NCBI RefSeq assembly: GCF_024699275.1
Contig: NZ_JAILPX010000074.1
Location: 1-64,000, forward strand
Length of the DNA: 64,000 bases
Direction of reading: 5' to 3'
Source: Selenomonas sp.
Lineage (GTDB): Bacteria > Bacillota_C > Negativicutes > Selenomonadales > Selenomonadaceae
Shown: positions 1-64,000 of the stretch, piece by piece
Layout: each line of letters opens with the position of its first letter
Position numbering within the stretch: the first letter of the stretch is position 1
Translations under genes and position numbers: made by a program
The notes under the pieces: model-generated
Seen by the model: the letters and a program-made list of their open reading frames with translations, nothing else
Databases searched by the model: none
What the model was told of the DNA's origin: nothing

Positions 1-121
1 CCTGGTCATAGCCCGTTAAGCCTTCTTTTGTTTCTTCTTCAAAAAGCGTCTTATAGGACGGGTTGTGGAGAATTTCAGTCGTACCAGTGATGCCATATTG
101 GCTAAGATCGATGTTTGCCAT
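1..121 (-). CDS. pckA: Phosphoenolpyruvate carboxykinase (ATP), N-terminal part
   Basis: The 40 visible codons begin [19 protein letters not shown] and continue [20 protein letters not shown], which is the characteristic start of ATP-dependent PEP carboxykinases of Selenomonas-type Negativicutes. The enzyme interconverts oxaloacetate and PEP in the cytoplasm; in rumen and gut Selenomonadaceae it links glycolysis to C4-acid fermentation. The ATG at 121 has an AGAGG site about 11 bases upstream. The gene runs off the left edge of the window, so the catalytic domain is not visible. A strong promoter lies about 100 bp upstream. Confidence 0.85.
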
Positions 122-200
122 TTTACATTCAACCTCTTTCATAAAAAGATACTTTGTAGTTTGAGAAGCTTTTCACTTAATGTTCCTCACCACGGATATT

Positions 201-229
201 ATATTAGCTTATTTTTTCATAAATGTCAA
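201..229 (-). promoter_or_regulatory. Sigma-A type promoter of pckA
   Basis: On the minus strand TTGACA (229-224) is followed by a 17-base spacer and TAATAT (206-201). It points at pckA and implies a 5' leader of roughly 70 bases. The surrounding DNA is very AT-rich. Confidence 0.75.
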
Positions 230-290
230 CTATTTTCTGTTTTAATTAAAAAAATATTATTTATCGAAATTATCCGACATAAATTGGATA

Positions 291-337
291 AACAAAACAG
301 AACGCTTAAAAACCGGTGATTGTTTTCGAGCGTTCTG
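291..337 (-). terminator. Intrinsic terminator after thrC
   Basis: The arms CAGAACGCT (298-306) and AGCGTTCTG (329-337) form a stem just downstream of the thrC stop codon. On the minus strand the stem is followed by TTTTGTTT. Confidence 0.7.
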
Positions 338-348
338 TGATCCGGGAA

Positions 349-1836
349 TTAATTCCCAATAAATTTCTGTACAGCTTCGGACATCTTATCCTTTGCGCAG
401 GCGCTTTGGTGGCGTATCTCTTTGTGCTTGAGAGCTGCCAATCCAGACGGAATAGGCTGGTCATTGAGTTCCTGCAATTTGTCCAGCAGGGCGAATTCAT
501 CGAGCCCTGCTGTCTCTGCCTGCAGGGCTTCCAACACGCTGCCATTGAATTTATAGGGACTGGCTGTGGATGCCACCACCATGATGCGGTTATCACCGGT
601 AGCATGGCGGTAATTTTTCGCCACCTGGAAGGCCACTGCGGTATGGGTGTCCACCACGTAGTGATGCTGTTCATATACCTGTTTGATGCACTTTTTGGTG
701 TCCGCGTCGGCAATCCAATCGGCCCAGAAGGTTTCCTTGATGATGCCCCGGGTCGTTGTGTCTACCTCGTAACTGCCGGTTGTTTTCAGTTCCCCCATCC
801 AAGCGGCTACCTGCTCCTTATTGCCCGTTACATGATAGAGCAGCCGTTCCAGATTGCTGGAAATCAGGATATCCATGGATGGTGTGATGGTCTTATAGAA
901 TTTTCGGTTCCGGTCATAGCGTCCCGTCTGCAGGAAATCCGTCAGCACATTGTTGGCATTGGAGGCACAAACCAGCTTATGGATGGGCAGACCCATCTGT
1001 TTGGCATAGAAACCTGCCAGGATATTGCCGAAGTTTCCAGTAGGGACGGTGACATTGATCTCCTCCCCTGCTGCAATACGGCCCGCCCTGCGCAAATCCG
1101 CGTAGGCGCTGAAATAATAGACGATCTGTGGCACCAGCCGTCCCCAGTTGATGGAGTTGGCCGAGGATAGCTTCACGCCTTGGGCTGCCAGCTGCTCATT
1201 AAACGGCGGATTGGCAAAGATGGCCTTTACACCACTCTGGGCATCGTCAAAATTGCCCTTTACCGCCGTGACATTGACATTGCTGCCCTCCTGGGTCAGC
1301 ATCTGCAGCTGCTGGATGCGGCTTACGCCTCCCTCGGGATAGAATACCATGATGGAAATCTGGTCCACATCCTTGAAGCCTTCCAAGGCTGCTTTACCCG
1401 TATCCCCGGAAGTGGCTACCAGGATGAGAACTCGGTCTTTTTCGCCAGTCTTTTTAAGGGCCGTACTCATGAGCTGCGGCAAAAGCTGCAGGGCCATGTC
1501 CTTAAAGGCACTGGTGGGTCCATGCCAAAGCTCCAAGACTTGCATATCACCTAAATCCGTTACCGGTGCCCGGTCAGAGCAGTCAAACTTGCCCTGACCA
1601 TAGGCCCGTTCCACGCAATTCTGAATTTCCGCTGCGGTGTAATCCGTTAAAAAGAGGCCCAGTACTTGCTGCGCCCGCTCTTCATAGGAAAGGGGCACCA
1701 GGCTTTCTACAAATGACGTATCAATTTGGGGCAGCTCCTCTGGCACGAAAAGACCGCCGTCTGTGGCCAGTCCTTTGATAATGGCCTCGGCTGAGGTTAC
1801 CTGTGCGTCGTTTCCCCGGGTACTGCTATACTTCAA
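349..1836 (-). CDS. thrC: Threonine synthase
   Basis: This is a PLP-dependent enzyme converting O-phospho-L-homoserine to L-threonine, the last step of threonine synthesis. The protein (495 aa) opens with KYSSTRG and an N-terminal domain containing LATDGGLFVPE. It has the PLP-lysine motif SAFKDMALQLLPQ near residue 110, the phosphate-loop motif ATSGDTGKAA, and the C-terminal VPTGNFGNILAG and LISSNLERLL motifs, at the family's normal length. The start is taken as TTG at 1836 because an AGAGG site sits 8 bases before it; an upstream in-frame codon overlaps that site. It lies 44 bp downstream of ybaK on the same strand, so the two are probably co-transcribed. Confidence 0.93.
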   Translation of the reverse strand: MKYSSTRGNDAQVTSAEAIIKGLATDGGLFVPEELPQIDTSFVESLVPLSYEERAQQVLGLFLTDYTAAEIQNCVERAYGQGKFDCSDRAPVTDLGDMQVLELWHGPTSAFKDMALQLLPQLMSTALKKTGEKDRVLILVATSGDTGKAALEGFKDVDQISIMVFYPEGGVSRIQQLQMLTQEGSNVNVTAVKGNFDDAQSGVKAIFANPPFNEQLAAQGVKLSSANSINWGRLVPQIVYYFSAYADLRRAGRIAAGEEINVTVPTGNFGNILAGFYAKQMGLPIHKLVCASNANNVLTDFLQTGRYDRNRKFYKTITPSMDILISSNLERLLYHVTGNKEQVAAWMGELKTTGSYEVDTTTRGIIKETFWADWIADADTKKCIKQVYEQHHYVVDTHTAVAFQVAKNYRHATGDNRIMVVASTASPYKFNGSVLEALQAETAGLDEFALLDKLQELNDQPIPSGLAALKHKEIRHQSACAKDKMSEAVQKFIGN

Positions 1837-1880
1837 TCCAACCGCCTCTTTCCTATAAACAATCAAATCAAACGTTTTAT

Positions 1881-2369
1881 TTATCGGCTGACCGCAGCCA
1901 GGGTAGCTTTGGCTGCCTGTACTAAATCTGCTGGTTTCAGGATAATCTGTTCGCCCCGTTTGCCAGCGCTGATGGCAATCACTTCCTGCTGCTTCGCGCT
2001 GTCATCCAGATATACGGGATAATCCTTCTTGGCACCTAAGGGAGAACAGCCCCCACGGATATAACCCGTCAGACCGAAGACCTCCTTTAAGTGAACCATT
2101 TCCACCCGTTTGTTGCCGGAGGCAGCCGCCAGCGCCTTCAAGTCCAGTTCTCCCCCGCCGGGGATAACCGCCATCAGGACTCCATTCTTATCGCCGCGAC
2201 AGACCAGAGTCTTATAGACCATTTCGATGGGCATGCCCACCGATTCGGCCACATGGACGGCAGACAGATCGCTTTCGTCCACCTCATAGGTTTTCAGCTC
2301 GTAGCTGATGCCCAGCGTATCCAAAATTCGGGCCGCATTGGTCTTTGCTTCTTTTTTCTTTTTTGCCAT
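1881..2369 (-). CDS. ybaK: Cys-tRNA(Pro)/Cys-tRNA(Cys) deacylase, YbaK type
   Basis: This is a 162-residue editing protein of the YbaK/EbsC family, which hydrolyses Cys-tRNA(Pro) formed by misacylation. Visible family marks are the Lys in YKTLVCRGD, the VIPGGGELDLKALAAASG segment, and GYIRGGCSPLGAKKDYPVY, the signature that forms the substrate pocket. The N-terminus is lysine-rich (MAKKKKEAKTNAARIL). It sits directly upstream of thrC in the same direction. The role is confident at family level; exact tRNA specificity is inferred from the family. Confidence 0.9.
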   Translation of the reverse strand: MAKKKKEAKTNAARILDTLGISYELKTYEVDESDLSAVHVAESVGMPIEMVYKTLVCRGDKNGVLMAVIPGGGELDLKALAAASGNKRVEMVHLKEVFGLTGYIRGGCSPLGAKKDYPVYLDDSAKQQEVIAISAGKRGEQIILKPADLVQAAKATLAAVSR

Positions 2370-2410
2370 TTCTTGTTACACCTAATTTCTTTCTTGAACG
2401 TCCGTCTATC

Positions 2411-2416
2411 ATTATA
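2411..2416 (-). promoter_or_regulatory. Candidate -10 element upstream of ybaK
   Basis: TATAAT on the minus strand lies 42 bases upstream of the ybaK start. No convincing -35 hexamer is seen at the right distance, so this is a weak call. Confidence 0.3.
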
Positions 2417-2558
2417 CTGCGATTTTACAAAATATGCTACTGAATTTTATAAATGAAAGAAATTTGTAAATCGGTGTTTTGCCTAATTGACAATCTGCCA
2501 CGAGATGCTGGCGGATTCAGCTTTAGGGAATCGAGTCCGGCCATTCGTCAGTTTGCTT

Positions 2559-2587
2559 TTGACTTGTCACGGGATATGGCGTATTAT
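2559..2587 (+). promoter_or_regulatory. Promoter of nadE
   Basis: TTGACT (2559-2564), a 17-base spacer and TATTAT (2582-2587) precede the nadE start by about 30 bases. Confidence 0.65.
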
Positions 2588-2619
2588 GGAAAGAAAATGA
2601 GATAAATGGAGTGAATGCA

Positions 2620-4509
2620 TTGTTGAAAATCGCTATGGCCCAGATGGAAGTCATTCCCGGGCATCCAGATAAAAACGCCGCCACCATGCTGCGGATGATT
2701 GATGAGGCAAAGGAAAATAGCGCCGACGTGATTATCTTCCCGGAAATGGCCATTCCCGGTTATCTTTTGGGCGATACCTGGGAGCAGACCAGCTTCCTGG
2801 CGGACTGTGAGCACTATGGCCGGGAAATCATCGCCGCCGCTCAGGGCATTACGGTGATGTTCGGCAACATCGCCATGGATTGGGACAAAAAGAACAACGA
2901 TGGCCGGGTACGCAAGTATAATGCCTTCTTTACGGCCCAAAACGGGCAGCTTCTTACGCCGGCGGGGCAGGCGTATCCCTTTGTCATCAAGACCCTGATG
3001 CCCAATTACCGGGAGTTTGACGATACCCGTCATTTCTACAGCCTGCAGCAGCTTGCTCTGGAACAAGGAAAGAACCCTGCTGACCTCATTGCGCCAATAA
3101 GCCTTAACCTGCAGGGAAAAAACTATCAGGTGGGCTGCCTGCTCTGTGAGGATGGCTGGAGCGACAACTATGCCCTGGAACCCTTGCAGCTTTTGCAGAA
3201 AAAGAGCAGGATTGATTTCTTCGTCAATATTTCGGCCTCTCCCTATACGCTGGGAAAGAACGACAAGCGCAACCGTGTCTTTGGCCAGCAGGCAAAAAAT
3301 ACGAGAACGCCCCTCTTCTATGTCAATGCCATTGGCTTGCAGAATAATGGCAAGACCGTTTATACCTTTGATGGAGCCAGCACGGCTTATAACGCCAATG
3401 GGGATGTCTGCGCGATGAGCGAAGAGTATCAGGAAGAACTGACCATTGTGGATATGGATGAGCTCTCTTCCATGCCTGCTCTGCCGGAAAATAGCGAACC
3501 GGATATCGCCCACATCTATCGGGCTTTGCATTATGGTGTGCGCCGCTTTTTGGAAAACATCCATATGCAGAAAGTGGTCATTGGCATTTCCGGCGGCATC
3601 GATTCGGCAGTGGCTGCTGCCCTGTACGCTGACATTGTGGGGCCGGAAAATCTGCTGTTGGTGAATATGCCCAGTGTCTTCAATTCGGCGACCACCAAGG
3701 GCCTCAGCAAGGAACTGGCGGATAATCTGGGCTGTCAGTATGCCGTGATTCCCATTCAGCATTCCGTTGACCATACGGTGGAACAGCTTTCCCAGACCCC
3801 TGTCACCTATCTGGCTGATGGTTCCCAGCAGAACCTTACCGTGTCTTCCTTCGTTACGGAAAACATTCAGGCTCGGGACCGCAGCGCCCGTATCTTGGCT
3901 GGAGCTGCGGCAGCCTTTGGCGGCGGCTTTACCTGCAATGCCAACAAGGCGGAAACTACTGTGGGCTACTCTACCCTTTACGGTGACCAATCCGGTTTTT
4001 TGGCTGCCCTGGCCGATTTGTGGAAGTATCAGGTTTATGCTCTGGCCCATTACCTCAATGATGTAATTTATGGCCGGGAGGTTGTGCCCCAGGGCATTAT
4101 CGATATCGTCCCCAGCGCAGAACTGTCTTCAGCCCAGAACGTGGATGAGGGTAAGGGAGACCCCATTAAGTACCCCTATCATGACTATTTGTTCCGCGCC
4201 TTTATTGAGCGCTGGCAGAAGGCGGCGCCGGAAGATATTCTGGAATGGTATGCCGCAGGCACCTTGGAGGAAAACATAGGATGCACGCCTGGCTGCGTAG
4301 CCCAATACTTCCCCACTGCCCAGGAATTTATTGCGGATTTGGAGCGCTGGTGGAACCTCTTTACAGGCATGGCGGTGGCCAAGCGCATTCAGGCGCCGCC
4401 CATCCTGGCAGTCAGCCGCCGGGCCTATGGTTTCGATCATCGGGAAGCCCAGAATGGCCCCTACTATACGCTGAAATACCAGCAGTTAAAGGAAAGATTA
4501 TTATCCTAA
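2620..4509 (+). CDS. nadE: Glutamine-dependent NAD+ synthetase
   Basis: This is a two-domain enzyme that amidates nicotinate adenine dinucleotide to NAD+ using ATP and glutamine-derived ammonia. The N-terminal nitrilase-type glutaminase shows the catalytic triad: Glu in IIFPEMAIPGYLLGD, Lys in KTLMPNYREFDD, and Cys in GCLLCEDGWS. The C-terminal synthetase has the PP-loop GISGGIDSAVAAALYA and the NKAETTVGYSTLYGD motif. At about 630 aa it is the usual length for glutamine-dependent NadE. The TTG at 2620 is preferred because GGAG lies 8 bases before it; a GTG at 2611 overlaps that site. It begins a plus-strand unit with the next two genes. Confidence 0.95.
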   Translation: MLKIAMAQMEVIPGHPDKNAATMLRMIDEAKENSADVIIFPEMAIPGYLLGDTWEQTSFLADCEHYGREIIAAAQGITVMFGNIAMDWDKKNNDGRVRKYNAFFTAQNGQLLTPAGQAYPFVIKTLMPNYREFDDTRHFYSLQQLALEQGKNPADLIAPISLNLQGKNYQVGCLLCEDGWSDNYALEPLQLLQKKSRIDFFVNISASPYTLGKNDKRNRVFGQQAKNTRTPLFYVNAIGLQNNGKTVYTFDGASTAYNANGDVCAMSEEYQEELTIVDMDELSSMPALPENSEPDIAHIYRALHYGVRRFLENIHMQKVVIGISGGIDSAVAAALYADIVGPENLLLVNMPSVFNSATTKGLSKELADNLGCQYAVIPIQHSVDHTVEQLSQTPVTYLADGSQQNLTVSSFVTENIQARDRSARILAGAAAAFGGGFTCNANKAETTVGYSTLYGDQSGFLAALADLWKYQVYALAHYLNDVIYGREVVPQGIIDIVPSAELSSAQNVDEGKGDPIKYPYHDYLFRAFIERWQKAAPEDILEWYAAGTLEENIGCTPGCVAQYFPTAQEFIADLERWWNLFTGMAVAKRIQAPPILAVSRRAYGFDHREAQNGPYYTLKYQQLKERLLS

Positions 4510-4523
4510 AGAAGAAACTGGAA

Positions 4524-4548
4524 GACCTTCCCCGTTGGGGAAGGTTAT
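4524..4548 (+). terminator. Hairpin between nadE and the next gene
   Basis: GACCTTCCCC (4524-4533) pairs with GGGGAAGGTT (4537-4546) around a short loop, followed by TATTTG. The U-tract is poor, so it may attenuate transcription rather than end it. Confidence 0.4.
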
Positions 4549-4572
4549 TTGTTCCTGTGGGGAGATGCGATT

Positions 4573-5274
4573 ATGCAAACAAATCTGATCAAAATCCGGG
4601 AACAGACCATACATCTCTTTGATGCAGTTCCCCTGCTTCCCTGTAAAGGGCTGGAGAATACGGGGGCGGTTTGTCATCCCTTTACCAATTCCTTGTTCTA
4701 CTTTCATCAATCCCAGGCAAAGTGGCTGGACATTTCCCTGCCCCGGAACTATGCCTACTTTCGCCAGCTTGTTCAGGAGCAGATTCATAGCTTTAGTTTG
4801 CCCTATATTTACGAACGAATTCACGAAGCTTATAAGCTGACCTGGTTCCGCCTTTGTAAGGATTATATGGATAGTAAAGACTTTGCTTATTACCTCAAGC
4901 ACAGCTGGCTGGATGAGGAAGATCCCAATCAGGATCCTGCGGTGAGCCTGCAGGAGGTGGTGGGTTACTTCAGGGAGGCAGCTGAGCAGCATTTGATGAT
5001 TCCTGCGGATTTAGCGGTCTATCGACACTTGCCGGACAAGCTTACTGTTTATCGTGGTGTCAGCCCTCACCGGGCAAGACTGGGGCTTTCCTGGACGGCG
5101 GACAAGGGGACGGCGCTGTGGTTCAAACAACGCTATGAGGGCAGTTTCCAGGGGCAGCTGTTAACGGCGGTGATTGATAAACAGGATGTTCTGGCTTATA
5201 TCGATGAGCGCAACGAGCGGGAATTGATTGTGGATGTGTTTGCCATTGAAAGCAAGGTGCAACCCTATGGATGA
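4573..5274 (+). CDS. Putative ADP-ribosyltransferase-fold protein
   Basis: A 233-residue soluble protein with no signal peptide. The C-terminal third contains LTVYRGVSPHRARLG, then LGLSWTADKGTALWFKQRY, then DERNERELIVDVF. This order of Arg, Ser-Trp-Thr and Glu resembles the R-S-E core of arginine-type ADP-ribosyltransferase folds, which use NAD. The N-terminal 140 residues are not recognised. ATG 4573 is chosen because GGGGAG lies 8 bases upstream. It sits 63 bp after nadE and overlaps the next gene by 8 bases. The fold assignment is by motif reading only; the substrate is unknown and it may not be catalytically active. Confidence 0.5.
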   Translation: MQTNLIKIREQTIHLFDAVPLLPCKGLENTGAVCHPFTNSLFYFHQSQAKWLDISLPRNYAYFRQLVQEQIHSFSLPYIYERIHEAYKLTWFRLCKDYMDSKDFAYYLKHSWLDEEDPNQDPAVSLQEVVGYFREAAEQHLMIPADLAVYRHLPDKLTVYRGVSPHRARLGLSWTADKGTALWFKQRYEGSFQGQLLTAVIDKQDVLAYIDERNERELIVDVFAIESKVQPYG

Positions 5275-6190
5275 GCTGATTAAAAAACTGCTGCAGCGGC
5301 TCACGCCTCTTTGGGAGACCCTCTATTTCTTCTACCAGCGCTTTCGGGATTATCACCGCATTGCCAGCTGGTTCGATATGGCCTCTGGCACCACCTATTA
5401 TTTTCTGCTGGGATTCCTGCCCTTTTTAGTATTCACGGTGAATCTCATGCTGTTTGTCATGGCCAGCCAGGTGGATGCCCTGTACGGTATGGCCTCCCAC
5501 TATCTGCCGGAGCGCATGGCTGGCCCGCTTATGAGCGATATTTCCCGCATCATGGGCAGTCGCAGCAATCTCTGGATGTGGGTTACCGGTATTTTCTCCC
5601 TCTATAGTTTTGTCCAAGGGCTCGTCATCCTGACCCGGGCCACCGATAGTTTGGATTATGCCCAGACAGAGGCCATGACCCGGGACAATCAGCATAATGT
5701 CCTGGTTTATGCCAAAGGCATCATCTTTACATTTGGACTTATGGTGGTGATTTTCCTCTCCTTGGGCCTGCCGGTCTTTGGCAATTCCCTGGTCTATTAT
5801 CTGGACAAAAGCATTCGCCTTCCGGAATTCTTCCTGGGCATATGGAATTTCCTGCGCGTGTTTTTACCCTTCGTCGTGCTGGTGGTATGGCTTACCTTCT
5901 TCTATATTTTTGCTCCCCATTCCTATACCCCACCCTTCCGTCAGGCATTCATTACGGCTTTGCTGGTCACCTGTCTATGGTTAGGGGTCACAGGTATCTA
6001 TGGCTGGTGCATGACCTTGATTCCCAGCATGGGAATTGCCTACGGTTCCCTCTTTGGCCTCTTCGCCCTGTTTATATGGTTTAAGTTCATTGTCAGTTTT
6101 ATCATCTACGGCATTGAATTTTTAATGGCTTTTAACGAAATCGAACTGCGTCGTAAGATTGCTGCCATCCAGGCAAAAAATACCCCCTGA
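5267..6190 (+). CDS. YihY/BrkB family inner-membrane protein
   Basis: About 307 residues with multiple membrane segments. An amphipathic N-terminus is followed by the family's SGTTYYFLLGFLPFLVF segment, then LVIFLSLGLP-like, VVLVVWLTFFYIFAP and LFGLFALFIWFKFIVSFIIYGIEF helices. Members were once called ribonuclease BN, but the family is now regarded as membrane proteins of uncertain function. The ATG at 5267 follows an AAGGTG site and overlaps the end of the previous gene, suggesting translational coupling. Confidence 0.85.
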   Translation: MDELIKKLLQRLTPLWETLYFFYQRFRDYHRIASWFDMASGTTYYFLLGFLPFLVFTVNLMLFVMASQVDALYGMASHYLPERMAGPLMSDISRIMGSRSNLWMWVTGIFSLYSFVQGLVILTRATDSLDYAQTEAMTRDNQHNVLVYAKGIIFTFGLMVVIFLSLGLPVFGNSLVYYLDKSIRLPEFFLGIWNFLRVFLPFVVLVVWLTFFYIFAPHSYTPPFRQAFITALLVTCLWLGVTGIYGWCMTLIPSMGIAYGSLFGLFALFIWFKFIVSFIIYGIEFLMAFNEIELRRKIAAIQAKNTP

Positions 6191-6286
6191 TTATAGCCAG
6201 ACTATACTCAGCTACGTGACAATAACGTAATTTATTTACCTCGAAAAAGGAATATGAATCAGCCCCTTTACTTTGGCATAAAATGT

Positions 6287-6334
6287 AGAGCCCTCCATAA
6301 GTTAGATTGATTGTTCTAACTTATGGAGGGCTCT
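6287..6334. repeat. Perfect 20-bp-arm palindrome, copy 1
   Basis: AGAGCCCTCCATAAGTTAGA (6287-6306) and its exact reverse complement (6315-6334) flank an 8-base spacer. A nearly identical palindrome occurs at 58013-58062. It lies in the 392-bp gap between yihY and the TonB receptor. It could act as a bidirectional transcript-ending hairpin, but there is no long U-tract. The repeat nature is certain; the function is unknown. Confidence 0.8.
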
Positions 6335-6389
6335 ATGATGTTATCATCGAGTTTTTTCCAAATCGCAGTTTACTGGGAAGTTCCTGCTA

Positions 6390-6487
6390 ATGGTATTCCG
6401 TTCATGCGTGGTAATGGGCGAGCGGGGGAGACCAACTGCGCTGTAACAAAAAAAGAAAGCGCGCAGTAACAGCGATAAACTGCAAGT
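6390..6487. repeat. Dispersed intergenic repeat, copy 1 (short form)
   Basis: This stretch is alignable with 57750-57990. Shared blocks are GTTCATGCGTGG near 6400, AGCGGGGGAG at 6421-6430, CCAACTGCGCTGTAACAAA at 6432-6450 and a GCAGTAACAGCGATAAACTGCAA-like end. Copy 1 lacks about 140 bp present in copy 2. The remainder of the 6191-6582 gap holds only the nearby palindrome and unremarkable sequence. Confidence 0.7.
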
Positions 6488-6582
6488 TCATAACATCTTT
6501 ACGCTATCATTTTTCTTGGTCAGATATATGCATGATCCTGTATCTTGCTCTATCCACTTTTGCCCAAAACCGCTATTTTCAA

Positions 6583-8547
6583 TCAAAATTTATAAGTATA
6601 ATTTACCATATAGCTGATTGGTGCATCATAATAGGTGGATGACGAATGAGAAATAACGTCATGGCGATTTAATACATTTTTGACGGTCAGCGAGATTTCC
6701 TGAGCTGTATCAGGCCGATAACTGGTGTGCCAGCTGGTAATGAAATAAGGCTTTGTCCTAAAGGAATGTTCTGCTGATGGCGTTTGTACCCGGTCACAGA
6801 GATAAGAACCGCTCAGATTAGAAACCAGCTTGCCGTGTTTATAGGTGATGCCGCCTGTAAGTTGTAATTTGCCAAACTTTCTATCCCAATACCCCTTCTT
6901 TTCGTTCTTGGATTCCGGATTCTGCCAGGTTATCCCCCAGTGATAGGATAGTGGATGCTGCCCTTTGATCTCACAGGCAAGTTCTACCCCTGTATTGCGA
7001 AAATCCTCATTATTGTAAGTGTACTGACTGCGGGCTGCATTCCAGGTGGCATTAATATTATCCTTGATATCCATATGGAATATGGCGGCTTTCCACTGAT
7101 GATGATGATGATTCTGTTTCCAGCCCGTTTCATAATTTATGCCCCGCTGTGGCTTCAAGGACGGATTGGGCACACCAGCACCCGTTGCACCATACATTTG
7201 CGAGAAGGTTGGCATGATAAAGGATTGTGCTATGCTGACATAAAGATTATTGGCTTTGTCCATTTTGTGCAGCCATTGCCCTGAAGCGCTGAAGTTATGG
7301 TAATTCTGGTCACGCCAGGCGCCAGAAGTCCAGGTTTCCCGTACCCCAAAAACGCCGGTATTTTTCTTATCGAATTTTTCCTCCAATTGTGCGAACGCTG
7401 CCCAATTGTTGCGCCCATAATCGGCAGCGTTTGGTGTGGATGGGGCATAAAGCTTCTGATAGACCTCACGCTGCATGCTTATGCCGCCAATCCAGCTGGT
7501 ACGCGGCGATACTTTCCAGCGGCGCTGCACATCCAGGCCATAGGTAATATTCTTTTCCCGGGTATTATACAAGGAGTTGGTTCTCTTCCCTTTAGCCGTA
7601 AGCAGCGTGGGACCGCAAGATTCTATCGTGCCATCATTCCAATATAGACCGGCCTTCCAATTCTTGTCGTGATAATTGAGCTGGGTGATATGGCGTTTGG
7701 TTTCATACTTGCGACTGTTGAACAAATCTCCTACGCGTGCCGCCGCACCAGCACTCGTCACATCGGTCACATAACGATCGTATTTCGATTCAGTTTCATA
7801 ATAGCCATACAGGAAATCCAGATTCTTGGTCAGGCTGTATTGGATACCTACGGACTGCTTTTTTACATGATTGACATTGGTTCTGGTCTGTCCAAATGAT
7901 GTTGCCGTCCTGCTGGCATCTATCCCATGCTTCCACTCGTTAAAATTATAATGAACAACCAGACGTTCATCACCAATATTGGCCGCATAGTGATGCTGCC
8001 CGGCACTGCCAATACCGGCGGTTACGGTATTGGCTGCTTTTTTCTTCGTAATGATATTGACGACACCGGCCATGGCCTCGCTGCCATAAAGAACGGAACC
8101 ACTGCCTTTGACTATTTCGATGCGCTCAATTGTATCCGCAGGGATGGCGGATAAATCGTATTTCCCACGCCAGGATATGGGATTGCCGTTTACCAGTACC
8201 AGCGTCCCGTTGTCGATGCCACGGATGTTGACATCATTGGCCATTGTGCCCATGGCCGAACCATTTTGTCCAAAAGCACCATAGGCAATACTGTCCACCT
8301 TTGCTAAGGCTTCACCAGCATTAGCAGCGCCGCTTTCCTTGATTTCCTGCGCCGTAACGACCTCCGTGGCTGCCGGAGTATCCACTTCCCTCTTATGGCT
8401 GCGGGTGGCGGTAACCACCACATCCCCTAGATTTTCTTCCACCGACTGCTGGTCAGCAGCTTCTGCAAAGGAATAACCGCTGACCAGTGTCATGGCGGTC
8501 AACCCCATTGCTACCTGTTTTGCTAACTGTTTCCTATCTTTACTCAA
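6583..8547 (-). CDS. TonB-dependent outer-membrane receptor (second receptor of the cobalamin operon)
   Basis: About 654 residues. It has a Sec signal peptide ending near SYSFAEAA, a TonB-box region GDVVVTATRS, a plug domain (VNIRGIDNGTLVLVNG, IERIEIVKGSGSVLYGS, AGVVNIIT) and a 22-strand-type barrel ending in the terminal aromatic YKF. It is the last gene of the riboswitch-controlled operon, about 40 bp after tonB, so a corrinoid is the likeliest ligand, but the sequence does not prove this. A run of four histidines (QNHHHHQWK) near residue 490 is unusual. TTG 8547 is preferred because AAAGG abuts the upstream ATG at 8556 with no spacing. Confidence 0.88.
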   Translation of the reverse strand: MSKDRKQLAKQVAMGLTAMTLVSGYSFAEAADQQSVEENLGDVVVTATRSHKREVDTPAATEVVTAQEIKESGAANAGEALAKVDSIAYGAFGQNGSAMGTMANDVNIRGIDNGTLVLVNGNPISWRGKYDLSAIPADTIERIEIVKGSGSVLYGSEAMAGVVNIITKKKAANTVTAGIGSAGQHHYAANIGDERLVVHYNFNEWKHGIDASRTATSFGQTRTNVNHVKKQSVGIQYSLTKNLDFLYGYYETESKYDRYVTDVTSAGAAARVGDLFNSRKYETKRHITQLNYHDKNWKAGLYWNDGTIESCGPTLLTAKGKRTNSLYNTREKNITYGLDVQRRWKVSPRTSWIGGISMQREVYQKLYAPSTPNAADYGRNNWAAFAQLEEKFDKKNTGVFGVRETWTSGAWRDQNYHNFSASGQWLHKMDKANNLYVSIAQSFIMPTFSQMYGATGAGVPNPSLKPQRGINYETGWKQNHHHHQWKAAIFHMDIKDNINATWNAARSQYTYNNEDFRNTGVELACEIKGQHPLSYHWGITWQNPESKNEKKGYWDRKFGKLQLTGGITYKHGKLVSNLSGSYLCDRVQTPSAEHSFRTKPYFITSWHTSYRPDTAQEISLTVKNVLNRHDVISHSSSTYYDAPISYMVNYTYKF

Positions 8548-8585
8548 AAATAACATCCTTTCCCCAAAAGTCTAACTTCCTTTTC

Positions 8586-9368
8586 TTACCAATCGTCACC
8601 ATCGGCGAGTTGAAAACGATATGTTGTAGTATAGCGGCCCCTGCGGCCGTTCATCTGAAAGCGGCAGCCCTGAGCGGCACGGACAGCTGCTGCGTCCATA
8701 TCCGGATAGCCCGAGGAATTCACAACTGTCACCGATTCAATGGCATCATTTTCGGCCACCAGAATCATTACCTGCACAGAACCTTCTACGCCCTGTTGAC
8801 GCAAACTTTCCGGATAAGCAGGACTGGGACGGTAAATACAGCGCGCCGCCACGCGTTCGGCAGGGGCTGTGTTCGTACCACTGCCATTGCCCACACCACT
8901 ACCGCCGGAACCACTACCATTATCAGTACCGCTGCCTATTCCCTGCCCGGGCCTGCCATTGTCTCCATTTCCAAAGCCTGTTCCGGTCCGCTGTTTTTGT
9001 CCCGCAGTTTCCCCAGATGCAGAGGTCGCAGCATTACTTGTTTGTGTCTGATGCTGCTGGCGGTATTCCTGCTGTTTTTGCGGCTCCTTGGTGTAGCTTT
9101 CCTGAATCTGTGGCAGATTCAGCGTGGGAATAACAGCTTCCATGGGAGCTGCGTCAGTGCTGGAAATGGATGCGGAACTGCCACCGCCTGCTTCAGCGCC
9201 GCCGGCAGTTCCGCTGTCTTCCCATAGCGCTACCTCCACCGGCTCCGTGTTCTGTGACGGCCTGACCAACAGGAATACGCCGCTTAAGGCTATCAAAATA
9301 AATACGATACCATGCAAGCCCAGTGCGGCCAGCCAGGCCTTTAGTTCTGCCTTTTGCTCCTGCCGCAT
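8586..9368 (-). CDS. tonB: TonB energy transducer
   Basis: About 260 residues. One N-terminal membrane anchor (LAALGLHGIVFILIALSGVFLLV) is followed by a Gln/Gly/Ser/Asn-rich periplasmic linker instead of the usual Pro-Lys linker. A C-terminal TonB domain follows (RPSPAYPESLRQQGVEGSVQV, then MDAAAVRAAQGCRF). It transmits proton-motive force from ExbBD to outer-membrane receptors. ATG 9368 has GGAGG 8 bases upstream, lies just after the exbD stop, and is followed by the second receptor. Its place in the operon suggests it is dedicated to these receptors. Confidence 0.9.
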   Translation of the reverse strand: MRQEQKAELKAWLAALGLHGIVFILIALSGVFLLVRPSQNTEPVEVALWEDSGTAGGAEAGGGSSASISSTDAAPMEAVIPTLNLPQIQESYTKEPQKQQEYRQQHQTQTSNAATSASGETAGQKQRTGTGFGNGDNGRPGQGIGSGTDNGSGSGGSGVGNGSGTNTAPAERVAARCIYRPSPAYPESLRQQGVEGSVQVMILVAENDAIESVTVVNSSGYPDMDAAAVRAAQGCRFQMNGRRGRYTTTYRFQLADGDDW

Positions 9369-9369
9369 C

Positions 9370-9783
9370 TCACTGTCCTCCGGCACTATCTGCAGCCAGA
9401 CCAACTTTGGACACGCCAGCGCCCTTTATCTTATCCAACAGCCCCATGACCATCCCATAATCCAGCTTCTGATCCGCCCGCACGATCACAGCAAACTGCG
9501 GATTCTTCTTTTGCTGGTCTGCTACCTTACGCATGAGATCCCCCTCAGCAATAGGTTTATCCTCCAGCCATAAGCTGCCATCATGTTTCATCGTGACTAC
9601 ATAAGTTACCTTAAGCTGGGTTTCCGCATGAGCTGCCTGGGGCATATGAATATCCACCGTCTTGAGATTGACCATATATAGGGTACTAAGCATAAAAAAC
9701 ACCAGCAGAAAAAACATGATATCAATCATGGGGATGATGATGATATCCGGCTTTTCCATATGGCGTCGGTCACGCAAACGCAT
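9370..9783 (-). CDS. exbD: ExbD biopolymer transport protein
   Basis: 137 residues with one N-terminal transmembrane helix containing the conserved Asp of the proton path (IIPMIDIMFFLLVFFML) and a periplasmic domain. It forms the motor complex with ExbB and TonB. ATG 9783 is preferred over an in-frame GTG nine bases upstream. The start overlaps the exbB end by 14 bases, so translation is coupled. Confidence 0.92.
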   Translation of the reverse strand: MRLRDRRHMEKPDIIIIPMIDIMFFLLVFFMLSTLYMVNLKTVDIHMPQAAHAETQLKVTYVVTMKHDGSLWLEDKPIAEGDLMRKVADQQKKNPQFAVIVRADQKLDYGMVMGLLDKIKGAGVSKVGLAADSAGGQ

Positions 9784-10411
9784 AGACTGCACCTGCCTTT
9801 GTCAGTTCCACCTGTTTGGCCTCCACCAGGGAGAATGTCTGCTCCATATCGGTAATGATGTTTTCCACCCATTGAACAAAGAATGCATGAATGGCCAGTG
9901 CCATAATCGCTACACACAAACCGAAGGCCGTGGCAATCAGCGCCTCACCAACGCCGCCAGTAATGGCCGCAGCTTGAGCTGACTGCACATTAAATACGCT
10001 GAAGGCCGAAATCATACCGCTGATTGTCCCCAACAGCCCCAATAATGGTGCCATGGTCACGATGACATTTAGATAATACAAACGCCGCCGGAAATGTGCC
10101 AGCGCTATACCAGACTGGATTTCCATAAAGCTGCTGACCTCTTGTCCCTCTGCAGCCCGCTCCACTGCCTGCACGATGATTTCCGCCACACTGCCGGAGG
10201 ATTCCCGCGCCAGGCTCAACGCTCCGGTATAGTCTTCCTTTCCCATCCGAATAAAGAAATCCCGAGCAAACGCCCGGCCTGAGTCCATACGATGAAAGTA
10301 TTGGAAACGCTCCAGGCCAATGACCATGACAAACAGGGAACAGAAGAGCAGCACATACATAACCAGTCCACCCTTTTGAAAAAGTTCCAGTCCTGCAAGA
10401 ATATTTTCCAT
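9770..10411 (-). CDS. exbB: ExbB/TolQ-type proton channel subunit
   Basis: 213 residues. Three membrane segments are visible: GGLVMYVLLFCSLFVMVIGLE, VIVTMAPLLGLLGTISGMISAF and TAFGLCVAIMALAIHAFFVQW. The conserved LLGLLGTISGMI motif of MotA/TolQ/ExbB proteins is present. GGAG lies 9 bases before the ATG, overlapping the stop of btuC. It powers TonB-dependent import across the outer membrane. Confidence 0.92.
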   Translation of the reverse strand: MENILAGLELFQKGGLVMYVLLFCSLFVMVIGLERFQYFHRMDSGRAFARDFFIRMGKEDYTGALSLARESSGSVAEIIVQAVERAAEGQEVSSFMEIQSGIALAHFRRRLYYLNVIVTMAPLLGLLGTISGMISAFSVFNVQSAQAAAITGGVGEALIATAFGLCVAIMALAIHAFFVQWVENIITDMEQTFSLVEAKQVELTKAGAVYAFA

Positions 10412-10417
10412 TGCTAT

Positions 10418-11437
10418 CTACTCCATTCGCTGTTGCTTACGCAACAAATATAAAAAATACGGTGTGCCGATGAAGGCCGTCATGATGCCCACGCGAATCT
10501 CTGTGCCAGGCAGAAGCACCCGGCCAACAATGTCGCAAAAGAGCAGAAAAATGCCTCCGGCCAAGACACTTGCCGGCAACAGCCGCCGGTGATCAGGGCC
10601 AATGATCATCCGCATCATATGGGGAACCACCAGCCCTACGAAACCGATATTACCGCTGATACAAACACCTGTTGCTGTGGATAGTGCGGCAAAGAACAAA
10701 AGAATCAGGCGAAAGCGGATTACCGGCAGCCCCACAGCCTTAGCTTCCGTTTCGCCCAAGGACAGGATATTGAGCTGCCGTGCCAACAGACAGATTATGC
10801 CCACACTGATGACGATGGGAAAAAGCCCCAGCCATACATGTTCCCAACGACGGTAATCCAGACCACCAATTGTCCAAAACAGATACTCCTGTAATTTGTT
10901 TTCACTGACGGCCGTCAACAGCATAGCGGATACGGCCGCTAGAAACATGCCGACCACCACACCCGCCAGCAGCAAGGTCAGCATGGGAATCCGTCCTCGG
11001 CGAAGAGCCAGCGCAATGGTCAGGCTGACCGCTGACAAGGCCCCCAGCAGTGCGCAAAGGGGCAAAGCCAGCAGGCTGGCTGCAGAAAGTCCCGTGGCAA
11101 TGGCCACAATAGCCCCCACCGAAGCTCCACTGGACACACCAATAATCGCGGGGTCGGCCAAAGGATTGGCAAATAGTCCTTGCAAAGCGGCACCCGCTGC
11201 CGCTAAAGCCGCACCGGTAAGCAAAGCAACCAGCGTACGGGGCAGGCGGATATGCCAGATCACCGCGTCCTCATTGGGAGTTAAGCCATTCAAGGGAGCC
11301 AACCCTACGACCTGACGCAAAGCATCCAATACATGGGAAAAGGGAATATCCATTTGTCCCCAACTCAGGGACAGCAACATGGTCAAAAGCAATAAAAAGA
11401 ACATACCGGTCATCACACCGGTGAAACGCTTCTTCAT
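10418..11437 (-). CDS. btuC: FecCD-family ABC permease, vitamin B12 type
   Basis: 339 residues with about ten membrane helices. It carries the FecCD signatures RLPRTLVALLTGAALAAAGAALQ, NPLADPAIIGVSSGASVGA and GFVGLVVPHMMR. It is the inner-membrane channel of a BtuCDF-like importer. It overlaps the ATPase gene by four bases (ATGA). Substrate assignment to corrinoids rests on the upstream cobalamin riboswitch and the adjacent btuB and btuF-like genes; by sequence alone it could also import iron chelates. Confidence 0.85.
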   Translation of the reverse strand: MKKRFTGVMTGMFFLLLLTMLLSLSWGQMDIPFSHVLDALRQVVGLAPLNGLTPNEDAVIWHIRLPRTLVALLTGAALAAAGAALQGLFANPLADPAIIGVSSGASVGAIVAIATGLSAASLLALPLCALLGALSAVSLTIALALRRGRIPMLTLLLAGVVVGMFLAAVSAMLLTAVSENKLQEYLFWTIGGLDYRRWEHVWLGLFPIVISVGIICLLARQLNILSLGETEAKAVGLPVIRFRLILLFFAALSTATGVCISGNIGFVGLVVPHMMRMIIGPDHRRLLPASVLAGGIFLLFCDIVGRVLLPGTEIRVGIMTAFIGTPYFLYLLRKQQRME

Positions 11438-12261
11438 GACGCATCCCCTTTCGTTAATAGAGACTGCACTGGCTGTTCTCTGGGTACTTCCTGGGTATAG
11501 ATATCCGCATGGCCGGTCTGTGGATGAAAGCCCACATGAACCGCAACACCATAAGCCTGGCTCAGCAATTCTGGCTGCAAAACCGCTTTAGGCGCGCCAT
11601 CTGCCAAAAGCTTATTCTGTCCAATCAGCAGTAGACGGGAACAGAACCGGGCTGCCAGCGACAGGTCGTGTACCACCAGCAGGATGGTTCGGTCAGCCTG
11701 ACAAAGTTCCCGGCAGAAGCGGAAAAGTTCTTCCTGATAAAAAAGATCCAGCCCACTGGCAGGTTCATCCAGCAGCAGTAAAGGCGTTTGCTGGGCCAGG
11801 ACTTTAGCCAACAGCACCCGCTGCCGCTGACCGCCGGACAGGGTGTTTACCGGCATGTCCGCTAAATTTTTTACAGCCATATATTCCATGCAAGCCTCGG
11901 CGATGCGGATATCCTGAGGTCCTTCCCGCTGCCACCAGCGCAAATGCGGTGCCCGGCCCATCAGCACCACTTCCCTTACGGTAAACGCAAAAGGAACGTG
12001 ACTGCGCTGGGGAAGATAAGCCACTACTTTGGCCATTTCCTGGGGAGAATATTCTTGCAGTTTTTTTCCCTGAAGGGTTATTTTCCCTCCTGTAGGCAAA
12101 AGGCCTCGCATGGCTTTCAGCAAAGTACTTTTACCTGCCCCATTTGGTCCAATCAAGCCAATAAGTTCGCCACTGCCAGCCTGAAAGGAAACCTGCCGCA
12201 GAACATTTCTTCCGTTGTAACCGGCCTGCAATCCCTGTACATCAAGTAGTTCATTAACCAT
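11434..12261 (-). CDS. btuD: ABC transporter ATPase, cobalamin/siderophore type
   Basis: 275 residues. Walker A is GPNGAGKST, the Q-loop lies in AYLPQRS, the ABC signature is LSGGQRQR, Walker B is LLLLDEPASGLD, and the H-loop is VVHDLSLA. These are typical of FecE/BtuD-like subunits. Its ATG at 12261 overlaps the stop of the upstream receptor gene (TAATG), showing tight coupling. The longer reading frame adds 19 residues but has no better start. Confidence 0.87.
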   Translation of the reverse strand: MVNELLDVQGLQAGYNGRNVLRQVSFQAGSGELIGLIGPNGAGKSTLLKAMRGLLPTGGKITLQGKKLQEYSPQEMAKVVAYLPQRSHVPFAFTVREVVLMGRAPHLRWWQREGPQDIRIAEACMEYMAVKNLADMPVNTLSGGQRQRVLLAKVLAQQTPLLLLDEPASGLDLFYQEELFRFCRELCQADRTILLVVHDLSLAARFCSRLLLIGQNKLLADGAPKAVLQPELLSQAYGVAVHVGFHPQTGHADIYTQEVPREQPVQSLLTKGDAS

Positions 12262-14108
12262 TAAAACGATACCTTTACCCCCAATTGAAAAGAACGGCCC
12301 TGCAGCGGGTAATACCAACCGGTATATGCAGATTTGGGCACCAGATAGTACATCTGATTGGTCAGGTTATTGACTTTGAAGTACACATCTACGTTTTTGG
12401 CTGCTGCATAGGTGGTATTGAAATCCAAAATTGTGTAATGATGGCACCCATAGGTGTTGTTATCCAATCCGCTGCCAGCACGTCCCAGGATATTGGCTGT
12501 CCAGCGGCCACAGTGATAATGGACGCCCAGATGATAGCCATTAGGCTGGTAGTAAAGCACTTTGACTCCATCGGTCTTGGTGTCAATGTAGGAATAACCG
12601 ATATCATAGGACCAATGGGCAGATGGCTTACCGGTAAAGGATATCTGCACGCCCTGCTTCTTCTCTCGGGATACATTCATCGCGCTCGTCAGGGAAGTTG
12701 TGGAATCATAAATCCATTTGATGGCATCATGGAGGTCACTCCAGAAGTAACTGACATCCAAGGCTGCCTTGGGAGAGAATTCATGGGAAAAGCCGATGGT
12801 TTCCACATGCCCGGATTCCGGCTGCAGATGAGCATTGCCCTTCGTCCAGGGATCCGTATAGAACATATCATCCGCCGTCGGAGCCTTGAATACCCGGCCC
12901 CAGGAACCGTAGATTTTCGTCTGCTTGTCCGCCCGGTAATTGATTGCCGCCTTAGGCGTCCAATGGGTGCCAAAAGCATCGTGATGATCCATGCGCAGCC
13001 CGGGCACAAAGAACCATTTGTTTGTCAGCCGCATGGTATCCTGCACAAAAACGGCCTTGGTGGTAATCTTCTTATGTGCATAACCGCTTTGCCTGTTGGT
13101 GGATTCACTCTGATGCCATTCCGCTCCGGCCACCAATTTATTGTTTGGTCCCAACTTCCAGCCATTCTGATAATCTATGCCCTGCATATGGGTATCGTAT
13201 TTCCCTTTATAATCTGTGGATTTATAGTTGGCAAAATAGCGCAGAAAGCCTTTTACAGGCTGTTGTTCCTTAAAGTTCCAGGTCAGTGCCCCGTAATTGT
13301 AATTATGCTTCTGCCGGAGGCCGGCTGCATTGCCCAGTATCCCCATATCGGATAGTCTGTGGTTGAAATTCAGCTGCAAAGAATCATGAGCAGACAATTG
13401 TTTATCCAAACGGAACGAAAAGCTGTTATTGCGATAATCGCTATTGCCCATCCGGACATTGCGATCATTATCATCCTTGAATTTGAAATAGCCGCGTTTT
13501 TGTAAACCTGCCGTTACAAACCAGCTCCATCCCTGTTCACTACCCTGATTGGTCAGCTCATAATTATGCGTCCTAAAGGAACCCGTATTCAAATCGATTG
13601 TCGTTTCATTCTTTTTTCCCTTCCGGGTAATGATATTGACCACGCCACCGACAGCATCGCTGCCATAAAGGGCGGAACCGGCGCCCTTTACCACCTCAAT
13701 GCGTTCAATATTCTTCATGGACGGCAGCATGCCCAGATTGACACTGGCTCTGGTCATCGACCCTTGATCATTATTCAAACGCTGGCCATCCACCAGCACC
13801 ACCACACGCTGATCCCCATTGATGACCACTTCGGAATCGCCATTTGCATTCCCATTGGTTACGACCACGCCATTGACATTGGCTAGAGCCTCCCCAACCG
13901 TTTGATAATGGTTTGCTTCAATCTGCTGAGCTGTAATCACGGTTACATCTGCAGGAGTACTCATACGCTGGGATGGCATACGTTCTGCCGTAACGACCAT
14001 ATCCCCTAAGTCCTCGCTTACCGTTTCAGCCTGACATACTGTCGTTCCAAAGCACAGTGTTCCCAGGGCTAAAGCGGTTAGAATCCTGTTTGTTAATACC
14101 TTCTGCAT
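12261..14108 (-). CDS. btuB: TonB-dependent receptor, BtuB-like
   Basis: 615 residues. A signal peptide ends near CQAE. The TonB box region is LGDMVVTAERM. The plug carries VVLVDGQRLN, IERIEVVKGAGSALYGSDAVGGVVNIIT, and the barrel ends in LGVKVSF with terminal Phe. The compact size and the SALYGSDAVGGVVNIIT plug match cobalamin receptors. AAGGGGG lies 7 bases before the ATG. Together with btuF 12 bp upstream and the riboswitch, this makes corrinoid uptake likely. Confidence 0.87.
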   Translation of the reverse strand: MQKVLTNRILTALALGTLCFGTTVCQAETVSEDLGDMVVTAERMPSQRMSTPADVTVITAQQIEANHYQTVGEALANVNGVVVTNGNANGDSEVVINGDQRVVVLVDGQRLNNDQGSMTRASVNLGMLPSMKNIERIEVVKGAGSALYGSDAVGGVVNIITRKGKKNETTIDLNTGSFRTHNYELTNQGSEQGWSWFVTAGLQKRGYFKFKDDNDRNVRMGNSDYRNNSFSFRLDKQLSAHDSLQLNFNHRLSDMGILGNAAGLRQKHNYNYGALTWNFKEQQPVKGFLRYFANYKSTDYKGKYDTHMQGIDYQNGWKLGPNNKLVAGAEWHQSESTNRQSGYAHKKITTKAVFVQDTMRLTNKWFFVPGLRMDHHDAFGTHWTPKAAINYRADKQTKIYGSWGRVFKAPTADDMFYTDPWTKGNAHLQPESGHVETIGFSHEFSPKAALDVSYFWSDLHDAIKWIYDSTTSLTSAMNVSREKKQGVQISFTGKPSAHWSYDIGYSYIDTKTDGVKVLYYQPNGYHLGVHYHCGRWTANILGRAGSGLDNNTYGCHHYTILDFNTTYAAAKNVDVYFKVNNLTNQMYYLVPKSAYTGWYYPLQGRSFQLGVKVSF

Positions 14109-14120
14109 CAAAAATCCCCC

Positions 14121-15116
14121 TTAATTCTCTAATGCCGACAGATGTTGCTGCGGTTCCAATTTGAACTTATCACCATAGACGCGATAAGCTATTTCCTGTA
14201 CGGCAAAGACAAAATCCTGCGAACAGTTATATAGATAACCTTCATCCGGTTCCAGCAGGTTATTCTGCTGAATGGCCTTCATATTCTGCAATGACTGGTC
14301 ATGCAAATATTCATTCCGGAAGCGGTTAATATCAAATTTGCCATGATTGTTATAGGTGGGCAGGAACAGGATATCGGGATTGATTTCCACAAGTTTCTCC
14401 TTGCTCATTTCCTCGCCATTCCTGATGCCGGCAGCAGCACGGCCGTTGATTACTCCCGCCAACTGGCAGGCTTCATCAAAACAACAGCCCGCGCCGCCAT
14501 ACCCCTTCATCAGGGAAATCAGGACTACGCTGCGCCGTTCGCTTTTGGGAATCTCCTGCACTTTTGTGGTGATTTCCGCTAGTTTTTCATCCATTTTTTG
14601 CAGCAGGAGTTCCCCTCTCTGGGGCTCTCCAGCCGCCTGTGCCAATAACGTGACCGTCTCCTTGACTTCCTGCAGACTCCTGGGGCCCTTGCAGACCACT
14701 ACCGGAATACCCAAGTCCCGCAGGGCCTCTACCCGCGACAAATCTCCCCAGTCAGGGATGATTACCAGGTCCGGCTGCAGACTGGCAATCTCCTCCACAG
14801 ATGGATAACGGATTTTTGTTTCCACTTTCTTTCCCAATTCCACCACATTGGAACTGGCTGGATCATCTAGCATGGCATTGACTGCCGCCATGCGTTCCGG
14901 TTCCACCAGACCCAGCATGACCTCATCTGTGCTCATGGACATGGTCAAAATGCGCTGGGGCTTAGCCGGCATATGGACCTGTGTTCCCTGCGCATCGGTC
15001 ACCGTATAGGCGCTCGGCATCGCTGCCTGCGGTGTTTCCTGCTTACATCCCGCCAGGCAAATAAACAATAACAGACACAATACCGTCAAATGCCAGCCCT
15101 TGAACGTTCTTTGCAA
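14121..15116 (-). CDS. btuF: Corrinoid-binding lipoprotein (BtuF-like)
   Basis: About 331 residues. The N-terminus is a lipoprotein signal with lipobox LAGC, followed by a helical-backbone (TroA-like) binding domain: RILTMSMSTDEVMLGLVEPERM, PSVEEIASLQPDLVIIPDW, VEINPDILFLPTY. It delivers substrate to the BtuCD pair. The start is TTG 15116 because GGAGG lies 7 bases before it. It is the first gene of the operon, directly after the riboswitch and terminator. Confidence 0.87.
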   Translation of the reverse strand: MQRTFKGWHLTVLCLLLFICLAGCKQETPQAAMPSAYTVTDAQGTQVHMPAKPQRILTMSMSTDEVMLGLVEPERMAAVNAMLDDPASSNVVELGKKVETKIRYPSVEEIASLQPDLVIIPDWGDLSRVEALRDLGIPVVVCKGPRSLQEVKETVTLLAQAAGEPQRGELLLQKMDEKLAEITTKVQEIPKSERRSVVLISLMKGYGGAGCCFDEACQLAGVINGRAAAGIRNGEEMSKEKLVEINPDILFLPTYNNHGKFDINRFRNEYLHDQSLQNMKAIQQNNLLEPDEGYLYNCSQDFVFAVQEIAYRVYGDKFKLEPQQHLSALEN

Positions 15117-15131
15117 AATATATCCCTCCAA

Positions 15132-15165
15132 TAAAAAAGCCGTCCTCAAATCATGAGGACAGCTG
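15132..15165 (-). terminator. Riboswitch-controlled intrinsic terminator
   Basis: On the minus strand AGC-GTCCTCA pairs with TGAGGAC-GCT and is followed by six Ts, ending only a few bases before the btuF ribosome site. Its place between riboswitch and first gene suggests transcription attenuation by cobalamin. Confidence 0.8.
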
Positions 15166-15244
15166 AAAACTGTATACTAAAAAACTACCCAATAGCACAG
15201 AAAAACGGCAAATCCCCTCCCCATCCCTCGCAGGTCATAACGGT

Positions 15245-15405
15245 GATTGTCAATCAGGCAGTTCTCCTGGCTCCGGTTCATCGCTCCTCTGCGCCTTCCC
15301 AGGTTTCCCCAGTGACTTAACTTGTGCAGATTCGCTCCCCGCTACAGTGGCGTGACCGTGCCGGCTTTCGACCGGCTTTTCTATTGAGTCTTGCGACACC
15401 TAATC
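15245..15405 (-). promoter_or_regulatory. Cobalamin riboswitch
   Basis: The minus strand holds the conserved pieces in order: an AAGCCGG...CCGGC hairpin, GTCACGCCACTGTAGCGGGGAG (the GCCACTG core), AAGTCACTGGG and AACCTGGGAAGGC, and the B12 box GAGCCAGGAGAACTGCC at about 15273-15257. It binds adenosyl- or methylcobalamin-type ligands and, with the following terminator, should switch off the whole eight-gene operon when cobalamin is plentiful. Confidence 0.93.
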
Positions 15406-15425
15406 CAATTGATTAAATTGCATAA

Positions 15426-15449
15426 ATTATAACATATGCATTGATTATA
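15426..15449 (-). promoter_or_regulatory. Candidate -10 elements upstream of the cobalamin riboswitch
   Basis: Two TATAAT hexamers on the minus strand (15449-15444 and 15431-15426) lie just upstream of the riboswitch. A TTGATA occurs upstream but only 13 bases from the first, so the pairing is unclear. Confidence 0.35.
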
Positions 15450-15586
15450 GCATACTTTAAATTATCAAAAAACCCTTTTTTTTGAAAAATTTTCTTATAT
15501 GATACAAACTAAAATATGGTAATCATCAGCCTGTCCTTCGTATTCACTTGGTCAGCAGATGGCTGTGACCGTCTGATACCAGTTAT

Positions 15587-16384
15587 TCAATTCCATTCCA
15601 GTACAGTTCCGGTCGTAATCCTTCCCGGTACAGCGGTACCGGAACAGTGGCAGAGATTGAGTTTTTGTACGCCCAGCGCGGCCAGTTCCCGTAGGGTGCG
15701 CTGCCTTTGTTCCGGACTGGCTTGGCTTAGATGGATGCCGCCGACAATACGCACAACTCTTTTTCCTGTGCGCGCTTTTACCGCAGTGACCATATTCAGG
15801 ATGCCCCGATGGGAACACCCCACCACCATGGCTAAATCCTCCCCTTCCGGCAACAGCAGGCAGATTTCATCATCAAAGGGATCCGGTTCCTTTTGGGGGC
15901 CACGGCAGAACTTCTCAGGAATCTGTTCAAAGGGATAATGGCGTGGAAAGTCCGTACATAAAGCAGCATAACTGTCCAAAGACAGGAAATCTCCACATAC
16001 CTGCTGGTCAATCTGCCAGCGGCTTAAATCTGCTGGCGAAAAACCACAGCCTTTAGCCAGATAAGTTTTCCCTTCTTGGTCATAGGAAAATTTTTCCAGC
16101 CAGAAATTCTGGCCAGTATAGATTCTCCCCGGCTGGCAATAAGTCAATAGCGAGGGAAAGCCGCCGGCATGGTCGTAATGGGAATGACTGAGAATAACGG
16201 AACTTACCTTACGCAAATCAATTCCCAGAGCCGCTGCATTTTTCCAGGCCAGCCCGGTATGACCGCAGTCAAAGAGAACGGCATTTTCCGGCGTTTCCAC
16301 GAACAAGGAAAGGCCATGTTCTGCCCGCAAAGGACTGTTTTCTCGTGCGGTGTTTTCCACCAGCACCGTTATCTTACTGGTCAT
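15587..16384 (-). CDS. MBL-fold metallo-hydrolase
   Basis: 265 residues. The metal-binding motif SHSHYDHAGG is preceded by LFDCGHTG, with later metal ligands in VVGCSHRGILN and GGIHL. The layout, with C-terminal LNLCHCSGT, matches the MJ0301-like branch annotated as 7,8-dihydropterin-6-yl-methyl-4-(ribofuranosyl)aminobenzene 5'-phosphate synthase. The true substrate in bacteria is not known. It overlaps the CYTH gene by 11 bases and is last in a three-gene operon. Confidence 0.82.
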   Translation of the reverse strand: MTSKITVLVENTARENSPLRAEHGLSLFVETPENAVLFDCGHTGLAWKNAAALGIDLRKVSSVILSHSHYDHAGGFPSLLTYCQPGRIYTGQNFWLEKFSYDQEGKTYLAKGCGFSPADLSRWQIDQQVCGDFLSLDSYAALCTDFPRHYPFEQIPEKFCRGPQKEPDPFDDEICLLLPEGEDLAMVVGCSHRGILNMVTAVKARTGKRVVRIVGGIHLSQASPEQRQRTLRELAALGVQKLNLCHCSGTAVPGRITTGTVLEWN

Positions 16385-16874
16385 TTATATGCTCCTTCTG
16401 TAGAATCTGCTGTAGGATTTCCAATCCGTTTTCCTGGGCCAGCAGGCCATAGGAGAACCGGGCATCTTCGGTAACCTCCCGGCCAAACCAAGACGGTGGT
16501 ATAAAGGCCTGTGCACTTTCCACGTCAGGAAATTCTACTTCCACATAATTGAATCCCATCAGATGCCCGGCATGTACATGTAGTTCGGCGATTAAGCCGT
16601 CTGGCAGGGGTAGCCGATAGCGCTTTTTCCGAATCATGCAGGTTCCAGGATAAAGGCGTTCCTTTAGATTTCCGAATTCCTGAAAAGATATAGCCGTTTC
16701 CCATTCTTCCCGTACCAGACCTGCGCCCCGCTTGACGGTTAAAAAATACTGGCTCTCCCCTATCTGGCGGATGCGGATTTCCGGCTCCAGAGAAATATAG
16801 CCCTGTGCTAAGAAGGCAAATTTCTCCGGCAGTGGCGGCAGCTTTTCCACCAAGAATTGACGTTCGATTTCCAT
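16374..16874 (-). CDS. CYTH-domain protein (putative triphosphatase)
   Basis: 166 residues. It starts with the diagnostic MEIERQFLV (E-x-E-x-K/R-F). Strands carrying the alternating charged residues of the tunnel fold follow: EIRIRQIG, FLTVKRG, REEWETAI, IRKKRYRL, AELHVHAGH, YVEVEFPD. CYTH enzymes hydrolyse triphosphates such as thiamine triphosphate, inorganic triphosphate or make cAMP; the substrate here is unknown. It lies between the P-loop gene (4 bp upstream) and the MBL hydrolase (overlapping). Confidence 0.87.
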   Translation of the reverse strand: MEIERQFLVEKLPPLPEKFAFLAQGYISLEPEIRIRQIGESQYFLTVKRGAGLVREEWETAISFQEFGNLKERLYPGTCMIRKKRYRLPLPDGLIAELHVHAGHLMGFNYVEVEFPDVESAQAFIPPSWFGREVTEDARFSYGLLAQENGLEILQQILQKEHINDQ

Positions 16875-16878
16875 GGGC

Positions 16879-17391
16879 TTACCGCACCTTCAGATCCAAG
16901 GCGACTTTATCGGTTTCCCAGGGAGAAATTACCGTATAGGGAATCTGCCATTTTTCCAGAATCGTGATTATCTGTTCATCTTTCTCCTTGGCCTGTTCCA
17001 GATTGGTTTCCTTGCGGCCGTCAATGCTGATGAATTCGTCGTTGCGCCGCAGCAGGTAATTGTAGTTCTCGTAGCGGTTGAACTCCTGCATCACCAGCGT
17101 ATCAAAGGCCTCACTGGGTTCCCGGTTATAGATGATATTCAGAGGCAAAGGGGAATCACAGACGGCGTATTCCACCCCGTAATCGGCCAGAGTCCTGGTG
17201 CGGTGAGCCTGTTCGGCAAACAGATAGAGCTGATCCTTGACAATATCGGTGGCATTCTGATACCAGAGCCACTTGGCGTACTCGCCCACCAACTCTGTCC
17301 GGTAACCTTTTCGCTTGAGCTTGGAATACACATCGGCAGCGATGGTGCTCTTGCCGATACCGGCGCCGCCAAAGAAATTCAAAACTTTCAA
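16879..17391 (-). CDS. P-loop AAA-type NTPase/kinase
   Basis: About 170 residues. The Walker A motif GGAGIGKST lies at the extreme N-terminus, with KVLNFFGG before it, ELVGEYAKWLWYQ (a metal/nucleotide-type segment) and VCDSPLPLNIIY following. This matches AAA_28/NadR-kinase-like proteins. TTG 17391 is chosen because GGAGG lies 6 bases upstream, whereas the ATG at 17397 abuts that site. It leads a tight operon with the CYTH and MBL genes, suggesting linked nucleotide or phosphate chemistry, but no defined pathway is evident. Confidence 0.72.
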   Translation of the reverse strand: MKVLNFFGGAGIGKSTIAADVYSKLKRKGYRTELVGEYAKWLWYQNATDIVKDQLYLFAEQAHRTRTLADYGVEYAVCDSPLPLNIIYNREPSEAFDTLVMQEFNRYENYNYLLRRNDEFISIDGRKETNLEQAKEKDEQIITILEKWQIPYTVISPWETDKVALDLKVR

Positions 17392-17410
17392 TGTCATCCT
17401 CCCTAATCAT

Positions 17411-17448
17411 AAAGGGGCAACGTCATCAAGACGTTGCCCTATTTTTTA
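17411..17448. terminator. Hairpin upstream of the P-loop gene
   Basis: GGGCAACGTC and GACGTTGCCC form a 10-bp stem around a short loop; the plus-strand side is followed by ATTTTTTAT. On the minus strand it lies downstream of the MATE gene and may end that operon. Confidence 0.5.
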
Positions 17449-17489
17449 TGGTTTTAGCACGGTTGAATACCGCGGTCTCTTCTAGAAGT

Positions 17490-17536
17490 TTACCACGCCA
17501 GAGCGGCAAAAGCAAGGCGGCCGCTCTGGCGTGGCA
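17490..17536. terminator. GC-rich hairpin after the NRPS-cluster operon
   Basis: CCACGCCAGAGCGG and CCGCTCTGGCGTGG form a perfect 14-bp stem immediately downstream of the MATE stop codon. It has no U-tract but is very stable. It probably marks the end of the minus-strand NRPS operon, together with the next hairpin. Confidence 0.5.
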
Positions 17537-17541
17537 CGGAA

Positions 17542-19302
17542 TCAAATCGTCAAGGTAATGGTATTGAATCCCTGATAATTGCGATAGAGGAACTGCTGGG
17601 CATGGGATTTTACCGCATGCAGAACCAAAAGCCGAATATCGTAATTTTCCTTTTGGGCAGATAGTTTAGCCAGATTTTCGGATATCAGGGACAAGGGGTC
17701 CAGCTTTTCCCCATTGTTCCGCAAATGGAGCTGAAAAGAACCATCCTCTTTGGCCAAAAGCGTCAACTGTGTCAGCAGGGAATCATCATCCATGGATTGG
17801 GCCCGCTCAGCCATAAGGCCGCAGATTTCCTCCACCGCCAGACGCAGGGTATGACGTTTCTGGGAATCTGCCCCCCATTGGGCGGCAAAGGCTTCAATAG
17901 CATCCAGCTGTTCGGCTACAACAGCAAGTTTTCCCAGAAAGGACGCACTATAAATTCGCTCCGGAGATAGTTTTACCTGCTCGCCATTTTTGCGCTTGTA
18001 GAGATAGAGAATTATCAATGTGCCAATCTCTGCTAAGGGATAGACCAGCCAAAAGGCCGCAAAACCAAACTCAGCCAACAGGAAAGCCAGGGGCATACTG
18101 ACCCCTAACCGCCGCAGGAACACAATCAGAAAAGCGCCCTTTTCATCTTCTTCGGTTTGCAGATAATTTTGTAAGAGCAAAGTAAGCCCCATGAATATGG
18201 TGCCAATACAGAATACCCGGGCTGCATAGTACGCAAGCTCAGCATCCTGGATATCCTCCAGGCCGAAAAGCAGATCCAGGATTTGGGGATACAGGATAAC
18301 CAGCAAAGTGGCCAGGATACCCCAAAACAGGGAGTACCCCAAGGCATAGCGAAAGGTCCGATGCAGCTCCGTCTGATTCCCTTCGGCGAAGAAGGTGGAA
18401 AAGAGCGGCTGGGACGTCTTGCCGATGAATTCGTAAAGGAAGATGAACAGCAAGGACAGATTTTCAATGATGTTGAATACCGCTACCCCATCGGTTCCCG
18501 CCAGCTCCAGCACCAGATGGATAGCTGCCAGGGTAAAGATGGCGTCAAAGATATACTCCGAAGAGGTGGCAAAACCCAGCCGCAGCGGCTTAATGGCATC
18601 CCGCCAGGGAATAGTCCGGGAACGGAGGGATAGTTCACCATCTTTCCGAAAGAGGATATATCCCAAAGCGATACCAACAGCCAACAGATTGGCGATAAAG
18701 AAGCCAAAGCTGCAGCCGGCAATCCCCCAGTCAAACACGAAGAGCAGAAGAGCACTGATGCCCAGATTCACCACCCCGCTGGCTCCTTGAATGACCACAG
18801 ACAGATTATCCGCGTTGTCATTGCGAAGATAAGCGGTCAGCACTTCCATGAGGATTTCAAAGGGTATGCCCAGGAGAATGTACAGGATATAACTCCTGAC
18901 CATCTCATAGACCACCCCATCCTGGGGACCGGTGCCCAGCATGGCCAGCAGGCTGTCTTCAAAGAGCAGGCCGGCTGCGGTAATGGTAAAGCCCACAACC
19001 GCAGATAGACGCAGACAAAAGTTGAACAGTCCCAAGGCATCTTCCTTTTTTCCTTCGTGCATAAGGTTGCTGAAGACGATGGCTCCTCCCATGGAAAGGC
19101 CAAAGACGAAGAAAGTAGCTAGCAGGAACAACGGGGATACAAAGCCTACGGCAGCCAAACCATCCATGCCGATGGCATGACCCACCAGAATGGTATCCCC
19201 CATCTCGGCTAAAGACAAGCCTATGGCTGCCAAGGGTGCAGGCAGAACCGCATGGAAAAACATCCGGCGGGTAAAATACGCGTAATCGATTTTTGGGTTC
19301 AA
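17542..19302 (-). CDS. MATE-family exporter fused to a degenerate RsbW-like ATPase domain
   Basis: 586 residues. Residues 1 to about 450 are a MATE/MatE transporter with about twelve helices (LPAPLAAIGLSLAEMGDTILVG, ILYILLGIPFEILMEVLTAYLRNDN, LLLQNYLQTEEDEKGAF). Residues about 460-586 are soluble and resemble an RsbW/SpoIIAB-type GHKL domain: HTLRLAVEEICGLMAERA, then LRNNGEKLDPLS, then IRLLVLHAVKS and GFNTITLTI. The N-box Asn and a DxGxG motif are missing, so kinase activity is doubtful. It is last in the NRPS operon and probably exports the product. The transport direction and the soluble domain's role are inference. Confidence 0.78.
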   Translation of the reverse strand: MNPKIDYAYFTRRMFFHAVLPAPLAAIGLSLAEMGDTILVGHAIGMDGLAAVGFVSPLFLLATFFVFGLSMGGAIVFSNLMHEGKKEDALGLFNFCLRLSAVVGFTITAAGLLFEDSLLAMLGTGPQDGVVYEMVRSYILYILLGIPFEILMEVLTAYLRNDNADNLSVVIQGASGVVNLGISALLLFVFDWGIAGCSFGFFIANLLAVGIALGYILFRKDGELSLRSRTIPWRDAIKPLRLGFATSSEYIFDAIFTLAAIHLVLELAGTDGVAVFNIIENLSLLFIFLYEFIGKTSQPLFSTFFAEGNQTELHRTFRYALGYSLFWGILATLLVILYPQILDLLFGLEDIQDAELAYYAARVFCIGTIFMGLTLLLQNYLQTEEDEKGAFLIVFLRRLGVSMPLAFLLAEFGFAAFWLVYPLAEIGTLIILYLYKRKNGEQVKLSPERIYSASFLGKLAVVAEQLDAIEAFAAQWGADSQKRHTLRLAVEEICGLMAERAQSMDDDSLLTQLTLLAKEDGSFQLHLRNNGEKLDPLSLISENLAKLSAQKENYDIRLLVLHAVKSHAQQFLYRNYQGFNTITLTI

Positions 19303-19321
19303 GGCATAATTCCTTTCTCCA

Positions 19322-22300
19322 TCAGTGGTCCAACAAATGCATGATTTCCTGCACTTTTTTACCGGCCACTAAAGCATGGATAACCTGAGTATAATCGGCC
19401 ATGAATCTCTGCACAAAGGCATCGCTGTATTCTTTGGTATTATAGGTCAAATTCAGATAGAAATCGTCTTGACGGCGGTGGACAAAGAAATCAAAATTCT
19501 CTTCCTCAAAGTCCTCGATTTCTTCGTAATAAGCCTTGCCACCACAGAAATCAAAGGCGCCGTCCACATCCTCGCCCTGATAGGCAAAGGCAGCAATCAA
19601 AGGCACAGGATCGCCTTCGTAGAGGGCATGACGCCGACACTGAAGAATGCTGTCCTGGGTCTCTTTGACAAAGCGTTCAGCGGTCATATCCTCCTGCCAA
19701 CGGACGCAGAGGGGATAATGACGGTATATGGCCCCCATGGTGCGCTCATAACGAATATCATCACGGCCGTTGTAGATGGTCAGGGCAGCGGCGGCCTGTT
19801 CGCCATTATTCCGCGCCTGCAACAGGCCAAAGGAAGCTGCCAGCAGACTGCCGTCAGTAATTCCCTGGGCCTTGGTAAAAGCATCCACCGCTTTAAGGTC
19901 GATATGCAGCGGGACCATGATATCCCGCGTGTCATTTTCGCCCTTAGGATCTAAATCACCGGGCAGTTCACTTGGCCGCTGCGTAAAGGACTGCACATAG
20001 TTATGATTCCACTGTTGTTCCTGCTTATAAGCCTCCGTAGCCATGGTATCTTCAATTTCATCATAGTAGTCGAAGATGGTGTATTCTTCCGGCTCCAATT
20101 CTTTGCCCTGATAGGCTGCATCGATATCTGCCAGGAAAATATTGAGGGAATCCCCATCAATAATGGGATGCAGGAAATCAAAGTAGAATTCCTTGCTATG
20201 TGTTCCGTCAGCTTCTTCAATAAGGAAGAGCCGGGTAACGAACATGCGGGTTTCCGGCTTGTTCATGGACTGGCGTATACTTTTCTTTAGGTTATCGTAA
20301 TCCTGCCGGGATATATGCTCAACCACGGGCTTTACAGCTGCCATATCACCGCTGCGCCAGCGCAGCTCACCTGTTTTGGTGGCCGTAAGCCGGGCATCCA
20401 CAGCAGGATGGGCTTTTAACGTCGATTCAATGGCCGCAGCCAGTCGTTCCATATCCGTTTTGGGGTCCAGGGATACCGTGGCATCACAATGAAGACCATA
20501 GCCCTCCTCCAGGGAGTTGCCCCAATCATAATGGAGCTGATGCAAAGGACCAAAGAAATGGGTATCCCGGACCTTGCCCTGAGAAGAATTCTTTTGACGC
20601 TGATTTAAGAGACTGGCTATGCCCATGGGGGTCTTGCCCTCATAAATCAAGTTGAAATTCAACTGCAAATCCCGGCATTCTGAAAGGAGCCGGATCATGC
20701 TGAGGCTGTCGCCGCCAGCGGCAAAGAAATCCTCCGCTGCACTGACTCTGTCCATTCCTAAGGCCACACCGAAGCCCCGGGCAAGTTCTGCCTCCACATC
20801 ATTCTTAGGTGCCACATAGGGAGTAGCACTGGCATAGATTTCCGGCTCTGGCAGAGCTCTGCGGTTCAACTTGCCATTCTGATTGCGGGGAATGTCCGGT
20901 ATCTGCATGATGGCTGCAGGTACCATATAGGGTGGTTTGCGCTCCCGGATAAAATCAGCCAGGGCTTTGGGATCAATCGTTTCTGAAGATACCACATAGG
21001 CTGCAATGAACTTGCCCCCCGCGGGGTTGTCACAGGCCACCACGGCAGCATTTTCCACCGGTGGAAAATCGTGGATGACGCTCTCCACCTCGGCTAGTTC
21101 CACCCGGAACCCCCGAATTTTCACCAGACCATCCCGGCGGCCCACGAATTCGATATTGCCATCGGGTAAATACCGGACAATATCACCGGTACGATAGGCC
21201 GTAGCATAGTCCGAATGCTGACTGAAGGGATTGGCAATAAAGACCTCCTGCGTCTTTTCCGGCCGGTTAAGATAACCGCCTGTAACCTGCACACCGGCCG
21301 TCCAAAGCTCGCCCAATGCCCCTGGCGGCACCCGGCGGCCGGCACTGTCCACAACGTAGATAGCCGTATTATCCATAGGCGTGCCAATGGGAATATCGGG
21401 TTGGTATTTGGTCACATCATAACAGGTAATGGCAACGGTGGACTCGGTGGGGCCGTATTCATTGGCCATGATATAGGGATAGACAGGCTCAAAGGGAACC
21501 AGTTTCTCTCCCCCGACCACGATATATTTCAAAGAGGGACAATCCATGGTCAGGGCAAACTGCCGCCCCACCTGGCTGGGGAAATCTGCCAGATAGATTT
21601 GATGCTTGCGGATGAGCTGCGCCAGTGCCGGCAGGTCTAATTTCTTTTCTTCGGGAATAACCACCACAGCGCCCCCCACCGTCAATATGGGATACATATC
21701 CGCCAGGGAGCCGTCAAAACCATAACTGTTATAGCAGGTTACCCGCTTATCTGCCGCAGAGTCAAAATGGTGCCGGTGCCAGGATGCAAAAGCCATGAGA
21801 TTTCTATGCAGGAGACGCACGCCCTTGGGCACGCCCGTGGTGCCGGAGGTATAAATCAGCATGAACAGGTCATCCGGCTGCGGCCCTTCGATGGCGGCCA
21901 GTTCTGTTGCATTTGGTTTGGGCAGTTGGGGAATTTCCGACAAGCGCAGGGTCAGCCCTTGAAAATCCGGGAAATTAGCCAAACGATCTGCCAGCTGATC
22001 ATCCACAATCAACAGTTTGACTGCAGCATCCTTCGTCATAAAGGAGAGGCGCTCATCGGGATAGTTGGGATCCAGCGGCTCATAGGCGCAACCGGCTTTC
22101 AATACCCCCAGGGAAGCAATGACCATGTATTCAGAACGGTCAAGCAGAACCGCTGCCGTATCTCCTCGCCCTAATCCCTGTTGATGCAGGAAAAAGGCTA
22201 ACTTATCGGAAAGTTCTGTTACTTGTGCGTAAGTATATTCCCGCTCTTCATAGATGACGGCAATATTATCCGGCATCCTTTGCGCAGCCGCCCGAAACTG

Positions 22301-22951
22301 GTCAATAATCGTAGACTGACGGTCATATTCCCGCTCCGTTTGGTTAAACCGATCCAAAAGACTCATGGTTTCTGCTGGCGTAATGACCATATCTGCCAGC
22401 GTTTCAGCCTGCGCTAGATGCAAAAGGATTTCCCGCCAGGATAGTCCCATGGACTGGATAAACGCTTCAGAATAATGGGCAGATGCATAGCGGATTTCCA
22501 GTTTATCCATTGTCACCTGGAAAATCAGTGCCAATCCCGCTTGCTGCTTCAGAGGAATATCTCCATCCAAGGCCAAGGCTATGCCCCGACCCTTCTCCTG
22601 CCCCAACAAATCCCAAACAGCTTCCCTTGTCCAGCTGTAGGCAGCAGCTTCCTTGAGCATGGAGGCCGAAGCTGCTGCCAATTTCTGCGGAGAATCTTCC
22701 TGACGCCAACTCTGCCGCAGAGGCAGGAATTCCTGCTTTTCATAGACGATGAGCCCGGCTTCTGTAAGTCCTCCATATACCCCCAGCAGATAAAGCACAC
22801 TGGCAAGCTTTTCCCCTTTGCTGCTCTCATGTTCATAGGCCAGTGTCCATTTCTGCCACGGATTATCGGCAGATTCCCGCCGGTCTGGCAAAGGCAGACA
22901 GTCCGGCATTTCATCCGCAAAATTTTTTTGACACCATGTTTCCTTATCCAT
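19322..22951 (-). CDS. Nonribosomal peptide synthetase, partial C - A - PCP - C
   Basis: About 1209 residues. Residues 1-210 look like the back half of a condensation domain without a HHxxxDG motif. The adenylation domain (about 215-720) has LIYTSGTTGVPKG, NEYGPTEST, YRTGD, GRRDGLVKIRGFRVELAE and NGKLNRRALP, with Asp in FDGSLADMY where amino-acid A domains anchor the amino group. A carrier domain follows with the phosphopantetheine Ser in AAGGDSLSMI. The C-terminal condensation domain has the catalytic His in LHPIIDGDS. There is no thioesterase. It sits between the STAS-condensation fusion and the MATE fusion, probably making a short peptide or amide. The product cannot be predicted. Confidence 0.88.
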   Translation of the reverse strand: MDKETWCQKNFADEMPDCLPLPDRRESADNPWQKWTLAYEHESSKGEKLASVLYLLGVYGGLTEAGLIVYEKQEFLPLRQSWRQEDSPQKLAAASASMLKEAAAYSWTREAVWDLLGQEKGRGIALALDGDIPLKQQAGLALIFQVTMDKLEIRYASAHYSEAFIQSMGLSWREILLHLAQAETLADMVITPAETMSLLDRFNQTEREYDRQSTIIDQFRAAAQRMPDNIAVIYEEREYTYAQVTELSDKLAFFLHQQGLGRGDTAAVLLDRSEYMVIASLGVLKAGCAYEPLDPNYPDERLSFMTKDAAVKLLIVDDQLADRLANFPDFQGLTLRLSEIPQLPKPNATELAAIEGPQPDDLFMLIYTSGTTGVPKGVRLLHRNLMAFASWHRHHFDSAADKRVTCYNSYGFDGSLADMYPILTVGGAVVVIPEEKKLDLPALAQLIRKHQIYLADFPSQVGRQFALTMDCPSLKYIVVGGEKLVPFEPVYPYIMANEYGPTESTVAITCYDVTKYQPDIPIGTPMDNTAIYVVDSAGRRVPPGALGELWTAGVQVTGGYLNRPEKTQEVFIANPFSQHSDYATAYRTGDIVRYLPDGNIEFVGRRDGLVKIRGFRVELAEVESVIHDFPPVENAAVVACDNPAGGKFIAAYVVSSETIDPKALADFIRERKPPYMVPAAIMQIPDIPRNQNGKLNRRALPEPEIYASATPYVAPKNDVEAELARGFGVALGMDRVSAAEDFFAAGGDSLSMIRLLSECRDLQLNFNLIYEGKTPMGIASLLNQRQKNSSQGKVRDTHFFGPLHQLHYDWGNSLEEGYGLHCDATVSLDPKTDMERLAAAIESTLKAHPAVDARLTATKTGELRWRSGDMAAVKPVVEHISRQDYDNLKKSIRQSMNKPETRMFVTRLFLIEEADGTHSKEFYFDFLHPIIDGDSLNIFLADIDAAYQGKELEPEEYTIFDYYDEIEDTMATEAYKQEQQWNHNYVQSFTQRPSELPGDLDPKGENDTRDIMVPLHIDLKAVDAFTKAQGITDGSLLAASFGLLQARNNGEQAAAALTIYNGRDDIRYERTMGAIYRHYPLCVRWQEDMTAERFVKETQDSILQCRRHALYEGDPVPLIAAFAYQGEDVDGAFDFCGGKAYYEEIEDFEEENFDFFVHRRQDDFYLNLTYNTKEYSDAFVQRFMADYTQVIHALVAGKKVQEIMHLLDH

Positions 22952-22972
22952 CAATCCCCATCCCTTTTCCGT

Positions 22973-24568
22973 TTATTTGAGCAGTTCCATGATTTGAACG
23001 TTCTCATCCTGTAATCCCTGTACCATCTTTTCCATGGTGGCGGCAAACTTACGCATATTCCCCTCGGTGTAGCGGAAGTTGTCATAATCCAGTACCAGGG
23101 AATAGGTGCCATCATCATGGGAATTCATTTCGATATCCAACGTGTTATCGGCAGCTGAAATATCATTGGCAGGCATTTCTACGACATTGGCTTCTCCACC
23201 GGCAAATTTCATGGAGCCCCGGCGTCCCATACTGCCCTTCTGCAGGATAAAACTGGGAATACCATCATCCAAATCCTCTTCATAGACCACACGCAGGCTC
23301 TTCCGGTATTGCAGTCCTTCGTTAATCTTATCTTCCAGTTCCGTTAAGTAGGTCAGCACGTCCATTTCCCGGCCAAACTTCCAACGCAGGGGGAACTGGT
23401 CAATCATCAATCCCATAAGCCGCCGCTCGGCAGAAGTCATGCGGCCATTGTGCACCCAGCCCAGAATGGCATCCTTCCGATTCCTTGTCTTGGCTAAAGC
23501 CAACAGCGCTGCTCCAATAAAAAAGGTATTTTCTGTGAAACTTTTACCCTTAAAGAACTTTTTATCCATTCCGGCAAAGGGAACCTCAATCTCATGTTCC
23601 GGCGTTTCCCGTTCGCCCTGTACATCCGGTTCGGGCAGATACTCTTCCTCCGTAAAACCTTCCAGCATCTTACGCCAGTAATCCTGACCCACCTGTCTTT
23701 CTTCCTCAGAAAGATTATTTTCGGACAGGATATAATCGCTGTACATATGAATTTTCCCTAAGCCCTTTACTTCTTCCCCTTTCATGATCTGATTATAGCG
23801 TTTTTCCAGATCCCGCCAAAAGAGCAGCACGATGGCTGTGCCGTCCATGATGGCATGATAGAAATCCATATAAAAGAGATTAGCTGAGGCCGTCTTCATC
23901 AGGTAGATACGGTAGAGCGGATGGTCAATCAATTCATAAGGAAGCTTCAGCTCCTGTTTGCGTTTTTCCAATGCTTCATCCGACAGGGTTTCCACGTAAA
24001 CCTTGCCCACTTCCCCATCAAACCTTTGGCAGATTTCCCCGGTTTCCGGATGAAAGACCAGGCGGCAGCGGAAGATATCGTAGGCGGTCAGCAGGCTGTT
24101 GAGTGCCTCTGCCAGTTTTTCCATATTGATGGAGGAATCCATCTGAACCAACGCGCCGGTGTTCAGCATGGTGGACTGGGCTTTCTGGAAATGGGTATCC
24201 ACCATCCAGCGCTGTACAGGCCGCAGCGGATAGAATATGGGGCTCTTTGCATCGGTTTCCCGTTCCACAATGGTGACCACATTATCAAAACGGGTGGCAT
24301 TGAATACGCCCATCACATCTTCCGTAGGATAAAGTACCTTTATATCCCCACCCTGTTGGGTCATTTTTTTCTTGGCTATGATCAGGGAGCGTAATCCAGC
24401 CGATGCGATATAGCTCAATTCGGAAAAATCCAATTCCGCTTCCTGTATCCCCTCGGCTGCTTCAGCGAAGGCCTCATTGAAATCTCTGGCCTCCAGTGTG
24501 CTCAATTTTCCCTGCAGCTTCATTCTTAAATGGCTTCCCTGTTTTTCGGTGGTAATCATCAATCCCAT
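22973..24568 (-). CDS. STAS-domain and condensation-domain fusion protein
   Basis: 531 residues. Residues 1-105 form a SpoIIAA-like STAS domain (LQGKLSTLEARDF, ELDFSELSYIASAGLRSLIIAKK). Ser56 lies where anti-sigma antagonists carry the phosphorylated serine. Residues about 112-531 form an NRPS-type condensation domain: YPLRPVQRWMV, LLTAYDIFRCRLVF, catalytic-type FYHAIMDGTA, LMGLMIDQFPLRW. AGGA precedes ATG 24568, overlapping the end of the phosphatase gene. This domain pairing suggests that condensation activity or docking is controlled by serine phosphorylation. I do not know a characterised example. Family calls are firm; regulation is inference. Confidence 0.82.
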   Translation of the reverse strand: MGLMITTEKQGSHLRMKLQGKLSTLEARDFNEAFAEAAEGIQEAELDFSELSYIASAGLRSLIIAKKKMTQQGGDIKVLYPTEDVMGVFNATRFDNVVTIVERETDAKSPIFYPLRPVQRWMVDTHFQKAQSTMLNTGALVQMDSSINMEKLAEALNSLLTAYDIFRCRLVFHPETGEICQRFDGEVGKVYVETLSDEALEKRKQELKLPYELIDHPLYRIYLMKTASANLFYMDFYHAIMDGTAIVLLFWRDLEKRYNQIMKGEEVKGLGKIHMYSDYILSENNLSEEERQVGQDYWRKMLEGFTEEEYLPEPDVQGERETPEHEIEVPFAGMDKKFFKGKSFTENTFFIGAALLALAKTRNRKDAILGWVHNGRMTSAERRLMGLMIDQFPLRWKFGREMDVLTYLTELEDKINEGLQYRKSLRVVYEEDLDDGIPSFILQKGSMGRRGSMKFAGGEANVVEMPANDISAADNTLDIEMNSHDDGTYSLVLDYDNFRYTEGNMRKFAATMEKMVQGLQDENVQIMELLK

Positions 24569-24578
24569 GGATAATTCC

Positions 24579-26759
24579 TCACTTTCCCCTATAGCGCAAT
24601 CCCAGCATGGTTATATCATCGGATTGCTCAGCATCCCCTGCATATTGCCGGACAACCTGCAGCATCTGGTCTAAAATGGCCGATACATCCTGGCGGTCAG
24701 ACAAATGATTAAGCCCCTCTTTAATGCGGGCTTCGGTAAACAATTCATCCTGTTCATTCATGGCTTCAGAAACACCGTCCGTATAGATGAACAGGGTGTC
24801 CTGCGGCGATAAATCGATACTCTGCTGGGTATAATCTCTTTCGGTTAAACCCAGTACACAGTTTTTCTTCAAGGGCATGAATTCATAGTGGCCTTCATGC
24901 CCTAAGAGTGGAGGGCAGTGCCCGCCGTTGGCATAGGTGAAGTGCCCCGTCTCCAAATCCAGCACGCCGATAAATACCGTAACGAACATTGTGGCTTCGT
25001 TATTTTGACAAAGCTCATTATTAGCTTTCGACAAGATTCGTCCCATATCCTCCGGGTTATCTGCCCGCAGTACGGCATTTTTCAGCACAGACTGGGATTT
25101 GGCCATGAACAGCGCCGCAGGGACTCCCTTGCCGGATACATCTGCCACGGTAACCACAAGATAGCGTCTGCGCAGCAGATAAAAATCGTAAAAGTCACCG
25201 CCGACGTTCTTGGCTGGTTCCATCAAAGCATAAATATCGAACTCTGGATGGTCGGGGAAGTCCGTAAAATTCTGGGGCAGCATGTCCGCCTGAATTTTGC
25301 CTGCTACGGATAATTCTGTACGGGTACGCTCCTCCTTGGCTGCTACATTGGCCAGATTTTTCATGTATTTTTTCAGTTCATCCGTCATGAAATTAAAGGC
25401 CTCGGCCAAATGCTCCAGCTCATCACCTGTGGTCAGGGTAATCTTCTTGTCAAAATTTCCCCGGGCAATCTCGCGGGCACCTTCAGCCAAGCGGCGTACG
25501 GGACGGGTAAAGCGTCCCGCCAGCCAATCGCTGATATAGATGAGCAAGATCAGAATGGGAATCAGGAGCAACAACCCCCAGAGCAGAACCGTGGATAAGG
25601 TTTCCTGCAGGGTTTTCTGGAAAGCCTGCACCTTGGTCATGACATCACTTTCTACCTTTTCTACCGGATCCATGATTTCCGAGCTATCCAGCAAAAGACA
25701 GAGACTCCAGCCGATGTTTTGCAGCGGCGCATAGGCCAGATAATAGGATTTCCCATCCAGCTCTACGGAAGTAACACATGTATCGCCTTTGGTCATACAC
25801 TGGGCAGCTTCTGCTATACCGGGGTTATCGGACTGACGAAGGTCTTTTTTCTCAGATGCCACCGACAACAACCCTTCTTTTTCAGAAGAGAGGATGATAT
25901 TTCCGGAACCATCCACCACAAAACTATCCCCGTTGTACTCCATGGCAGTTTCCACCAAGGATTCATAAATATCTTCCACAGTGTAACTTATCCCCATTAC
26001 CCCGGCAAAACCATTGGCATCGTAATAGGGCAGAGCACAGGTCATGTCCAGATTTCCCTCTGCGCCGATATAGGCATTGGAAAAAATCGGTTTATCTGCA
26101 TCTTTGCCCTGGATATACCAGGTCCGGTTGCGATGGTCATAGTTATTCAGGAAGTCCCTCTTGTGCTCCGGGGATGGAAATATACTGGTTTGCGTATTAT
26201 CCGAGGTAACCAGATCAAGGCAGAGCAGATATCCGTTCTTGGACCCTGCATATAAAGAAGACCGTCCGCCCATATAGGCCAGACTCATGGAACGCAGCAC
26301 ATCGGCAAAATTAGACGCCAGGGCGATTTCTTTTTCCATTTCCGGGCTGACACCCTGCTGCAGCATAGCCGCGCTGTAATGAATGTAGGGCTTGCCAGAC
26401 AGGATATCCGCTTCCTTGCGCGTATCGGGCAGACTGCGAGGCCGGTAATCTTCCGGATGAGTCAGAATGATGTACATGGCATTGGCCATATAGCGTAAAT
26501 CATCCTGAATATTATAGAGTTCCCGATCCAGATGCTGGGCCTTGGTGGCCGTAACTTCCTTCAATCGGGCTCGAGCAAAACGTTCGGTATAGCCCCCCAT
26601 AGAGTCCGTTAAGAATAGGCCCAGGTTCGCACTTTCCCCCTCCATGGCCTTCCGGGTTTTGGTCAGACTGTATATGGATAAGCCAGCTACTGCCAGCGAT
26701 GTTGTTATTACACCAGAGAGCAGGATGAACAAAACTTTCCTGCGAATTGATAACCTCAA
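24579..26759 (-). CDS. Membrane sensor serine phosphatase: dCache - HAMP - SpoIIE/PP2C
   Basis: About 726 residues. A first membrane helix (VLFILLSGVITTSLAVAGLSIY) is followed by a ~330-residue extracytoplasmic dCache region (NRTWYIQGKDADKPIFSNAY, FAGVMGISYTVEDIY, YYLAYAPLQNIGWSLCLLLD). A second helix, a HAMP segment (FTRPVRRLAEGAREIARGNF) and a PP2C/SpoIIE domain follow, with metal-binding NVGGDFYDF, VTVADVSGKGVPAALFMA, YANGGHCPP, YTDGVSEAMN and SDDITML. TTG 26759 is chosen because GAGGGGG lies 6 bases before it. It heads the NRPS operon and is the natural phosphatase for the STAS serine in the next gene. Confidence 0.88.
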   Translation of the reverse strand: MRLSIRRKVLFILLSGVITTSLAVAGLSIYSLTKTRKAMEGESANLGLFLTDSMGGYTERFARARLKEVTATKAQHLDRELYNIQDDLRYMANAMYIILTHPEDYRPRSLPDTRKEADILSGKPYIHYSAAMLQQGVSPEMEKEIALASNFADVLRSMSLAYMGGRSSLYAGSKNGYLLCLDLVTSDNTQTSIFPSPEHKRDFLNNYDHRNRTWYIQGKDADKPIFSNAYIGAEGNLDMTCALPYYDANGFAGVMGISYTVEDIYESLVETAMEYNGDSFVVDGSGNIILSSEKEGLLSVASEKKDLRQSDNPGIAEAAQCMTKGDTCVTSVELDGKSYYLAYAPLQNIGWSLCLLLDSSEIMDPVEKVESDVMTKVQAFQKTLQETLSTVLLWGLLLLIPILILLIYISDWLAGRFTRPVRRLAEGAREIARGNFDKKITLTTGDELEHLAEAFNFMTDELKKYMKNLANVAAKEERTRTELSVAGKIQADMLPQNFTDFPDHPEFDIYALMEPAKNVGGDFYDFYLLRRRYLVVTVADVSGKGVPAALFMAKSQSVLKNAVLRADNPEDMGRILSKANNELCQNNEATMFVTVFIGVLDLETGHFTYANGGHCPPLLGHEGHYEFMPLKKNCVLGLTERDYTQQSIDLSPQDTLFIYTDGVSEAMNEQDELFTEARIKEGLNHLSDRQDVSAILDQMLQVVRQYAGDAEQSDDITMLGLRYRGK

Positions 26760-26784
26760 TAGTATCCCCCTCAAAGATAATGAC

Positions 26785-26813
26785 ATGATACGCAATCGTA
26801 TAATGTAGGACAA
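26785..26813 (-). promoter_or_regulatory. Promoter of the NRPS/partner-switch operon
   Basis: Minus-strand TTGTCC (26813-26808), a 17-base spacer and TATCAT (26790-26785) lie about 26 bases before the TTG start of the phosphatase gene. Confidence 0.5.
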
Positions 26814-26923
26814 AATAGAACATTCGACTTTATACGTGTAAAATCCTGCTTTCAGGAGGATAATCCTTATCACGGACAGAAGTTTATCCTTGCCTGCGTA
26901 CAGTTAAACCGCGTATTTATTGG

Positions 26924-28120
26924 TTAGGGCTTGGCAGCCGTAATGATTTTTGTACGAAACCAGCAGGCATCGATTAACAGCAAAGCTGCCACCAGCAGAA
27001 AGAGATTGCGGATTCCCATAAGGGCCGCCAGCTGTCCACCGAAGAAGGCTCCGGTAAACATGCCAATGAATTGGGCCGATTGGTTTAGGCCAAAGATGCG
27101 TCCCATCAATGCCGGAGGTGCCAGTTGACGAATCAGATTATTCGTCGATGGCATCAGTCCGGCAATGGCAATGCCATGGAAAAAACGTAGCAGCCCCAGC
27201 TGCCAGGGCGCTGTTACAAAGCCCTGAGGGATGGAAACCAGTCCGGAAATCAACAGGCAACGGAAGAGAATCTTTTCTGAGCCAATGCGGTCAGCCAGCA
27301 GGCCCAGCCGGGAGGCAAAGAGCATACTAGCAAAGCCCGCAGCAGAAAAGACGGCTCCAGAGATTAGGGCAATATGGTCGATATTGCCGGCGATTTCCTG
27401 AATGTAGACCGTCAGAATCGGCGCGATACAGGACAGGGAAAAATGCAGCAGAATGGTGGTCAAAAACACGCCGAGGATGGTACTCTGCTGGCAGATTTGC
27501 CGGAAGGATGCGGTTGATTCTGCTTGGACAGCAGGAACTGGCTTATGCTTTTCCTGTACCTGGGTCAGCGCCAAAAATCCTAACAAACAGCAACAGCCAA
27601 TAAACAGGAAGGCATCGCGGAATCCCAAAAGCTCACTGAGCCAGCCGCCAAAAATTGGTCCCAACAGGCCGCCGGAAACCTGAGCGGTAAAGAACATCCC
27701 CAGGGCCCAGCCAGAATGTTCCTTAGGCGTTTCCTGGGCCAGCAGGGGAATAACAGCGGCCTGAAAACCGCTGAGGCAGCCCTGCATCAGGCGCAGAATA
27801 ACCAAGTGCCAGACACTCTGGGCAAAGCCCATGCCCAGCATGATGATGCCAAGCCAGCCCGAAGCCCGCAGTATCATGGGTTTGCGCCCCACCTTATCCG
27901 ATAAACGCCCCCAAATAGGCGAAAAAATAGCCAGACTGATGAAATTGCAGCCAAAGACGATGCCAGCCCAGCGGGCGATGTCTGCCGGATCATTTACCCC
28001 CAATTCCGCAATATACAGGGGCAGAATTGGTGCCATCTGGCTCATACCGATGGACACGATAAAGGATGCTGCGCAACAAATATAGAGATTCTTTTTCCAC
28101 AAAGGAAAAGCAGTTGTCAT
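26924..28120 (-). CDS. MFS drug/metabolite efflux transporter
   Basis: About 398 residues with twelve predicted helices. The family motif A is present after helix 2 (GRLSDKVGRKPMIL) and repeated later (GLLADRIGSEKIL). Motif C-like GGLLGPIFGGWL suggests a drug:H+ antiporter. ATG 28120 has GGGGG 6 bases upstream. A TATAAT lies at 28163-28158. It is 165 bp upstream of the phosphatase gene, same strand, so it could serve the NRPS product or be independent. Confidence 0.85.
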   Translation of the reverse strand: MTTAFPLWKKNLYICCAASFIVSIGMSQMAPILPLYIAELGVNDPADIARWAGIVFGCNFISLAIFSPIWGRLSDKVGRKPMILRASGWLGIIMLGMGFAQSVWHLVILRLMQGCLSGFQAAVIPLLAQETPKEHSGWALGMFFTAQVSGGLLGPIFGGWLSELLGFRDAFLFIGCCCLLGFLALTQVQEKHKPVPAVQAESTASFRQICQQSTILGVFLTTILLHFSLSCIAPILTVYIQEIAGNIDHIALISGAVFSAAGFASMLFASRLGLLADRIGSEKILFRCLLISGLVSIPQGFVTAPWQLGLLRFFHGIAIAGLMPSTNNLIRQLAPPALMGRIFGLNQSAQFIGMFTGAFFGGQLAALMGIRNLFLLVAALLLIDACWFRTKIITAAKP

Positions 28121-28214
28121 GAAAAGCCCCCACTTCGTCAATATAATTAGCATACTTATTATACCGCGATTTGTCTATATTTATTGGCAAAATTTGTTAT
28201 CTTATGCAACAACT

Positions 28215-29438
28215 TTACAACTGCAAGGCATCCATAGTATTTAATAAGGGCATGATTATCGCCATAACCATAAAAAATACCAGTCCGCCAACGAGGAAAA
28301 TAGCTGCAGGTTCTGCCAACGCCTGCAGGCGTGCGGATTCATTTTCGGCCAATACACTGCAGAAGTCGGCGGCTTTATTGAGCATGATTTCCAATTGTCC
28401 GGCCTGCTCCCCTGCTGCCAGCATTTCCTGCAGCATCGGCGGGAAAAATGGGCAATCCTGCAGGGCCATCAACAGCGAACAGCCCTGCTCCACCTTTACC
28501 TGGACTTTGCGTAATTCTTCTGCCAAATAATGGTTTCCTGCGGCCGATGCGGTGTTTTTGAGGGCTTCATGGAGAGGAATTCCCTGTTCCAGTTGCATGG
28601 CCAGAGTGCGCAGGGCAATGGACCAGGCCGTATGACCAGCCAGTTTTCCTAATAATGGCAGGGACAGCAGACAGCGGTGTCCGAAGCGTCGAATCAGCGG
28701 CCGTCGGGATAATGCAGACAGGCCAGCGAGGAAGAAAACACAAAGCCAGGCGGTTTCCATGCCATAGGTCTGGAAAAAATCTGCCAGAAAAAGCAATAGC
28801 TTGGTGGGTAAGGGTAATTCTGCCTGCAGGTTTTGCAGCATGGCGGCAAAGGCCGGCAGGATAAATAGCGTCATAAAAATAAGTACGGCTATAGCGGTTA
28901 CGCCAATAATGACCGGATAAAGCAAAATCGATTTTAATTGTTCCCAGTCTTTTACCTGACGAGCCAGAAAATCCGCCAGCCGGCTGAAGGTTTCCTCCAA
29001 GGTGCCGGCACTTTCTCCTGCAGCCACCAATTGACTGATTTGCGGGGAGAAATTATGGCTTTCCGCCATGGCCATGGATAAGGATTTTCCCTGCAGTACC
29101 TGTTGATAAAGCTGGTTGAGCAAGCGGGCATAACTGCCTTGTTTTCTGCTGGTCTGCAGGGCCTTCAGCGCGTCATGAACGGGAATGCCAGCCCCCAGTA
29201 ACACTGCTAGCTGGCGAAAAAAGAGCGCAATCTGTGCAGGGGAAACCGCAACAGAAAAAAGGTGATGCAGAGAAATATTTTTCAGCTCGGGGATGGTCGT
29301 CTGTTTCGGGCAGGTAATGGCTGTTATCCATAGGCCCTGCCGGCGTATCTTATGGGCTGCTTCCTGTCGGCTTCCTGCTTCGACCGTTCCCTGAAACTGC
29401 TCTCTTTGCCGGTTACAGGCCTCATATTGATAGTGCAT
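28215..29438 (-). CDS. pilC: Type IV pilus / type II secretion inner-membrane platform protein
   Basis: 407 residues. Two tandem T2SF domains are visible: FFRQLAVLLGAGIPVHDALKAL with ESAGTLEETFSRLADFL, and ALRTLAMQLEQGIPLHEALKN with GEQAGQLEIMLNKAADF. Three membrane segments are seen. GGAGG lies 6 bases before the ATG, inside the end of pilT. No pilB, pilin, prepilin peptidase or secretin gene is nearby, so the rest of any machine must be elsewhere or absent. Confidence 0.85.
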   Translation of the reverse strand: MHYQYEACNRQREQFQGTVEAGSRQEAAHKIRRQGLWITAITCPKQTTIPELKNISLHHLFSVAVSPAQIALFFRQLAVLLGAGIPVHDALKALQTSRKQGSYARLLNQLYQQVLQGKSLSMAMAESHNFSPQISQLVAAGESAGTLEETFSRLADFLARQVKDWEQLKSILLYPVIIGVTAIAVLIFMTLFILPAFAAMLQNLQAELPLPTKLLLFLADFFQTYGMETAWLCVFFLAGLSALSRRPLIRRFGHRCLLSLPLLGKLAGHTAWSIALRTLAMQLEQGIPLHEALKNTASAAGNHYLAEELRKVQVKVEQGCSLLMALQDCPFFPPMLQEMLAAGEQAGQLEIMLNKAADFCSVLAENESARLQALAEPAAIFLVGGLVFFMVMAIIMPLLNTMDALQL

Positions 29439-30480
29439 ATTCTCCTCCTGCTGCTCCGGCTATTTTATCGAACAGGTTTCTTTCAATCCGACCTGCCTGC
29501 CATGCCTGCTGGACTGCGATGGCAAGTGTCTGCATCCCCATTGCCTGCTGACTGAGCATCACCGAAGTCATCTGGTTGTACTTTCCCTGCCGAATCAGAC
29601 TGCGTACAGCAGAATTTGCCAGTAGGACTTCTGTAACAGCTATGCGTCCTCCCTGCATATCCGGTAGCAACCGCTGGGCAAAGACACCTTGCAGGACCTC
29701 TGCCAGCAAATAACGTAAACCGGACTGTTCGGTCAGAGGAAATAATCCCTCCATTCGCAGCATGGCATCGGCAGCCGTAGCACTGTGCAAAGTCCCCAGC
29801 ACCAGCATTCCTGCAGAAGCAGCGCTAAGGGCTGTTGACAGGGTTTGGGCATCACGGATTTCCCCCACCAAAACAACATCCGGCATTTCCCGTAAAGCTC
29901 CCCGCAGTGCATTGGCAAAGGATAAGAAATCCAGCCCCAGTTCCCGTTGACTGATAAAGCAGTCTTTCGGCTGAAAAACATATTCAATCGGATCTTCCAA
30001 GGTGATGATATGATACGATTTCTCCCGATTCAGCTCCTCGATAAAAGCCGCCAGCGTAGTGGTCTTGCCTGAACCGGTCCGTCCGGTTACCAGAATCAGC
30101 CCCTGGTCCAGCTTCTTCATCTTCTGCCAGGCCTTGGGTGCGCCAATTTCCGCCAGGCTCGGAATCCTCTCCGGCAGCAAACGGAGCGCCAAAGCAGGAT
30201 ACCCCTGCTGGTAGTAGGCATTGACGCGGAAACGCCTGCCCTCAAAGGTCCAGGATAAATCGATATCCTTATCCTTTTGCAGCCGGGCGCGTTGTTCAGC
30301 GCTCATAACGACTGAACAAAAATCCGCCAGAAAACCTTCCGTCAGCGGACGGCTGTCCATTGGCTGCAATGTACCAAAACAGCGCATATGGGGCCTTTGC
30401 CCGACAGTCAGATGTATATCGGAGGCCTCGGCTTCAATAGCCTTGCGGATAAATCCTTGCCAATTTGCATCATCACTCAT
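29422..30480 (-). CDS. pilT: Pilus retraction ATPase PilT-like
   Basis: 352 residues. Walker A is VTGRTGSGKTTTLA, with an Asp box (LEDPIEYVF), Walker B (DVVLVGEIRD) and a His box (LVLGTLHSATAADAM). The C-terminal RSLIRQGKYNQM matches the AIRNLIRE-type motif that distinguishes PilT retraction motors from PilB. It overlaps pilC by 17 bases. Confidence 0.88.
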   Translation of the reverse strand: MSDDANWQGFIRKAIEAEASDIHLTVGQRPHMRCFGTLQPMDSRPLTEGFLADFCSVVMSAEQRARLQKDKDIDLSWTFEGRRFRVNAYYQQGYPALALRLLPERIPSLAEIGAPKAWQKMKKLDQGLILVTGRTGSGKTTTLAAFIEELNREKSYHIITLEDPIEYVFQPKDCFISQRELGLDFLSFANALRGALREMPDVVLVGEIRDAQTLSTALSAASAGMLVLGTLHSATAADAMLRMEGLFPLTEQSGLRYLLAEVLQGVFAQRLLPDMQGGRIAVTEVLLANSAVRSLIRQGKYNQMTSVMLSQQAMGMQTLAIAVQQAWQAGRIERNLFDKIAGAAGGEYALSI

Positions 30481-30549
30481 ATAGACTCACCTCGCCATTT
30501 CTAATATTCATGTACTTCTTCTACATACAAAGCCGAATACCTGCATGAA

Positions 30550-30597
30550 AACGGGGGTGTTGCATGAGTGAGAAATCACTTATGCAACACCCCCGTT
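30550..30597 (-). terminator. Long hairpin downstream of the GNAT gene
   Basis: A 22-base arm beginning AACGGGGGTGTTGCAT (30550-30571) pairs with 30576-30597 across a GAAA/TTTC loop with one G-T pair. On the minus strand it is followed by TTTTCATG. It lies between the GNAT stop and pilT. Confidence 0.65.
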
Positions 30598-30722
30598 AAT
30601 TCTTATACCTTAAGTTCTGTACCATCCTGTAGTGTGGAGTATATTTCGCCTGGATTATACACTGTAATATGGTCAGATTCCTATTGGATTTATAAAAAAA
30701 TTTTCCTTATATGATGCAAAAT

Positions 30723-31157
30723 TTAGGCGATTATAAGTTCCATACCTCTATGAGGAATACCATCTTCGAGAAATTCCTCAGAACACACACGAAAACCTTC
30801 CCGTTCATAATAGCCAATTGCATAACACTGGGCTTCAATATAGATTACGGCAGGATGTAATTTTTCCTTAACTTGCTCAATACCTTCCCGAAGGAGTTTA
30901 CCACCCAAGCCCATACCATGCTTTACAGTAAGTACCCTTCCCATCTGCACCCGTCCATCTTCTCTTGGGAAAGCGCGCAGATATGCTGTTACCTTTCCAG
31001 TATCTTCATAGAATACATGCAGGCTTTTATAATCCTTGTCGTCCAGGTCCAGATATGCACAGTCCTGTTCTACAATAAATATTTGTGCTCTTGCCTTTAG
31101 CAGCTCATATAATTCCCTGGTGGACAATTCCTGAAAAAATTTGGATTTCATTTCCAT
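30723..31157 (-). CDS. GNAT-family N-acetyltransferase (ElaA-like)
   Basis: About 144 residues. LYELLKARAQIFIVEQDCAYLDLDDKD is the typical ElaA-type start. MGRVLTVKHGMGLGGKLLREGI is the acetyl-CoA-binding motif A, and YIEAQCYAIGYYEREGFRVCSEEFLEDGIPH is the C-terminal half. The substrate is unknown. ATG 31157 is chosen because GGGAG lies 9 bases upstream. It stands alone between two hairpins. Confidence 0.85.
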   Translation of the reverse strand: MEMKSKFFQELSTRELYELLKARAQIFIVEQDCAYLDLDDKDYKSLHVFYEDTGKVTAYLRAFPREDGRVQMGRVLTVKHGMGLGGKLLREGIEQVKEKLHPAVIYIEAQCYAIGYYEREGFRVCSEEFLEDGIPHRGMELIIA

Positions 31158-31254
31158 AGATTCTGTCTCCCTCATCTTATCATAATCCTTATTATAGCAT
31201 ATCAGAGCCATAGACAATATAAATATATCTTACCTCCTTTCCATCTTTATACAT

Positions 31255-31282
31255 GAAAAAAGCACCCCCACTGGAAGTGCTT
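31255..31282 (-). terminator. Intrinsic terminator after the 131-aa gene and small ORF
   Basis: On the minus strand AAGCAC...GTGCTT form a stem followed by TTTTTTC. Confidence 0.65.
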
Positions 31283-31339
31283 ATCTGCGCCGATACGAAA
31301 AGATCATGTACCACTGCTTGCTCAAATCCCCCTTTTAAA

Positions 31340-31405
31340 CTATTTTTTCCTGTCTAAAAACGAAATCAACAGCGCAACTGTCATTCCATAAAGATTAAAT
31401 ATCAT
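31340..31405 (-). CDS. Possible 21-residue hydrophobic peptide
   Basis: The ATG overlaps the stop of the 131-aa gene (TGATG). The peptide MIFNLYGMTVALLISFLD ends in RKK. A short hydrophobic stretch with a basic tail is reminiscent of small holin-like or type I toxin peptides, but the length is minimal and there is no strong independent ribosome site. It may be chance. Confidence 0.3.
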   Translation of the reverse strand: MIFNLYGMTVALLISFLDRKK

Positions 31406-31800
31406 CAGCTTCGTCTTTTTGCTCTTTCCGTCAAATTCTGTGCAGCTTTATAATCATAGATTTCCCCATACTGAAGCCAACTGTCTATGGAATCAATGAT
31501 AATATCCAGAATGACATGGGCACTAAGTTCAAAATTGCTTATGGAACAAATCAACAGCTGCTCGCCAGTCTTGACATGATGGAAGTGAATCGTGATTTCA
31601 TATTTATGGATAGCTAGAACATATTTATTCTGAGTAGACTTTTCCTGAATCTGCATGATTTCAACGTCATCTTTACTGATCTGTTCAAAGCCAAAAGTCT
31701 TAAGTCTATCGATTAATTGTGGACTGACATTGCGATGAAAATTTTCATTGGCTGCGTCACGGTGTTTTTCTAATTCAGTGAATAGCGGAAACGTAATCAT
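31405..31800 (-). CDS. Hypothetical protein with attenuator-like leader
   Basis: 131 residues, not recognised. It is soluble and acidic-amphipathic with no signal peptide. Visible segments are LIDRLKTFGFEQISKDDVEI, YVLAIHKYEITIHFHHVKTG and HVILDIIIDSIDSWLQYGE; the alternating pattern suggests a small alpha/beta fold. AGGAGG lies 7 bases before the ATG, so it is very likely a real gene. The promoter, a conserved hairpin and an intrinsic terminator all lie upstream, implying regulation by transcription attenuation. A 21-codon ORF overlaps its stop. Confidence 0.65.
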   Translation of the reverse strand: MITFPLFTELEKHRDAANENFHRNVSPQLIDRLKTFGFEQISKDDVEIMQIQEKSTQNKYVLAIHKYEITIHFHHVKTGEQLLICSISNFELSAHVILDIIIDSIDSWLQYGEIYDYKAAQNLTERAKRRS

Positions 31801-31818
31801 TTTTGTACCTCCTAAAAA

Positions 31819-31864
31819 AGCAAGAAAAGGCGTCCTAAATCACGAACCTGCATGATTTAGGACG
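31819..31864 (-). terminator. Terminator in the leader of the 131-aa gene
   Basis: CGTCCTAAATCA and TGATTTAGGACG (31831-31842, 31853-31864) form a 12-bp stem; on the minus strand it is followed by CCTTTTCTTGCTTTTTT, just before the AGGAGG site. Its 5' arm also belongs to an alternative hairpin GGACAGAGGCGTCC (31873-31860), so the two structures exclude each other. Confidence 0.7.
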
Positions 31865-31983
31865 CCTCTGTCCTGCAAAACCAATATTATACTTACCAAT
31901 AGCGATAATCCAAGGAGTATAAAAGCCTGGACGAACCAACATTTCGTCCAGGCTTCTTTGCCACTATTGATGGGTATACAATA
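31855..31983 (-). promoter_or_regulatory. Structured leader, copy A (candidate attenuator or riboswitch)
   Basis: After the promoter the minus-strand transcript forms a perfect 12-bp hairpin, AGCCTGGACGAA with TTCGTCCAGGCT (arms 31954-31943 and 31935-31924), then a linker and the GGACAGAGGCGTCC hairpin that competes with the terminator. A diverged copy at 34849-35002 keeps the pairing despite base changes. The ligand or signal is unknown. Confidence 0.55.
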
Positions 31984-32006
31984 CCATAATGCCCATACCG
32001 TGTCAA
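31978..32006 (-). promoter_or_regulatory. Promoter of leader copy A
   Basis: Minus-strand TTGACA (32006-32001), a 17-base spacer and TATTGT (31983-31978). Confidence 0.75.
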
Positions 32007-32064
32007 GCTTATAATAAAACTCTTCTTTTATATTCCCCAACTGCAATTTCTTATTAACCAATCA

Positions 32065-32409
32065 TCATTTGTTATTCTGTTGGCCATGTTGAACCCCATC
32101 AGGTGGAGGCAACGGCTTACCATCTTTATCCTTAGGCGGTTCAGGTGGCTGCTCACCGTTATGATTTGCTTTATCATGCCCCTGTAACTGCTTTCCATCT
32201 GGAGGCGGAAGCGGCTTTCCATTTGCATCTTTGGGTGGTTCAGGAGGCTGTTCGCCGTTCTTCATTTTCGGTGGCTGCTTATCTTTTGTGCTTTGACTTA
32301 CCTGCTGAATACTAGCCGCATCAATATTGTGCGTAGCTGCCATTACAGGGATAGCACTAAAAGCCATAACTCCTGCCACCACGCCAGCTAGTAAAAGTTT
32401 CTTGCTCAT
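32065..32409 (-). CDS. Secreted proline-rich repeat protein, paralogue 1
   Basis: About 114 residues. The Sec signal peptide is MSKKLLLAGVVAGVMAFSAI with cleavage near VMAA. The mature part is Pro/Lys/Asp-rich with two copies of a repeat of the form GEQPPEPPKDxxGKPLPPPDG. There is no cysteine or lipobox. ATG 32409 is preferred since AAAGG lies 9 bases before it; an ATG nine bases upstream abuts that site. A paralogue with similar upstream DNA lies at 45978-46325, on the other side of the two-partner-secretion locus. Function is unknown; an envelope or surface role is inferred. Confidence 0.7.
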   Translation of the reverse strand: MSKKLLLAGVVAGVMAFSAIPVMAATHNIDAASIQQVSQSTKDKQPPKMKNGEQPPEPPKDANGKPLPPPDGKQLQGHDKANHNGEQPPEPPKDKDGKPLPPPDGVQHGQQNNK

Positions 32410-32662
32410 GTGTCTCATCCTTTCACAACAAACATAGCATTAACCATTTACATTTTGTAGTATATCCTCTTCAGATTAAATTGTACTTAACAGGCGATTA
32501 AAATTCCGTTAAAAATTTTTGGAGATTTAAATGATATAATCCTTTTCCATCCTTATACAGTTCATGTCCCTCTTTTCCTTTATCTCCTATTTTTTTTGTC
32601 AATCAAATACTTTTGCCATAAAGAAAGGTAAATCACCACTCTTTCACGAAAAGAAAAACCAA

Positions 32663-33296
32663 TGGTAAATTGCAAGTTGAAATTGAACCAAAATATAATC
32701 AAGAAACATTATCAATAGAATAGACTTCATCGAGGAACATATCGAATAGTTCCGTGGGAGAATGGTAGCCTAGTATACGGCGTGGACGCTGGTTCAGTTC
32801 ATCAGCCATATTCAAGATATCTTCATCAGTAAAACGCTCAATGGACATTCCTTTCGGAATGAAATCCCGTAGCAGCCCGTTGTGACGCTCATTCTGAGGA
32901 CGTTCCCAGGAACTATATGGATGCGTAAGGATGAATGACTCACAATTATTGCTATCGATTTTACAGGGCTTCCTCGAGTTCCTGCGATGTTCGACATAAG
33001 CTTTATGACCACGCTTTGCCGTGTACTGCGGAGCACGCCCGCGGCTGCTTTTACGCATCGGTGTACCACGTCGGAGTTCGTAAAATACAGTTGTGTGAGC
33101 ACAGCCGACTTCAGCAGCGATTTTGCGAAGCGATAATCCTTGCCGATGAAGCGCCTGAATCATGCCGCGTTCTTCCAAGGAAAGGTGACTGCCTAATTTA
33201 CGTACATCTTCGATTGTGATTTGTTGCAAAACCATTTTAACACAGGAAGTCATTATGGATTTTTATTTTTGATTAACTGTTCAACTTCATTTTACA
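32663..33296 (-). mobile_element. IS30-family element, internally deleted
   Basis: A 634-bp element with imperfect terminal inverted repeats: left GTAAATTGCAAGTTGA near 32665-32680, and right end reading TGTAAAATGAAGTTGA on the minus strand (33296-33281). A shortened IS30-type transposase frame fills it. A complete IS30 is about 1.0-1.1 kb, so the middle is missing. The ends are approximate. Confidence 0.65.
32699..33253 (-). pseudogene. IS30-type transposase, in-frame internal deletion
   Basis: 184 residues against the usual roughly 310-350. The N-terminal helix-turn-helix is intact (HLSLEERGMIQALHRQGLSLRKIAAEVGCAHTTVFYELRRG). The C-terminal part has the family's SSWERPQNERHNGLLRDFIPKG, with the last catalytic Glu region, and LNQRPRRILGYHSPTELF. 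The stretch carrying the first two catalytic Asp residues is gone (junction near SFILTHPYSSWE). It cannot be an active transposase but could still bind the ends. Confidence 0.8.
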
Positions 33297-33306
33297 ACGG
33301 ACCAAA

Positions 33307-33480
33307 CGTTTTTCAAACAAAATCAACTTTTTTTCAAAGCGATATGGGGTTCCATAACTTTCAGTTATCCCCGTCCGTACAAGGGATAAGCCACACAGGG
33401 ACTCCCTTGGCTATTCCCCTGTTTGAAAAACGATTTTCTCGCATGGGGGCAGGTGCCGGACGGACATCTGTCTCCCCATG
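33307..33480. other. Highly structured non-coding segment
   Basis: CGTTTTTCAAAC (33307-33318) and its exact reverse complement (33421-33432) enclose two more hairpins: GGGG..ATAACT with AGTTAT.CCCC (33346-33372) and GGGATAAGCC with GGCTATTCCC (33383-33418). A further hairpin (CATGGGG...CCCCATG, about 33443-33479) follows. This fits a small MITE-like element or a folded RNA. No ORF of substance is present. With the neighbouring abi promoter and RNA it accounts for most of the 383-bp gap after the IS30 element. Confidence 0.5.
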
Positions 33481-33532
33481 GAGATTATGACCGCCCCTGT
33501 CCCATCAGCACATACAAAATTTCAGTTAAACC

Positions 33533-33560
33533 TTGATTTTTCCAAAATTTCCTGTATACT
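33533..33560 (+). promoter_or_regulatory. Promoter of the abi RNA and gene
   Basis: TTGATT (33533-33538), a 16-base spacer and TATACT (33555-33560), followed directly by the hairpin RNA. Confidence 0.6.
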
Positions 33561-33566
33561 AGTAAA

Positions 33567-33620
33567 TAACAGGACTCCCCGCACCTCTCAACGATGTGAC
33601 CCAGGGGAGACATTTTTTTT
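33567..33620 (+). ncRNA. abiF-associated RNA motif
   Basis: CTCCCC (33575-33580) pairs with GGGGAG (33604-33609) around a loop reading GCACCTCTCAACGATGTGA, followed by an eight-T run. Small RNAs of this type (the 'abiF' motif) are known directly upstream of AbiF/Abi_2 genes and can act as the RNA antitoxin. The assignment rests on position, hairpin and G/C-rich stem; I could not run a covariance model. Confidence 0.55.
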
Positions 33621-33636
33621 ATTCAGGGTGATACAA

Positions 33637-34493
33637 ATGAACGAACTAAAACAGCCAACCTCTATCGACGAGCAGATTGCCATACTAGAACGGCACGGCT
33701 GTATTGTTTCTGATACATCCTTAACCACGGAAGTTCTCTCGACCATAAACTACTACCGCTTCTCTGCATACTTTCTTCCGTTCAAACAGCCTGATGGCAA
33801 TTACAAGGCTGAGACCACTTTTGAAAAGGTTCTTAAGCTCTACGAATTTGATCGCGAATTCCGTGCACTTCTTTTCAGTGCCATCGAATGCATCGAGGTC
33901 GCTCTCCGTGCCCGACTTTCCTATTTGCACGGCTTGAAGTATGGTTCGCTTGGAGATCTCGATTCTGCCAATTTCAATTCCCGCCATGATGAAATCAAAT
34001 TCCATAGCAACCTGCAACGAGAAATATCCAGCAATCACAAAGTTCCTTTCGTAAAACTCACTTGGAAAATTACGATGGTAAATTCCCTTTATGGGTGATT
34101 TCAGAACTTTTCACATTTGGAATGCTGTCCTATTTCTACAGCGATATGCTGACCAAAGACAAAAAAGAGATTGCTCGTCAATACAACACCAATTACAAAG
34201 TTTTGTGCAGCTGGCTCCGCTGCTGCACAGACGCTCGTAATATCTGTGCCCATTATGGACGGCTTTACTATCGCGTGTTTACAGCAGCTCCATCCGGTTT
34301 CGACCTACCAGAAAGCGTTCGCCACCGTGCTTGGGCTGTCATGCTGGTCATCAAGGCACTATATCCATCAAAGGATAAGTGGCTGGCAGAATTCATGCCA
34401 CATATGACTTCTCTAATGGAAAAATACAAAGATAACATAAATCTATATCATTTAGCCTTCCCCGAAAACTGGTGCGAAGAACTTAACAAGTAA
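33637..34493 (+). pseudogene. Abi_2/AbiF-type abortive-infection gene, frameshifted
   Basis: Two overlapping frames together give one Abi_2 protein of about 285 residues. The first frame has SIDEQIAILERHGCIVSD, INYYRFSAYFLPF, LYEFDREFRALLFSAIECIEVALRARLSY with the N-terminal HEPN-like R-x-x-x-x-H context. The second has VISELFTFGMLSYFYSDM and the RNxxxH motif RNICAHYGRLYYR. They should join at FVK / HLENYDGKFP, where one base appears missing near 34053. AbiF-like proteins are RNA-cleaving toxins in phage defence, related to the ancestry proposed for Cas13. Here it is probably inactive unless the shift is programmed or a sequencing error. Confidence 0.75.
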
Positions 34494-34498
34494 CTATC

Positions 34499-34521
34499 AG
34501 ACGGCATCAGCCGTCTTTTTG
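34499..34521 (+). terminator. Terminator after the abi gene
   Basis: AGACGGC-ATCA-GCCGTCT followed by TTTTT, immediately after the abi stop codon. Confidence 0.85.
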
Positions 34522-34526
34522 TTATT

Positions 34527-34855
34527 AGAAAACCCCTGGTTAGACCAGGGGTTCCTTAAAGCTTTAGCGATGAGTCTCTAAAGGAAAGGAAAAACCTCCC
34601 TAGAAAATAATTATTGCGGTCCGTCAACTGCAAAATTATGAATAGGGAGGTTTTGTCGTAATGCAAAAGAACGACATCCATAGTTTATCACACACGAAAT
34701 GGGAGTGTAAATATCACATTGTTTTTGCGCCGAAGTATAGGCGGAAAGTGTTTTTCGGACAAATGAGGTATGAGATAGGAAAGATAATACGTGAATTGTG
34801 TAGATGGAAGGGGGTGAATTTACTGGAAGCTGAGGCGTGTCCAGACCACATTTAG
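34527..34855 (+). mobile_element. IS200/IS605-family remnant (left end and start of tnpA)
   Basis: The left-end hairpin AACCCCTGGT / ACCAGGGGTT (34531-34553) is followed by a 12-bp inverted repeat, AAAACCTCCCTA (34591-34602) with TAGGGAGGTTTT (34643-34654), which buries the ribosome site as known for IS200. The element breaks off after 65 codons of tnpA, exactly where leader copy B begins. Confidence 0.8.
34661..34855 (+). pseudogene. tnpA: IS200-type TnpA transposase, truncated
   Basis: The frame gives IHSLSHTKWECKYHIVFAPK, YRRKVFFGQMRYEIGKIIRE and EAEACPDHI, the N-terminal part of Y1 transposases. It stops at the codon after CPDHI, before the HUH-partner and catalytic Tyr region, because the sequence switches to unrelated leader repeat DNA. 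A full TnpA is about 150 residues. It is non-functional. Confidence 0.85.
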
Positions 34856-35002
34856 GACGCCTCTGTCCTGCAAAAGCAATAGTATACTTATCAATAAGAG
34901 ACAAGCCAAAGAATAAAGGAGCCCAGACGAATCAATATTTCGTCCAGACTCCTTTGCCATTACTGATAAAGCTACAATAACATATTGTCAGTACAGTGTC
35001 AA
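34849..35002 (-). repeat. Structured leader repeat, copy B
   Basis: Alignable end to end with 31855-32006. It keeps a promoter (TTGACA 35002-34997, 17-base spacer, TATTGT 34979-34974), a 14-bp hairpin (arms 34952-34939 and 34931-34918) in which several C-G or A-U pairs are replaced by G-U, and the GGACAGAGGCGTCC element. It has lost the terminator's 3' arm and the downstream gene; transcription would run antisense into the IS200 remnant. Confidence 0.75.
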
Positions 35003-35030
35003 GTTTGTGTTTTATGTAGTTGTCAACGTT

Positions 35031-38000
35031 TTATTGTAGCTTCGTGAAGATATATACGGCACGGATTTGATTCGGCATAGCACCGATATCTTGAATAGCG
35101 GATAGGATACCAGTCGAAAGAACGGCCCGAACCGCATTTTTACTTCCATGCATCAACACATTCAATGAATCTTTATCCTCTGGATAAATTGCCACAATAC
35201 CATTACCATACGTTACTTCATAATTTCCCTCGCGACTTTGATACATGAAATTGTAATCCTTAATCGAGTCCTTACGAATCTCCGAAGGCTCTGGAATCGT
35301 AACTTTTTGTGATGCCGGCATAATGGCTAATTTTTCCGGATTATAATTGATGGTGTAAATTCCATCTAGCGTTTTTGATTCACCATCTGTATGCAGAACC
35401 GGGATAGCCCCCTGTGTTTCGCTGCGGCCATCTTCGCCTTTATGTTCACCAACATGATTTTCCTGCGTAGAAGATGTATTTTCTCCCAACACAAGACCAA
35501 AAGAACCATCAGCGGCTACTTCAAAGGACTGTGTTGATGGCTCATTGTCACCTCCCGTAACCACAATAGAATTCGGTTGTAATAATGATCCTGCTATATT
35601 CACCGGAGCTTCGATATTGGGGTCCATCGTGCCGACTTCGGAAACAAAGCCGGCCTGGCCGCCAGAAACAGGTGCTGTCGATGAAAGCACAGACGAAACA
35701 GTTTGCGGTGTATCTGAACCGATTGTATGCGGGAGATTTGACTGTGTCCCTGCATCAATACTTGTTTTGATAGTTGTATTCGTAACCAATTCAATTGCTA
35801 TGTTTTCCGTCGGCTGCGGCTGCTCTGGTACCTCAGGCTCCGGTGTAGTCGGTTGTGATTCCGGTTCCGTTACCTGCGTATCGGGTTCATCTGTCGGCTG
35901 CGGCTGCTCTGGTACTTCAGGCTCCGGTGTAGTCGGCTGCGATTCCGGCTCCGTTACCTGCGTATCGGATTCATCTGTCGGTTGAGGTTTCTCTGGTACG
36001 GTTGGTTCCGGTGTAGTCGGTTGTGATTCCGGTTCCGTTACCTGCGTATCGGATTCATCTGTCGGTTGAGGTTTCTCTGGTACGGTTGGTTCCGGTGCAT
36101 TTTGCTGCGATTCCTGCTCCGTTATACTTTTTTGTGCCTCTTCAGCATAAATCGTTAAAGTTCCTGGGGCATAAGAGAAGTTATAATTTTTCGGATCTGT
36201 CCCTACAAAAGTCCAACCATCACTGACGTGAATTGCATCCTTGTACACACCAGCATCCGTTGTCGGCTTCATATTTTCATCATAGTACATCGTGACATGG
36301 GTGATTTGATCATCATCGAGTAAACCACGGCCAGAACCGGTTGTACCGCGCTCTACCGTATAGGCCTCTACTACGGGATTTTCTTCACCATAGGTACGTG
36401 AAGCAGAGCCTGCCGTAATTAAAACATCCCGCGGTTTGATATCCAGTTTTCCCGCTTGTTTATCAATTACGTAATCTCCTTTCTTCGCGTTTCCTATAAC
36501 ATTGACATCGGTGATATCAATTGCATAAGTACCAACGTTTGACCGTGAATTAGCCGTACTGGAATATTTCGTATTCAGACTATCGCCTGCCGCCAGTGTT
36601 CCTTCAGAAATTTTATACTGGAAATTTGGATTGTTTTCACCATATATTCGCGAATCATCGATTGCCTGGATGGTTAAGTGACGCGGAACAATCTTAAAAT
36701 CAATATGAATGGTTGCATTGAGATTATTATCGCCCGTGTATTCCACCAGACGATCCGTTTCGGTGGCAGTCCCCTGCGGAACACTGCCATAGACGGCACC
36801 TTCTGCCGGACCACCAGTTGTATTGACGTCGGTCGTTTTGGTTAATTTTTCATCCCATCGATAGGATTTATCCGGCTCATTGCGCAATGCATCAAGCAAC
36901 TGTTTATATTGGCTCCGCTCACGCTCCGTTCCCTTATGGTCTTTATCGGCCAGTTCCACCTTGAAGGCATCGCTGGTAATGAAATTGGCATTGCCATCAC
37001 CGTAAGTGCGTTCGGAGGTTACGTTTACGACCAAGGGCTTGGTATAGGCCAGGACATTTCCATCCCAACCATAATCTTTCTGTTTCGGATTTTTGATTTC
37101 CGAATCATCCTGGGTATCGTAACGAATTCCGTTGGGAACCAGTGTGCCAGGGTTATCGCCTTCCGGGCTGTCCGTATGGATAATCCACCGCTGCGATTCT
37201 GGCGTCTTTATGACTTCTTTGCCTGGTTTAGTATTTTCATTGATGAAATGACCCTTGGACGCATCCAGCATCACTCCCCCCACGGTCGATTCAATACTGC
37301 CCGTGGAATCGATTTTTAGGTTACCATCCGTCTGGAAAGTAACCGTCTCCCCTTGAATATGGCCCGTAATCGTGGTTGTATTTTCGGTAACGGTTTTACC
37401 GTTTGCCGGTGTATTGTTTATGGCCACGGTTTTACCAGTCACATCGCCGATTTCCTTGATATGGTTTTCCGGATTGGACAGGTTGATATCGCCACCTGAT
37501 GCAATTGTTACCTTATCGGCAGACAGGCCGCCACCGGTACTGCTCTGGTCGACATCACCTTTCGTCTGGATATTAACCACACTGGTGGTCGTGCCATTAC
37601 TCTTAGGCGCCGTAAAATCATTGACCGTAATCTTACCCGTATGATCCTCGCCGCCAAAATTGATTTCGTTAAAGCCATGGAAAATCGCAGTTTCCTTGGT
37701 CGTATCGGTATCAAACCAGGCCTTATCAATATCCAGCCCCTCTGTACCGGTCTTACCAATATGGATTTCCCGTTCCGGGTCAAAGGTATCCAGGGTCAAC
37801 TTGCCGCCCTGTGTCGTCTTAATACTATTGCTCCCCTGGCTCGTGTCGTTCGTCAGACTGTTGGTCGAAATGTTGACATTACCCGTTGTGGTTTCAATAT
37901 CCACACCGGAGAGTACAACGTTCTGGCTATGGATGTTATAATCCTTTTCGCCAAAGGACATCTTGCCGCTGATTTTGACCGCCGCCTGGGCATTCCGATA

Positions 38001-41000
38001 CCCTTGGATTACGTTAATCGTATCCTCGAAGTTGATGGTGCCCGCCTGCTCATAGCTGCCCTTGCCGGCACCGCGGCCGATATTGATGGCATCAAAGCCC
38101 TTGGCAAAAACACGCGTCTTAGAATCCGCATCAAAGTAAGACGAATCCAGATACAGCGCCTCCAGATACAGCGCCTCCAGCCCCAACTGCCCGTCAAAGC
38201 TCCCGACTTTAATGCCGCGATTCTCATCAAGGGTCCGGATATTGAGCTGACCGCCTTTAGCACCCGGCTTGCCAGCCGTTTTGATAGTTCCTTCCGCGTT
38301 GTTGCTCGTCAGATCTACCGTATCAGCAGTCAGCGTAATATTGCCGCTTTCAGTCTCGATGGTGCTGGCCCCATTCATCTTGAAGGTTCCCGCCATAAAT
38401 TCGATACCATCTGTTCCGGCTAAATGGATATGGGTCTGTCCGCTGATTGTTGTGGTTTTAGACTTGCTTACCGCCTGCTCAAAACCTGAACGAACCGTTG
38501 TGGGATCCAGGAAATGCAAATCTGTCGACGAATCGATGTTTGCATCTCCATAGCCACTGCCCAAATAGATATGACGGAAGCCATCTGCGATGGCGGGATT
38601 CTTATCATAACCGCCAAACCATGCCGATTGGAGATTCAAAGCCCCCTGGCCGTGCTTGTTAATGGCTGTATCGCCAATATTCAGGGCAACGCCCTCAGTC
38701 TTCTGCTCCATGGTAAGGTCGCCCTTGCCTGCAAGTTTTGCCTCATCCACGAGATCGAGCTGATCCGTCTTGAGATGGATATCACCGGTCGTGGCGGTAA
38801 TGCCTTCGAGGCCGCCGACATTGCCGACCGAAAGCTTTTTTCCAGCCGCTTCTTCAATCGCAATGCTTTTTGCCCTAGCCGCGACCTTGCCAATCGCATT
38901 ATTGCCTTCAAGCTCCACAGCGCCGCCCACAAAAGCCACATTATCCGCCTGAAGTCCCGAGCCGCTAATTGTACCTGCAGTGCTGGTGGTCAGCACTGTC
39001 GGCTTTTGCAGGGTCCCGCCAGCAATCGTAATGGCCTGCTGGTCCTCGTTGCCGATGGCAAAACTGCTGAAACTATTGGCAAATGCTCCTGTACCGTCAA
39101 GTAACGCGTCATAGAGATTGAGACCGCCAGCCTGTTTATCCTTGGTAATGGAAATAGTTGTCGAACCGTCGTAGGTTGAAAGGCCTAAGGTGCCTGTGCC
39201 CAGAATGGTCTTGCCATCCGTTCCTTTAAGCTGGCCGAGGTCATTGGTATAGATATTGAGCTGGCTGGCACCAGCCGCACCGCTTTGGGCTTCAAAACTG
39301 CCGCCTATTTCATTGGCAATCCTGCCGGCCTTTAGTGTAACGGCCTTGCCAGCTGCCACGCTATTGGCGCCTTTGAATACAATGGCGCCGCCGGCTCCAT
39401 TCTGCAGGGTCAGGCTATTCGTAAAGCCAACCCGGTCAATGGACAGCGTGCCAGTTCCGGTTTCATTTCCCAGCATCAGCTCCGTAAAGCCATCGCCGAA
39501 AATACCGCCATTGATATCAGCCGCCGTAATGTGCAGCCCGTTTTCCGCTGCCGTCAGATCCTGCTCCACCAACATATTGGTCCCGGCATTCTTCGTCGAC
39601 AGCGTCAACTCACCTTTTCCCTGAACATTCGTTGTGGCGTCACCGCGGTCTACCGTCAGATTATCCGTCTTCATGGCAAAGCTGCCCGATCCGCCATCGA
39701 TAAGCGCATCAGTTCCGATCGTTAACGCATCAGCCGTCAGTGTGACACTGCCTTTGCCAGCCGCTGAGGATTCCACAGGTCCTGCTTGAACGGCCAGCTT
39801 TGCCCCATCGCCCAGCTTGATTTCCTTAGCCATTGCATTGACCGTGGTATTCGCACCATTAATGGTCAGCGTCTTACCGGCAGCAAGCTCAATCGCACCA
39901 TCCGAACTCCCCAGAGTAAGTTCCGTAGCGGCCGCCGGTTCGGTACTGCCCAGCGTGACATCCTCCATAACGTGGACGCCCTTAGCACCGGAAATCTTAA
40001 CGGATTTATCGATTCCTCCCTGATACAGGTAAACATTCTCCTTCGTGGTAATACCGAAGTCACTGAATCCCGTCAGGTTGGAATTTACCGTGCCATAGCC
40101 AATTTTATAGCCCTGCTCCTCACCATCCGGCAAGGAAAAACCGGCACCACCCAGATAGATGTTTTTGCCCTCAGGCGTCGTGATATTAAGCTTGCCCGAG
40201 CCATTGATGATTCCCTCGCCTAAGTCGAGACTATCCGTCAGATTCAGATTCAGGTTGTGATTCGCAATATCGGTTGTACTATCTTTGTCCAGTTGCAATC
40301 CTGTCGCATGAACCGTCAGATCACCGCCCACGATATTGCTGTCGGCAAATTCCACCTGATTTTCGGTGCGCACCGTGGTTTTCGAAGAGAAATTCGTATG
40401 CTTGATGATGACTTTGCCCGTTTGGGAAACGCCGTCCTGCTCATCGGTCCGGCGGCCAATGATGAGCTCACCATAAGAATTACCGAACGCCCCCGTCTGG
40501 GCAAATGCATCGCTGTCAATATTCAGTGCGCCCTCATGTTCCTTCGTATCGATGGCAATTGTCTTGTCGGCAGTAGTGGTATAGACCTGCACCTTGCCGC
40601 TTGTCGTCACCTTGCCCGTCGCTTTTCCCTTGGCAATCGCATCGGCCGAAATCGAGATATCGGCAGCACCGGTATCAATTGTGCCCATGGTCAGCCCCTT
40701 ATCCGCCGCCATGGTAATCTTAACCGCACCAGCTTTGGTGGTTATGCCCTCTGCCGTTGCAGTCTGGTCTCCGTTGCGGTTTTCAACAGAACCAATCGTC
40801 ATATCGGTTTCGTTGTTCACCGTCAATGCACCGGAAATGTTCGCCGCTAAGGTCTTAATTTCGTTACGTTCTCCCGTAAGATCTGCCTTCCCGCCCTGCA
40901 AAAGCAAAGCATCGGCCTGAATGCTGCCACCGTCTTCGGCAATGCCCTTCTCAGCCGCCAGGACCAAGGATTTAGCCGTAACATTGCCCGTAATCGTCGC

Positions 41001-44000
41001 CGTCTGACCGGATTTCACCGTCAGATAGGCTGGCGTCTCAGCCATATCACCAAGAGAAACTGCTCCACCACTTTCCGAGCCGATGATGACATTTTTGAAG
41101 GTATCCCCGATCTTGCCGAGACTTTCTGCCGTGATATAAGCGGATGCATCATTCCCACCAATGGTGTAAGACTCCGTATTGCTTCGTGCAAAGGACAGTG
41201 TGCCAGTATTCTGCTTTGAGAATATGCCTTCCAGAGATAATTTATCGGCTTTAACCGCAATGTCTGCTGTGCCCGCATCGAGTTCACTGCCCGCTTCCAT
41301 AGCAAAGCCATCTTTTCCGGCTGCAGTAAAGGCCATCGCCTTATCGCCGGAGGAAACCTTGCCCTTTACGGTAATCGAGGAGCCTGAGGTAAAGGAGACA
41401 TTATCGTTTACGGTTAACGTGCCGATATTGACAGCTCCCGTATCCTTGCTGCCAAAATGAATCCCGGAAAAACCAGCGGCAGCAAAACCGATACCAGAAA
41501 GCTCGACATCACCTTTCGCATCGCCCAGGCCAAAGCTCTTGCCAACCGTCAGCGTATCAATGGTCAGCACACCTTTCCCCCGAACAGAATCATCGGCCAG
41601 GGAAAAGGAATCAGCTTTCAGCTCAATATCGCCGGCCGTAGAATGAACGGCACCAGCTGCCGATGTCAGGATACCATCCGATTGAATCTGAATATCCTTT
41701 ACTGCCGTCAACTGCCCTTCGGCATCGCCTAACGTTAACCCCCCGTTTTGACGGGAACTGGTATTCTTAATCGACAGGCTATTAGCCTGGCCCTTGATGA
41801 CAGCGACATCGGTATTGAGTTTGACATCACCCTTTGTTTCGACATCCAGGACCTCTGCGGTAATTTTGCCGGCGTCCGTCGCCTGGACTTTTCCCGCCGT
41901 CCTGAGGGTAATACCCTGATCGGTCTTGAGCCCCGCGTTAAGTGCCAGCGAACCACCATGGATTACAAAATCGCCCGTCGTCTCGATATCGCTGCCGACC
42001 TGAACCAGACCGGCATTATCCTCCGCGCCGATTTTCGTTTTGGCAAAGCCGCCATCGAGCAGTTTCCCGGACACCTGCAGGCCTTCGCCGCTTCCCAGCG
42101 AAATCGTGCCATTACGGGTCTCCGTCTGAATCGAAAGGACACCCTTCTGCCCATCATCCGCCACACTCTGAATCTTACCAGAACCCTTGACCGCATCCAT
42201 CGTCAGCTGCATATCCCTGGCAATCAACTCACCATCATAGGCCAGACCATTGCCGCCCGCTTCGTTATGCGCCAGCAGCGAAAGCTTACCTATCCCGGCA
42301 TCCACCGTGCCGGTAATCTGAACACCGTCCGAATTCTCATCATTCGTAGCCCCATGCAGGGTAATATCACCGCCAGCTGTTGCAATCTTGCCCGCCAGCT
42401 GAATGCCGCTTTCCCCTTTCACAGTCGCTCTGGCCATATCGTCCTTGTTGCCGCCGTGGAAGTAGACACTTCCCCCATTGGTGGTAATCGTGGAGGAAGC
42501 AGCCTGGCTGATCTTGCCTCCCATGAATTTGCCTTTATTGCCGCTGTTGGACTGGAAATCAAGATTCAGTTGGTCCCCTTTGATGTCCTTGTTGATGATA
42601 ATGTCCCGGGCAGCTTCTAAGGACAGGGTGGCATTGGTACCGCTGCTCTTTATCGCTCCATCCACAACGATATCGCCATCGTCTGTTCCGGCACTGCCTG
42701 TCGAAATCCGCACCTTGGTATTATCTTTTAAGGCCGCATTGATTACGGTATTGGCAATTTGGGAATTCGGTTTTCCTGCCGTATAATCCGCGTTGATTTT
42801 CTCGCTGGCATCATCACCACCCTCGGTAATGGTCACATTATAAGGATCCAGTAGCCATTCCCCCTGCTGCTGGTCGCTGGCCGCCGAAACCTCTCCGGTC
42901 ACATCGAGTACGTGACCAGATGTCTCGACCCGGCCGCCTGCACCAGTTCCTTTCCCTCGTGCAGAAATCGTGCCCTGGAAGCTGGTTTTGCCATCAGACC
43001 AAACAGCCACTTGGCCACCATGGCCATTTTCAGCCTGTGCATCTGCCTTAATATTGGCTCCCGCTTCAATCTGCACCTGTTTTGCATGGGCAAGGTCACC
43101 GCTGCCCTGCCAGCCGCCGCCGATTTCCACTTTACCGCCATCCGTGCCACGGACATCAATCGTGCTGCCGGCTTTTACCTTCACATCATCGGCTGTCAGC
43201 TGCACCCTGCCCGTTTTCCCGTCAAAACTCTGGGCCTTGATCATGCCTTCCTGGTTGAGCACGGAGTTCGTCAACTCGTCTCCTGCTGCTGCCGACATGA
43301 AAACCAGGCCTCCGTCCGCTTCGACGAGACCTCGGTTTGTCACAACATGGTCCACAGCTTCCTGGCTGGGAATAACGGACACTTTGCCATCACCATTGAA
43401 ATCCAGGGAAATCGCAGATCCGGCTGCTAGTGCCGCCGTGCCCTTCTGGGCCACAATGACACCGTCATTTTCGGCTTCCTTGCCCAACAAAGCCACTAAG
43501 CCCTGATTCTGGGCAATCAATTCTCCGTTATTGATGACTTTTCCGCTGTCCTTCTGGCTGACAAAAGCATAGCGGCCTGCCATAAAATCTGCATTGCTGA
43601 TATCAAGGGTAGATGCAATGATTGAACTGGCATTGACCTGCGCTCCGGGAGCAAAAAGGATTCCTGCCGGATTGACGACAAACACACGGCCATTTGCCTG
43701 TAAAGCCCCCAGTATCTGGGTGGCATGGCCGTCCATCACGCGATTCAGGATAGCCGCCTGACTATTGGGCTGCAAAATATTGACGCGCTCATTAGCGCCA
43801 ATATTAAAGGATTGCCAGTTGATGACCGCATTCTGGCTCATCTGACGAATAGCCATCTCGGCATTTTTCTGGGCGATTTCGGCAGCGCCTGCCACCACCT
43901 GCCCGCCCTGCGGCATTGCCAAGGTCTGGGGAGCGCTGCCCACCATCATGACACCTGCCGCCATAAAACTGGCACTGCGACGCAGCTGACGCATCAAAAA

Positions 44001-44084
44001 ATTGCTTCTATTCCTGCGACGGGCCGCAGCCCGACGACATTTTCTCGAAACTCTCACTTTGCTTCTATCCTCATTTCCCTGCAT
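35031..44084 (-). CDS. Two-partner-secretion exoprotein (haemagglutinin-like TpsA)
   Basis: About 3017 residues. An extended arginine-rich signal region (RKCRRAAARRRNRSNFLMRQL, then FMAAGVMMVGSAPQTLA) precedes the TPS/haemagglutination domain: NAVINWQSFNIGANERVNI, NRVMDGHATQILGALQANGRVFVVNPAGILF. A very long repetitive beta-helix follows. Near the C-terminus lie MBG-type Ig-like repeats (RTYGDGN, RIYGENNPNF, RTYGEENPVV), then a Pro-rich 28-residue tandem repeat. It is secreted through the partner TpsB just upstream, whose stop is adjacent. A TTG start at 44105 is possible; ATG 44084 begins MQGNEDRSKV. There is no strong ribosome site, so translation may be coupled. An adhesin role is inferred. 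Confidence 0.88.
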   Translation of the reverse strand: MQGNEDRSKVRVSRKCRRAAARRRNRSNFLMRQLRRSASFMAAGVMMVGSAPQTLAMPQGGQVVAGAAEIAQKNAEMAIRQMSQNAVINWQSFNIGANERVNILQPNSQAAILNRVMDGHATQILGALQANGRVFVVNPAGILFAPGAQVNASSIIASTLDISNADFMAGRYAFVSQKDSGKVINNGELIAQNQGLVALLGKEAENDGVIVAQKGTAALAAGSAISLDFNGDGKVSVIPSQEAVDHVVTNRGLVEADGGLVFMSAAAGDELTNSVLNQEGMIKAQSFDGKTGRVQLTADDVKVKAGSTIDVRGTDGGKVEIGGGWQGSGDLAHAKQVQIEAGANIKADAQAENGHGGQVAVWSDGKTSFQGTISARGKGTGAGGRVETSGHVLDVTGEVSAASDQQQGEWLLDPYNVTITEGGDDASEKINADYTAGKPNSQIANTVINAALKDNTKVRISTGSAGTDDGDIVVDGAIKSSGTNATLSLEAARDIIINKDIKGDQLNLDFQSNSGNKGKFMGGKISQAASSTITTNGGSVYFHGGNKDDMARATVKGESGIQLAGKIATAGGDITLHGATNDENSDGVQITGTVDAGIGKLSLLAHNEAGGNGLAYDGELIARDMQLTMDAVKGSGKIQSVADDGQKGVLSIQTETRNGTISLGSGEGLQVSGKLLDGGFAKTKIGAEDNAGLVQVGSDIETTGDFVIHGGSLALNAGLKTDQGITLRTAGKVQATDAGKITAEVLDVETKGDVKLNTDVAVIKGQANSLSIKNTSSRQNGGLTLGDAEGQLTAVKDIQIQSDGILTSAAGAVHSTAGDIELKADSFSLADDSVRGKGVLTIDTLTVGKSFGLGDAKGDVELSGIGFAAAGFSGIHFGSKDTGAVNIGTLTVNDNVSFTSGSSITVKGKVSSGDKAMAFTAAGKDGFAMEAGSELDAGTADIAVKADKLSLEGIFSKQNTGTLSFARSNTESYTIGGNDASAYITAESLGKIGDTFKNVIIGSESGGAVSLGDMAETPAYLTVKSGQTATITGNVTAKSLVLAAEKGIAEDGGSIQADALLLQGGKADLTGERNEIKTLAANISGALTVNNETDMTIGSVENRNGDQTATAEGITTKAGAVKITMAADKGLTMGTIDTGAADISISADAIAKGKATGKVTTSGKVQVYTTTADKTIAIDTKEHEGALNIDSDAFAQTGAFGNSYGELIIGRRTDEQDGVSQTGKVIIKHTNFSSKTTVRTENQVEFADSNIVGGDLTVHATGLQLDKDSTTDIANHNLNLNLTDSLDLGEGIINGSGKLNITTPEGKNIYLGGAGFSLPDGEEQGYKIGYGTVNSNLTGFSDFGITTKENVYLYQGGIDKSVKISGAKGVHVMEDVTLGSTEPAAATELTLGSSDGAIELAAGKTLTINGANTTVNAMAKEIKLGDGAKLAVQAGPVESSAAGKGSVTLTADALTIGTDALIDGGSGSFAMKTDNLTVDRGDATTNVQGKGELTLSTKNAGTNMLVEQDLTAAENGLHITAADINGGIFGDGFTELMLGNETGTGTLSIDRVGFTNSLTLQNGAGGAIVFKGANSVAAGKAVTLKAGRIANEIGGSFEAQSGAAGASQLNIYTNDLGQLKGTDGKTILGTGTLGLSTYDGSTTISITKDKQAGGLNLYDALLDGTGAFANSFSSFAIGNEDQQAITIAGGTLQKPTVLTTSTAGTISGSGLQADNVAFVGGAVELEGNNAIGKVAARAKSIAIEEAAGKKLSVGNVGGLEGITATTGDIHLKTDQLDLVDEAKLAGKGDLTMEQKTEGVALNIGDTAINKHGQGALNLQSAWFGGYDKNPAIADGFRHIYLGSGYGDANIDSSTDLHFLDPTTVRSGFEQAVSKSKTTTISGQTHIHLAGTDGIEFMAGTFKMNGASTIETESGNITLTADTVDLTSNNAEGTIKTAGKPGAKGGQLNIRTLDENRGIKVGSFDGQLGLEALYLEALYLDSSYFDADSKTRVFAKGFDAINIGRGAGKGSYEQAGTINFEDTINVIQGYRNAQAAVKISGKMSFGEKDYNIHSQNVVLSGVDIETTTGNVNISTNSLTNDTSQGSNSIKTTQGGKLTLDTFDPEREIHIGKTGTEGLDIDKAWFDTDTTKETAIFHGFNEINFGGEDHTGKITVNDFTAPKSNGTTTSVVNIQTKGDVDQSSTGGGLSADKVTIASGGDINLSNPENHIKEIGDVTGKTVAINNTPANGKTVTENTTTITGHIQGETVTFQTDGNLKIDSTGSIESTVGGVMLDASKGHFINENTKPGKEVIKTPESQRWIIHTDSPEGDNPGTLVPNGIRYDTQDDSEIKNPKQKDYGWDGNVLAYTKPLVVNVTSERTYGDGNANFITSDAFKVELADKDHKGTERERSQYKQLLDALRNEPDKSYRWDEKLTKTTDVNTTGGPAEGAVYGSVPQGTATETDRLVEYTGDNNLNATIHIDFKIVPRHLTIQAIDDSRIYGENNPNFQYKISEGTLAAGDSLNTKYSSTANSRSNVGTYAIDITDVNVIGNAKKGDYVIDKQAGKLDIKPRDVLITAGSASRTYGEENPVVEAYTVERGTTGSGRGLLDDDQITHVTMYYDENMKPTTDAGVYKDAIHVSDGWTFVGTDPKNYNFSYAPGTLTIYAEEAQKSITEQESQQNAPEPTVPEKPQPTDESDTQVTEPESQPTTPEPTVPEKPQPTDESDTQVTEPESQPTTPEPEVPEQPQPTDEPDTQVTEPESQPTTPEPEVPEQPQPTENIAIELVTNTTIKTSIDAGTQSNLPHTIGSDTPQTVSSVLSSTAPVSGGQAGFVSEVGTMDPNIEAPVNIAGSLLQPNSIVVTGGDNEPSTQSFEVAADGSFGLVLGENTSSTQENHVGEHKGEDGRSETQGAIPVLHTDGESKTLDGIYTINYNPEKLAIMPASQKVTIPEPSEIRKDSIKDYNFMYQSREGNYEVTYGNGIVAIYPEDKDSLNVLMHGSKNAVRAVLSTGILSAIQDIGAMPNQIRAVYIFTKLQ
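35809..36120 (-). repeat. 84-bp in-frame tandem repeat inside tpsA
   Basis: Units begin at 35809, 35893, 35977 and 36061 (the last is partial). Each encodes a 28-residue Pro/Glu/Thr/Gln segment such as PQPTDESDTQVTEPESQP. The unit length is a multiple of three, so copy number can vary without breaking the frame. Confidence 0.9.
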
Positions 44085-44105
44085 TATTTCATCTATACGG
44101 AGCAA

Positions 44106-45791
44106 TCAGAAAAATTTGTACAACTGGAACCAAAGGCGTCCATTACAATCATCATCCGATTCTGCGTTTTCTGAGCCAAGTTTCCAGGCATAATGTAACC
44201 GGGCTGCCCAATTATCTTCATGACTCCAGTTGACGCCCAGTCCCGCTCCATATAAACTGCGTCCATTCCCGCGACTGGCTGTACGGCTGTTTCCATCATG
44301 ATAAGCATCCACATGACCTCCATCGACAAAGGCAATCAGCTGCCAGGTATTGGGATTATTCTCACGGCTTGGCAGATTCCAGCGCAGCTCGGTCGTCCAG
44401 CGCCAGCCATCATCCCCAGACGCCTCTCCCTGTGGATAAGCGCGGACACCATAAGGTCCACCCAGGGTAAATTTTTCGGACCCATCCAGATTCTTACCGG
44501 CCCATTGGCGCTCATAGCTCAGCCATAACGCCACCCGGTCGTTCACCCGTTGTAAGCGGGTAAGGCTGAGATGATATTTATCAAAATGGCCATCTGTATG
44601 CGTTCCGTTCCGTAGACCTGGGGCTTCTATGGCATCTAGTTGACGTTGCAAATCATTTTCTAAAAATAAACGGCCATTTGTATACGTCAGCGCCCAGGTG
44701 TTCTTTCCACCAGAAGCAAAGGTATCCAGTTGGTCGCCATGAAGCATAATCGACCAATTCTTTGCCTCTTTTGGGTTGTCCAGAACGGCAAAAGAAGAAG
44801 ACTCGGAGCGCAATTTTTTCCAATCGAAACGAGCCGTTGCATACCAATTGATATTGCGGCTTCGCTTGAAATTATGCTGCCACCAAATACTGGTTGTATC
44901 GGCTTTACCCGTCAACCCCATTGGCGCAAACCGATCGGCCAATGCATAACGCGACTTGCCATAGCTGATTCCCAGTTTATTTCCCCGATGGGAAACAGGC
45001 GTCACATAGGATATTGACCCGCTCCAGGTGTCACTGCCATGATTGGCAAGCACACTGCCAATGGAGAACAAATCCCCTTGGCGAAATGGACTGGCGTAAT
45101 TCACAAAAGCGCTGTACTGGTACTTTCCTGTATAGCGGTATCCACCATTGTCAAATCCTACATATCCCCATATACGATTTCCTTTAGGCTTAACCTGTAC
45201 AAGCAAATCAGTCGTGCCGGGTTTACTGCCGGCCTTAAGCTGCGTTTTTGCCTCTACACGCTGTAAATCCCCGGTCAGCCAGACACCGCGCTCCAGATTC
45301 CTGTGTTTGACCACATCTCCTTTACGGATGCCGATTTCACGGCGCAGGGCTTCTTCCTGAACATAGGTTTCATTCTTGACGATTACATTGTCGTAATGCC
45401 CTGGTACAATGCGCATTTCCACCAGACCTTTAGTGAAATCCTGCGGCGGCAAATAGACCATTGCCACAAAATAGCCTTTCCCGCGCAGGTGCTTCTGTAC
45501 CTCCTGTGCCTGTTCCTCCAACTGATGGATGGTCGCATTTTTTCGCTTATGTTTGTCTAAAAGCTGCTGCAACTCATCGTCAGTTACCGGGTTTTCTCCG
45601 GAAAAGACATAGCGGGCAACTGTGATGGACGGCTCAGCCTGCCCTGTTGCTTTCTTGGCAGCATCTGCCAGTCCTGTTGGAATTCCTATCAGGAAAATAC
45701 CCGTCACGGCGCCTGCCGTAAATTTTGTCCACAAATTCCTTGTCTTGTTTTTCCGAATATGTCTTGCCTGTCCACGGACATGCCTTCCCAT
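44106..45791 (-). CDS. Two-partner-secretion outer-membrane transporter (TpsB, ShlB/FhaC/HecB family)
   Basis: 561 residues. A signal region ends near LADAA. POTRA-type domains follow (ITVARYVFSGENPVTDDELQQLL, GYFVAMVYLPPQDFTKGLVEMRIVPG), then a 16-strand-type barrel with the conserved loop-6 motif LGGPYGVRAYPQGEASGDDG and a C-terminal FQLYKFF ending in Phe. It moves the exoprotein across the outer membrane. GAGAGGAG lies upstream of the ATG. tpsB precedes tpsA with almost no gap, the normal TPS order. Confidence 0.92.
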   Translation of the reverse strand: MGRHVRGQARHIRKNKTRNLWTKFTAGAVTGIFLIGIPTGLADAAKKATGQAEPSITVARYVFSGENPVTDDELQQLLDKHKRKNATIHQLEEQAQEVQKHLRGKGYFVAMVYLPPQDFTKGLVEMRIVPGHYDNVIVKNETYVQEEALRREIGIRKGDVVKHRNLERGVWLTGDLQRVEAKTQLKAGSKPGTTDLLVQVKPKGNRIWGYVGFDNGGYRYTGKYQYSAFVNYASPFRQGDLFSIGSVLANHGSDTWSGSISYVTPVSHRGNKLGISYGKSRYALADRFAPMGLTGKADTTSIWWQHNFKRSRNINWYATARFDWKKLRSESSSFAVLDNPKEAKNWSIMLHGDQLDTFASGGKNTWALTYTNGRLFLENDLQRQLDAIEAPGLRNGTHTDGHFDKYHLSLTRLQRVNDRVALWLSYERQWAGKNLDGSEKFTLGGPYGVRAYPQGEASGDDGWRWTTELRWNLPSRENNPNTWQLIAFVDGGHVDAYHDGNSRTASRGNGRSLYGAGLGVNWSHEDNWAARLHYAWKLGSENAESDDDCNGRLWFQLYKFF

Positions 45792-45868
45792 TCAGATACT
45801 CCTCTCTTACAATCCTTTTTATTCGATCCTTTTAATCGTATTTTAATATTATCGCCATTCTGTATAGA

Positions 45869-45892
45869 CCAAAAGGCCATATGTCCTTTTGG
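45869..45892. promoter_or_regulatory. 24-bp palindrome upstream of tpsB (candidate operator)
   Basis: CCAAAAGG and CCTTTTGG flank a central CATATG with one base either side, a nearly perfect dyad. It lies 78 bp before the tpsB start, near AT-rich -10-like sequences. The binding protein is unknown. Confidence 0.45.
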
Positions 45893-45922
45893 TTTATAAT
45901 TTGCAAACAAGTAATTCTAACA

Positions 45923-45960
45923 AAAAAGACGATATGATTCAAGGGTAGAATCATATCGTC
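45923..45960 (-). terminator. Terminator after Pro-rich paralogue 2
   Basis: GACGATATGATTC and GAATCATATCGTC form a 13-bp stem; the minus-strand side ends in TTTTTTG. Confidence 0.85.
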
Positions 45961-45977
45961 CGAAATAAATTTTTCGC

Positions 45978-46325
45978 TTATCCTTTATCTTTTTGCTGAT
46001 TATGCTGCGCTCCATCAGGGGGAGGCAAAGAATTTCCGTCTTTATCTTTAGGGGGTTCAGGCGGCTGTTCGCCATTCTGATTCACACCATTATGCCCCTG
46101 TACTTTATCATCAGGTGGTGGGAGAGGATTGCCGTTTTCATCCTTAGGCGGTTCAGGCGACTGCTCGCCGTTCTTCATCTTGGGTGGCTGACTGTTTTGG
46201 GTGCTTTGACTTACCTGTTGAATACCAGCCGTATCCAGCGAATAATAAGCAGGCGCCATTACCGGAAGAGCACCTAAAGCTGCAATTCCTGCTACAATGC
46301 CAGCTAATAAAAGTTTCTTGCTCAT
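45978..46325 (-). CDS. Secreted proline-rich repeat protein, paralogue 2
   Basis: About 115 residues, closely related to 32065-32409. The signal peptide is MSKKLLLAGIVAGIAALGA, followed by QQVSQSTQNSQPPKMKNGEQ and two repeats of the GEQPPEPPKDxxGxxLPPPD type. About 100 bp upstream, including AGATTAAATTGTGCTTAGC and GGCGATTAAAA, is also conserved with the other copy, so the two arose by duplication and probably share regulation. It lies just upstream of tpsB with its own terminator. Function is unknown. Confidence 0.72.
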   Translation of the reverse strand: MSKKLLLAGIVAGIAALGALPVMAPAYYSLDTAGIQQVSQSTQNSQPPKMKNGEQSPEPPKDENGNPLPPPDDKVQGHNGVNQNGEQPPEPPKDKDGNSLPPPDGAQHNQQKDKG

Positions 46326-46454
46326 GTGTCTCATCCTTTCGTCACAAACAACATGTTAACCATCTACATGTTGTAAGTATATCCGCTGCAGATTAAATTG
46401 TGCTTAGCAGGCGATTAAAAATACGTTAGAATTTCTTTTACCAAAGGTACCTGC

Positions 46455-46504
46455 TCCATAAAAATAGCTATGACCGACCTTTGCAAGGCACAATCATAGC
46501 TATT
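46455..46504 (-). terminator. Terminator after the chemoreceptor gene
   Basis: AATAGCTATGA (46463-46473) pairs with TCATAGCTATT (46494-46504); the minus-strand end continues TTTTATGG. Confidence 0.65.
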
Positions 46505-46517
46505 GCCTGTGTATTTT

Positions 46518-48197
46518 TTAGACTTTGAATTTGCTGACTTCGTCTCGCAGGGATTTTGCCAGGCTGGCTAACTGCTGGCAGGCATCCGTGATTTCATGCA
46601 TGGTGGCAGCCTGTTCTTCGGTGGCTGCAGAAACATTTTGCGCTTCGTCGGTGGAAACCTTGCTGGAATCAACGACGCCCTTCATGCTGTTGGCTGTCTC
46701 ATGGCTGGCATTGTTCAACAGTTCAATATGACCAATGGACTCCATGACCTTATCGTTTAACTTGCCAACATACTCTTCAATAATCTTAAAGGATTCACCG
46801 GTGGCCGATACGATGGCTGCCCCCTCTCCCACGCTTTTATTTCCTTCACTGATGGACTGTACCGCCAGTTCTGTATCGGACTGAATGGCGGTTACCAGTT
46901 GAGTGATTTCCTGGGTAGCATTGCGGGACTGCTCGGCCAGTTTGCGGATTTCTTCAGCCACGACAGCAAAGCCACGGCCAGCTTCGCCGGCTCTGGCCGC
47001 TTCAATGGCAGCATTCAGCGCCAACAGATTGGTCTGTCCTGCGATATTGGAAATGGTCTCTACAATCATGCCAATCTCGGATGAACGTTTTCCCAAGGTT
47101 CCCACCACATTGGCAGAGGCATTTACCTGATTGGCGATATTCTTGATCTGTTCCACTGCCTGACCGACGGTCTTACGGCCGTCAATGGCTTTTTCCTTGC
47201 TTTGCTGGGCAACATTGGCCATGATTTCGGCATCGGCATGGAGAGTATGCATCTTATCGCGCATATTATTGGCACTATCCTGCAGCGTATTGATGGTGAT
47301 GATTTGTTCATGGGTACCCTCGGCCAGTTTCACCGCACTTTCTGCAACCTGCTGGATGGATACACTGGTCTGTTCTGCCTGGGTGGTTAAGGTAGCTGCT
47401 GAATCGGCAACACTGGAGGAAGATTGCTCCACACCAGACAGAAGACTGCGCAGCTTATCCTTCATCTGATTAGCGCTGGCCGCCAGTTCACCAATTTCAT
47501 CGGGACTAACCTCCAGGGATTGACCGCGCATATCCCCTTCTGCAATTTTCTGCATAGCGCTATTTACCAGCTTCAAGGGGGCCATTGTTCTACCCGTCAA
47601 AATCCAGGTGGCTACTCCCATGAGGGCAATGATCACGAATAGTGCAATAATCATGGACCAGATGAACTTAGCCTGAATATCATCCAACTGATGAACAGAC
47701 AGCCCTACAAACACCATGCCGATTACCTTTCCAGAGGCATCCTTAATGGGTCTGTAGGCACTTTCATAGCTTTCACCAAGGACTTCTGCGCTCCCGGTGT
47801 AAGCCTGTCCCTGTTTCAGCACAATTTCCTGAACTTTAGCGGATGCCGGTGTTCCCACAGAACGTTTACCTTCCTTTTGGACGGTAGTCGTTACACGATT
47901 TTCTCCCTTGAAAAAGGTTACATGGCCGCTGACCATCTTCCCCAGAGCATCCACTTCCGCGTCAGCACCTTCGATTCGCTTATCGCCCTTAAAGAGCAGA
48001 TTATTTTCCAGATGCCAGTCTCCAGGGTAACGCTCCTCCATGAGCTCTTGAATCAGGTTGACACTCGAATCGGCTTTCATTTGCAAGGATTTACAAAACC
48101 CTTCCATCGCATTGTAATAGCCAATCATGCCAACACATAAGCAAGCAATTACAATGAATAGATTTATGCCTAAAACCGCTTTGGTCTGTAACTTCAT
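46518..48197 (-). CDS. Methyl-accepting chemotaxis protein
   Basis: 559 residues. The N-terminal helix ([22 protein letters not shown]) is followed by a single-Cache periplasmic sensor ([43 protein letters not shown]), a second helix, HAMP, and the cytoplasmic signalling domain. The hairpin tip carries [43 protein letters not shown]. It reports a ligand, probably a small carboxylate by Cache type, to CheA/CheW. ATG 48197 is chosen because GGAGG lies 9 bases upstream. No che genes are nearby. Confidence 0.92.
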
Positions 48198-48590
48198 ATT
48201 TTCCGGCCTCCTTGTTTTTAGTATTATGAATTTTTGCACTTTTAGCATTCGACAGGTCAGAATCCAATTTCTCTTCCTGGAAAGAAAGTTTCTGTAAATT
48301 CGCACGAATGCACTGTATGATTCCCCTTTTTCACACAGCCATATTCGTACTTTCTACATGGCTATCGCTTTCCTTCCGCTAAATCCCATTGCTGTTCATT
48401 TCCCCAGCTTTTTCCTCCTTCCCTGCAATAATTTCGGCGGTATACGGTTTTTTTCCTGCTGGGAAGAAGCGTTTTTCTTCCAGCATCGTCAAAAAAGCAG
48501 GTGATTGCAAATTCTTTCACGAAATATTAAGAAGATTGTGCTGTATGATTGCGAAAGGGACAATGGATGCTTTAGTCTGGAGGAATTTCT
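48198..48590. other. 393-bp intergenic stretch between divergent genes
   Basis: This gap holds the upstream regions of the chemoreceptor (minus) and the zinc-ribbon gene (plus). The only structure seen is an imperfect hairpin near 48455-48486 (TGCTGGGAAG with CTTCCAGCA). No convincing promoter or ORF was found. Confidence 0.4.
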
Positions 48591-48821
48591 ATGGTTAAGT
48601 ATTATGATGGCTGCCCGCGCTGTGGCCGACGGGATTTTGGCGAGATCCTGCATTGCAAGCGTTGCAACACCGATTTTTGTACCAAGTGCCAAGGACAAAG
48701 AAAACTTCCTGTTGGTACAGAATATGGGTGCTGTCCCCGTTGTGGTGCGGAAATCGACGATGATGATACGGTTATGGTGGTAACCACGGAAAAAGAAAAT
48801 GCCCAGAGGAAGAACGCGTAA
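48591..48821 (+). CDS. Small zinc-ribbon protein
   Basis: 76 residues with four CxxC pairs (GCPRCGRR, HCKRCNTDFCTKCQ, GCCPRCGAE), enough to bind two zinc ions, and an acidic tail. GGAGG lies 7 bases before the ATG. It may bind nucleic acid or a protein; the role is unknown. Confidence 0.75.
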   Translation: MVKYYDGCPRCGRRDFGEILHCKRCNTDFCTKCQGQRKLPVGTEYGCCPRCGAEIDDDDTVMVVTTEKENAQRKNA

Positions 48822-49067
48822 ATCCATGTTGTAGGAAAGAAGAACAAATATGCACGCCCTTCACTTCCCTAAATTGGGGGAATATAATCAAAGTTCGCTT
48901 TTAACTTAGCACCTGCCGGATAATCCGAACTTTTATGGTATAAGTTCATATTGAGGTCACATTTCTATGTTATCTTGTCCATGTGCTGTTCGGTGATGGA
49001 CAGAAAATATTTGGTTCACACGTTATGCCCCACCAGGTATTGGAAACGTGCATAGGAGGAATAGGTA

Positions 49068-49463
49068 ATGATTTCAGAGAATGTAAAAAAAGTATTTGCC
49101 GAGAACCCTTGGTTCATAGCTACCCATGGCAATGAGCTCAATGTTGTCCCTGTGGGATTCAAACACATTACCGAGGATGGTAAGTTCGCTATTGGTGCGG
49201 TTTTGCTGGATACTACCCTGGAAAACATCAAAAAAAATGGTCAGATCGCCATTGCGGTTGCCAATCCCACCACTGCGGAATCCTATCAGGTAAAAGGCAA
49301 GGCTGAGCTCTGTCAGGAAGGTGCTGCTTATGAGCAGTATGCTAAACTGGCCGAGGAAACCTTCAAAGGGGCTCATCCAGTGAAATGTGCCATCCTGGTA
49401 ACACCGGAAAAGCTCATTGTGGCAACGCCGAACAGCCGTAACCGTGAAGAACTCCCTCTCTAA
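49068..49463 (+). CDS. Pyridoxamine 5'-phosphate oxidase-like flavin protein
   Basis: 131 residues of the split-barrel FMN-binding family: FAENPWFIATHGNELNVVPVGF, AVLLDTTLENIKKNGQIAIAV, YQVKGKAELCQEG, HPVKCAILVTPEKLIVATP. Such proteins bind FMN, haem or F420-type cofactors and often reduce small molecules; the substrate is unknown. AGGAGG lies 7 bases upstream of the ATG. The ferritin-like gene follows 45 bp downstream, so a shared redox or stress role is plausible. Confidence 0.82.
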   Translation: MISENVKKVFAENPWFIATHGNELNVVPVGFKHITEDGKFAIGAVLLDTTLENIKKNGQIAIAVANPTTAESYQVKGKAELCQEGAAYEQYAKLAEETFKGAHPVKCAILVTPEKLIVATPNSRNREELPL

Positions 49464-49508
49464 AAGGCCATGCATTACCCTATTGGTTAACAAAAAGCAG
49501 GAATGATT

Positions 49509-49928
49509 ATGACGATGTTCGATTATGCACAAGATTCTAAGTTTGTAGAAATCATCAAACAGATGCAGCAGGCAGAAACCGGAGGCAGTACGCTGTATTA
49601 TACCATGGCCTTTTTAGCCAAGGAAAAGGGCTATGATGACCTCTATGAAGCCATCGTGCAAAATGCTGTAGAAGATTCTCTGCATGGCGGAATGTATAAT
49701 GCCATGTTAGGCAAAGGGAAAGAGGATGAAGAAGCCTTCTGGAAGATGGTGGTGGGTTTATATCAAGCCGAGAAAGGCGCTGAGGGCAAGCTGCGTTCCC
49801 TGGCCGATACGGTCCGCCAGGGCGGTGAAGAGCAGCTGGCTGCCTGCATTGAAGGCACCATCGAAGAGGAAAATGAGCATGCCCGCCGTTTGGAAAAGGT
49901 ATTCCAGGCCCATGGCATTGCCTACTGA
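49509..49928 (+). CDS. Ferritin-like/rubrerythrin-like protein
   Basis: About 139 residues, almost all helical. QQAETGGSTLYYTMAF, VEDSLHGGMYNAML and TIEEENEHARRLEKVF place Glu and His as in a ferritin-like di-iron four-helix bundle. There is no rubredoxin domain. ATG 49509 has AGGA six bases before it, while the ATG at 49503 abuts that site. It is co-directional with the flavin protein and may take part in peroxide or iron handling. Confidence 0.65.
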   Translation: MTMFDYAQDSKFVEIIKQMQQAETGGSTLYYTMAFLAKEKGYDDLYEAIVQNAVEDSLHGGMYNAMLGKGKEDEEAFWKMVVGLYQAEKGAEGKLRSLADTVRQGGEEQLAACIEGTIEEENEHARRLEKVFQAHGIAY

Positions 49929-49959
49929 TTTCGGGGCATTTTCACCTTCTTGACACATG

Positions 49960-50072
49960 ACTTTTGATTTGCTATACGAACAATCAATTTGATAGGTATC
50001 GCCGGGTACATCCGATGCTGGTTCCGATAGGCCTTTGCAGGAACAGCTCTGGATGTACCCTTTTTTGTTAGA
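49960..50072 (+). promoter_or_regulatory. Structured leader with terminator before gdx (candidate guanidine riboswitch)
   Basis: GGGTACATCC (50004-50013) pairs with GGATGTACCC (50051-50060) and is followed by TTTTTT. Inside it GCTGgTTCC pairs with GGAACAGC around a GATAGGCCTTTGCA loop. An intrinsic terminator directly before an SMR guanidinium exporter suggests a guanidine-responsive switch. It does not match the ykkC or mini-ykkC signatures; the guanidine-IV (mepA) class is possible but unverified. Confidence 0.5.
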
Positions 50073-50083
50073 GGAGTGTTGTT

Positions 50084-50398
50084 ATGTATTGGGCCTATCT
50101 GCTGATTGCAGGTCTATTTGAAACGTTTTGGGCGACCATGCTCAAGTTTTCCCATGGCTTCAGCAAGCCTCTCCCCACCCTCATGACGATTCTAGGGATG
50201 CTGGTGAGTTTTTACCTGCTGGCTAAAGCATTAAAAGGGATTTCTCTGGGAATGGGGTACGCTGTCTGGACTGGTATTGGCATTGTCGGCACTTTTGTCA
50301 TCAGCCTGCTGGTCTTCCAGGATTCCTTTAATCTTGGCCAATGTATCTGTGTGTTCCTTATTCTTGCAGGTATCGTGGGGCTGCGCATCTTAAGCTGA
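50084..50398 (+). CDS. gdx: SMR-family exporter, Gdx/SugE type (guanidinium)
   Basis: 104 residues with four helices: the YLLIAGLFETFWATMLKFSHGF segment with the essential Glu, LGMLVSFYLLAKALKGISLGMGYAVWTGIG, and a C-terminal LILAGIVGLRILS. The YAVWTGIG motif and LFETFWA context are those of Gdx (guanidinium/H+) rather than EmrE. These proteins work as dual-topology dimers. AGAGGAG lies 9 bases before the ATG. The structured leader with terminator just upstream supports guanidine control. Confidence 0.85.
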   Translation: MYWAYLLIAGLFETFWATMLKFSHGFSKPLPTLMTILGMLVSFYLLAKALKGISLGMGYAVWTGIGIVGTFVISLLVFQDSFNLGQCICVFLILAGIVGLRILS

Positions 50399-50425
50399 AC
50401 ACTTTTCTGGTGAAACCTATCTTAA

Positions 50426-50818
50426 TTATTCTTTTTGCAGCTTCAGATCCAGAACCGGTGTTCCATCCAGTACATCCACCCCAAGAAATTCAATGGTGGT
50501 ATCCTCGATTTTCACCACTTGGATAACCGACGCGCCGATAAGATTCGGCCTGCGGGGACTGCGGGTGGCAAAGACTCCGGTCAGTGGACCTGTACCCCGT
50601 TTTTGGACCTGCAGGTTATGTTCCGTTCCCTGATGGAAATGAAAGAGCATCAAGAGTTTCATGCCGGGCTCCACGCCCAGCAAGGCATCTTTATACGCCG
50701 GCAGGATAGTTAGCGTGGCGGTGTGCCGGCCGCTTTCGGTATAGTATTTGGGTGCATCCTCCCGATTCTTAAAAGGGGATTTGATATAGCCGATGGGCTG
50801 AAATTCAATGGGCTTCAT
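50426..50818 (-). CDS. trmO: tRNA (N6-threonylcarbamoyladenosine-37-N6)-methyltransferase TrmO
   Basis: 130 residues of the TsaA/TrmO family. Typical marks are FQPIGYIKSPFKNREDAP, GVEPGMKLLMLFHFH, GVFATRSPRRPNLIGASVIQV and GVDVLDGTPVLDLK. It methylates t6A37 in tRNA with SAM. ATG 50818 has GAGGAG upstream and is preferred to an in-frame ATG five codons earlier. It is convergent with gdx. Confidence 0.9.
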   Translation of the reverse strand: MKPIEFQPIGYIKSPFKNREDAPKYYTESGRHTATLTILPAYKDALLGVEPGMKLLMLFHFHQGTEHNLQVQKRGTGPLTGVFATRSPRRPNLIGASVIQVVKIEDTTIEFLGVDVLDGTPVLDLKLQKE

Positions 50819-51021
50819 GTTTATACTCCTCATTCTTCACACTGTTGCAACGAGGTAACTATTCCCTATCGATTGCATAAATACCTGCTTGATTTCAGGC
50901 GGCTTATGCGAATTTCTATCGTTACAATCTTCCCCAAAGGCAGGTAAAAACCAACAATTCCGCGAATTATTAGAGCGAGAGGCTATGCTGTAAGATTTTA
51001 TTATGTTTATGGAGGTATTCT

Positions 51022-52302
51022 GTGAACGAAAATACCTTATCGCAGACCAGGGAGCACACAGAATTGGAAACGGTACTGTTTGCGGGAACGATTTTAGTCA
51101 GCAGTGGTTCTGAAGTACAGCGGACAGAAGATACACTGCATCATATTGCCCTGTCCATGAAAATGCGCTATTTGGATGCTTTTGTCACCAATCGGGGAAT
51201 CTTTGCCACCGGGGAAAAAGCCAATGGACAAATCGAAACCCGGGTGGTCAGTGTACCGGAAACGGATGTCAATATCGATAAGATTGAAGCCGTAAATGAA
51301 TTGTCGCGGAAGATAGCATCTCAGGAAACCAGTACCAGTGTTATTTGGTCTGAATTGGACAAGATTAATCGCTGCGCGGATTATTCTTCGGCCAGCCGAG
51401 TTCTTGCCTATGGACTGGGGGCGCTGTGTTTCAGCTATGCCATCGGTACGTCGGTTCGTGATTCGCTCTGTGCAGCGATTATCGGCCTCCTTATCGGTTT
51501 TTTTATGCTGCATATTCATCGCTGGATAAAAGCCAAGGTACTGATTACGATTCTGGCCAGTGCGTTGATTGCCCTGTTGGGTAACCTATGCCTGCACCTT
51601 GGTGTCGGCGAATATCTTCCCGTTATCATCCTGGGGGTCATGATTGACCTTGTTCCCGGGGTTCCCTTTGTCAATGCTGTGCGGGAATTCAGCCAAAATA
51701 ATTTTTCTACTGGCGTAACCCTGTTGATGAGTGCTCTGCTGAGCTGCGTTTCTATGGCTGCCGGTGTGGCATCGGTACAGCTCTTTATGCCTGACTCGGT
51801 GTTAGTTTCGATGGTATTCAGCAATGCAGATGATATCGGTTATCCCATTATGCTGATGCGCAGCATAATGGCGGGCATTGGCACAACAGCCTTTTGCGTG
51901 ATGTTTCGGGTTCGTCAGAATCATTTTGGGGATTGTGGCCTATTGGGGGCGATAACCTGGTTTATCTATATGGATATTTGCAGTGGGACAGGAAACGGCT
52001 TACTAGCGGTGTTTATCAGCGGCTTACTGGTATCCATTGTTTCACGTATATTGGCCGTAACACGGAAATGTCCGGTAATTGTCTTCCTGATGACCAGCCT
52101 GTTTCCCCTGCTCCCTGGAATCAGCTTTTATATGGCTGTCTATTATCTGTTGGCGGGACTAGGGACCTTAGCCTTGGATTACGCCATGAAAAGCTTTCTG
52201 ATTGCCTTTACCCTTGCCGTTTCCATTGTTCTGATCCAGCAAATATCGGTAAATCCCCGCTATCGAAAATGGCCCACCATGCGTTTTTATAAGCAAAAAT
52301 AG
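51022..52302 (+). CDS. Threonine/serine exporter family protein (ThrE, fused halves)
   Basis: 426 residues. The N-terminal soluble part (FAGTILVSSGSEVQRTEDTLHHIA, AFVTNRGIF) is the DUF1212/ThrE domain. Two sets of five helices follow, the second resembling the DUF3815/ThrE_2 half (GAITWFIYMDICSG...SRILAVTRKCPVIVFLMTSLFPLLPGISFY). In ThrE these domains export threonine and serine. GTG at 51022 has GGAGG six bases upstream. Confidence 0.85.
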   Translation: MNENTLSQTREHTELETVLFAGTILVSSGSEVQRTEDTLHHIALSMKMRYLDAFVTNRGIFATGEKANGQIETRVVSVPETDVNIDKIEAVNELSRKIASQETSTSVIWSELDKINRCADYSSASRVLAYGLGALCFSYAIGTSVRDSLCAAIIGLLIGFFMLHIHRWIKAKVLITILASALIALLGNLCLHLGVGEYLPVIILGVMIDLVPGVPFVNAVREFSQNNFSTGVTLLMSALLSCVSMAAGVASVQLFMPDSVLVSMVFSNADDIGYPIMLMRSIMAGIGTTAFCVMFRVRQNHFGDCGLLGAITWFIYMDICSGTGNGLLAVFISGLLVSIVSRILAVTRKCPVIVFLMTSLFPLLPGISFYMAVYYLLAGLGTLALDYAMKSFLIAFTLAVSIVLIQQISVNPRYRKWPTMRFYKQK

Positions 52303-52430
52303 AACAAAGGGAAGTTTTGAGGAATCCCGTGATGAAATTTTCTTTGTAATCGTAACAAATGTAATAGCCTTATACAACCAGTCCTGATAAACTGATTGCA
52401 GAAAAAACACGGGCGTGAGGAGATTCGTAT

Positions 52431-53324
52431 ATGGAACTGGATAAGGCGATGAGGGATTATCTGCAAAAGCAGGGAATCTTCTATAAGATGTTTGATGTGA
52501 TTCGTCTGGTGGAACAGAACGGCAATTATGTATGCAGCTATCATACCGATGGCTCCTGTACCGTAACCCATGAAAGTTGTTATTCCTTTTGGGGACGAAA
52601 GCATCCCTGCAGCAACTGTGTATCCCGACAGGCCTATAATGAGAACCGCCAGCATGTGAAATTTGAATATGCCCGGGGCCGCTATTATTTTGTCGTTGCC
52701 CGGCCCGTTATGCTGGAAGGGCATCGCTATGCCTTGGAATGCGTTATGGATGTAACAGAACAGTTTACCCAGTACAATCCCGGGGAAGAGAATTTCGTCA
52801 TGAATCTCGTACATGAATTGGAGCGGGTGTCCGCCCGCGATTCCTTTACGGGCCTTTATAACAAGAAATATCTGCTGGATAACTTGAATAAACTGCTGCA
52901 GAAGCGTCAGAATGCCATGCCCCCTGCTCCACTTTATCTGGCCCTTTGGGATATCGACTGCTTTAAGCAGGTCAATGATACCTACGGTCACGATATGGGC
53001 GATAAAGTCTTGCTCAATGTGGCACAGATTCTGCAGAAGAACACAAAAAAAGACGCCGGCTGGGCGGCCCGCTTTGGCGGCGATGAATTTGCTGTGGTAT
53101 TTTATGATCAGGAAAAAAAAAGATGTGATGCCCTGTTGCAGCATATCCAACAGGAAATTGCGAATACGACCTATACCTGCACTGCTGACGATAAGCAGGT
53201 TTCCTTTCAGGTTACGGCCAGCTTTGGCCTGTCCGATGTGGTCCGCGCTCCGAATGCCGAAACAGCCATCAGCATGGTGGATAAGCCCCTTTATAGCTGC
53301 AAATATATCCACCATAGGAATTGA
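52431..53324 (+). CDS. Diguanylate cyclase with Cys-rich PAS-like sensor
   Basis: 297 residues. The N-terminal ~115 residues form a PAS-like domain with a cysteine cluster (TVTHESCYSFWGRKHPCSNC). The C-terminal GGDEF domain has DSFTGLYNKKYL, LWDIDCFKQVNDTYGHDMGD and the active-site RFGGDEFAVVF, so it should make cyclic di-GMP from two GTP. No RxxD inhibitory site is obvious before GGDEF. It is soluble. GAGGAG lies upstream of the ATG. The cysteines suggest metal, haem or redox sensing; this is inference. Confidence 0.88.
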   Translation: MELDKAMRDYLQKQGIFYKMFDVIRLVEQNGNYVCSYHTDGSCTVTHESCYSFWGRKHPCSNCVSRQAYNENRQHVKFEYARGRYYFVVARPVMLEGHRYALECVMDVTEQFTQYNPGEENFVMNLVHELERVSARDSFTGLYNKKYLLDNLNKLLQKRQNAMPPAPLYLALWDIDCFKQVNDTYGHDMGDKVLLNVAQILQKNTKKDAGWAARFGGDEFAVVFYDQEKKRCDALLQHIQQEIANTTYTCTADDKQVSFQVTASFGLSDVVRAPNAETAISMVDKPLYSCKYIHHRN

Positions 53325-53335
53325 TTGCCATACGA

Positions 53336-53387
53336 AAAAAGTGCTCCCCTCGCTTAATTCAGTAAAGCAAGGAGAGCACTTTTTTCT
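53336..53387. terminator. Bidirectional terminator
   Basis: AAAAAAGTGCTCCC...GAGAGCACTTTTTT brackets a stem between the convergent cyclase gene and the 66-aa gene. Confidence 0.8.
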
Positions 53388-53393
53388 ATATCT

Positions 53394-53594
53394 TCAATTT
53401 TCGCTTGCAAGACAACGCTCCCTCTTATAGGTTTCCAATCGCAACAGAAACTGTTTCTGTAAAGCCCGGAACCGATCTGCAGATATCACGATATTGCGTT
53501 TACGAGCACCGGCCATCTGGTCGATTTCCGCATCTTCCAGTTCCAAGATACCTGCGTCCTCTAACATCAATAATTCATCTGCCCTAATAATCAT
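53394..53594 (-). CDS. Small hypothetical protein
   Basis: 66 residues, not recognised. The first part is acidic and leucine-rich (ADELLMLEDAGILELEDAEIDQMAGARKR); the second is basic and helical (FRALQKQFLLRLETYKRERCL). GGGAGG lies 9 bases before the ATG, and a terminator follows, so it is likely expressed. A protein-binding helical role is possible. Confidence 0.55.
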   Translation of the reverse strand: MIIRADELLMLEDAGILELEDAEIDQMAGARKRNIVISADRFRALQKQFLLRLETYKRERCLASEN

Positions 53595-53704
53595 AATTTC
53601 ATTCCTCCCGATGTAGTGATTTTATCATTACATCCACATATACGATTAACAGGAGGCAGTATTACAGATTTCTTAAAAATTTTTTCAGCAGCAGCACAAA
53701 AGTT

Positions 53705-54487
53705 TTAATGGCCTTTTTTTGTCGGTGTGGATAGAGAAAATTTCGAAGCAAAGACACCGAACAGAGGCGTTTCACCATATAACAACCGTTCCTTTTCATC
53801 CCAGAGACGTTGCGTCAAATCAAATTCTGCATGAACTTCACCAAAGCCCAGTTGGCGCAGGATTTCCACATCCCAATAGGGGCGGTTGGTTCCACTGAGG
53901 GGAAGCTGTAACGGGTCCATTGGTTCTGTGATTTCAGCGGCGCTTTCCAAGGCGTCACCGTACTGGCGCAGGCATTCTGCTTTTCGGGCCTCCGCCCGCT
54001 GGGCCATGCCTTCGTCGTAGAGCGGCATATTCCAGTTGGCATCAAAGAGCAGCAATCGCCCGGAGGGCTGCAACAGACGCAGGCATTCGCGGTAGACCTG
54101 CCAGGGTTCGGACAGGGTCCAGGTCACATTGCGGCTCACGATGGCCGCAAAGGAGTTATCTGCAAAGTCCAGCTGGTTGATATCCATCTGCTGCAGGCGC
54201 ACATCCACACCGGCGCGGGCAATCATGGCTCGGGCTTGTCTGAGCATGCCTGTAGACGAATCCACGGCGGTTACCCGATAGCCCATCTTAGCCAGAATGA
54301 TGGAAAAAAAGGCTGGTCCGCAGCCTAAATCCAGAATGTCGTTCGCCCCCTGGGGCAATTTTTCCCGCAACAATTCCTGCCATGCTTCTACCCGGAAACT
54401 GGCCAGCTCGTCAGCAATGATTTGTCCATAGTTTTCTGCATCCTGGGTCCAATAACGGGCCATGCCGTTTTGATCCAATTCCGTCAT
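53705..54487 (-). CDS. Class I SAM-dependent methyltransferase
   Basis: 260 residues. The SAM-binding motif I is ILDLGCGPAFFSIILAKMGY, motif II is VTAVDSSTGMLRQAR, then MDINQLDFADNSFAAIVSRNVTWTL and LLQPSGRLLLFDANW. The Methyltransf_11 fold is clear; the substrate is unknown. It lies 30 bp downstream of the DUF1653 gene on the same strand, at the end of a short run with the macrodomain gene. Confidence 0.85.
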   Translation of the reverse strand: MTELDQNGMARYWTQDAENYGQIIADELASFRVEAWQELLREKLPQGANDILDLGCGPAFFSIILAKMGYRVTAVDSSTGMLRQARAMIARAGVDVRLQQMDINQLDFADNSFAAIVSRNVTWTLSEPWQVYRECLRLLQPSGRLLLFDANWNMPLYDEGMAQRAEARKAECLRQYGDALESAAEITEPMDPLQLPLSGTNRPYWDVEILRQLGFGEVHAEFDLTQRLWDEKERLLYGETPLFGVFASKFSLSTPTKKGH

Positions 54488-54517
54488 GTTTTCTCACCTG
54501 CGTTTTCGCATTTTTTC

Positions 54518-54811
54518 TTAGGTCTCATTTTTTCGATAAAACCGATAAACCTGTGTTACCTGAGGATATTTAGCGTGGTCCACTTCACTCATGAACATAT
54601 CCAGCGGCCGGCAAAATATGCCATAATCGCCATACAAGGCCTGATAGACACAATAGCGTTCCCGGGTTTCCGTATGGATTACGGGACAGGCAATAATCTT
54701 ATAGTCGTGCTCTTTGAAATGCTGCCAAAGCTCCCCTGCCTGGGGAATTTCCCGCTGATATTTCTTTTGGAGCAGTACACGCTGCTCCTGTAGTTCTTTT
54801 GATTCCTGCAT
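54518..54811 (-). CDS. DUF1653-family protein
   Basis: 97 residues. LWQHFKEHDYKIIACPVIHTETRERYCVYQALYGDYGIFCRPLDMFMSEVD is the DUF1653 signature. The family has no assigned biochemical role. It follows the macrodomain gene by 8 bp on the same strand. Confidence 0.82.
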   Translation of the reverse strand: MQESKELQEQRVLLQKKYQREIPQAGELWQHFKEHDYKIIACPVIHTETRERYCVYQALYGDYGIFCRPLDMFMSEVDHAKYPQVTQVYRFYRKNET

Positions 54812-54819
54812 GGCTCTCC

Positions 54820-55332
54820 CTACTCGCGCATTGCGCCATCATATATTAATTTCGTCCGTTCATCATACAGCACCCAGAGAATTTCCGTAAAGGCCTGGGG
54901 ATGTTTTTGTACCACCTCCCTGACCGTCTGTACGGCAATTTCTGCGGCCATTTGCACGGGGTAGGCATAGACACCGGTGGAAATGGAAGGAAAGGCCACG
55001 CTGGTAATGCCCTGCTTTTGGGCAAGGTCCAGGGAATTACGATAACACTGCGCCAACAGCTCGGCTTCATTCTGGTCACCGCCATGCCATACCGGCCCCA
55101 CCGTATGGATGATATAGTCACAGGGTAATTGGTAGGCCTTGGTCATCTTGGCCTGGCCGGTTTTGCAGCCCTTTAAGGTACGACATTCGGCCAAGAGCTC
55201 CGGCCCTGCTGCCCGGTGTATGGCACCGTCTACCCCGCCACCGCCCAACAGGCTTTCATTGGCCGCGTTAACAATGGCTGTGGCGTAATGTTTGGCGGTG
55301 ATATCTCCCAGCTCCGTCTTTAGAATCGTCAT
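54820..55332 (-). CDS. Macrodomain O-acetyl-ADP-ribose deacetylase (YmdB-like)
   Basis: 170 residues. Macrodomain motifs: [62 protein letters not shown], and [23 protein letters not shown]. It binds ADP-ribose and should hydrolyse O-acetyl-ADP-ribose or ADP-ribose esters on proteins or RNA. GGGGAGG precedes the ATG. Confidence 0.92.
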
Positions 55333-55407
55333 GGTAAAACCTCCCCTACTGGATTTTTATGAGATACTGCTTTCATTATCGCCGATTTTGCCTTTTTCAG
55401 CAAGTCG

Positions 55408-55452
55408 GGAATAGGAAAAAGATGAAGCCTTGGGAAGACCTCATCTTTTTCG
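55408..55452 (-). terminator. Terminator after the chromate-transporter genes
   Basis: GAAAAAGATGA and TCATCTTTTTC form an 11-bp stem downstream of the second chromate-transporter half on the minus strand. Confidence 0.5.
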
Positions 55453-55495
55453 CTGCGTTTATTTTTCTTGGTTGATAGCGTTAGATTATTAGTGG

Positions 55496-56068
55496 TCAGC
55501 AGAGAAATTGGCGCAGTACGCCCAAAACCAGCCCCGCGACGCCTGTGCCGGCTAGAATCTTGATAACGCCAATTTTCCTGCGTACAGCAAGCAAAGAAGC
55601 GGCCAGGATGACAATACCCAAGGGGTCAATGGTACTGAGGTCAGAAGGCAGGGTTTCCACATTCCAGAGGGCCAGCACCACAAAGCTGATGCCTGCGGCG
55701 GCAATCAGGGCCACTACTGCGGGGCGCAGGCCGTTGAGGATGCCGCGAATGGGACCGATATCCCCGTATTTGAAGAAGAGGTTGGCCAGGATGATGCCTA
55801 GGATAAAGGACGGTGTACAAAAGCCTACAGTGGCGCTGATGGCACCTGGAATGCCGGCAATCTTCATCCCCGCAAAGGTGGCGGCGTTAATGCCAATGGG
55901 CCCCGGGGTCATCTGGGAAATCGTAAAGATATCCACGAATTCGCTCAGGCTCATCCAATGGTAGGTGTCCACCACAGCATCCTGAATCAGCGGCATGGAT
56001 GCATAACCGCCGCCAACACAAAAAATCCCGACTTTCGCAAATTCCCAAAAAAGTGTCAAATAAATCAC
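55496..56068 (-). CDS. Chromate transporter, half-size subunit (second gene)
   Basis: About 190 residues with the single CHR domain: LFWEFAKVGIFCVGGGYASMPLIQD, ISQMTPGPIGINAATFAGMKIAG. It pairs with the next gene to make the two halves of a ChrA-like anion transporter. A GTG at 56068 has GGGAGG nine bases upstream; an earlier GTG at 56077 abuts that site. Real substrates of such pairs in anaerobes are often unproven. Confidence 0.87.
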   Translation of the reverse strand: MIYLTLFWEFAKVGIFCVGGGYASMPLIQDAVVDTYHWMSLSEFVDIFTISQMTPGPIGINAATFAGMKIAGIPGAISATVGFCTPSFILGIILANLFFKYGDIGPIRGILNGLRPAVVALIAAAGISFVVLALWNVETLPSDLSTIDPLGIVILAASLLAVRRKIGVIKILAGTGVAGLVLGVLRQFLC

Positions 56069-56083
56069 GGTCTTCACCCTCCC

Positions 56084-56671
56084 TTATTTTCCGTACTGAG
56101 CGCCGCGCAGGAACAACAGCCCTAAAATACCATCAATCACCACCAGCAGCATGATATTGATATCAAAATAGAAGTTGGCGACAAAGGTACCGGCAATAAT
56201 GGCCAGTGGCCAGAGCAGCCGTTTCTTGACCTGCTTCTGCAACAGGTCAATGGCTACATTGACAATCAATGCCGTAGCACCACACTGCATGCCCTTCAAG
56301 GCGTAACGTACATAAGGATTGGATGCAAACCAGTCATAGGCACAGGAAATGACGGATAAGGTAATGAGGGGCGGCAGAATAGTGGCCGATAAGGCCGTAA
56401 GTGCCCCCAGGACACCTGCCATACGGTAACCCAGGATAATGGAGGCATTGACGGCCACCACACCTGGCATGGACTGGGCGATGGATACGAGATTCAGGGT
56501 TTCCTTATCGTTTAGCCAGCCATACTCATCCACATATTTGGCCCGCAATAGCGGAATGATGACAAAACCGCCCCCCACGGTAAAGGCACTGATGAGAAAG
56601 GTGGATTGGAAGAGTTTCCAATAGAAATTTGGGCAGGATGCGACAACGGATTGCATTTCTTCGTTGGACAT
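56084..56671 (-). CDS. Chromate transporter, half-size subunit (first gene)
   Basis: 195 residues with a CHR domain: FWKL-type start (YWKLFQSTFLISAFTVGGGFVIIPLL), SIAQSMPGVVAVNASIILGYRMAGVLGA. GGAGG lies upstream of the ATG. It abuts the LysR stop and lies just before the second half gene, giving a LysR-chr-chr unit. Confidence 0.87.
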   Translation of the reverse strand: MSNEEMQSVVASCPNFYWKLFQSTFLISAFTVGGGFVIIPLLRAKYVDEYGWLNDKETLNLVSIAQSMPGVVAVNASIILGYRMAGVLGALTALSATILPPLITLSVISCAYDWFASNPYVRYALKGMQCGATALIVNVAIDLLQKQVKKRLLWPLAIIAGTFVANFYFDINIMLLVVIDGILGLLFLRGAQYGK

Positions 56672-56672
56672 G

Positions 56673-57581
56673 TTATTGTTCCTCCTGTTTTGTATTTTCT
56701 TCTGTCGTCAAAGGCAGGCCACAAAGAGCCTTCATGAATTGGTCCCCAATCTTAGATAAGGGAGAATTGCGGCGCCAGACGACGGCAATATGGTTTTCCA
56801 AGGCCGGTTCGTCGATTATTTTACAGTGTAGGTGCTCATGGGCGGCCAGGTCCACTGCAGAAGCTGGTGCTATGCCTATTCCCAGACCGGCATTGGCCCA
56901 GAGAATGGTGGTACGGGCATCGTCATTGCGACAATAGATTTCCGGTGTAATCTGTTTCTGATCAAAGACGGCCTGCAGGACCTGCTGGAAGCGCCGATAG
57001 ATAATCAAGGGCCGTTGATGCAGTTCCTCGACGGTAATTCTTTCCCGCTGGGTACACCAATCCAGTTCCTCCGTCATAAAGGCGGCCATGGGCTCTGTAT
57101 TCAGGAACCGGCAATTGAATTGACTGGTATTGAAGGGGGTCCGGACAATGCCGATTTCGATAATCCCCTTTTCCAGTTCTTCAATCAATTGATAGGTATT
57201 GGCATCGTGAATTTCAAAATGGACATGGGGATATTCCCGGTGGAAGTTCTGCATGCCGGGACTTAGCAGGATGCTGCCGGAAGAGGATATGGTACCGATG
57301 GACAAGGTTCCCTGCAGCGTCTGGCTGAGTTCACCGATTTCCCGGGTCGTGGTTTCGGCCAGGTCCAACAGCTGCTGTGCTCGGCGGGCCAGCAATCGTC
57401 CCCCCTCTGTGAGTTCGATAAACTGGGAACCGCGCCTAAAAAGCTGGGTTCCCAATTCATTTTCCAACAATTTCATCTGGTGAGACAAAGGCGGCTGGGT
57501 CATGTTGAGCTTCTTGGCGGCTGCAGTGATTTGCTGTTCCCTGACAATGGTCAGAAAATAATTTAATTGCTTTAAGTCCAT
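56673..57581 (-). CDS. LysR-family transcriptional regulator
   Basis: 302 residues. The N-terminal winged helix-turn-helix is MDLKQLNYFLTIVREQQITAAAKKLNMTQPPLSHQMKLLENELGTQLFRR; the C-terminal effector domain is of the periplasmic-binding type (GTLSIGTISSSGSILL). It is co-oriented with and directly upstream of the two transporter genes, an unusual non-divergent arrangement that suggests it autoregulates them. The inducer is unknown. Confidence 0.9.
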   Translation of the reverse strand: MDLKQLNYFLTIVREQQITAAAKKLNMTQPPLSHQMKLLENELGTQLFRRGSQFIELTEGGRLLARRAQQLLDLAETTTREIGELSQTLQGTLSIGTISSSGSILLSPGMQNFHREYPHVHFEIHDANTYQLIEELEKGIIEIGIVRTPFNTSQFNCRFLNTEPMAAFMTEELDWCTQRERITVEELHQRPLIIYRRFQQVLQAVFDQKQITPEIYCRNDDARTTILWANAGLGIGIAPASAVDLAAHEHLHCKIIDEPALENHIAVVWRRNSPLSKIGDQFMKALCGLPLTTEENTKQEEQ

Positions 57582-57597
57582 ATTCGCTCCTTTCTTT

Positions 57598-57650
57598 TAT
57601 TATATATTTTTTATATGCAGTATTTGATAAATATATTTTTTATATATCTA
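57598..57650. promoter_or_regulatory. AT-rich repeats upstream of lysR (candidate operator)
   Basis: ATATATTTTTTATAT occurs twice in direct orientation just upstream of the LysR start, a likely promoter/operator region. Specific hexamers cannot be resolved. Confidence 0.35.
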
Positions 57651-57749
57651 TATGTACATCATACCGCTATTTTTCATATTTGACAAGAAACTTTGCTGGA
57701 TAAATAGAACAAGGCGCTTTTTAACAGATGAGAAAGGGAAGTCCATGTC

Positions 57750-57990
57750 AATAGTATTTCGTTCATGCGTGGTTCGGGGCAAGCGGGGGAGTAATTTTCT
57801 GTTTCCCGCCAAAACGAACCCTTTGGAAAATAGCGCGGTCCAGTTACCTGCCCGGCGCAGGTGGCTAAAAAGCCCATATGTTTGCTTGTGGGCCATTTAG
57901 TGGGACGGCGAAAAGTATTACCACCTCCGCGCCAACTGCGCTGTAACAAAAAAAGGAGGCACGCAGCAACAGTGACAAACTGCAATTTGT
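57750..57990. repeat. Dispersed intergenic repeat, copy 2 (long form)
   Basis: It shares both ends with 6390-6487 but carries an extra ~140 bp between AAGCGGGGGA (57781-57790) and GCCAACTGCGCTGTAAC (57931-57947). A 106-codon minus-strand frame crosses it, but without a ribosome site. With the palindrome at 58013 it fills most of the 57582-58132 gap. Confidence 0.7.
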
Positions 57991-58012
57991 CCAAAATGCA
58001 CCGATAATTTTA

Positions 58013-58062
58013 CAGAGCCCTCCATAAGTTAAATCAAAAAATCTAACTTATGGAGGGCTCTG
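58013..58062. repeat. Palindromic hairpin, copy 2
   Basis: CAGAGCCCTCCATAAGTTA (58013-58031) pairs with a TCTAACTTATGGAGGGCTCTG-type arm (58042-58062). It matches 6287-6334, but its asymmetric parts are inverted relative to the neighbouring dispersed repeat. It lies just downstream of hutD and may end the hut operon. Confidence 0.8.
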
Positions 58063-58132
58063 CATTTTGTGTCAGCGCACTACATAGTAATGAAAAGGGA
58101 TAGTTCGCAGTCCCTTTGATTTATGATGGTAA

Positions 58133-58705
58133 TTATTTTTGATTCAATGCAATATGAATCAAATGGGTGCTTTGTTGGTTTATTTGTTTAAGTTTGTAGG
58201 CCATAGAACCCTGGATATGCAAAAGCTCCCCTTTTTTCAGCAGAATCTCTTCTGTATCAGCATAGAGAAGAAAATCCCCATCATAGGCATAGAAAAAATC
58301 TGTGCCAACCGTCGAGTGTTGCCAATTTTCTCTGGTAATACATTGGATGGTTATTTGGAAAGGCGCTTCTTTATGCCACATCACGTTAAAATCCTGACAA
58401 ATTCCCTGACTGATGGTTGTTACTCCCCCATCAAAATAATGGGGCTGGAAGGGTTGCAGCCTTTGAAACTCTCCTGGTCCATGCCGCAAACTGACCTGTC
58501 CTGACAGTACCATCAGACAGCGTTGGTATTCCGGTAAATTCGTGAAAATGGATGTTTCGGCTTCTACAGTAGCTGTACTGATTCGTAAGGTAAAATTCCT
58601 TTGCTTATAAGAACTGGTGGGTTCCTGCAGGTATAGTTCTCTAGTCAGGCCGCCAGACCAGGCAGTTGTGTGCTGTTCAGCAGGGACGATGATGTGGTAA
58701 TTCAC
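58133..58705 (-). CDS. hutD: HutD-family protein
   Basis: About 190 residues of cupin type: TTAWSGGLTRELYLQEP, NFTLRISTATVEAETSIFTNLPEYQRCLMVLSGQVSLRH, FQPHYFDGGVTT, DFNVMWHKEA. HutD proteins accompany histidine-degradation genes and may limit urocanate-driven induction. GTG 58705 has GGAGGAG six bases upstream and lies inside the end of hutI, so the genes are coupled. Confidence 0.8.
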   Translation of the reverse strand: MNYHIIVPAEQHTTAWSGGLTRELYLQEPTSSYKQRNFTLRISTATVEAETSIFTNLPEYQRCLMVLSGQVSLRHGPGEFQRLQPFQPHYFDGGVTTISQGICQDFNVMWHKEAPFQITIQCITRENWQHSTVGTDFFYAYDGDFLLYADTEEILLKKGELLHIQGSMAYKLKQINQQSTHLIHIALNQK

Positions 58706-59942
58706 AGGCAACTCCTCCTTTGAATACGTTTTCCACCAGGTTAACGCCGGTCTTATAGGCCAAATAGCGGTAATCCGGTGCGTTGAGCAGGAGAATATCT
58801 GCTTGTTTACCGGCCTCGAGACTGCCGATTTCAGCGGCTTTACCTAAGGCGGCAGCACCATTCAGCGTCATGCCTGTCAATACTTCGGCAGTAGTCATTT
58901 GCATTTGGATGACCGACAGAGCAAAAAGCAGCGCTGTGGAATAGGTATAGCAGCTCCCTGGATTGAAATCACTGGCCAAGGCCACAGCGGCGCCCTGTTG
59001 GATAAGCTGGCGGGCCGGTGCATAGGGACGGCGCATGCAAAAGGCCGTAGCCGGCAGCAGGACCGCAATGGTATTACTGTCCGCCAAGCGATGAATATCC
59101 TCGTGACTTATGGACAGCAGATGGTCTGCTGACAGGGCATTCAGTTCACAGGCCAGACCGGCACCACCGATGGAGGTCATTTCGTCGGCGTGAAGCTTTA
59201 AGGAAAAACCAAGTTCCTTAGCCCGCTCCAGAATTGCCCGGCTTTGTGCCAAATTGAACACCCCTTTTTCACAGAATACATCCACGTAGTCCGCTAAAGC
59301 ACGTTCTTCAATTTGGGGCAGCATGTTTTCTCGGATAAAATCCACATACCCATTACTGTTTTTCGCATATTCTGGCGGCACTGCATGAGCCCCCAGATAA
59401 GTGCGAAGAATAGTAATGGGCTGTTCCTGATCCAAGCGTTTCATTACGGCCAGTTGTTTTAATTCATCCGGCTCATTCAATCCGTAGCCGCTTTTCCCTT
59501 CCAAAGTGGTAATGCCAAATTGAAGCATTTCCTGCAGTGTTTCTTTCCCTTGTTGGAATAATTCTTCAGCGGATGCTTCTCGTACGGCCTGCATGGTACT
59601 GCAGATACCTCCACCCTTAGCCAAAAGGTCCAAATAAGCCACGCCTGCCAATCGTTCATCAAATTCCTGAGCACGGGTACCTGCAAAGAGAAAATGGGTA
59701 TGGGCATCCACAAAACCAGGGATAGCGCATTTATTTTTGGCATCCACCCAATGAATCTCCGGTAAGTCTGGCAAGGCTGCTATCACAGTGGAATCACTGT
59801 CAACCATGCGGATCTTATCCCCAGCAATCCAAATTGCACCATCTTCAATCAGGCGCAATTGTTTCATCTGTGGCCCCCTGCGGGCTGTTTGGCCTATGGG
59901 GGTGGCAATCTGGTGAATATGGCGCAATACCGTATGTTTCAT
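58677..59942 (-). CDS. hutI: Imidazolonepropionase
   Basis: About 421 residues. An amidohydrolase with VDAHTHFLFAGTRAQEFDERLAG (metal HxH), GKSGYGLNEPDELKQL, LKLHADEMTSIGGAGLACEL, ALASDFNPGSCYT and a C-terminal MTLNGAAALG. It opens imidazolonepropionate to N-formimino-L-glutamate, the third step of histidine degradation. ATG 59942 has GAGGTG upstream; the hutU stop lies only five bases before it. Confidence 0.95.
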   Translation of the reverse strand: MKHTVLRHIHQIATPIGQTARRGPQMKQLRLIEDGAIWIAGDKIRMVDSDSTVIAALPDLPEIHWVDAKNKCAIPGFVDAHTHFLFAGTRAQEFDERLAGVAYLDLLAKGGGICSTMQAVREASAEELFQQGKETLQEMLQFGITTLEGKSGYGLNEPDELKQLAVMKRLDQEQPITILRTYLGAHAVPPEYAKNSNGYVDFIRENMLPQIEERALADYVDVFCEKGVFNLAQSRAILERAKELGFSLKLHADEMTSIGGAGLACELNALSADHLLSISHEDIHRLADSNTIAVLLPATAFCMRRPYAPARQLIQQGAAVALASDFNPGSCYTYSTALLFALSVIQMQMTTAEVLTGMTLNGAAALGKAAEIGSLEAGKQADILLLNAPDYRYLAYKTGVNLVENVFKGGVACELPHHRPC

Positions 59943-59947
59943 GAATA

Positions 59948-61969
59948 TCACCTCATCGACTGAAAATGGGTGGCTACGGCCTGGGCGACCATTTGCTCAT
60001 CAGCTAGACATGGTTCGGTGATATGGCTTTCGCCGGCAAAATCCTGATTGTATTTGCGCACAGTTTCCAGCGAATGGATATTGCGTGCCCAGCTCCTGCG
60101 GGCTACACCTCCCATGACATCCCAAAGCAGGGCACTGCGGATGATGTCATCTACCCGTTTACTGCCGTCCAGTACCAGACCAAAACCACCATTGATGGAT
60201 TTGCCGATACCTACGCCACCGCCGTTATGCAGGGCACAGAGGCTCATGCCCCGGGCTGCATTGCCGGCATAACACTGAATGGCCATATCCGCCATAACAT
60301 TGCTGCCATCTTTGATGTTGGCAGTTTCCCGGAAAGGAGAATCCGTACCACTGACATCGTGGTGGTCCCTCCCCATCATGACGGGACCAATCTTTCCTTC
60401 CCGTACCAGTTCATTGAATTTCAAGGCAATCCGTATACGTCCTTCTGCATCCTGATAGAGTATACGAGCCTGGGTACCTACCACCAGCTGATTCTTTTCG
60501 GCATCGCGAATCCAATTGTAATTATCCCGGTCCTGATAGCGCCGGTTCGGATCGATACAAGCCATGGCGGCTTTATCGGTGGCGATGAGGTCTTCTGGCT
60601 TACCGCTCAGACATACCCAGCGAAAGGGGCCATACCCATAATCGAAGAGCTGAGGACCCATGATATCTTCCACATAGGAAGGCAGGGTAAAACCATCCTT
60701 GTCATCGATGCCATTCCTGGAAAGTTCCTTGACTCCGGCATCGTAGACGGCCTTGAGGAACGCATTTCCATAATCGAAAAAATAAGTCCCTTCATTCACA
60801 CAGGCACGAATCAGTTCGTAATGATGACGCAGGCTTTTATTGACCAGTTCTATGAACTGCGGGCGATCAGCAGCCAGCATGGTCGTACGCTGAGCAAAGG
60901 TCAGGCCCTGAGGACAATATCCTCCATCGTAGACTGCATGGCAAGAGGTTTGATCACTTAGGAGGTCTACATGGATGTGCTGGTTCACCACATATTCCAA
61001 TAAATCCACGATATTTCCTTCATAGGCAATCGATACGGCTTGATTTCTGGCCTGATGTTTTTTCACCGAAGCAAATACCTGATCCAAATCCTGATAGCGT
61101 TCCTGGACCCACCCCTGAGTCTGCCGCGTATCGATACGGGAAGCATCCACTTCAGCAATAACCCCAATGCCGCCGGCAATTTCCACGGCCTTGGGCTGAG
61201 CGCCGCTCATCCCTCCCAGGCCGGAGCTGATAAAGAGTTTTCCCCGCAAATCGCCGTCATGGGGAATTCCCAAATGCAAGCGGCCTGCATTCAGCAGGGT
61301 ATTGTAAGTTCCATGGACAATTCCCTGGGGGCCGATATACATCCAGCCCCCTGCGGTCATCTGACCGTAGTTGGCTACCCCCATTTCCTCGGCAATCTCC
61401 CAATCCTGCTGATTGTCGAACATCCCCACCATCATGGCATTGGTGATGATGACTCTGGGCGCATCGGGGCGGGACTTGAAGAGGCCTAAAGGATGACCAG
61501 ATTCCACCACCAGGGTCTGTTGGTCCGTCATGACCTGCAGGTATTTCTGGATCAGACGATACTGCAGCCAGTTCTGACAGACACTTCCCGTTTCCCCATA
61601 GGTTACCAGTTCATAAGGATAAAGAGCCACTTCGAAATCCAAATTGTTGTCCATCATGACCTGAAAAGCCTTTCCTTCCAAGCAATGGCCCGGGTACGCG
61701 GTAATGGGCTTACCATAGATGCGTCCCTGGGGACGGAAGCGATAGGCATAAATACGACCATAGGTGGTCAGTTCCTGAAGAAATTCGGGAATCAAGGCTT
61801 CGTGCAGACTGGGGTCCACATAGCGCAGGGCATTCTTTAGGGCGGTCTCGGTCTGCGCCTGAGTCAAATGAAAGCCCCGGGATGGTGCCCGCCGTATTCC
61901 GGGGACAAAGGAAGGCATTTTCGGCAGGATTTTTTCTGGTTCAATGGTAAAGCGATGTTCTTCATACAT
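59948..61969 (-). CDS. hutU: Urocanate hydratase
   Basis: About 673 residues, longer than the ~555 of the common bacterial form, as expected for the larger anaerobe type. Motifs include YGRIYAYRFRPQGRIYGKPITAYPG, ANYGQMTAGGWMYIGPQGIVHGT, LFISSGLGGMSGAQPKA for NAD binding, IGPVMMGRDHHDVSGTDSP and ALHNGGGVGIGKSINGGFG. It converts urocanate to imidazolonepropionate using tightly bound NAD. AAGGAG lies nine bases before ATG 61969. Confidence 0.94.
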   Translation of the reverse strand: MYEEHRFTIEPEKILPKMPSFVPGIRRAPSRGFHLTQAQTETALKNALRYVDPSLHEALIPEFLQELTTYGRIYAYRFRPQGRIYGKPITAYPGHCLEGKAFQVMMDNNLDFEVALYPYELVTYGETGSVCQNWLQYRLIQKYLQVMTDQQTLVVESGHPLGLFKSRPDAPRVIITNAMMVGMFDNQQDWEIAEEMGVANYGQMTAGGWMYIGPQGIVHGTYNTLLNAGRLHLGIPHDGDLRGKLFISSGLGGMSGAQPKAVEIAGGIGVIAEVDASRIDTRQTQGWVQERYQDLDQVFASVKKHQARNQAVSIAYEGNIVDLLEYVVNQHIHVDLLSDQTSCHAVYDGGYCPQGLTFAQRTTMLAADRPQFIELVNKSLRHHYELIRACVNEGTYFFDYGNAFLKAVYDAGVKELSRNGIDDKDGFTLPSYVEDIMGPQLFDYGYGPFRWVCLSGKPEDLIATDKAAMACIDPNRRYQDRDNYNWIRDAEKNQLVVGTQARILYQDAEGRIRIALKFNELVREGKIGPVMMGRDHHDVSGTDSPFRETANIKDGSNVMADMAIQCYAGNAARGMSLCALHNGGGVGIGKSINGGFGLVLDGSKRVDDIIRSALLWDVMGGVARRSWARNIHSLETVRKYNQDFAGESHITEPCLADEQMVAQAVATHFQSMR

Positions 61970-61982
61970 ATTCAACAGCTCC

Positions 61983-63314
61983 TTATGCTTCCAGATAATT
62001 CATCGTGTTTTTTACGTGGGACAAAACCTGTGCTTCGGTCATATTCAACAAGCGGTTATGACGTACTGTTTCCACGCCATTAACCATTACCCGGTCGATG
62101 GCCGTCGGCTGCAGAGAATAGATCAGATTGGGCAGGAATTGGTCAGCTTGACTCAATGGCTGCAGGGAAAAATCATCCAGCCTGAGGCCGACAAAATCCG
62201 CCGCTTTCCCCGGAGCCAACTCTCCTACCGGCAGGTCCAGAACACCAGCTCCCTGCCGTGTGCCCATGTCCATGGCATCTTGATAATTGACGCAAAGAGC
62301 ATCCAGTGTCCGGGCTTTTTGCAACAAAGACACCATTCGCATCTCTTCAAAGACGCTGATTCGGTTATTGCCGCAGGCACCATCACTGCCCAGTGCAATC
62401 GGAATGTGCTGGCGCAGGAAGGCCGGAATATCGGTAATCCCGTCAGCTAAAAACATATTGCTGGAAGGACAGTAAATCAAACGGCAGCCCTGCTGTCCCA
62501 TGCATTCGATTTCCTCCTGTTCCAGCCATACACCATGAATGATACACAACCGTTCATCTGCTACGCCCAGTTTATCCAGATAGCGCAAGGGTGTTGTGCC
62601 GAAGGTTTTGCGAACTTGTTCGACTTCAAAGCGCTCCTCCGATACATGGATATGAAAGGGCGTCTGAAATTTGTGGGCTAGATCCCAGCCGGCCTGCACC
62701 ATTTCGGGACTGGCCGCATGAAGACTATGCGGTGCCGGCAGTACCTTAGTCATACCGCCGGGATACTTCTGCATAAGCTGTCCCGTGTTTTCGTAGGCCT
62801 GCTGTACCGTCTCCACATAGCCTGCAGGGGCTCCCTGCCAGTCGTACATCGTTCTGGCCAGCACCAGTCGTATGCCAATATCCCGGGCAGCCTGAATGAC
62901 GGCTTCATCCCCTTCTACTCCGTCATTGTGCAGATAAAAGAAATCACAGACCGTGGTAACACCACACTTCATCATCTCGGCAAAGGCAAAGAGGGCTCCC
63001 GTATAGATATCCTGGGGACGCATTTTGGGGGAATACTTATAAAGGGATTCATCCCGCCATTCCAGGAAGGGCCTGTCGGCAGCAATGCCCCGCAACAAGC
63101 TCTGGAAACTGTGGTTATGGGCATTGACCGTTCCTGGAACCAAGGCTAGATTATCCCAGTGGCTGATGCTGGAGCCGGGATATTCTTCCTTCAGCGCAGC
63201 CGCCGGTCCAATCGCTGTGATAGTACCGTCTGTCACGAGAATTCCTATCCCCTTTTGTAAGCGGTTTTCCCAGAAACAAGCTTCCGGTTCAATAATGGTT
63301 CTAAGCATCTGCAT
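61983..63314 (-). CDS. hutF: Amidohydrolase, probable formimidoylglutamate deiminase (HutF type)
   Basis: 443 residues of the deaminase-type amidohydrolase superfamily: VPGTVNAHNHSFQSLLRG (metal HxH), MMKCGVTTVCDFFYLHN, LPAPHSLHAAS, PFHIHVSEERFEVE, IIHGVWLEQEE and PIALGSDGACGNNRISVFEEM. Placed between hutU and an M20 hydrolase, it most likely removes ammonia from N-formimino-L-glutamate, giving N-formyl-L-glutamate. Related proteins also deaminate purines or methylthioadenosine, so the name rests on context. GGAG lies five bases before the ATG, which overlaps the M20 gene by 14 bases. Confidence 0.68.
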   Translation of the reverse strand: MQMLRTIIEPEACFWENRLQKGIGILVTDGTITAIGPAAALKEEYPGSSISHWDNLALVPGTVNAHNHSFQSLLRGIAADRPFLEWRDESLYKYSPKMRPQDIYTGALFAFAEMMKCGVTTVCDFFYLHNDGVEGDEAVIQAARDIGIRLVLARTMYDWQGAPAGYVETVQQAYENTGQLMQKYPGGMTKVLPAPHSLHAASPEMVQAGWDLAHKFQTPFHIHVSEERFEVEQVRKTFGTTPLRYLDKLGVADERLCIIHGVWLEQEEIECMGQQGCRLIYCPSSNMFLADGITDIPAFLRQHIPIALGSDGACGNNRISVFEEMRMVSLLQKARTLDALCVNYQDAMDMGTRQGAGVLDLPVGELAPGKAADFVGLRLDDFSLQPLSQADQFLPNLIYSLQPTAIDRVMVNGVETVRHNRLLNMTEAQVLSHVKNTMNYLEA

Positions 63315-64000
63315 CCAATCTCCTATCCAGCAACAATACAGCTTGCAACAACGTATTGGCTGCTATCTCAATGGCATCGTCTGGGGCGGTTTCCCGGGGA
63401 CAATGGCTGTATCCCTCTGTGGTACGGACGAACAACATTCCCGACTTTGTAAGCCGGGCCATATTGGCAGCATCATGGCCAGCCATGCTCACCAAGGGTT
63501 CTGTGCCCTGTACCGTAGATTCAGCTGCATCCTGCAAGGCCTGAATCACCTCCGCATCCATGGGCATTTCCTGCTGATCAAGATTCAGTTCCCGTTGGAT
63601 TTTTATGGAGCGGCGACTCTGAATATTTGCCAGTTCTTCCTGCCAGAATGCTAAGGCTTGTTGCCGCAATCTTGGATTTGCTGTGCGTAAATCCAGGGAA
63701 AGCATCACCTTTCCCGGCACGATATTGGAGGCATTAGGGACTACCTTCAGCCTGCCCACGGTAGCTGCAATTTCAGCAGGGTCGAATTTGGTCATGATGG
63801 TTTCTGCCGCCAAAATGATTTCTGCCGCAGCTGCCAGTGCATCCTGCCGGTCCTTGTAATGAGTTGTTCCCGCATGATTGCTTTCGCCGCAGACGGTGAT
63901 GATTTCCCGATAAATGCCGGTAATACAGGAAACCGGGGCTATGGCCTGTCGTTTTTCATCCAGAATTCTTCCCTGTTCAATATGACATTCCAGAAAAGCC
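63301..64000 (-). CDS. M20/allantoate-amidohydrolase-type hydrolase, C-terminal part
   Basis: The visible ~230 residues (edge of window) contain FLECHIEQGRILDE, CITGIYREIITVCGESNHAGTTHYKDRQDALAA, FRTANPRL-like VMLSLDLRTANPRLRQ, and MAGHDAANMARLTKSGMLFVRTTEGYSHCPRE. These are the marks of AllC/N-carbamoyl-amino-acid hydrolase enzymes with a two-metal site. Its tight coupling to the hutF-type gene suggests action on N-formyl- or N-formimino-glutamate in place of a classical HutG. The 5' end lies beyond the window. Confidence 0.85.
   Translation of the reverse strand, partial: AFLECHIEQGRILDEKRQAIAPVSCITGIYREIITVCGESNHAGTTHYKDRQDALAAAAEIILAAETIMTKFDPAEIAATVGRLKVVPNASNIVPGKVMLSLDLRTANPRLRQQALAFWQEELANIQSRRSIKIQRELNLDQQEMPMDAEVIQALQDAAESTVQGTEPLVSMAGHDAANMARLTKSGMLFVRTTEGYSHCPRETAPDDAIEIAANTLLQAVLLLDRRLDADA

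What the first reader, a model, noticed from the sequence alone, without database searches (positions are those of the whole stretch)
17542..26759. Peptide-synthesis operon wired to a partner-switching circuit
One minus-strand operon encodes a membrane Cache-HAMP-SpoIIE phosphatase, a STAS domain fused to a condensation domain, an NRPS with one A and one carrier domain, and a MATE exporter fused to an RsbW-like domain. The three classical partner-switch parts (phosphatase, STAS antagonist, GHKL kinase) are thus split across a biosynthesis and export pathway rather than a sigma factor. The genes are spaced by 10-21 bases. This suggests extracellular-signal control of NRPS activity or export by serine phosphorylation. 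I know of no described system of this form.
Basis: partly seen in the sequence, partly recalled or inferred. Interest (0 to 1): 0.88.

Follow-up and report, generated by a model that had tools for sequence, protein, structure and literature searches.

The report
Peptide-synthesis operon with built-in phospho-switch domains
A bacterium related to rumen Selenomonas carries a conserved four-gene operon in which a peptide-making enzyme and its exporter each have a piece of a bacterial protein switch fused to them, which suggests that an outside signal controls how synthesis and export are coupled.

Summary
The operon is real: a Cache-HAMP-SpoIIE phosphatase, a STAS-condensation fusion, an NRPS and a MATE exporter with an RsbW-like tail. 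STAS-condensation fusions occur in 43 of 80 fetched loci, all with the switch serine; MATE follows in 40, and the other three contigs end first. In two bacterial families the NRPS is found almost only with STAS-condensation and never with room for its own complete front condensation domain. Main correction: the MATE tail folds like SpoIIAB/RsbW and is under purifying selection, but lacks the catalytic N-box Asn in all 23 tails of its class; separate RsbW-like kinases keep it (22 of 22 entries), and one lies inside the operon in four loci. My reading: the tail is a pseudokinase dock for the STAS-borne condensation domain, with the kinase in trans. Against: some relatives lack tail, phosphatase or NRPS, and nothing was tested at the bench. 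Prior art: a phosphatase, anti-sigma antagonist, NRPS and MatE neighbourhood was reported in Methanobrevibacter ruminantium (2010). The fusions appeared in none of my paper searches. New variant of partner switching.

The parts
24579..26759 (-). Membrane phosphatase: dCache sensor, HAMP, SpoIIE/PP2C (about 726 aa from TTG 26759; the longest ORF reaches 26873)
   Evidence: Pfam; solved relatives of SpoIIE/RsbU and response-regulator phosphatase type; GGDFYD, ADVSGKG and SDDIT motifs visible in the translation (their meaning is recalled)
22973..24568 (-). STAS-condensation fusion, 531 aa: STAS about 1-105, low-confidence linker 104-109, condensation 112-519 or later, with HAIMDG
   Evidence: Pfam; A1 alignment; AlphaFold2 pLDDT 87.2; Foldseek condensation matches
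24401..24403 (-). Ser56 codon of the STAS domain, aligned to the Ser of the RsbV DST motif and the TM1442 DSAG motif
   Evidence: invariant in 35 of 35 sequences
19322..22954 (-). NRPS, 1210 aa: N-terminal 205 aa (possible remnant condensation C-lobe), adenylation, carrier, C-terminal condensation (HPIIDG)
   Evidence: Pfam; hhalign of the N-terminus to condensation domains, E about 2-4e-4 for a single comparison but probability only 15-21%
17542..19302 (-). MATE exporter (residues 1 to about 432) with RsbW-like tail (about 447-586) that lacks the N-box Asn
   Evidence: Pfam; tail alignments; fold
17414..17440 (-). Terminator-like hairpin downstream of the MATE gene
   Evidence: pattern match; 13 found against 10.6 expected in the region, so weak alone

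Best explanation
The operon makes and exports a small amino-acid-derived product with a split NRPS under partner-switch control. SHOWN (sequence): the NRPS has no complete N-terminal condensation domain, and the neighbouring STAS protein carries one; the STAS serine is conserved; the MATE tail has the RsbW/SpoIIAB fold (predicted) but lacks the catalytic Asn. INFERRED: (1) the STAS-borne condensation domain works in trans at the front of the NRPS; (2) a canonical RsbW-like kinase, in the operon in some species and elsewhere in the genome in others, phosphorylates STAS Ser56; (3) the Cache-SpoIIE phosphatase removes that phosphate when its outside ligand changes; (4) the unphosphorylated STAS domain docks on the RsbW-like pseudokinase tail of the MATE exporter, so the condensation enzyme, and with it the synthetase, sits at the exporter only when the signal says so. 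The control would act on the location or activity of an enzyme, not on a sigma factor.
For: STAS-C is followed by MATE in 40 of 43 loci; the other three contigs end first. NRPS and STAS-C travel together: in the family of the Succiniclasticum ruminis genome 7 of 59 genomes carry each, the same 7; in the family of the S. ruminantium ATCC 12561 genome 15 of 189 carry the NRPS, 12 of these with full STAS-C, one with a fragment at a contig end, two with the NRPS near a contig start and no full STAS-C seen. No NRPS frame exceeds 1251 aa, and the 23 proteins found with the N-terminal piece are at most 1216 aa (up to about 2100 aa was allowed), so none shows room for a complete N-terminal condensation domain. 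N-box Asn: 22 of 22 separate-kinase entries keep it, 0 of 23 tails of this class. An intact kinase, a second STAS and a second phosphatase follow the MATE gene in 4 of 22 loci, and a kinase lies just before STAS-C in the edge-cut locus L018. Tail dN/dS 0.02-0.26 in 12 pairs: a kept domain. The phosphatase tracks the tail: in 19 of 22 loci with a recognisable tail, 1 of 14 with a strongly diverged tail (11 of the 14 had over 2.3 kb of upstream sequence), 0 of 3 with none. Partial correlation of divergence STAS-tail 0.32, against condensation-tail 0.20 and STAS-MATE -0.17. Five of six clostridial MATE-tail loci also carry a SpoIIE phosphatase and an intact kinase, separate or fused to STAS or to the phosphatase.
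Against: Nothing biochemical. Three Lachnospiraceae-type loci have STAS-C, NRPS and MATE with no tail, no phosphatase and no kinase nearby, yet keep the serine, so the serine alone does not prove a local switch. Fourteen loci have STAS-C and MATE (diverged tail) but no NRPS, and four of the main class have none either; 16 of the 28 genomes with full STAS-C lack this NRPS. So STAS-C cannot serve this NRPS only. No kinase or further STAS was found in the 64-kb window and no whole genome was held, so the kinase in this organism is unseen. Within S. ruminantium the STAS variants and tail variants do not pair up, and the condensation-tail correlation is also above most permutations (15 of 2000 reach it). 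The loci are clustered by lineage, so counts are not independent. Nine of 48 MATE tails elsewhere keep the Asn. The six kinase seeds were picked with a pattern that itself asks for the Asn, so only the other 16 entries test its conservation.
Confidence: 0.42

Rival explanations
1. One reading: the MATE tail is the active kinase, STAS-C its substrate and the SpoIIE protein the phosphatase; the exporter itself phosphorylates and inactivates the condensation enzyme.
For: Same fold as SpoIIAB/RsbW/SiaB; the two N-box glutamates (or Asp) remain in nearly all tails and the G1 aspartate in 42 of 48; the phosphatase co-occurs; some clostridial tails keep the Asn.
Against: N-box Asn absent in 23 of 23 tails of this class and 28 of 28 proteins found by tail search; the window's own G1 Asp is Asn; the G2 box is degraded; a separate kinase with the Asn is present in each of the 8 genomes tested.
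Confidence: 0.13
2. Transcriptional control, as proposed for M. ruminantium: phosphatase and STAS sense the environment and act on a trans-encoded anti-sigma factor that controls expression; the fusions only tether the parts and do not switch the enzyme.
For: Proposed by Leahy et al. 2010 for a similar neighbourhood; extra free STAS genes sit in 9 of 22 loci of this class and could be the true antagonist.
Against: It does not explain why STAS is fused to the condensation domain, and an RsbW fold to the exporter, across families; no sigma-factor domain in the four operon proteins.
Confidence: 0.2
3. The conserved core is not an NRPS system but a stand-alone condensation-type acyltransferase plus MATE exporter; the NRPS is an optional supplier in some lineages.
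For: 14 of 14 loci with diverged MATE tails and 4 of 22 of the main class have no NRPS in the stretch held; condensation proteins without STAS, often beside a MATE and sometimes in tandem, are common among the other 37 loci (Quinella and other Selenomonadaceae); clostridial MATE-tail clusters carry GNAT (L111-L113) or LPG-synthase-type (L116) transferases.
Against: Where the NRPS exists it is nearly always with STAS-C and shows no room for a complete N-terminal condensation domain, so in the window the NRPS link is strong.
Confidence: 0.17

Closest known systems
RsbU-RsbV-RsbW / SpoIIE-SpoIIAA-SpoIIAB partner switching
   Same: SpoIIE-type phosphatase, STAS domain with the phospho-site serine, RsbW/SpoIIAB fold
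   Different: STAS is fused to a condensation enzyme; the RsbW fold is fused to an exporter and has lost a catalytic residue; no sigma factor among the four genes
SiaABCD of Pseudomonas aeruginosa (abstracts and section lists of PMC7647112 and PMC8457831 read)
   Same: PP2C-like phosphatase, kinase and phosphoprotein whose partner is an enzyme (diguanylate cyclase), not a sigma factor; the tail fold also matches SiaB
   Different: Separate proteins, threonine phosphosite, c-di-GMP output; the phosphatase scores 96 bits against the SiaA model cut-off of 700
mru0066-mru0071 NRPS cluster of Methanobrevibacter ruminantium M1 (PMC2812497, passages read)
   Same: Serine phosphatases, anti-sigma factor antagonist, NRPS and MatE exporter together; authors inferred environment sensing, regulation of NRPS expression and export
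   Different: NRPS there has two C-A-T modules and a terminal thioesterase; no STAS-condensation fusion or MATE tail is mentioned in the passages I read; sequence not available to me for a direct test
Clostridial MATE-RsbW tail clusters found here (L111-L113, L115, L116)
   Same: MATE with RsbW-like tail beside a SpoIIE phosphatase and an intact kinase domain
   Different: No NRPS found in the stretches held; GNAT or LPG-synthase-type transferases in four of the five; tails of L111-L113 and L115 keep the N-box Asn

Membership tests
RsbUVW/SpoIIAA-AB partner-switching module | SpoIIE-type PP2C phosphatase with sensor domain | tested here: met
   SpoIIE 156 bits, dCache, HAMP
RsbUVW/SpoIIAA-AB partner-switching module | STAS antagonist with a serine at the phospho-site | tested here: met
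   STAS 41.8 bits; Ser56 aligned to RsbV; invariant 35 of 35. Phosphorylation itself not tested
RsbUVW/SpoIIAA-AB partner-switching module | GHKL kinase with intact N-box (the MATE tail) | tested here: not met
   Asn absent, 0 of 23 tails of the class
RsbUVW/SpoIIAA-AB partner-switching module | Intact GHKL kinase encoded with the module | tested here: inconclusive
   In the operon in 4 of 22 loci of the class and beside STAS-C in L018; not found in the 64-kb window; whole genome not held
RsbUVW/SpoIIAA-AB partner-switching module | Sigma factor as the controlled partner | tested here: inconclusive
   No sigma domain in the four operon proteins; the rest of the genome could not be searched
SiaABCD | Phosphatase is a SiaA equivalog | tested here: not met
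   96.4 bits against a cut-off of 700
SiaABCD | Controlled enzyme is a diguanylate cyclase | tested here: not met
   No GGDEF domain in the four operon proteins
NRPS | Adenylation, carrier and condensation domains with active-site motifs | tested here: met
   HPIIDG and HAIMDG motifs, GGDS carrier serine; motif meaning recalled
MATE exporter | MatE domain above cut-off | tested here: met
   95.6 bits, cut-off 24.9; NCBIfam's own MATE subfamily model is below its cut-off (123.7 against 147.4)
M. ruminantium mru0066-0071 type cluster | Phosphatase, STAS, NRPS and MatE genes together | tested here: met
   Gene content from the paper passages; homology of the two clusters could not be tested

The most novel reading that the evidence does not exclude
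A partner switch that controls the geometry of an assembly line: phosphorylation of the STAS domain decides whether a free-standing condensation domain serves the NRPS or is held at the exporter, and a former RsbW kinase has become a pseudokinase dock on a MATE transporter. The same dock, with other transferases in place of the NRPS, would be a general way to hand a small molecule from its maker to its exporter on an outside signal.
Probability: 0.3. Interest if true: 0.83.

Novelty: new variant of a known kind. Interest (0 to 1): 0.64.

Why it matters
I know of no case (recall) in which an NRPS condensation domain is fused to a phospho-switch domain, or an exporter to a dead RsbW fold. If the STAS domain gates the condensation step or its delivery to the exporter, this gives a testable link between an extracellular signal and secondary metabolism in rumen-type bacteria, and a natural adaptor pair (STAS and RsbW-like tail) for joining enzymes to transporters.

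Tried and rejected
Search of the window's own genome: not held, so the kinase of this organism could not be sought. Matched STAS/tail variants within S. ruminantium (a sign of binding specificity): the STAS and, in some strains, the tail vary more than the rest of their proteins, but the variant groups do not match; not used as evidence. N-terminal 205 aa of the NRPS: no Pfam family; 22 of the 23 proteins found are 1206-1216 aa, one is 696 aa; hhalign to condensation domains covers the whole piece but with low probability, so 'remnant C-lobe' stays a suggestion. Substrate of the adenylation domain: from the LgrA alignment and recalled specificity positions I read a pocket with two acidic residues, which could suit a basic amino acid; too weak to claim. 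NCBIfam named no equivalog above its cut-off among the rows shown (for two proteins only the best 25 were shown). Paper searches: searches gave 0 papers; two gave 4 and 6, judged unrelated from title and abstract start; one gave 2, of which I opened PMC2812497 (passages); others listed rumen, methanogen and other papers, of which I opened only PMC8241843 (passages for five terms: no hit for STAS or condensation). Only open-licence papers are held, so this does not prove absence.

Rows dropped before counts: L092, L096 and L097 (repeats of L075, L011, L001), one partial repeat in L088, and tails scoring under 20 bits. L088 stayed in beside L011 although it is the same kinase gene, and L107 is a 66-aa fragment, so the 22 entries are 21 genes; six of them were seeds chosen by a pattern that asks for the Asn. 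One search counts only the 43 STAS-fused loci of the 80; four of these (L018, L021, L024, L038) could not be classed by tail because the contig ends. The structure alignment A2 contained 5 separate kinases among 27 rows, which favours the RsbW fold; the window tail alone finds no RsbW in the PDB by sequence, while the A2 profile does. The match list is cut at the weak end; the 28 genomes with full-length STAS-C are my count of its strongest rows.
Full report
OBSERVATION. Pfam confirms Cache-HAMP-SpoIIE, STAS + Condensation, AMP-binding + carrier, and MatE. Two corrections: the NRPS also ends in a Condensation domain (97.5 bits), and the RsbW-like match of the MATE tail is below Pfam's cut-off in the window (23.2 against 27.4 bits), though above it in a relative (35.5 bits).

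THE STAS-CONDENSATION FUSION IS A FAMILY. A protein search gave 325 matches, of which 120 are listed (the query included); 117 of the 120 carry both STAS and Condensation domains, at 42-77% identity, and the few names given are Selenomonas, Schwartzia, Selenomonadaceae, Acidaminococcaceae, Fretibacterium (MAG) and Firmicutes. In an alignment of 35, Ser56, Asp242 and Gly243 are invariant. Ser56 aligns with the Ser of the RsbV DST motif. AlphaFold2 gives two confident domains with a loose linker at 104-109, and the condensation part matches Txo2, surfactin and other condensation structures.

GENOMIC CONTEXT. A genome scan kept 80 loci, of which 43 encode the fusion, all with the serine. MATE follows in 40 of 43; the other three contigs end first. 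By tail type: 22 loci with a recognisable RsbW-like tail (phosphatase in 19, within 400 bases upstream in 18; NRPS in 18; extra STAS in 9; intact kinase in 4); 14 with a strongly diverged tail (phosphatase in 1, NRPS in 0; 11 had over 2.3 kb upstream); 3 Lachnospiraceae-type loci with no tail (phosphatase in 0, NRPS in 3); 4 cut by contig ends. Loci are clustered by lineage, so these are not independent events. The ten flanking proteins scanned in L028, L035 and L039 are unrelated.

NRPS AND STAS-C: DEPENDENCE ONE WAY. In the family of the Succiniclasticum ruminis genome, 7 of 59 genomes have the NRPS C-terminal domain and the same 7 have STAS-C. In the family of the S. ruminantium ATCC 12561 genome, 15 of 189 have the NRPS and, by my count of the listed places, 28 have full-length STAS-C. 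Twelve of the 15 have both, one has a STAS-C fragment at a contig end beside the NRPS, and in two the NRPS lies near a contig start with no full STAS-C seen. The reverse does not hold: 16 of the 28 have STAS-C without this NRPS. NRPS frames not cut short are 1206-1251 aa, and no protein found with the N-terminal piece exceeds 1216 aa. The piece aligns weakly along its whole length to the C-lobe of condensation domains. I infer that the front condensation domain is supplied in trans by STAS-C.

STAS-TAIL LINK. Partial correlation of divergence between STAS and tail is 0.32 after removing condensation and MATE-core divergence (0 of 2000 permutations reach it), against 0.20 for condensation-tail (15 of 2000) and -0.17 for STAS-MATE, over 35 operons. 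Relatedness is not fully removed by this test. Variants within S. ruminantium do not pair.

MECHANISM. Most likely: signal at the Cache domain -> SpoIIE dephosphorylates STAS-C Ser56 -> STAS binds the pseudokinase tail on MATE -> condensation enzyme and NRPS are gathered at the exporter. An intact kinase in trans resets it. Every arrow is inference; the parts are shown.

PRIOR ART. In passages of PMC2812497, M. ruminantium M1 has an NRPS surrounded by two serine phosphatases, an anti-sigma factor antagonist and a MatE protein, and a further cluster with phosphatase, antagonist, kinase and acyltransferase; the authors suggested environment sensing and regulation of NRPS expression. So the neighbourhood is known; the fusions, the split condensation domain and the pseudokinase tail did not appear in what my searches listed or in the passages I read. 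SiaABCD (abstracts) shows that a partner switch can control an enzyme.

VERDICT.

Noticed in passing
L029:537-9984: A second NRPS (1302 aa, HHLLMDG) with its own STAS gene and two Cache-SpoIIE phosphatases lies directly upstream of the STAS-C operon.
   Followed up: partly
L078:8213-17649: An Oscillospiraceae (MAG) NRPS locus with a SpoIIE domain and a 517-aa STAS-kinase fusion in open frames nearby; a different wiring of the same parts (the frames overlap ORFs on the other strand and were not checked).
   Followed up: no
L022, L025, L026, L027, L071 (S. ruminantium paralogue): The start of the STAS domain is more variable between strains (76-85% DNA identity per 200 bases) than the condensation and MATE core or the flanking genes (mostly 90-100%); the tail is raised too in two of four comparisons.
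   Followed up: partly
L040, L052, L055: Tandem condensation-domain proteins without STAS or adenylation domain, in L040 and L052 beside a MATE; function unclear.
   Followed up: no
L111-L113: Clostridial clusters of MATE-RsbW tail, SpoIIE phosphatase, GNAT transferase(s) and kinase; the MATE tails keep the N-box Asn, so may still be kinases.
   Followed up: partly
window 35031-45791: A 3024-aa ORF next to a ShlB/FhaC-type POTRA outer-membrane protein: looks like a two-partner secretion pair (the 3024-aa ORF itself was not scanned).
   Followed up: no
window 12261-15149: TonB-dependent receptor next to a periplasmic binding protein: probably a metal or cofactor uptake cluster.
   Followed up: no
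window 58677-61975: Urocanase next to an amidohydrolase: probably histidine-use genes.
   Followed up: no
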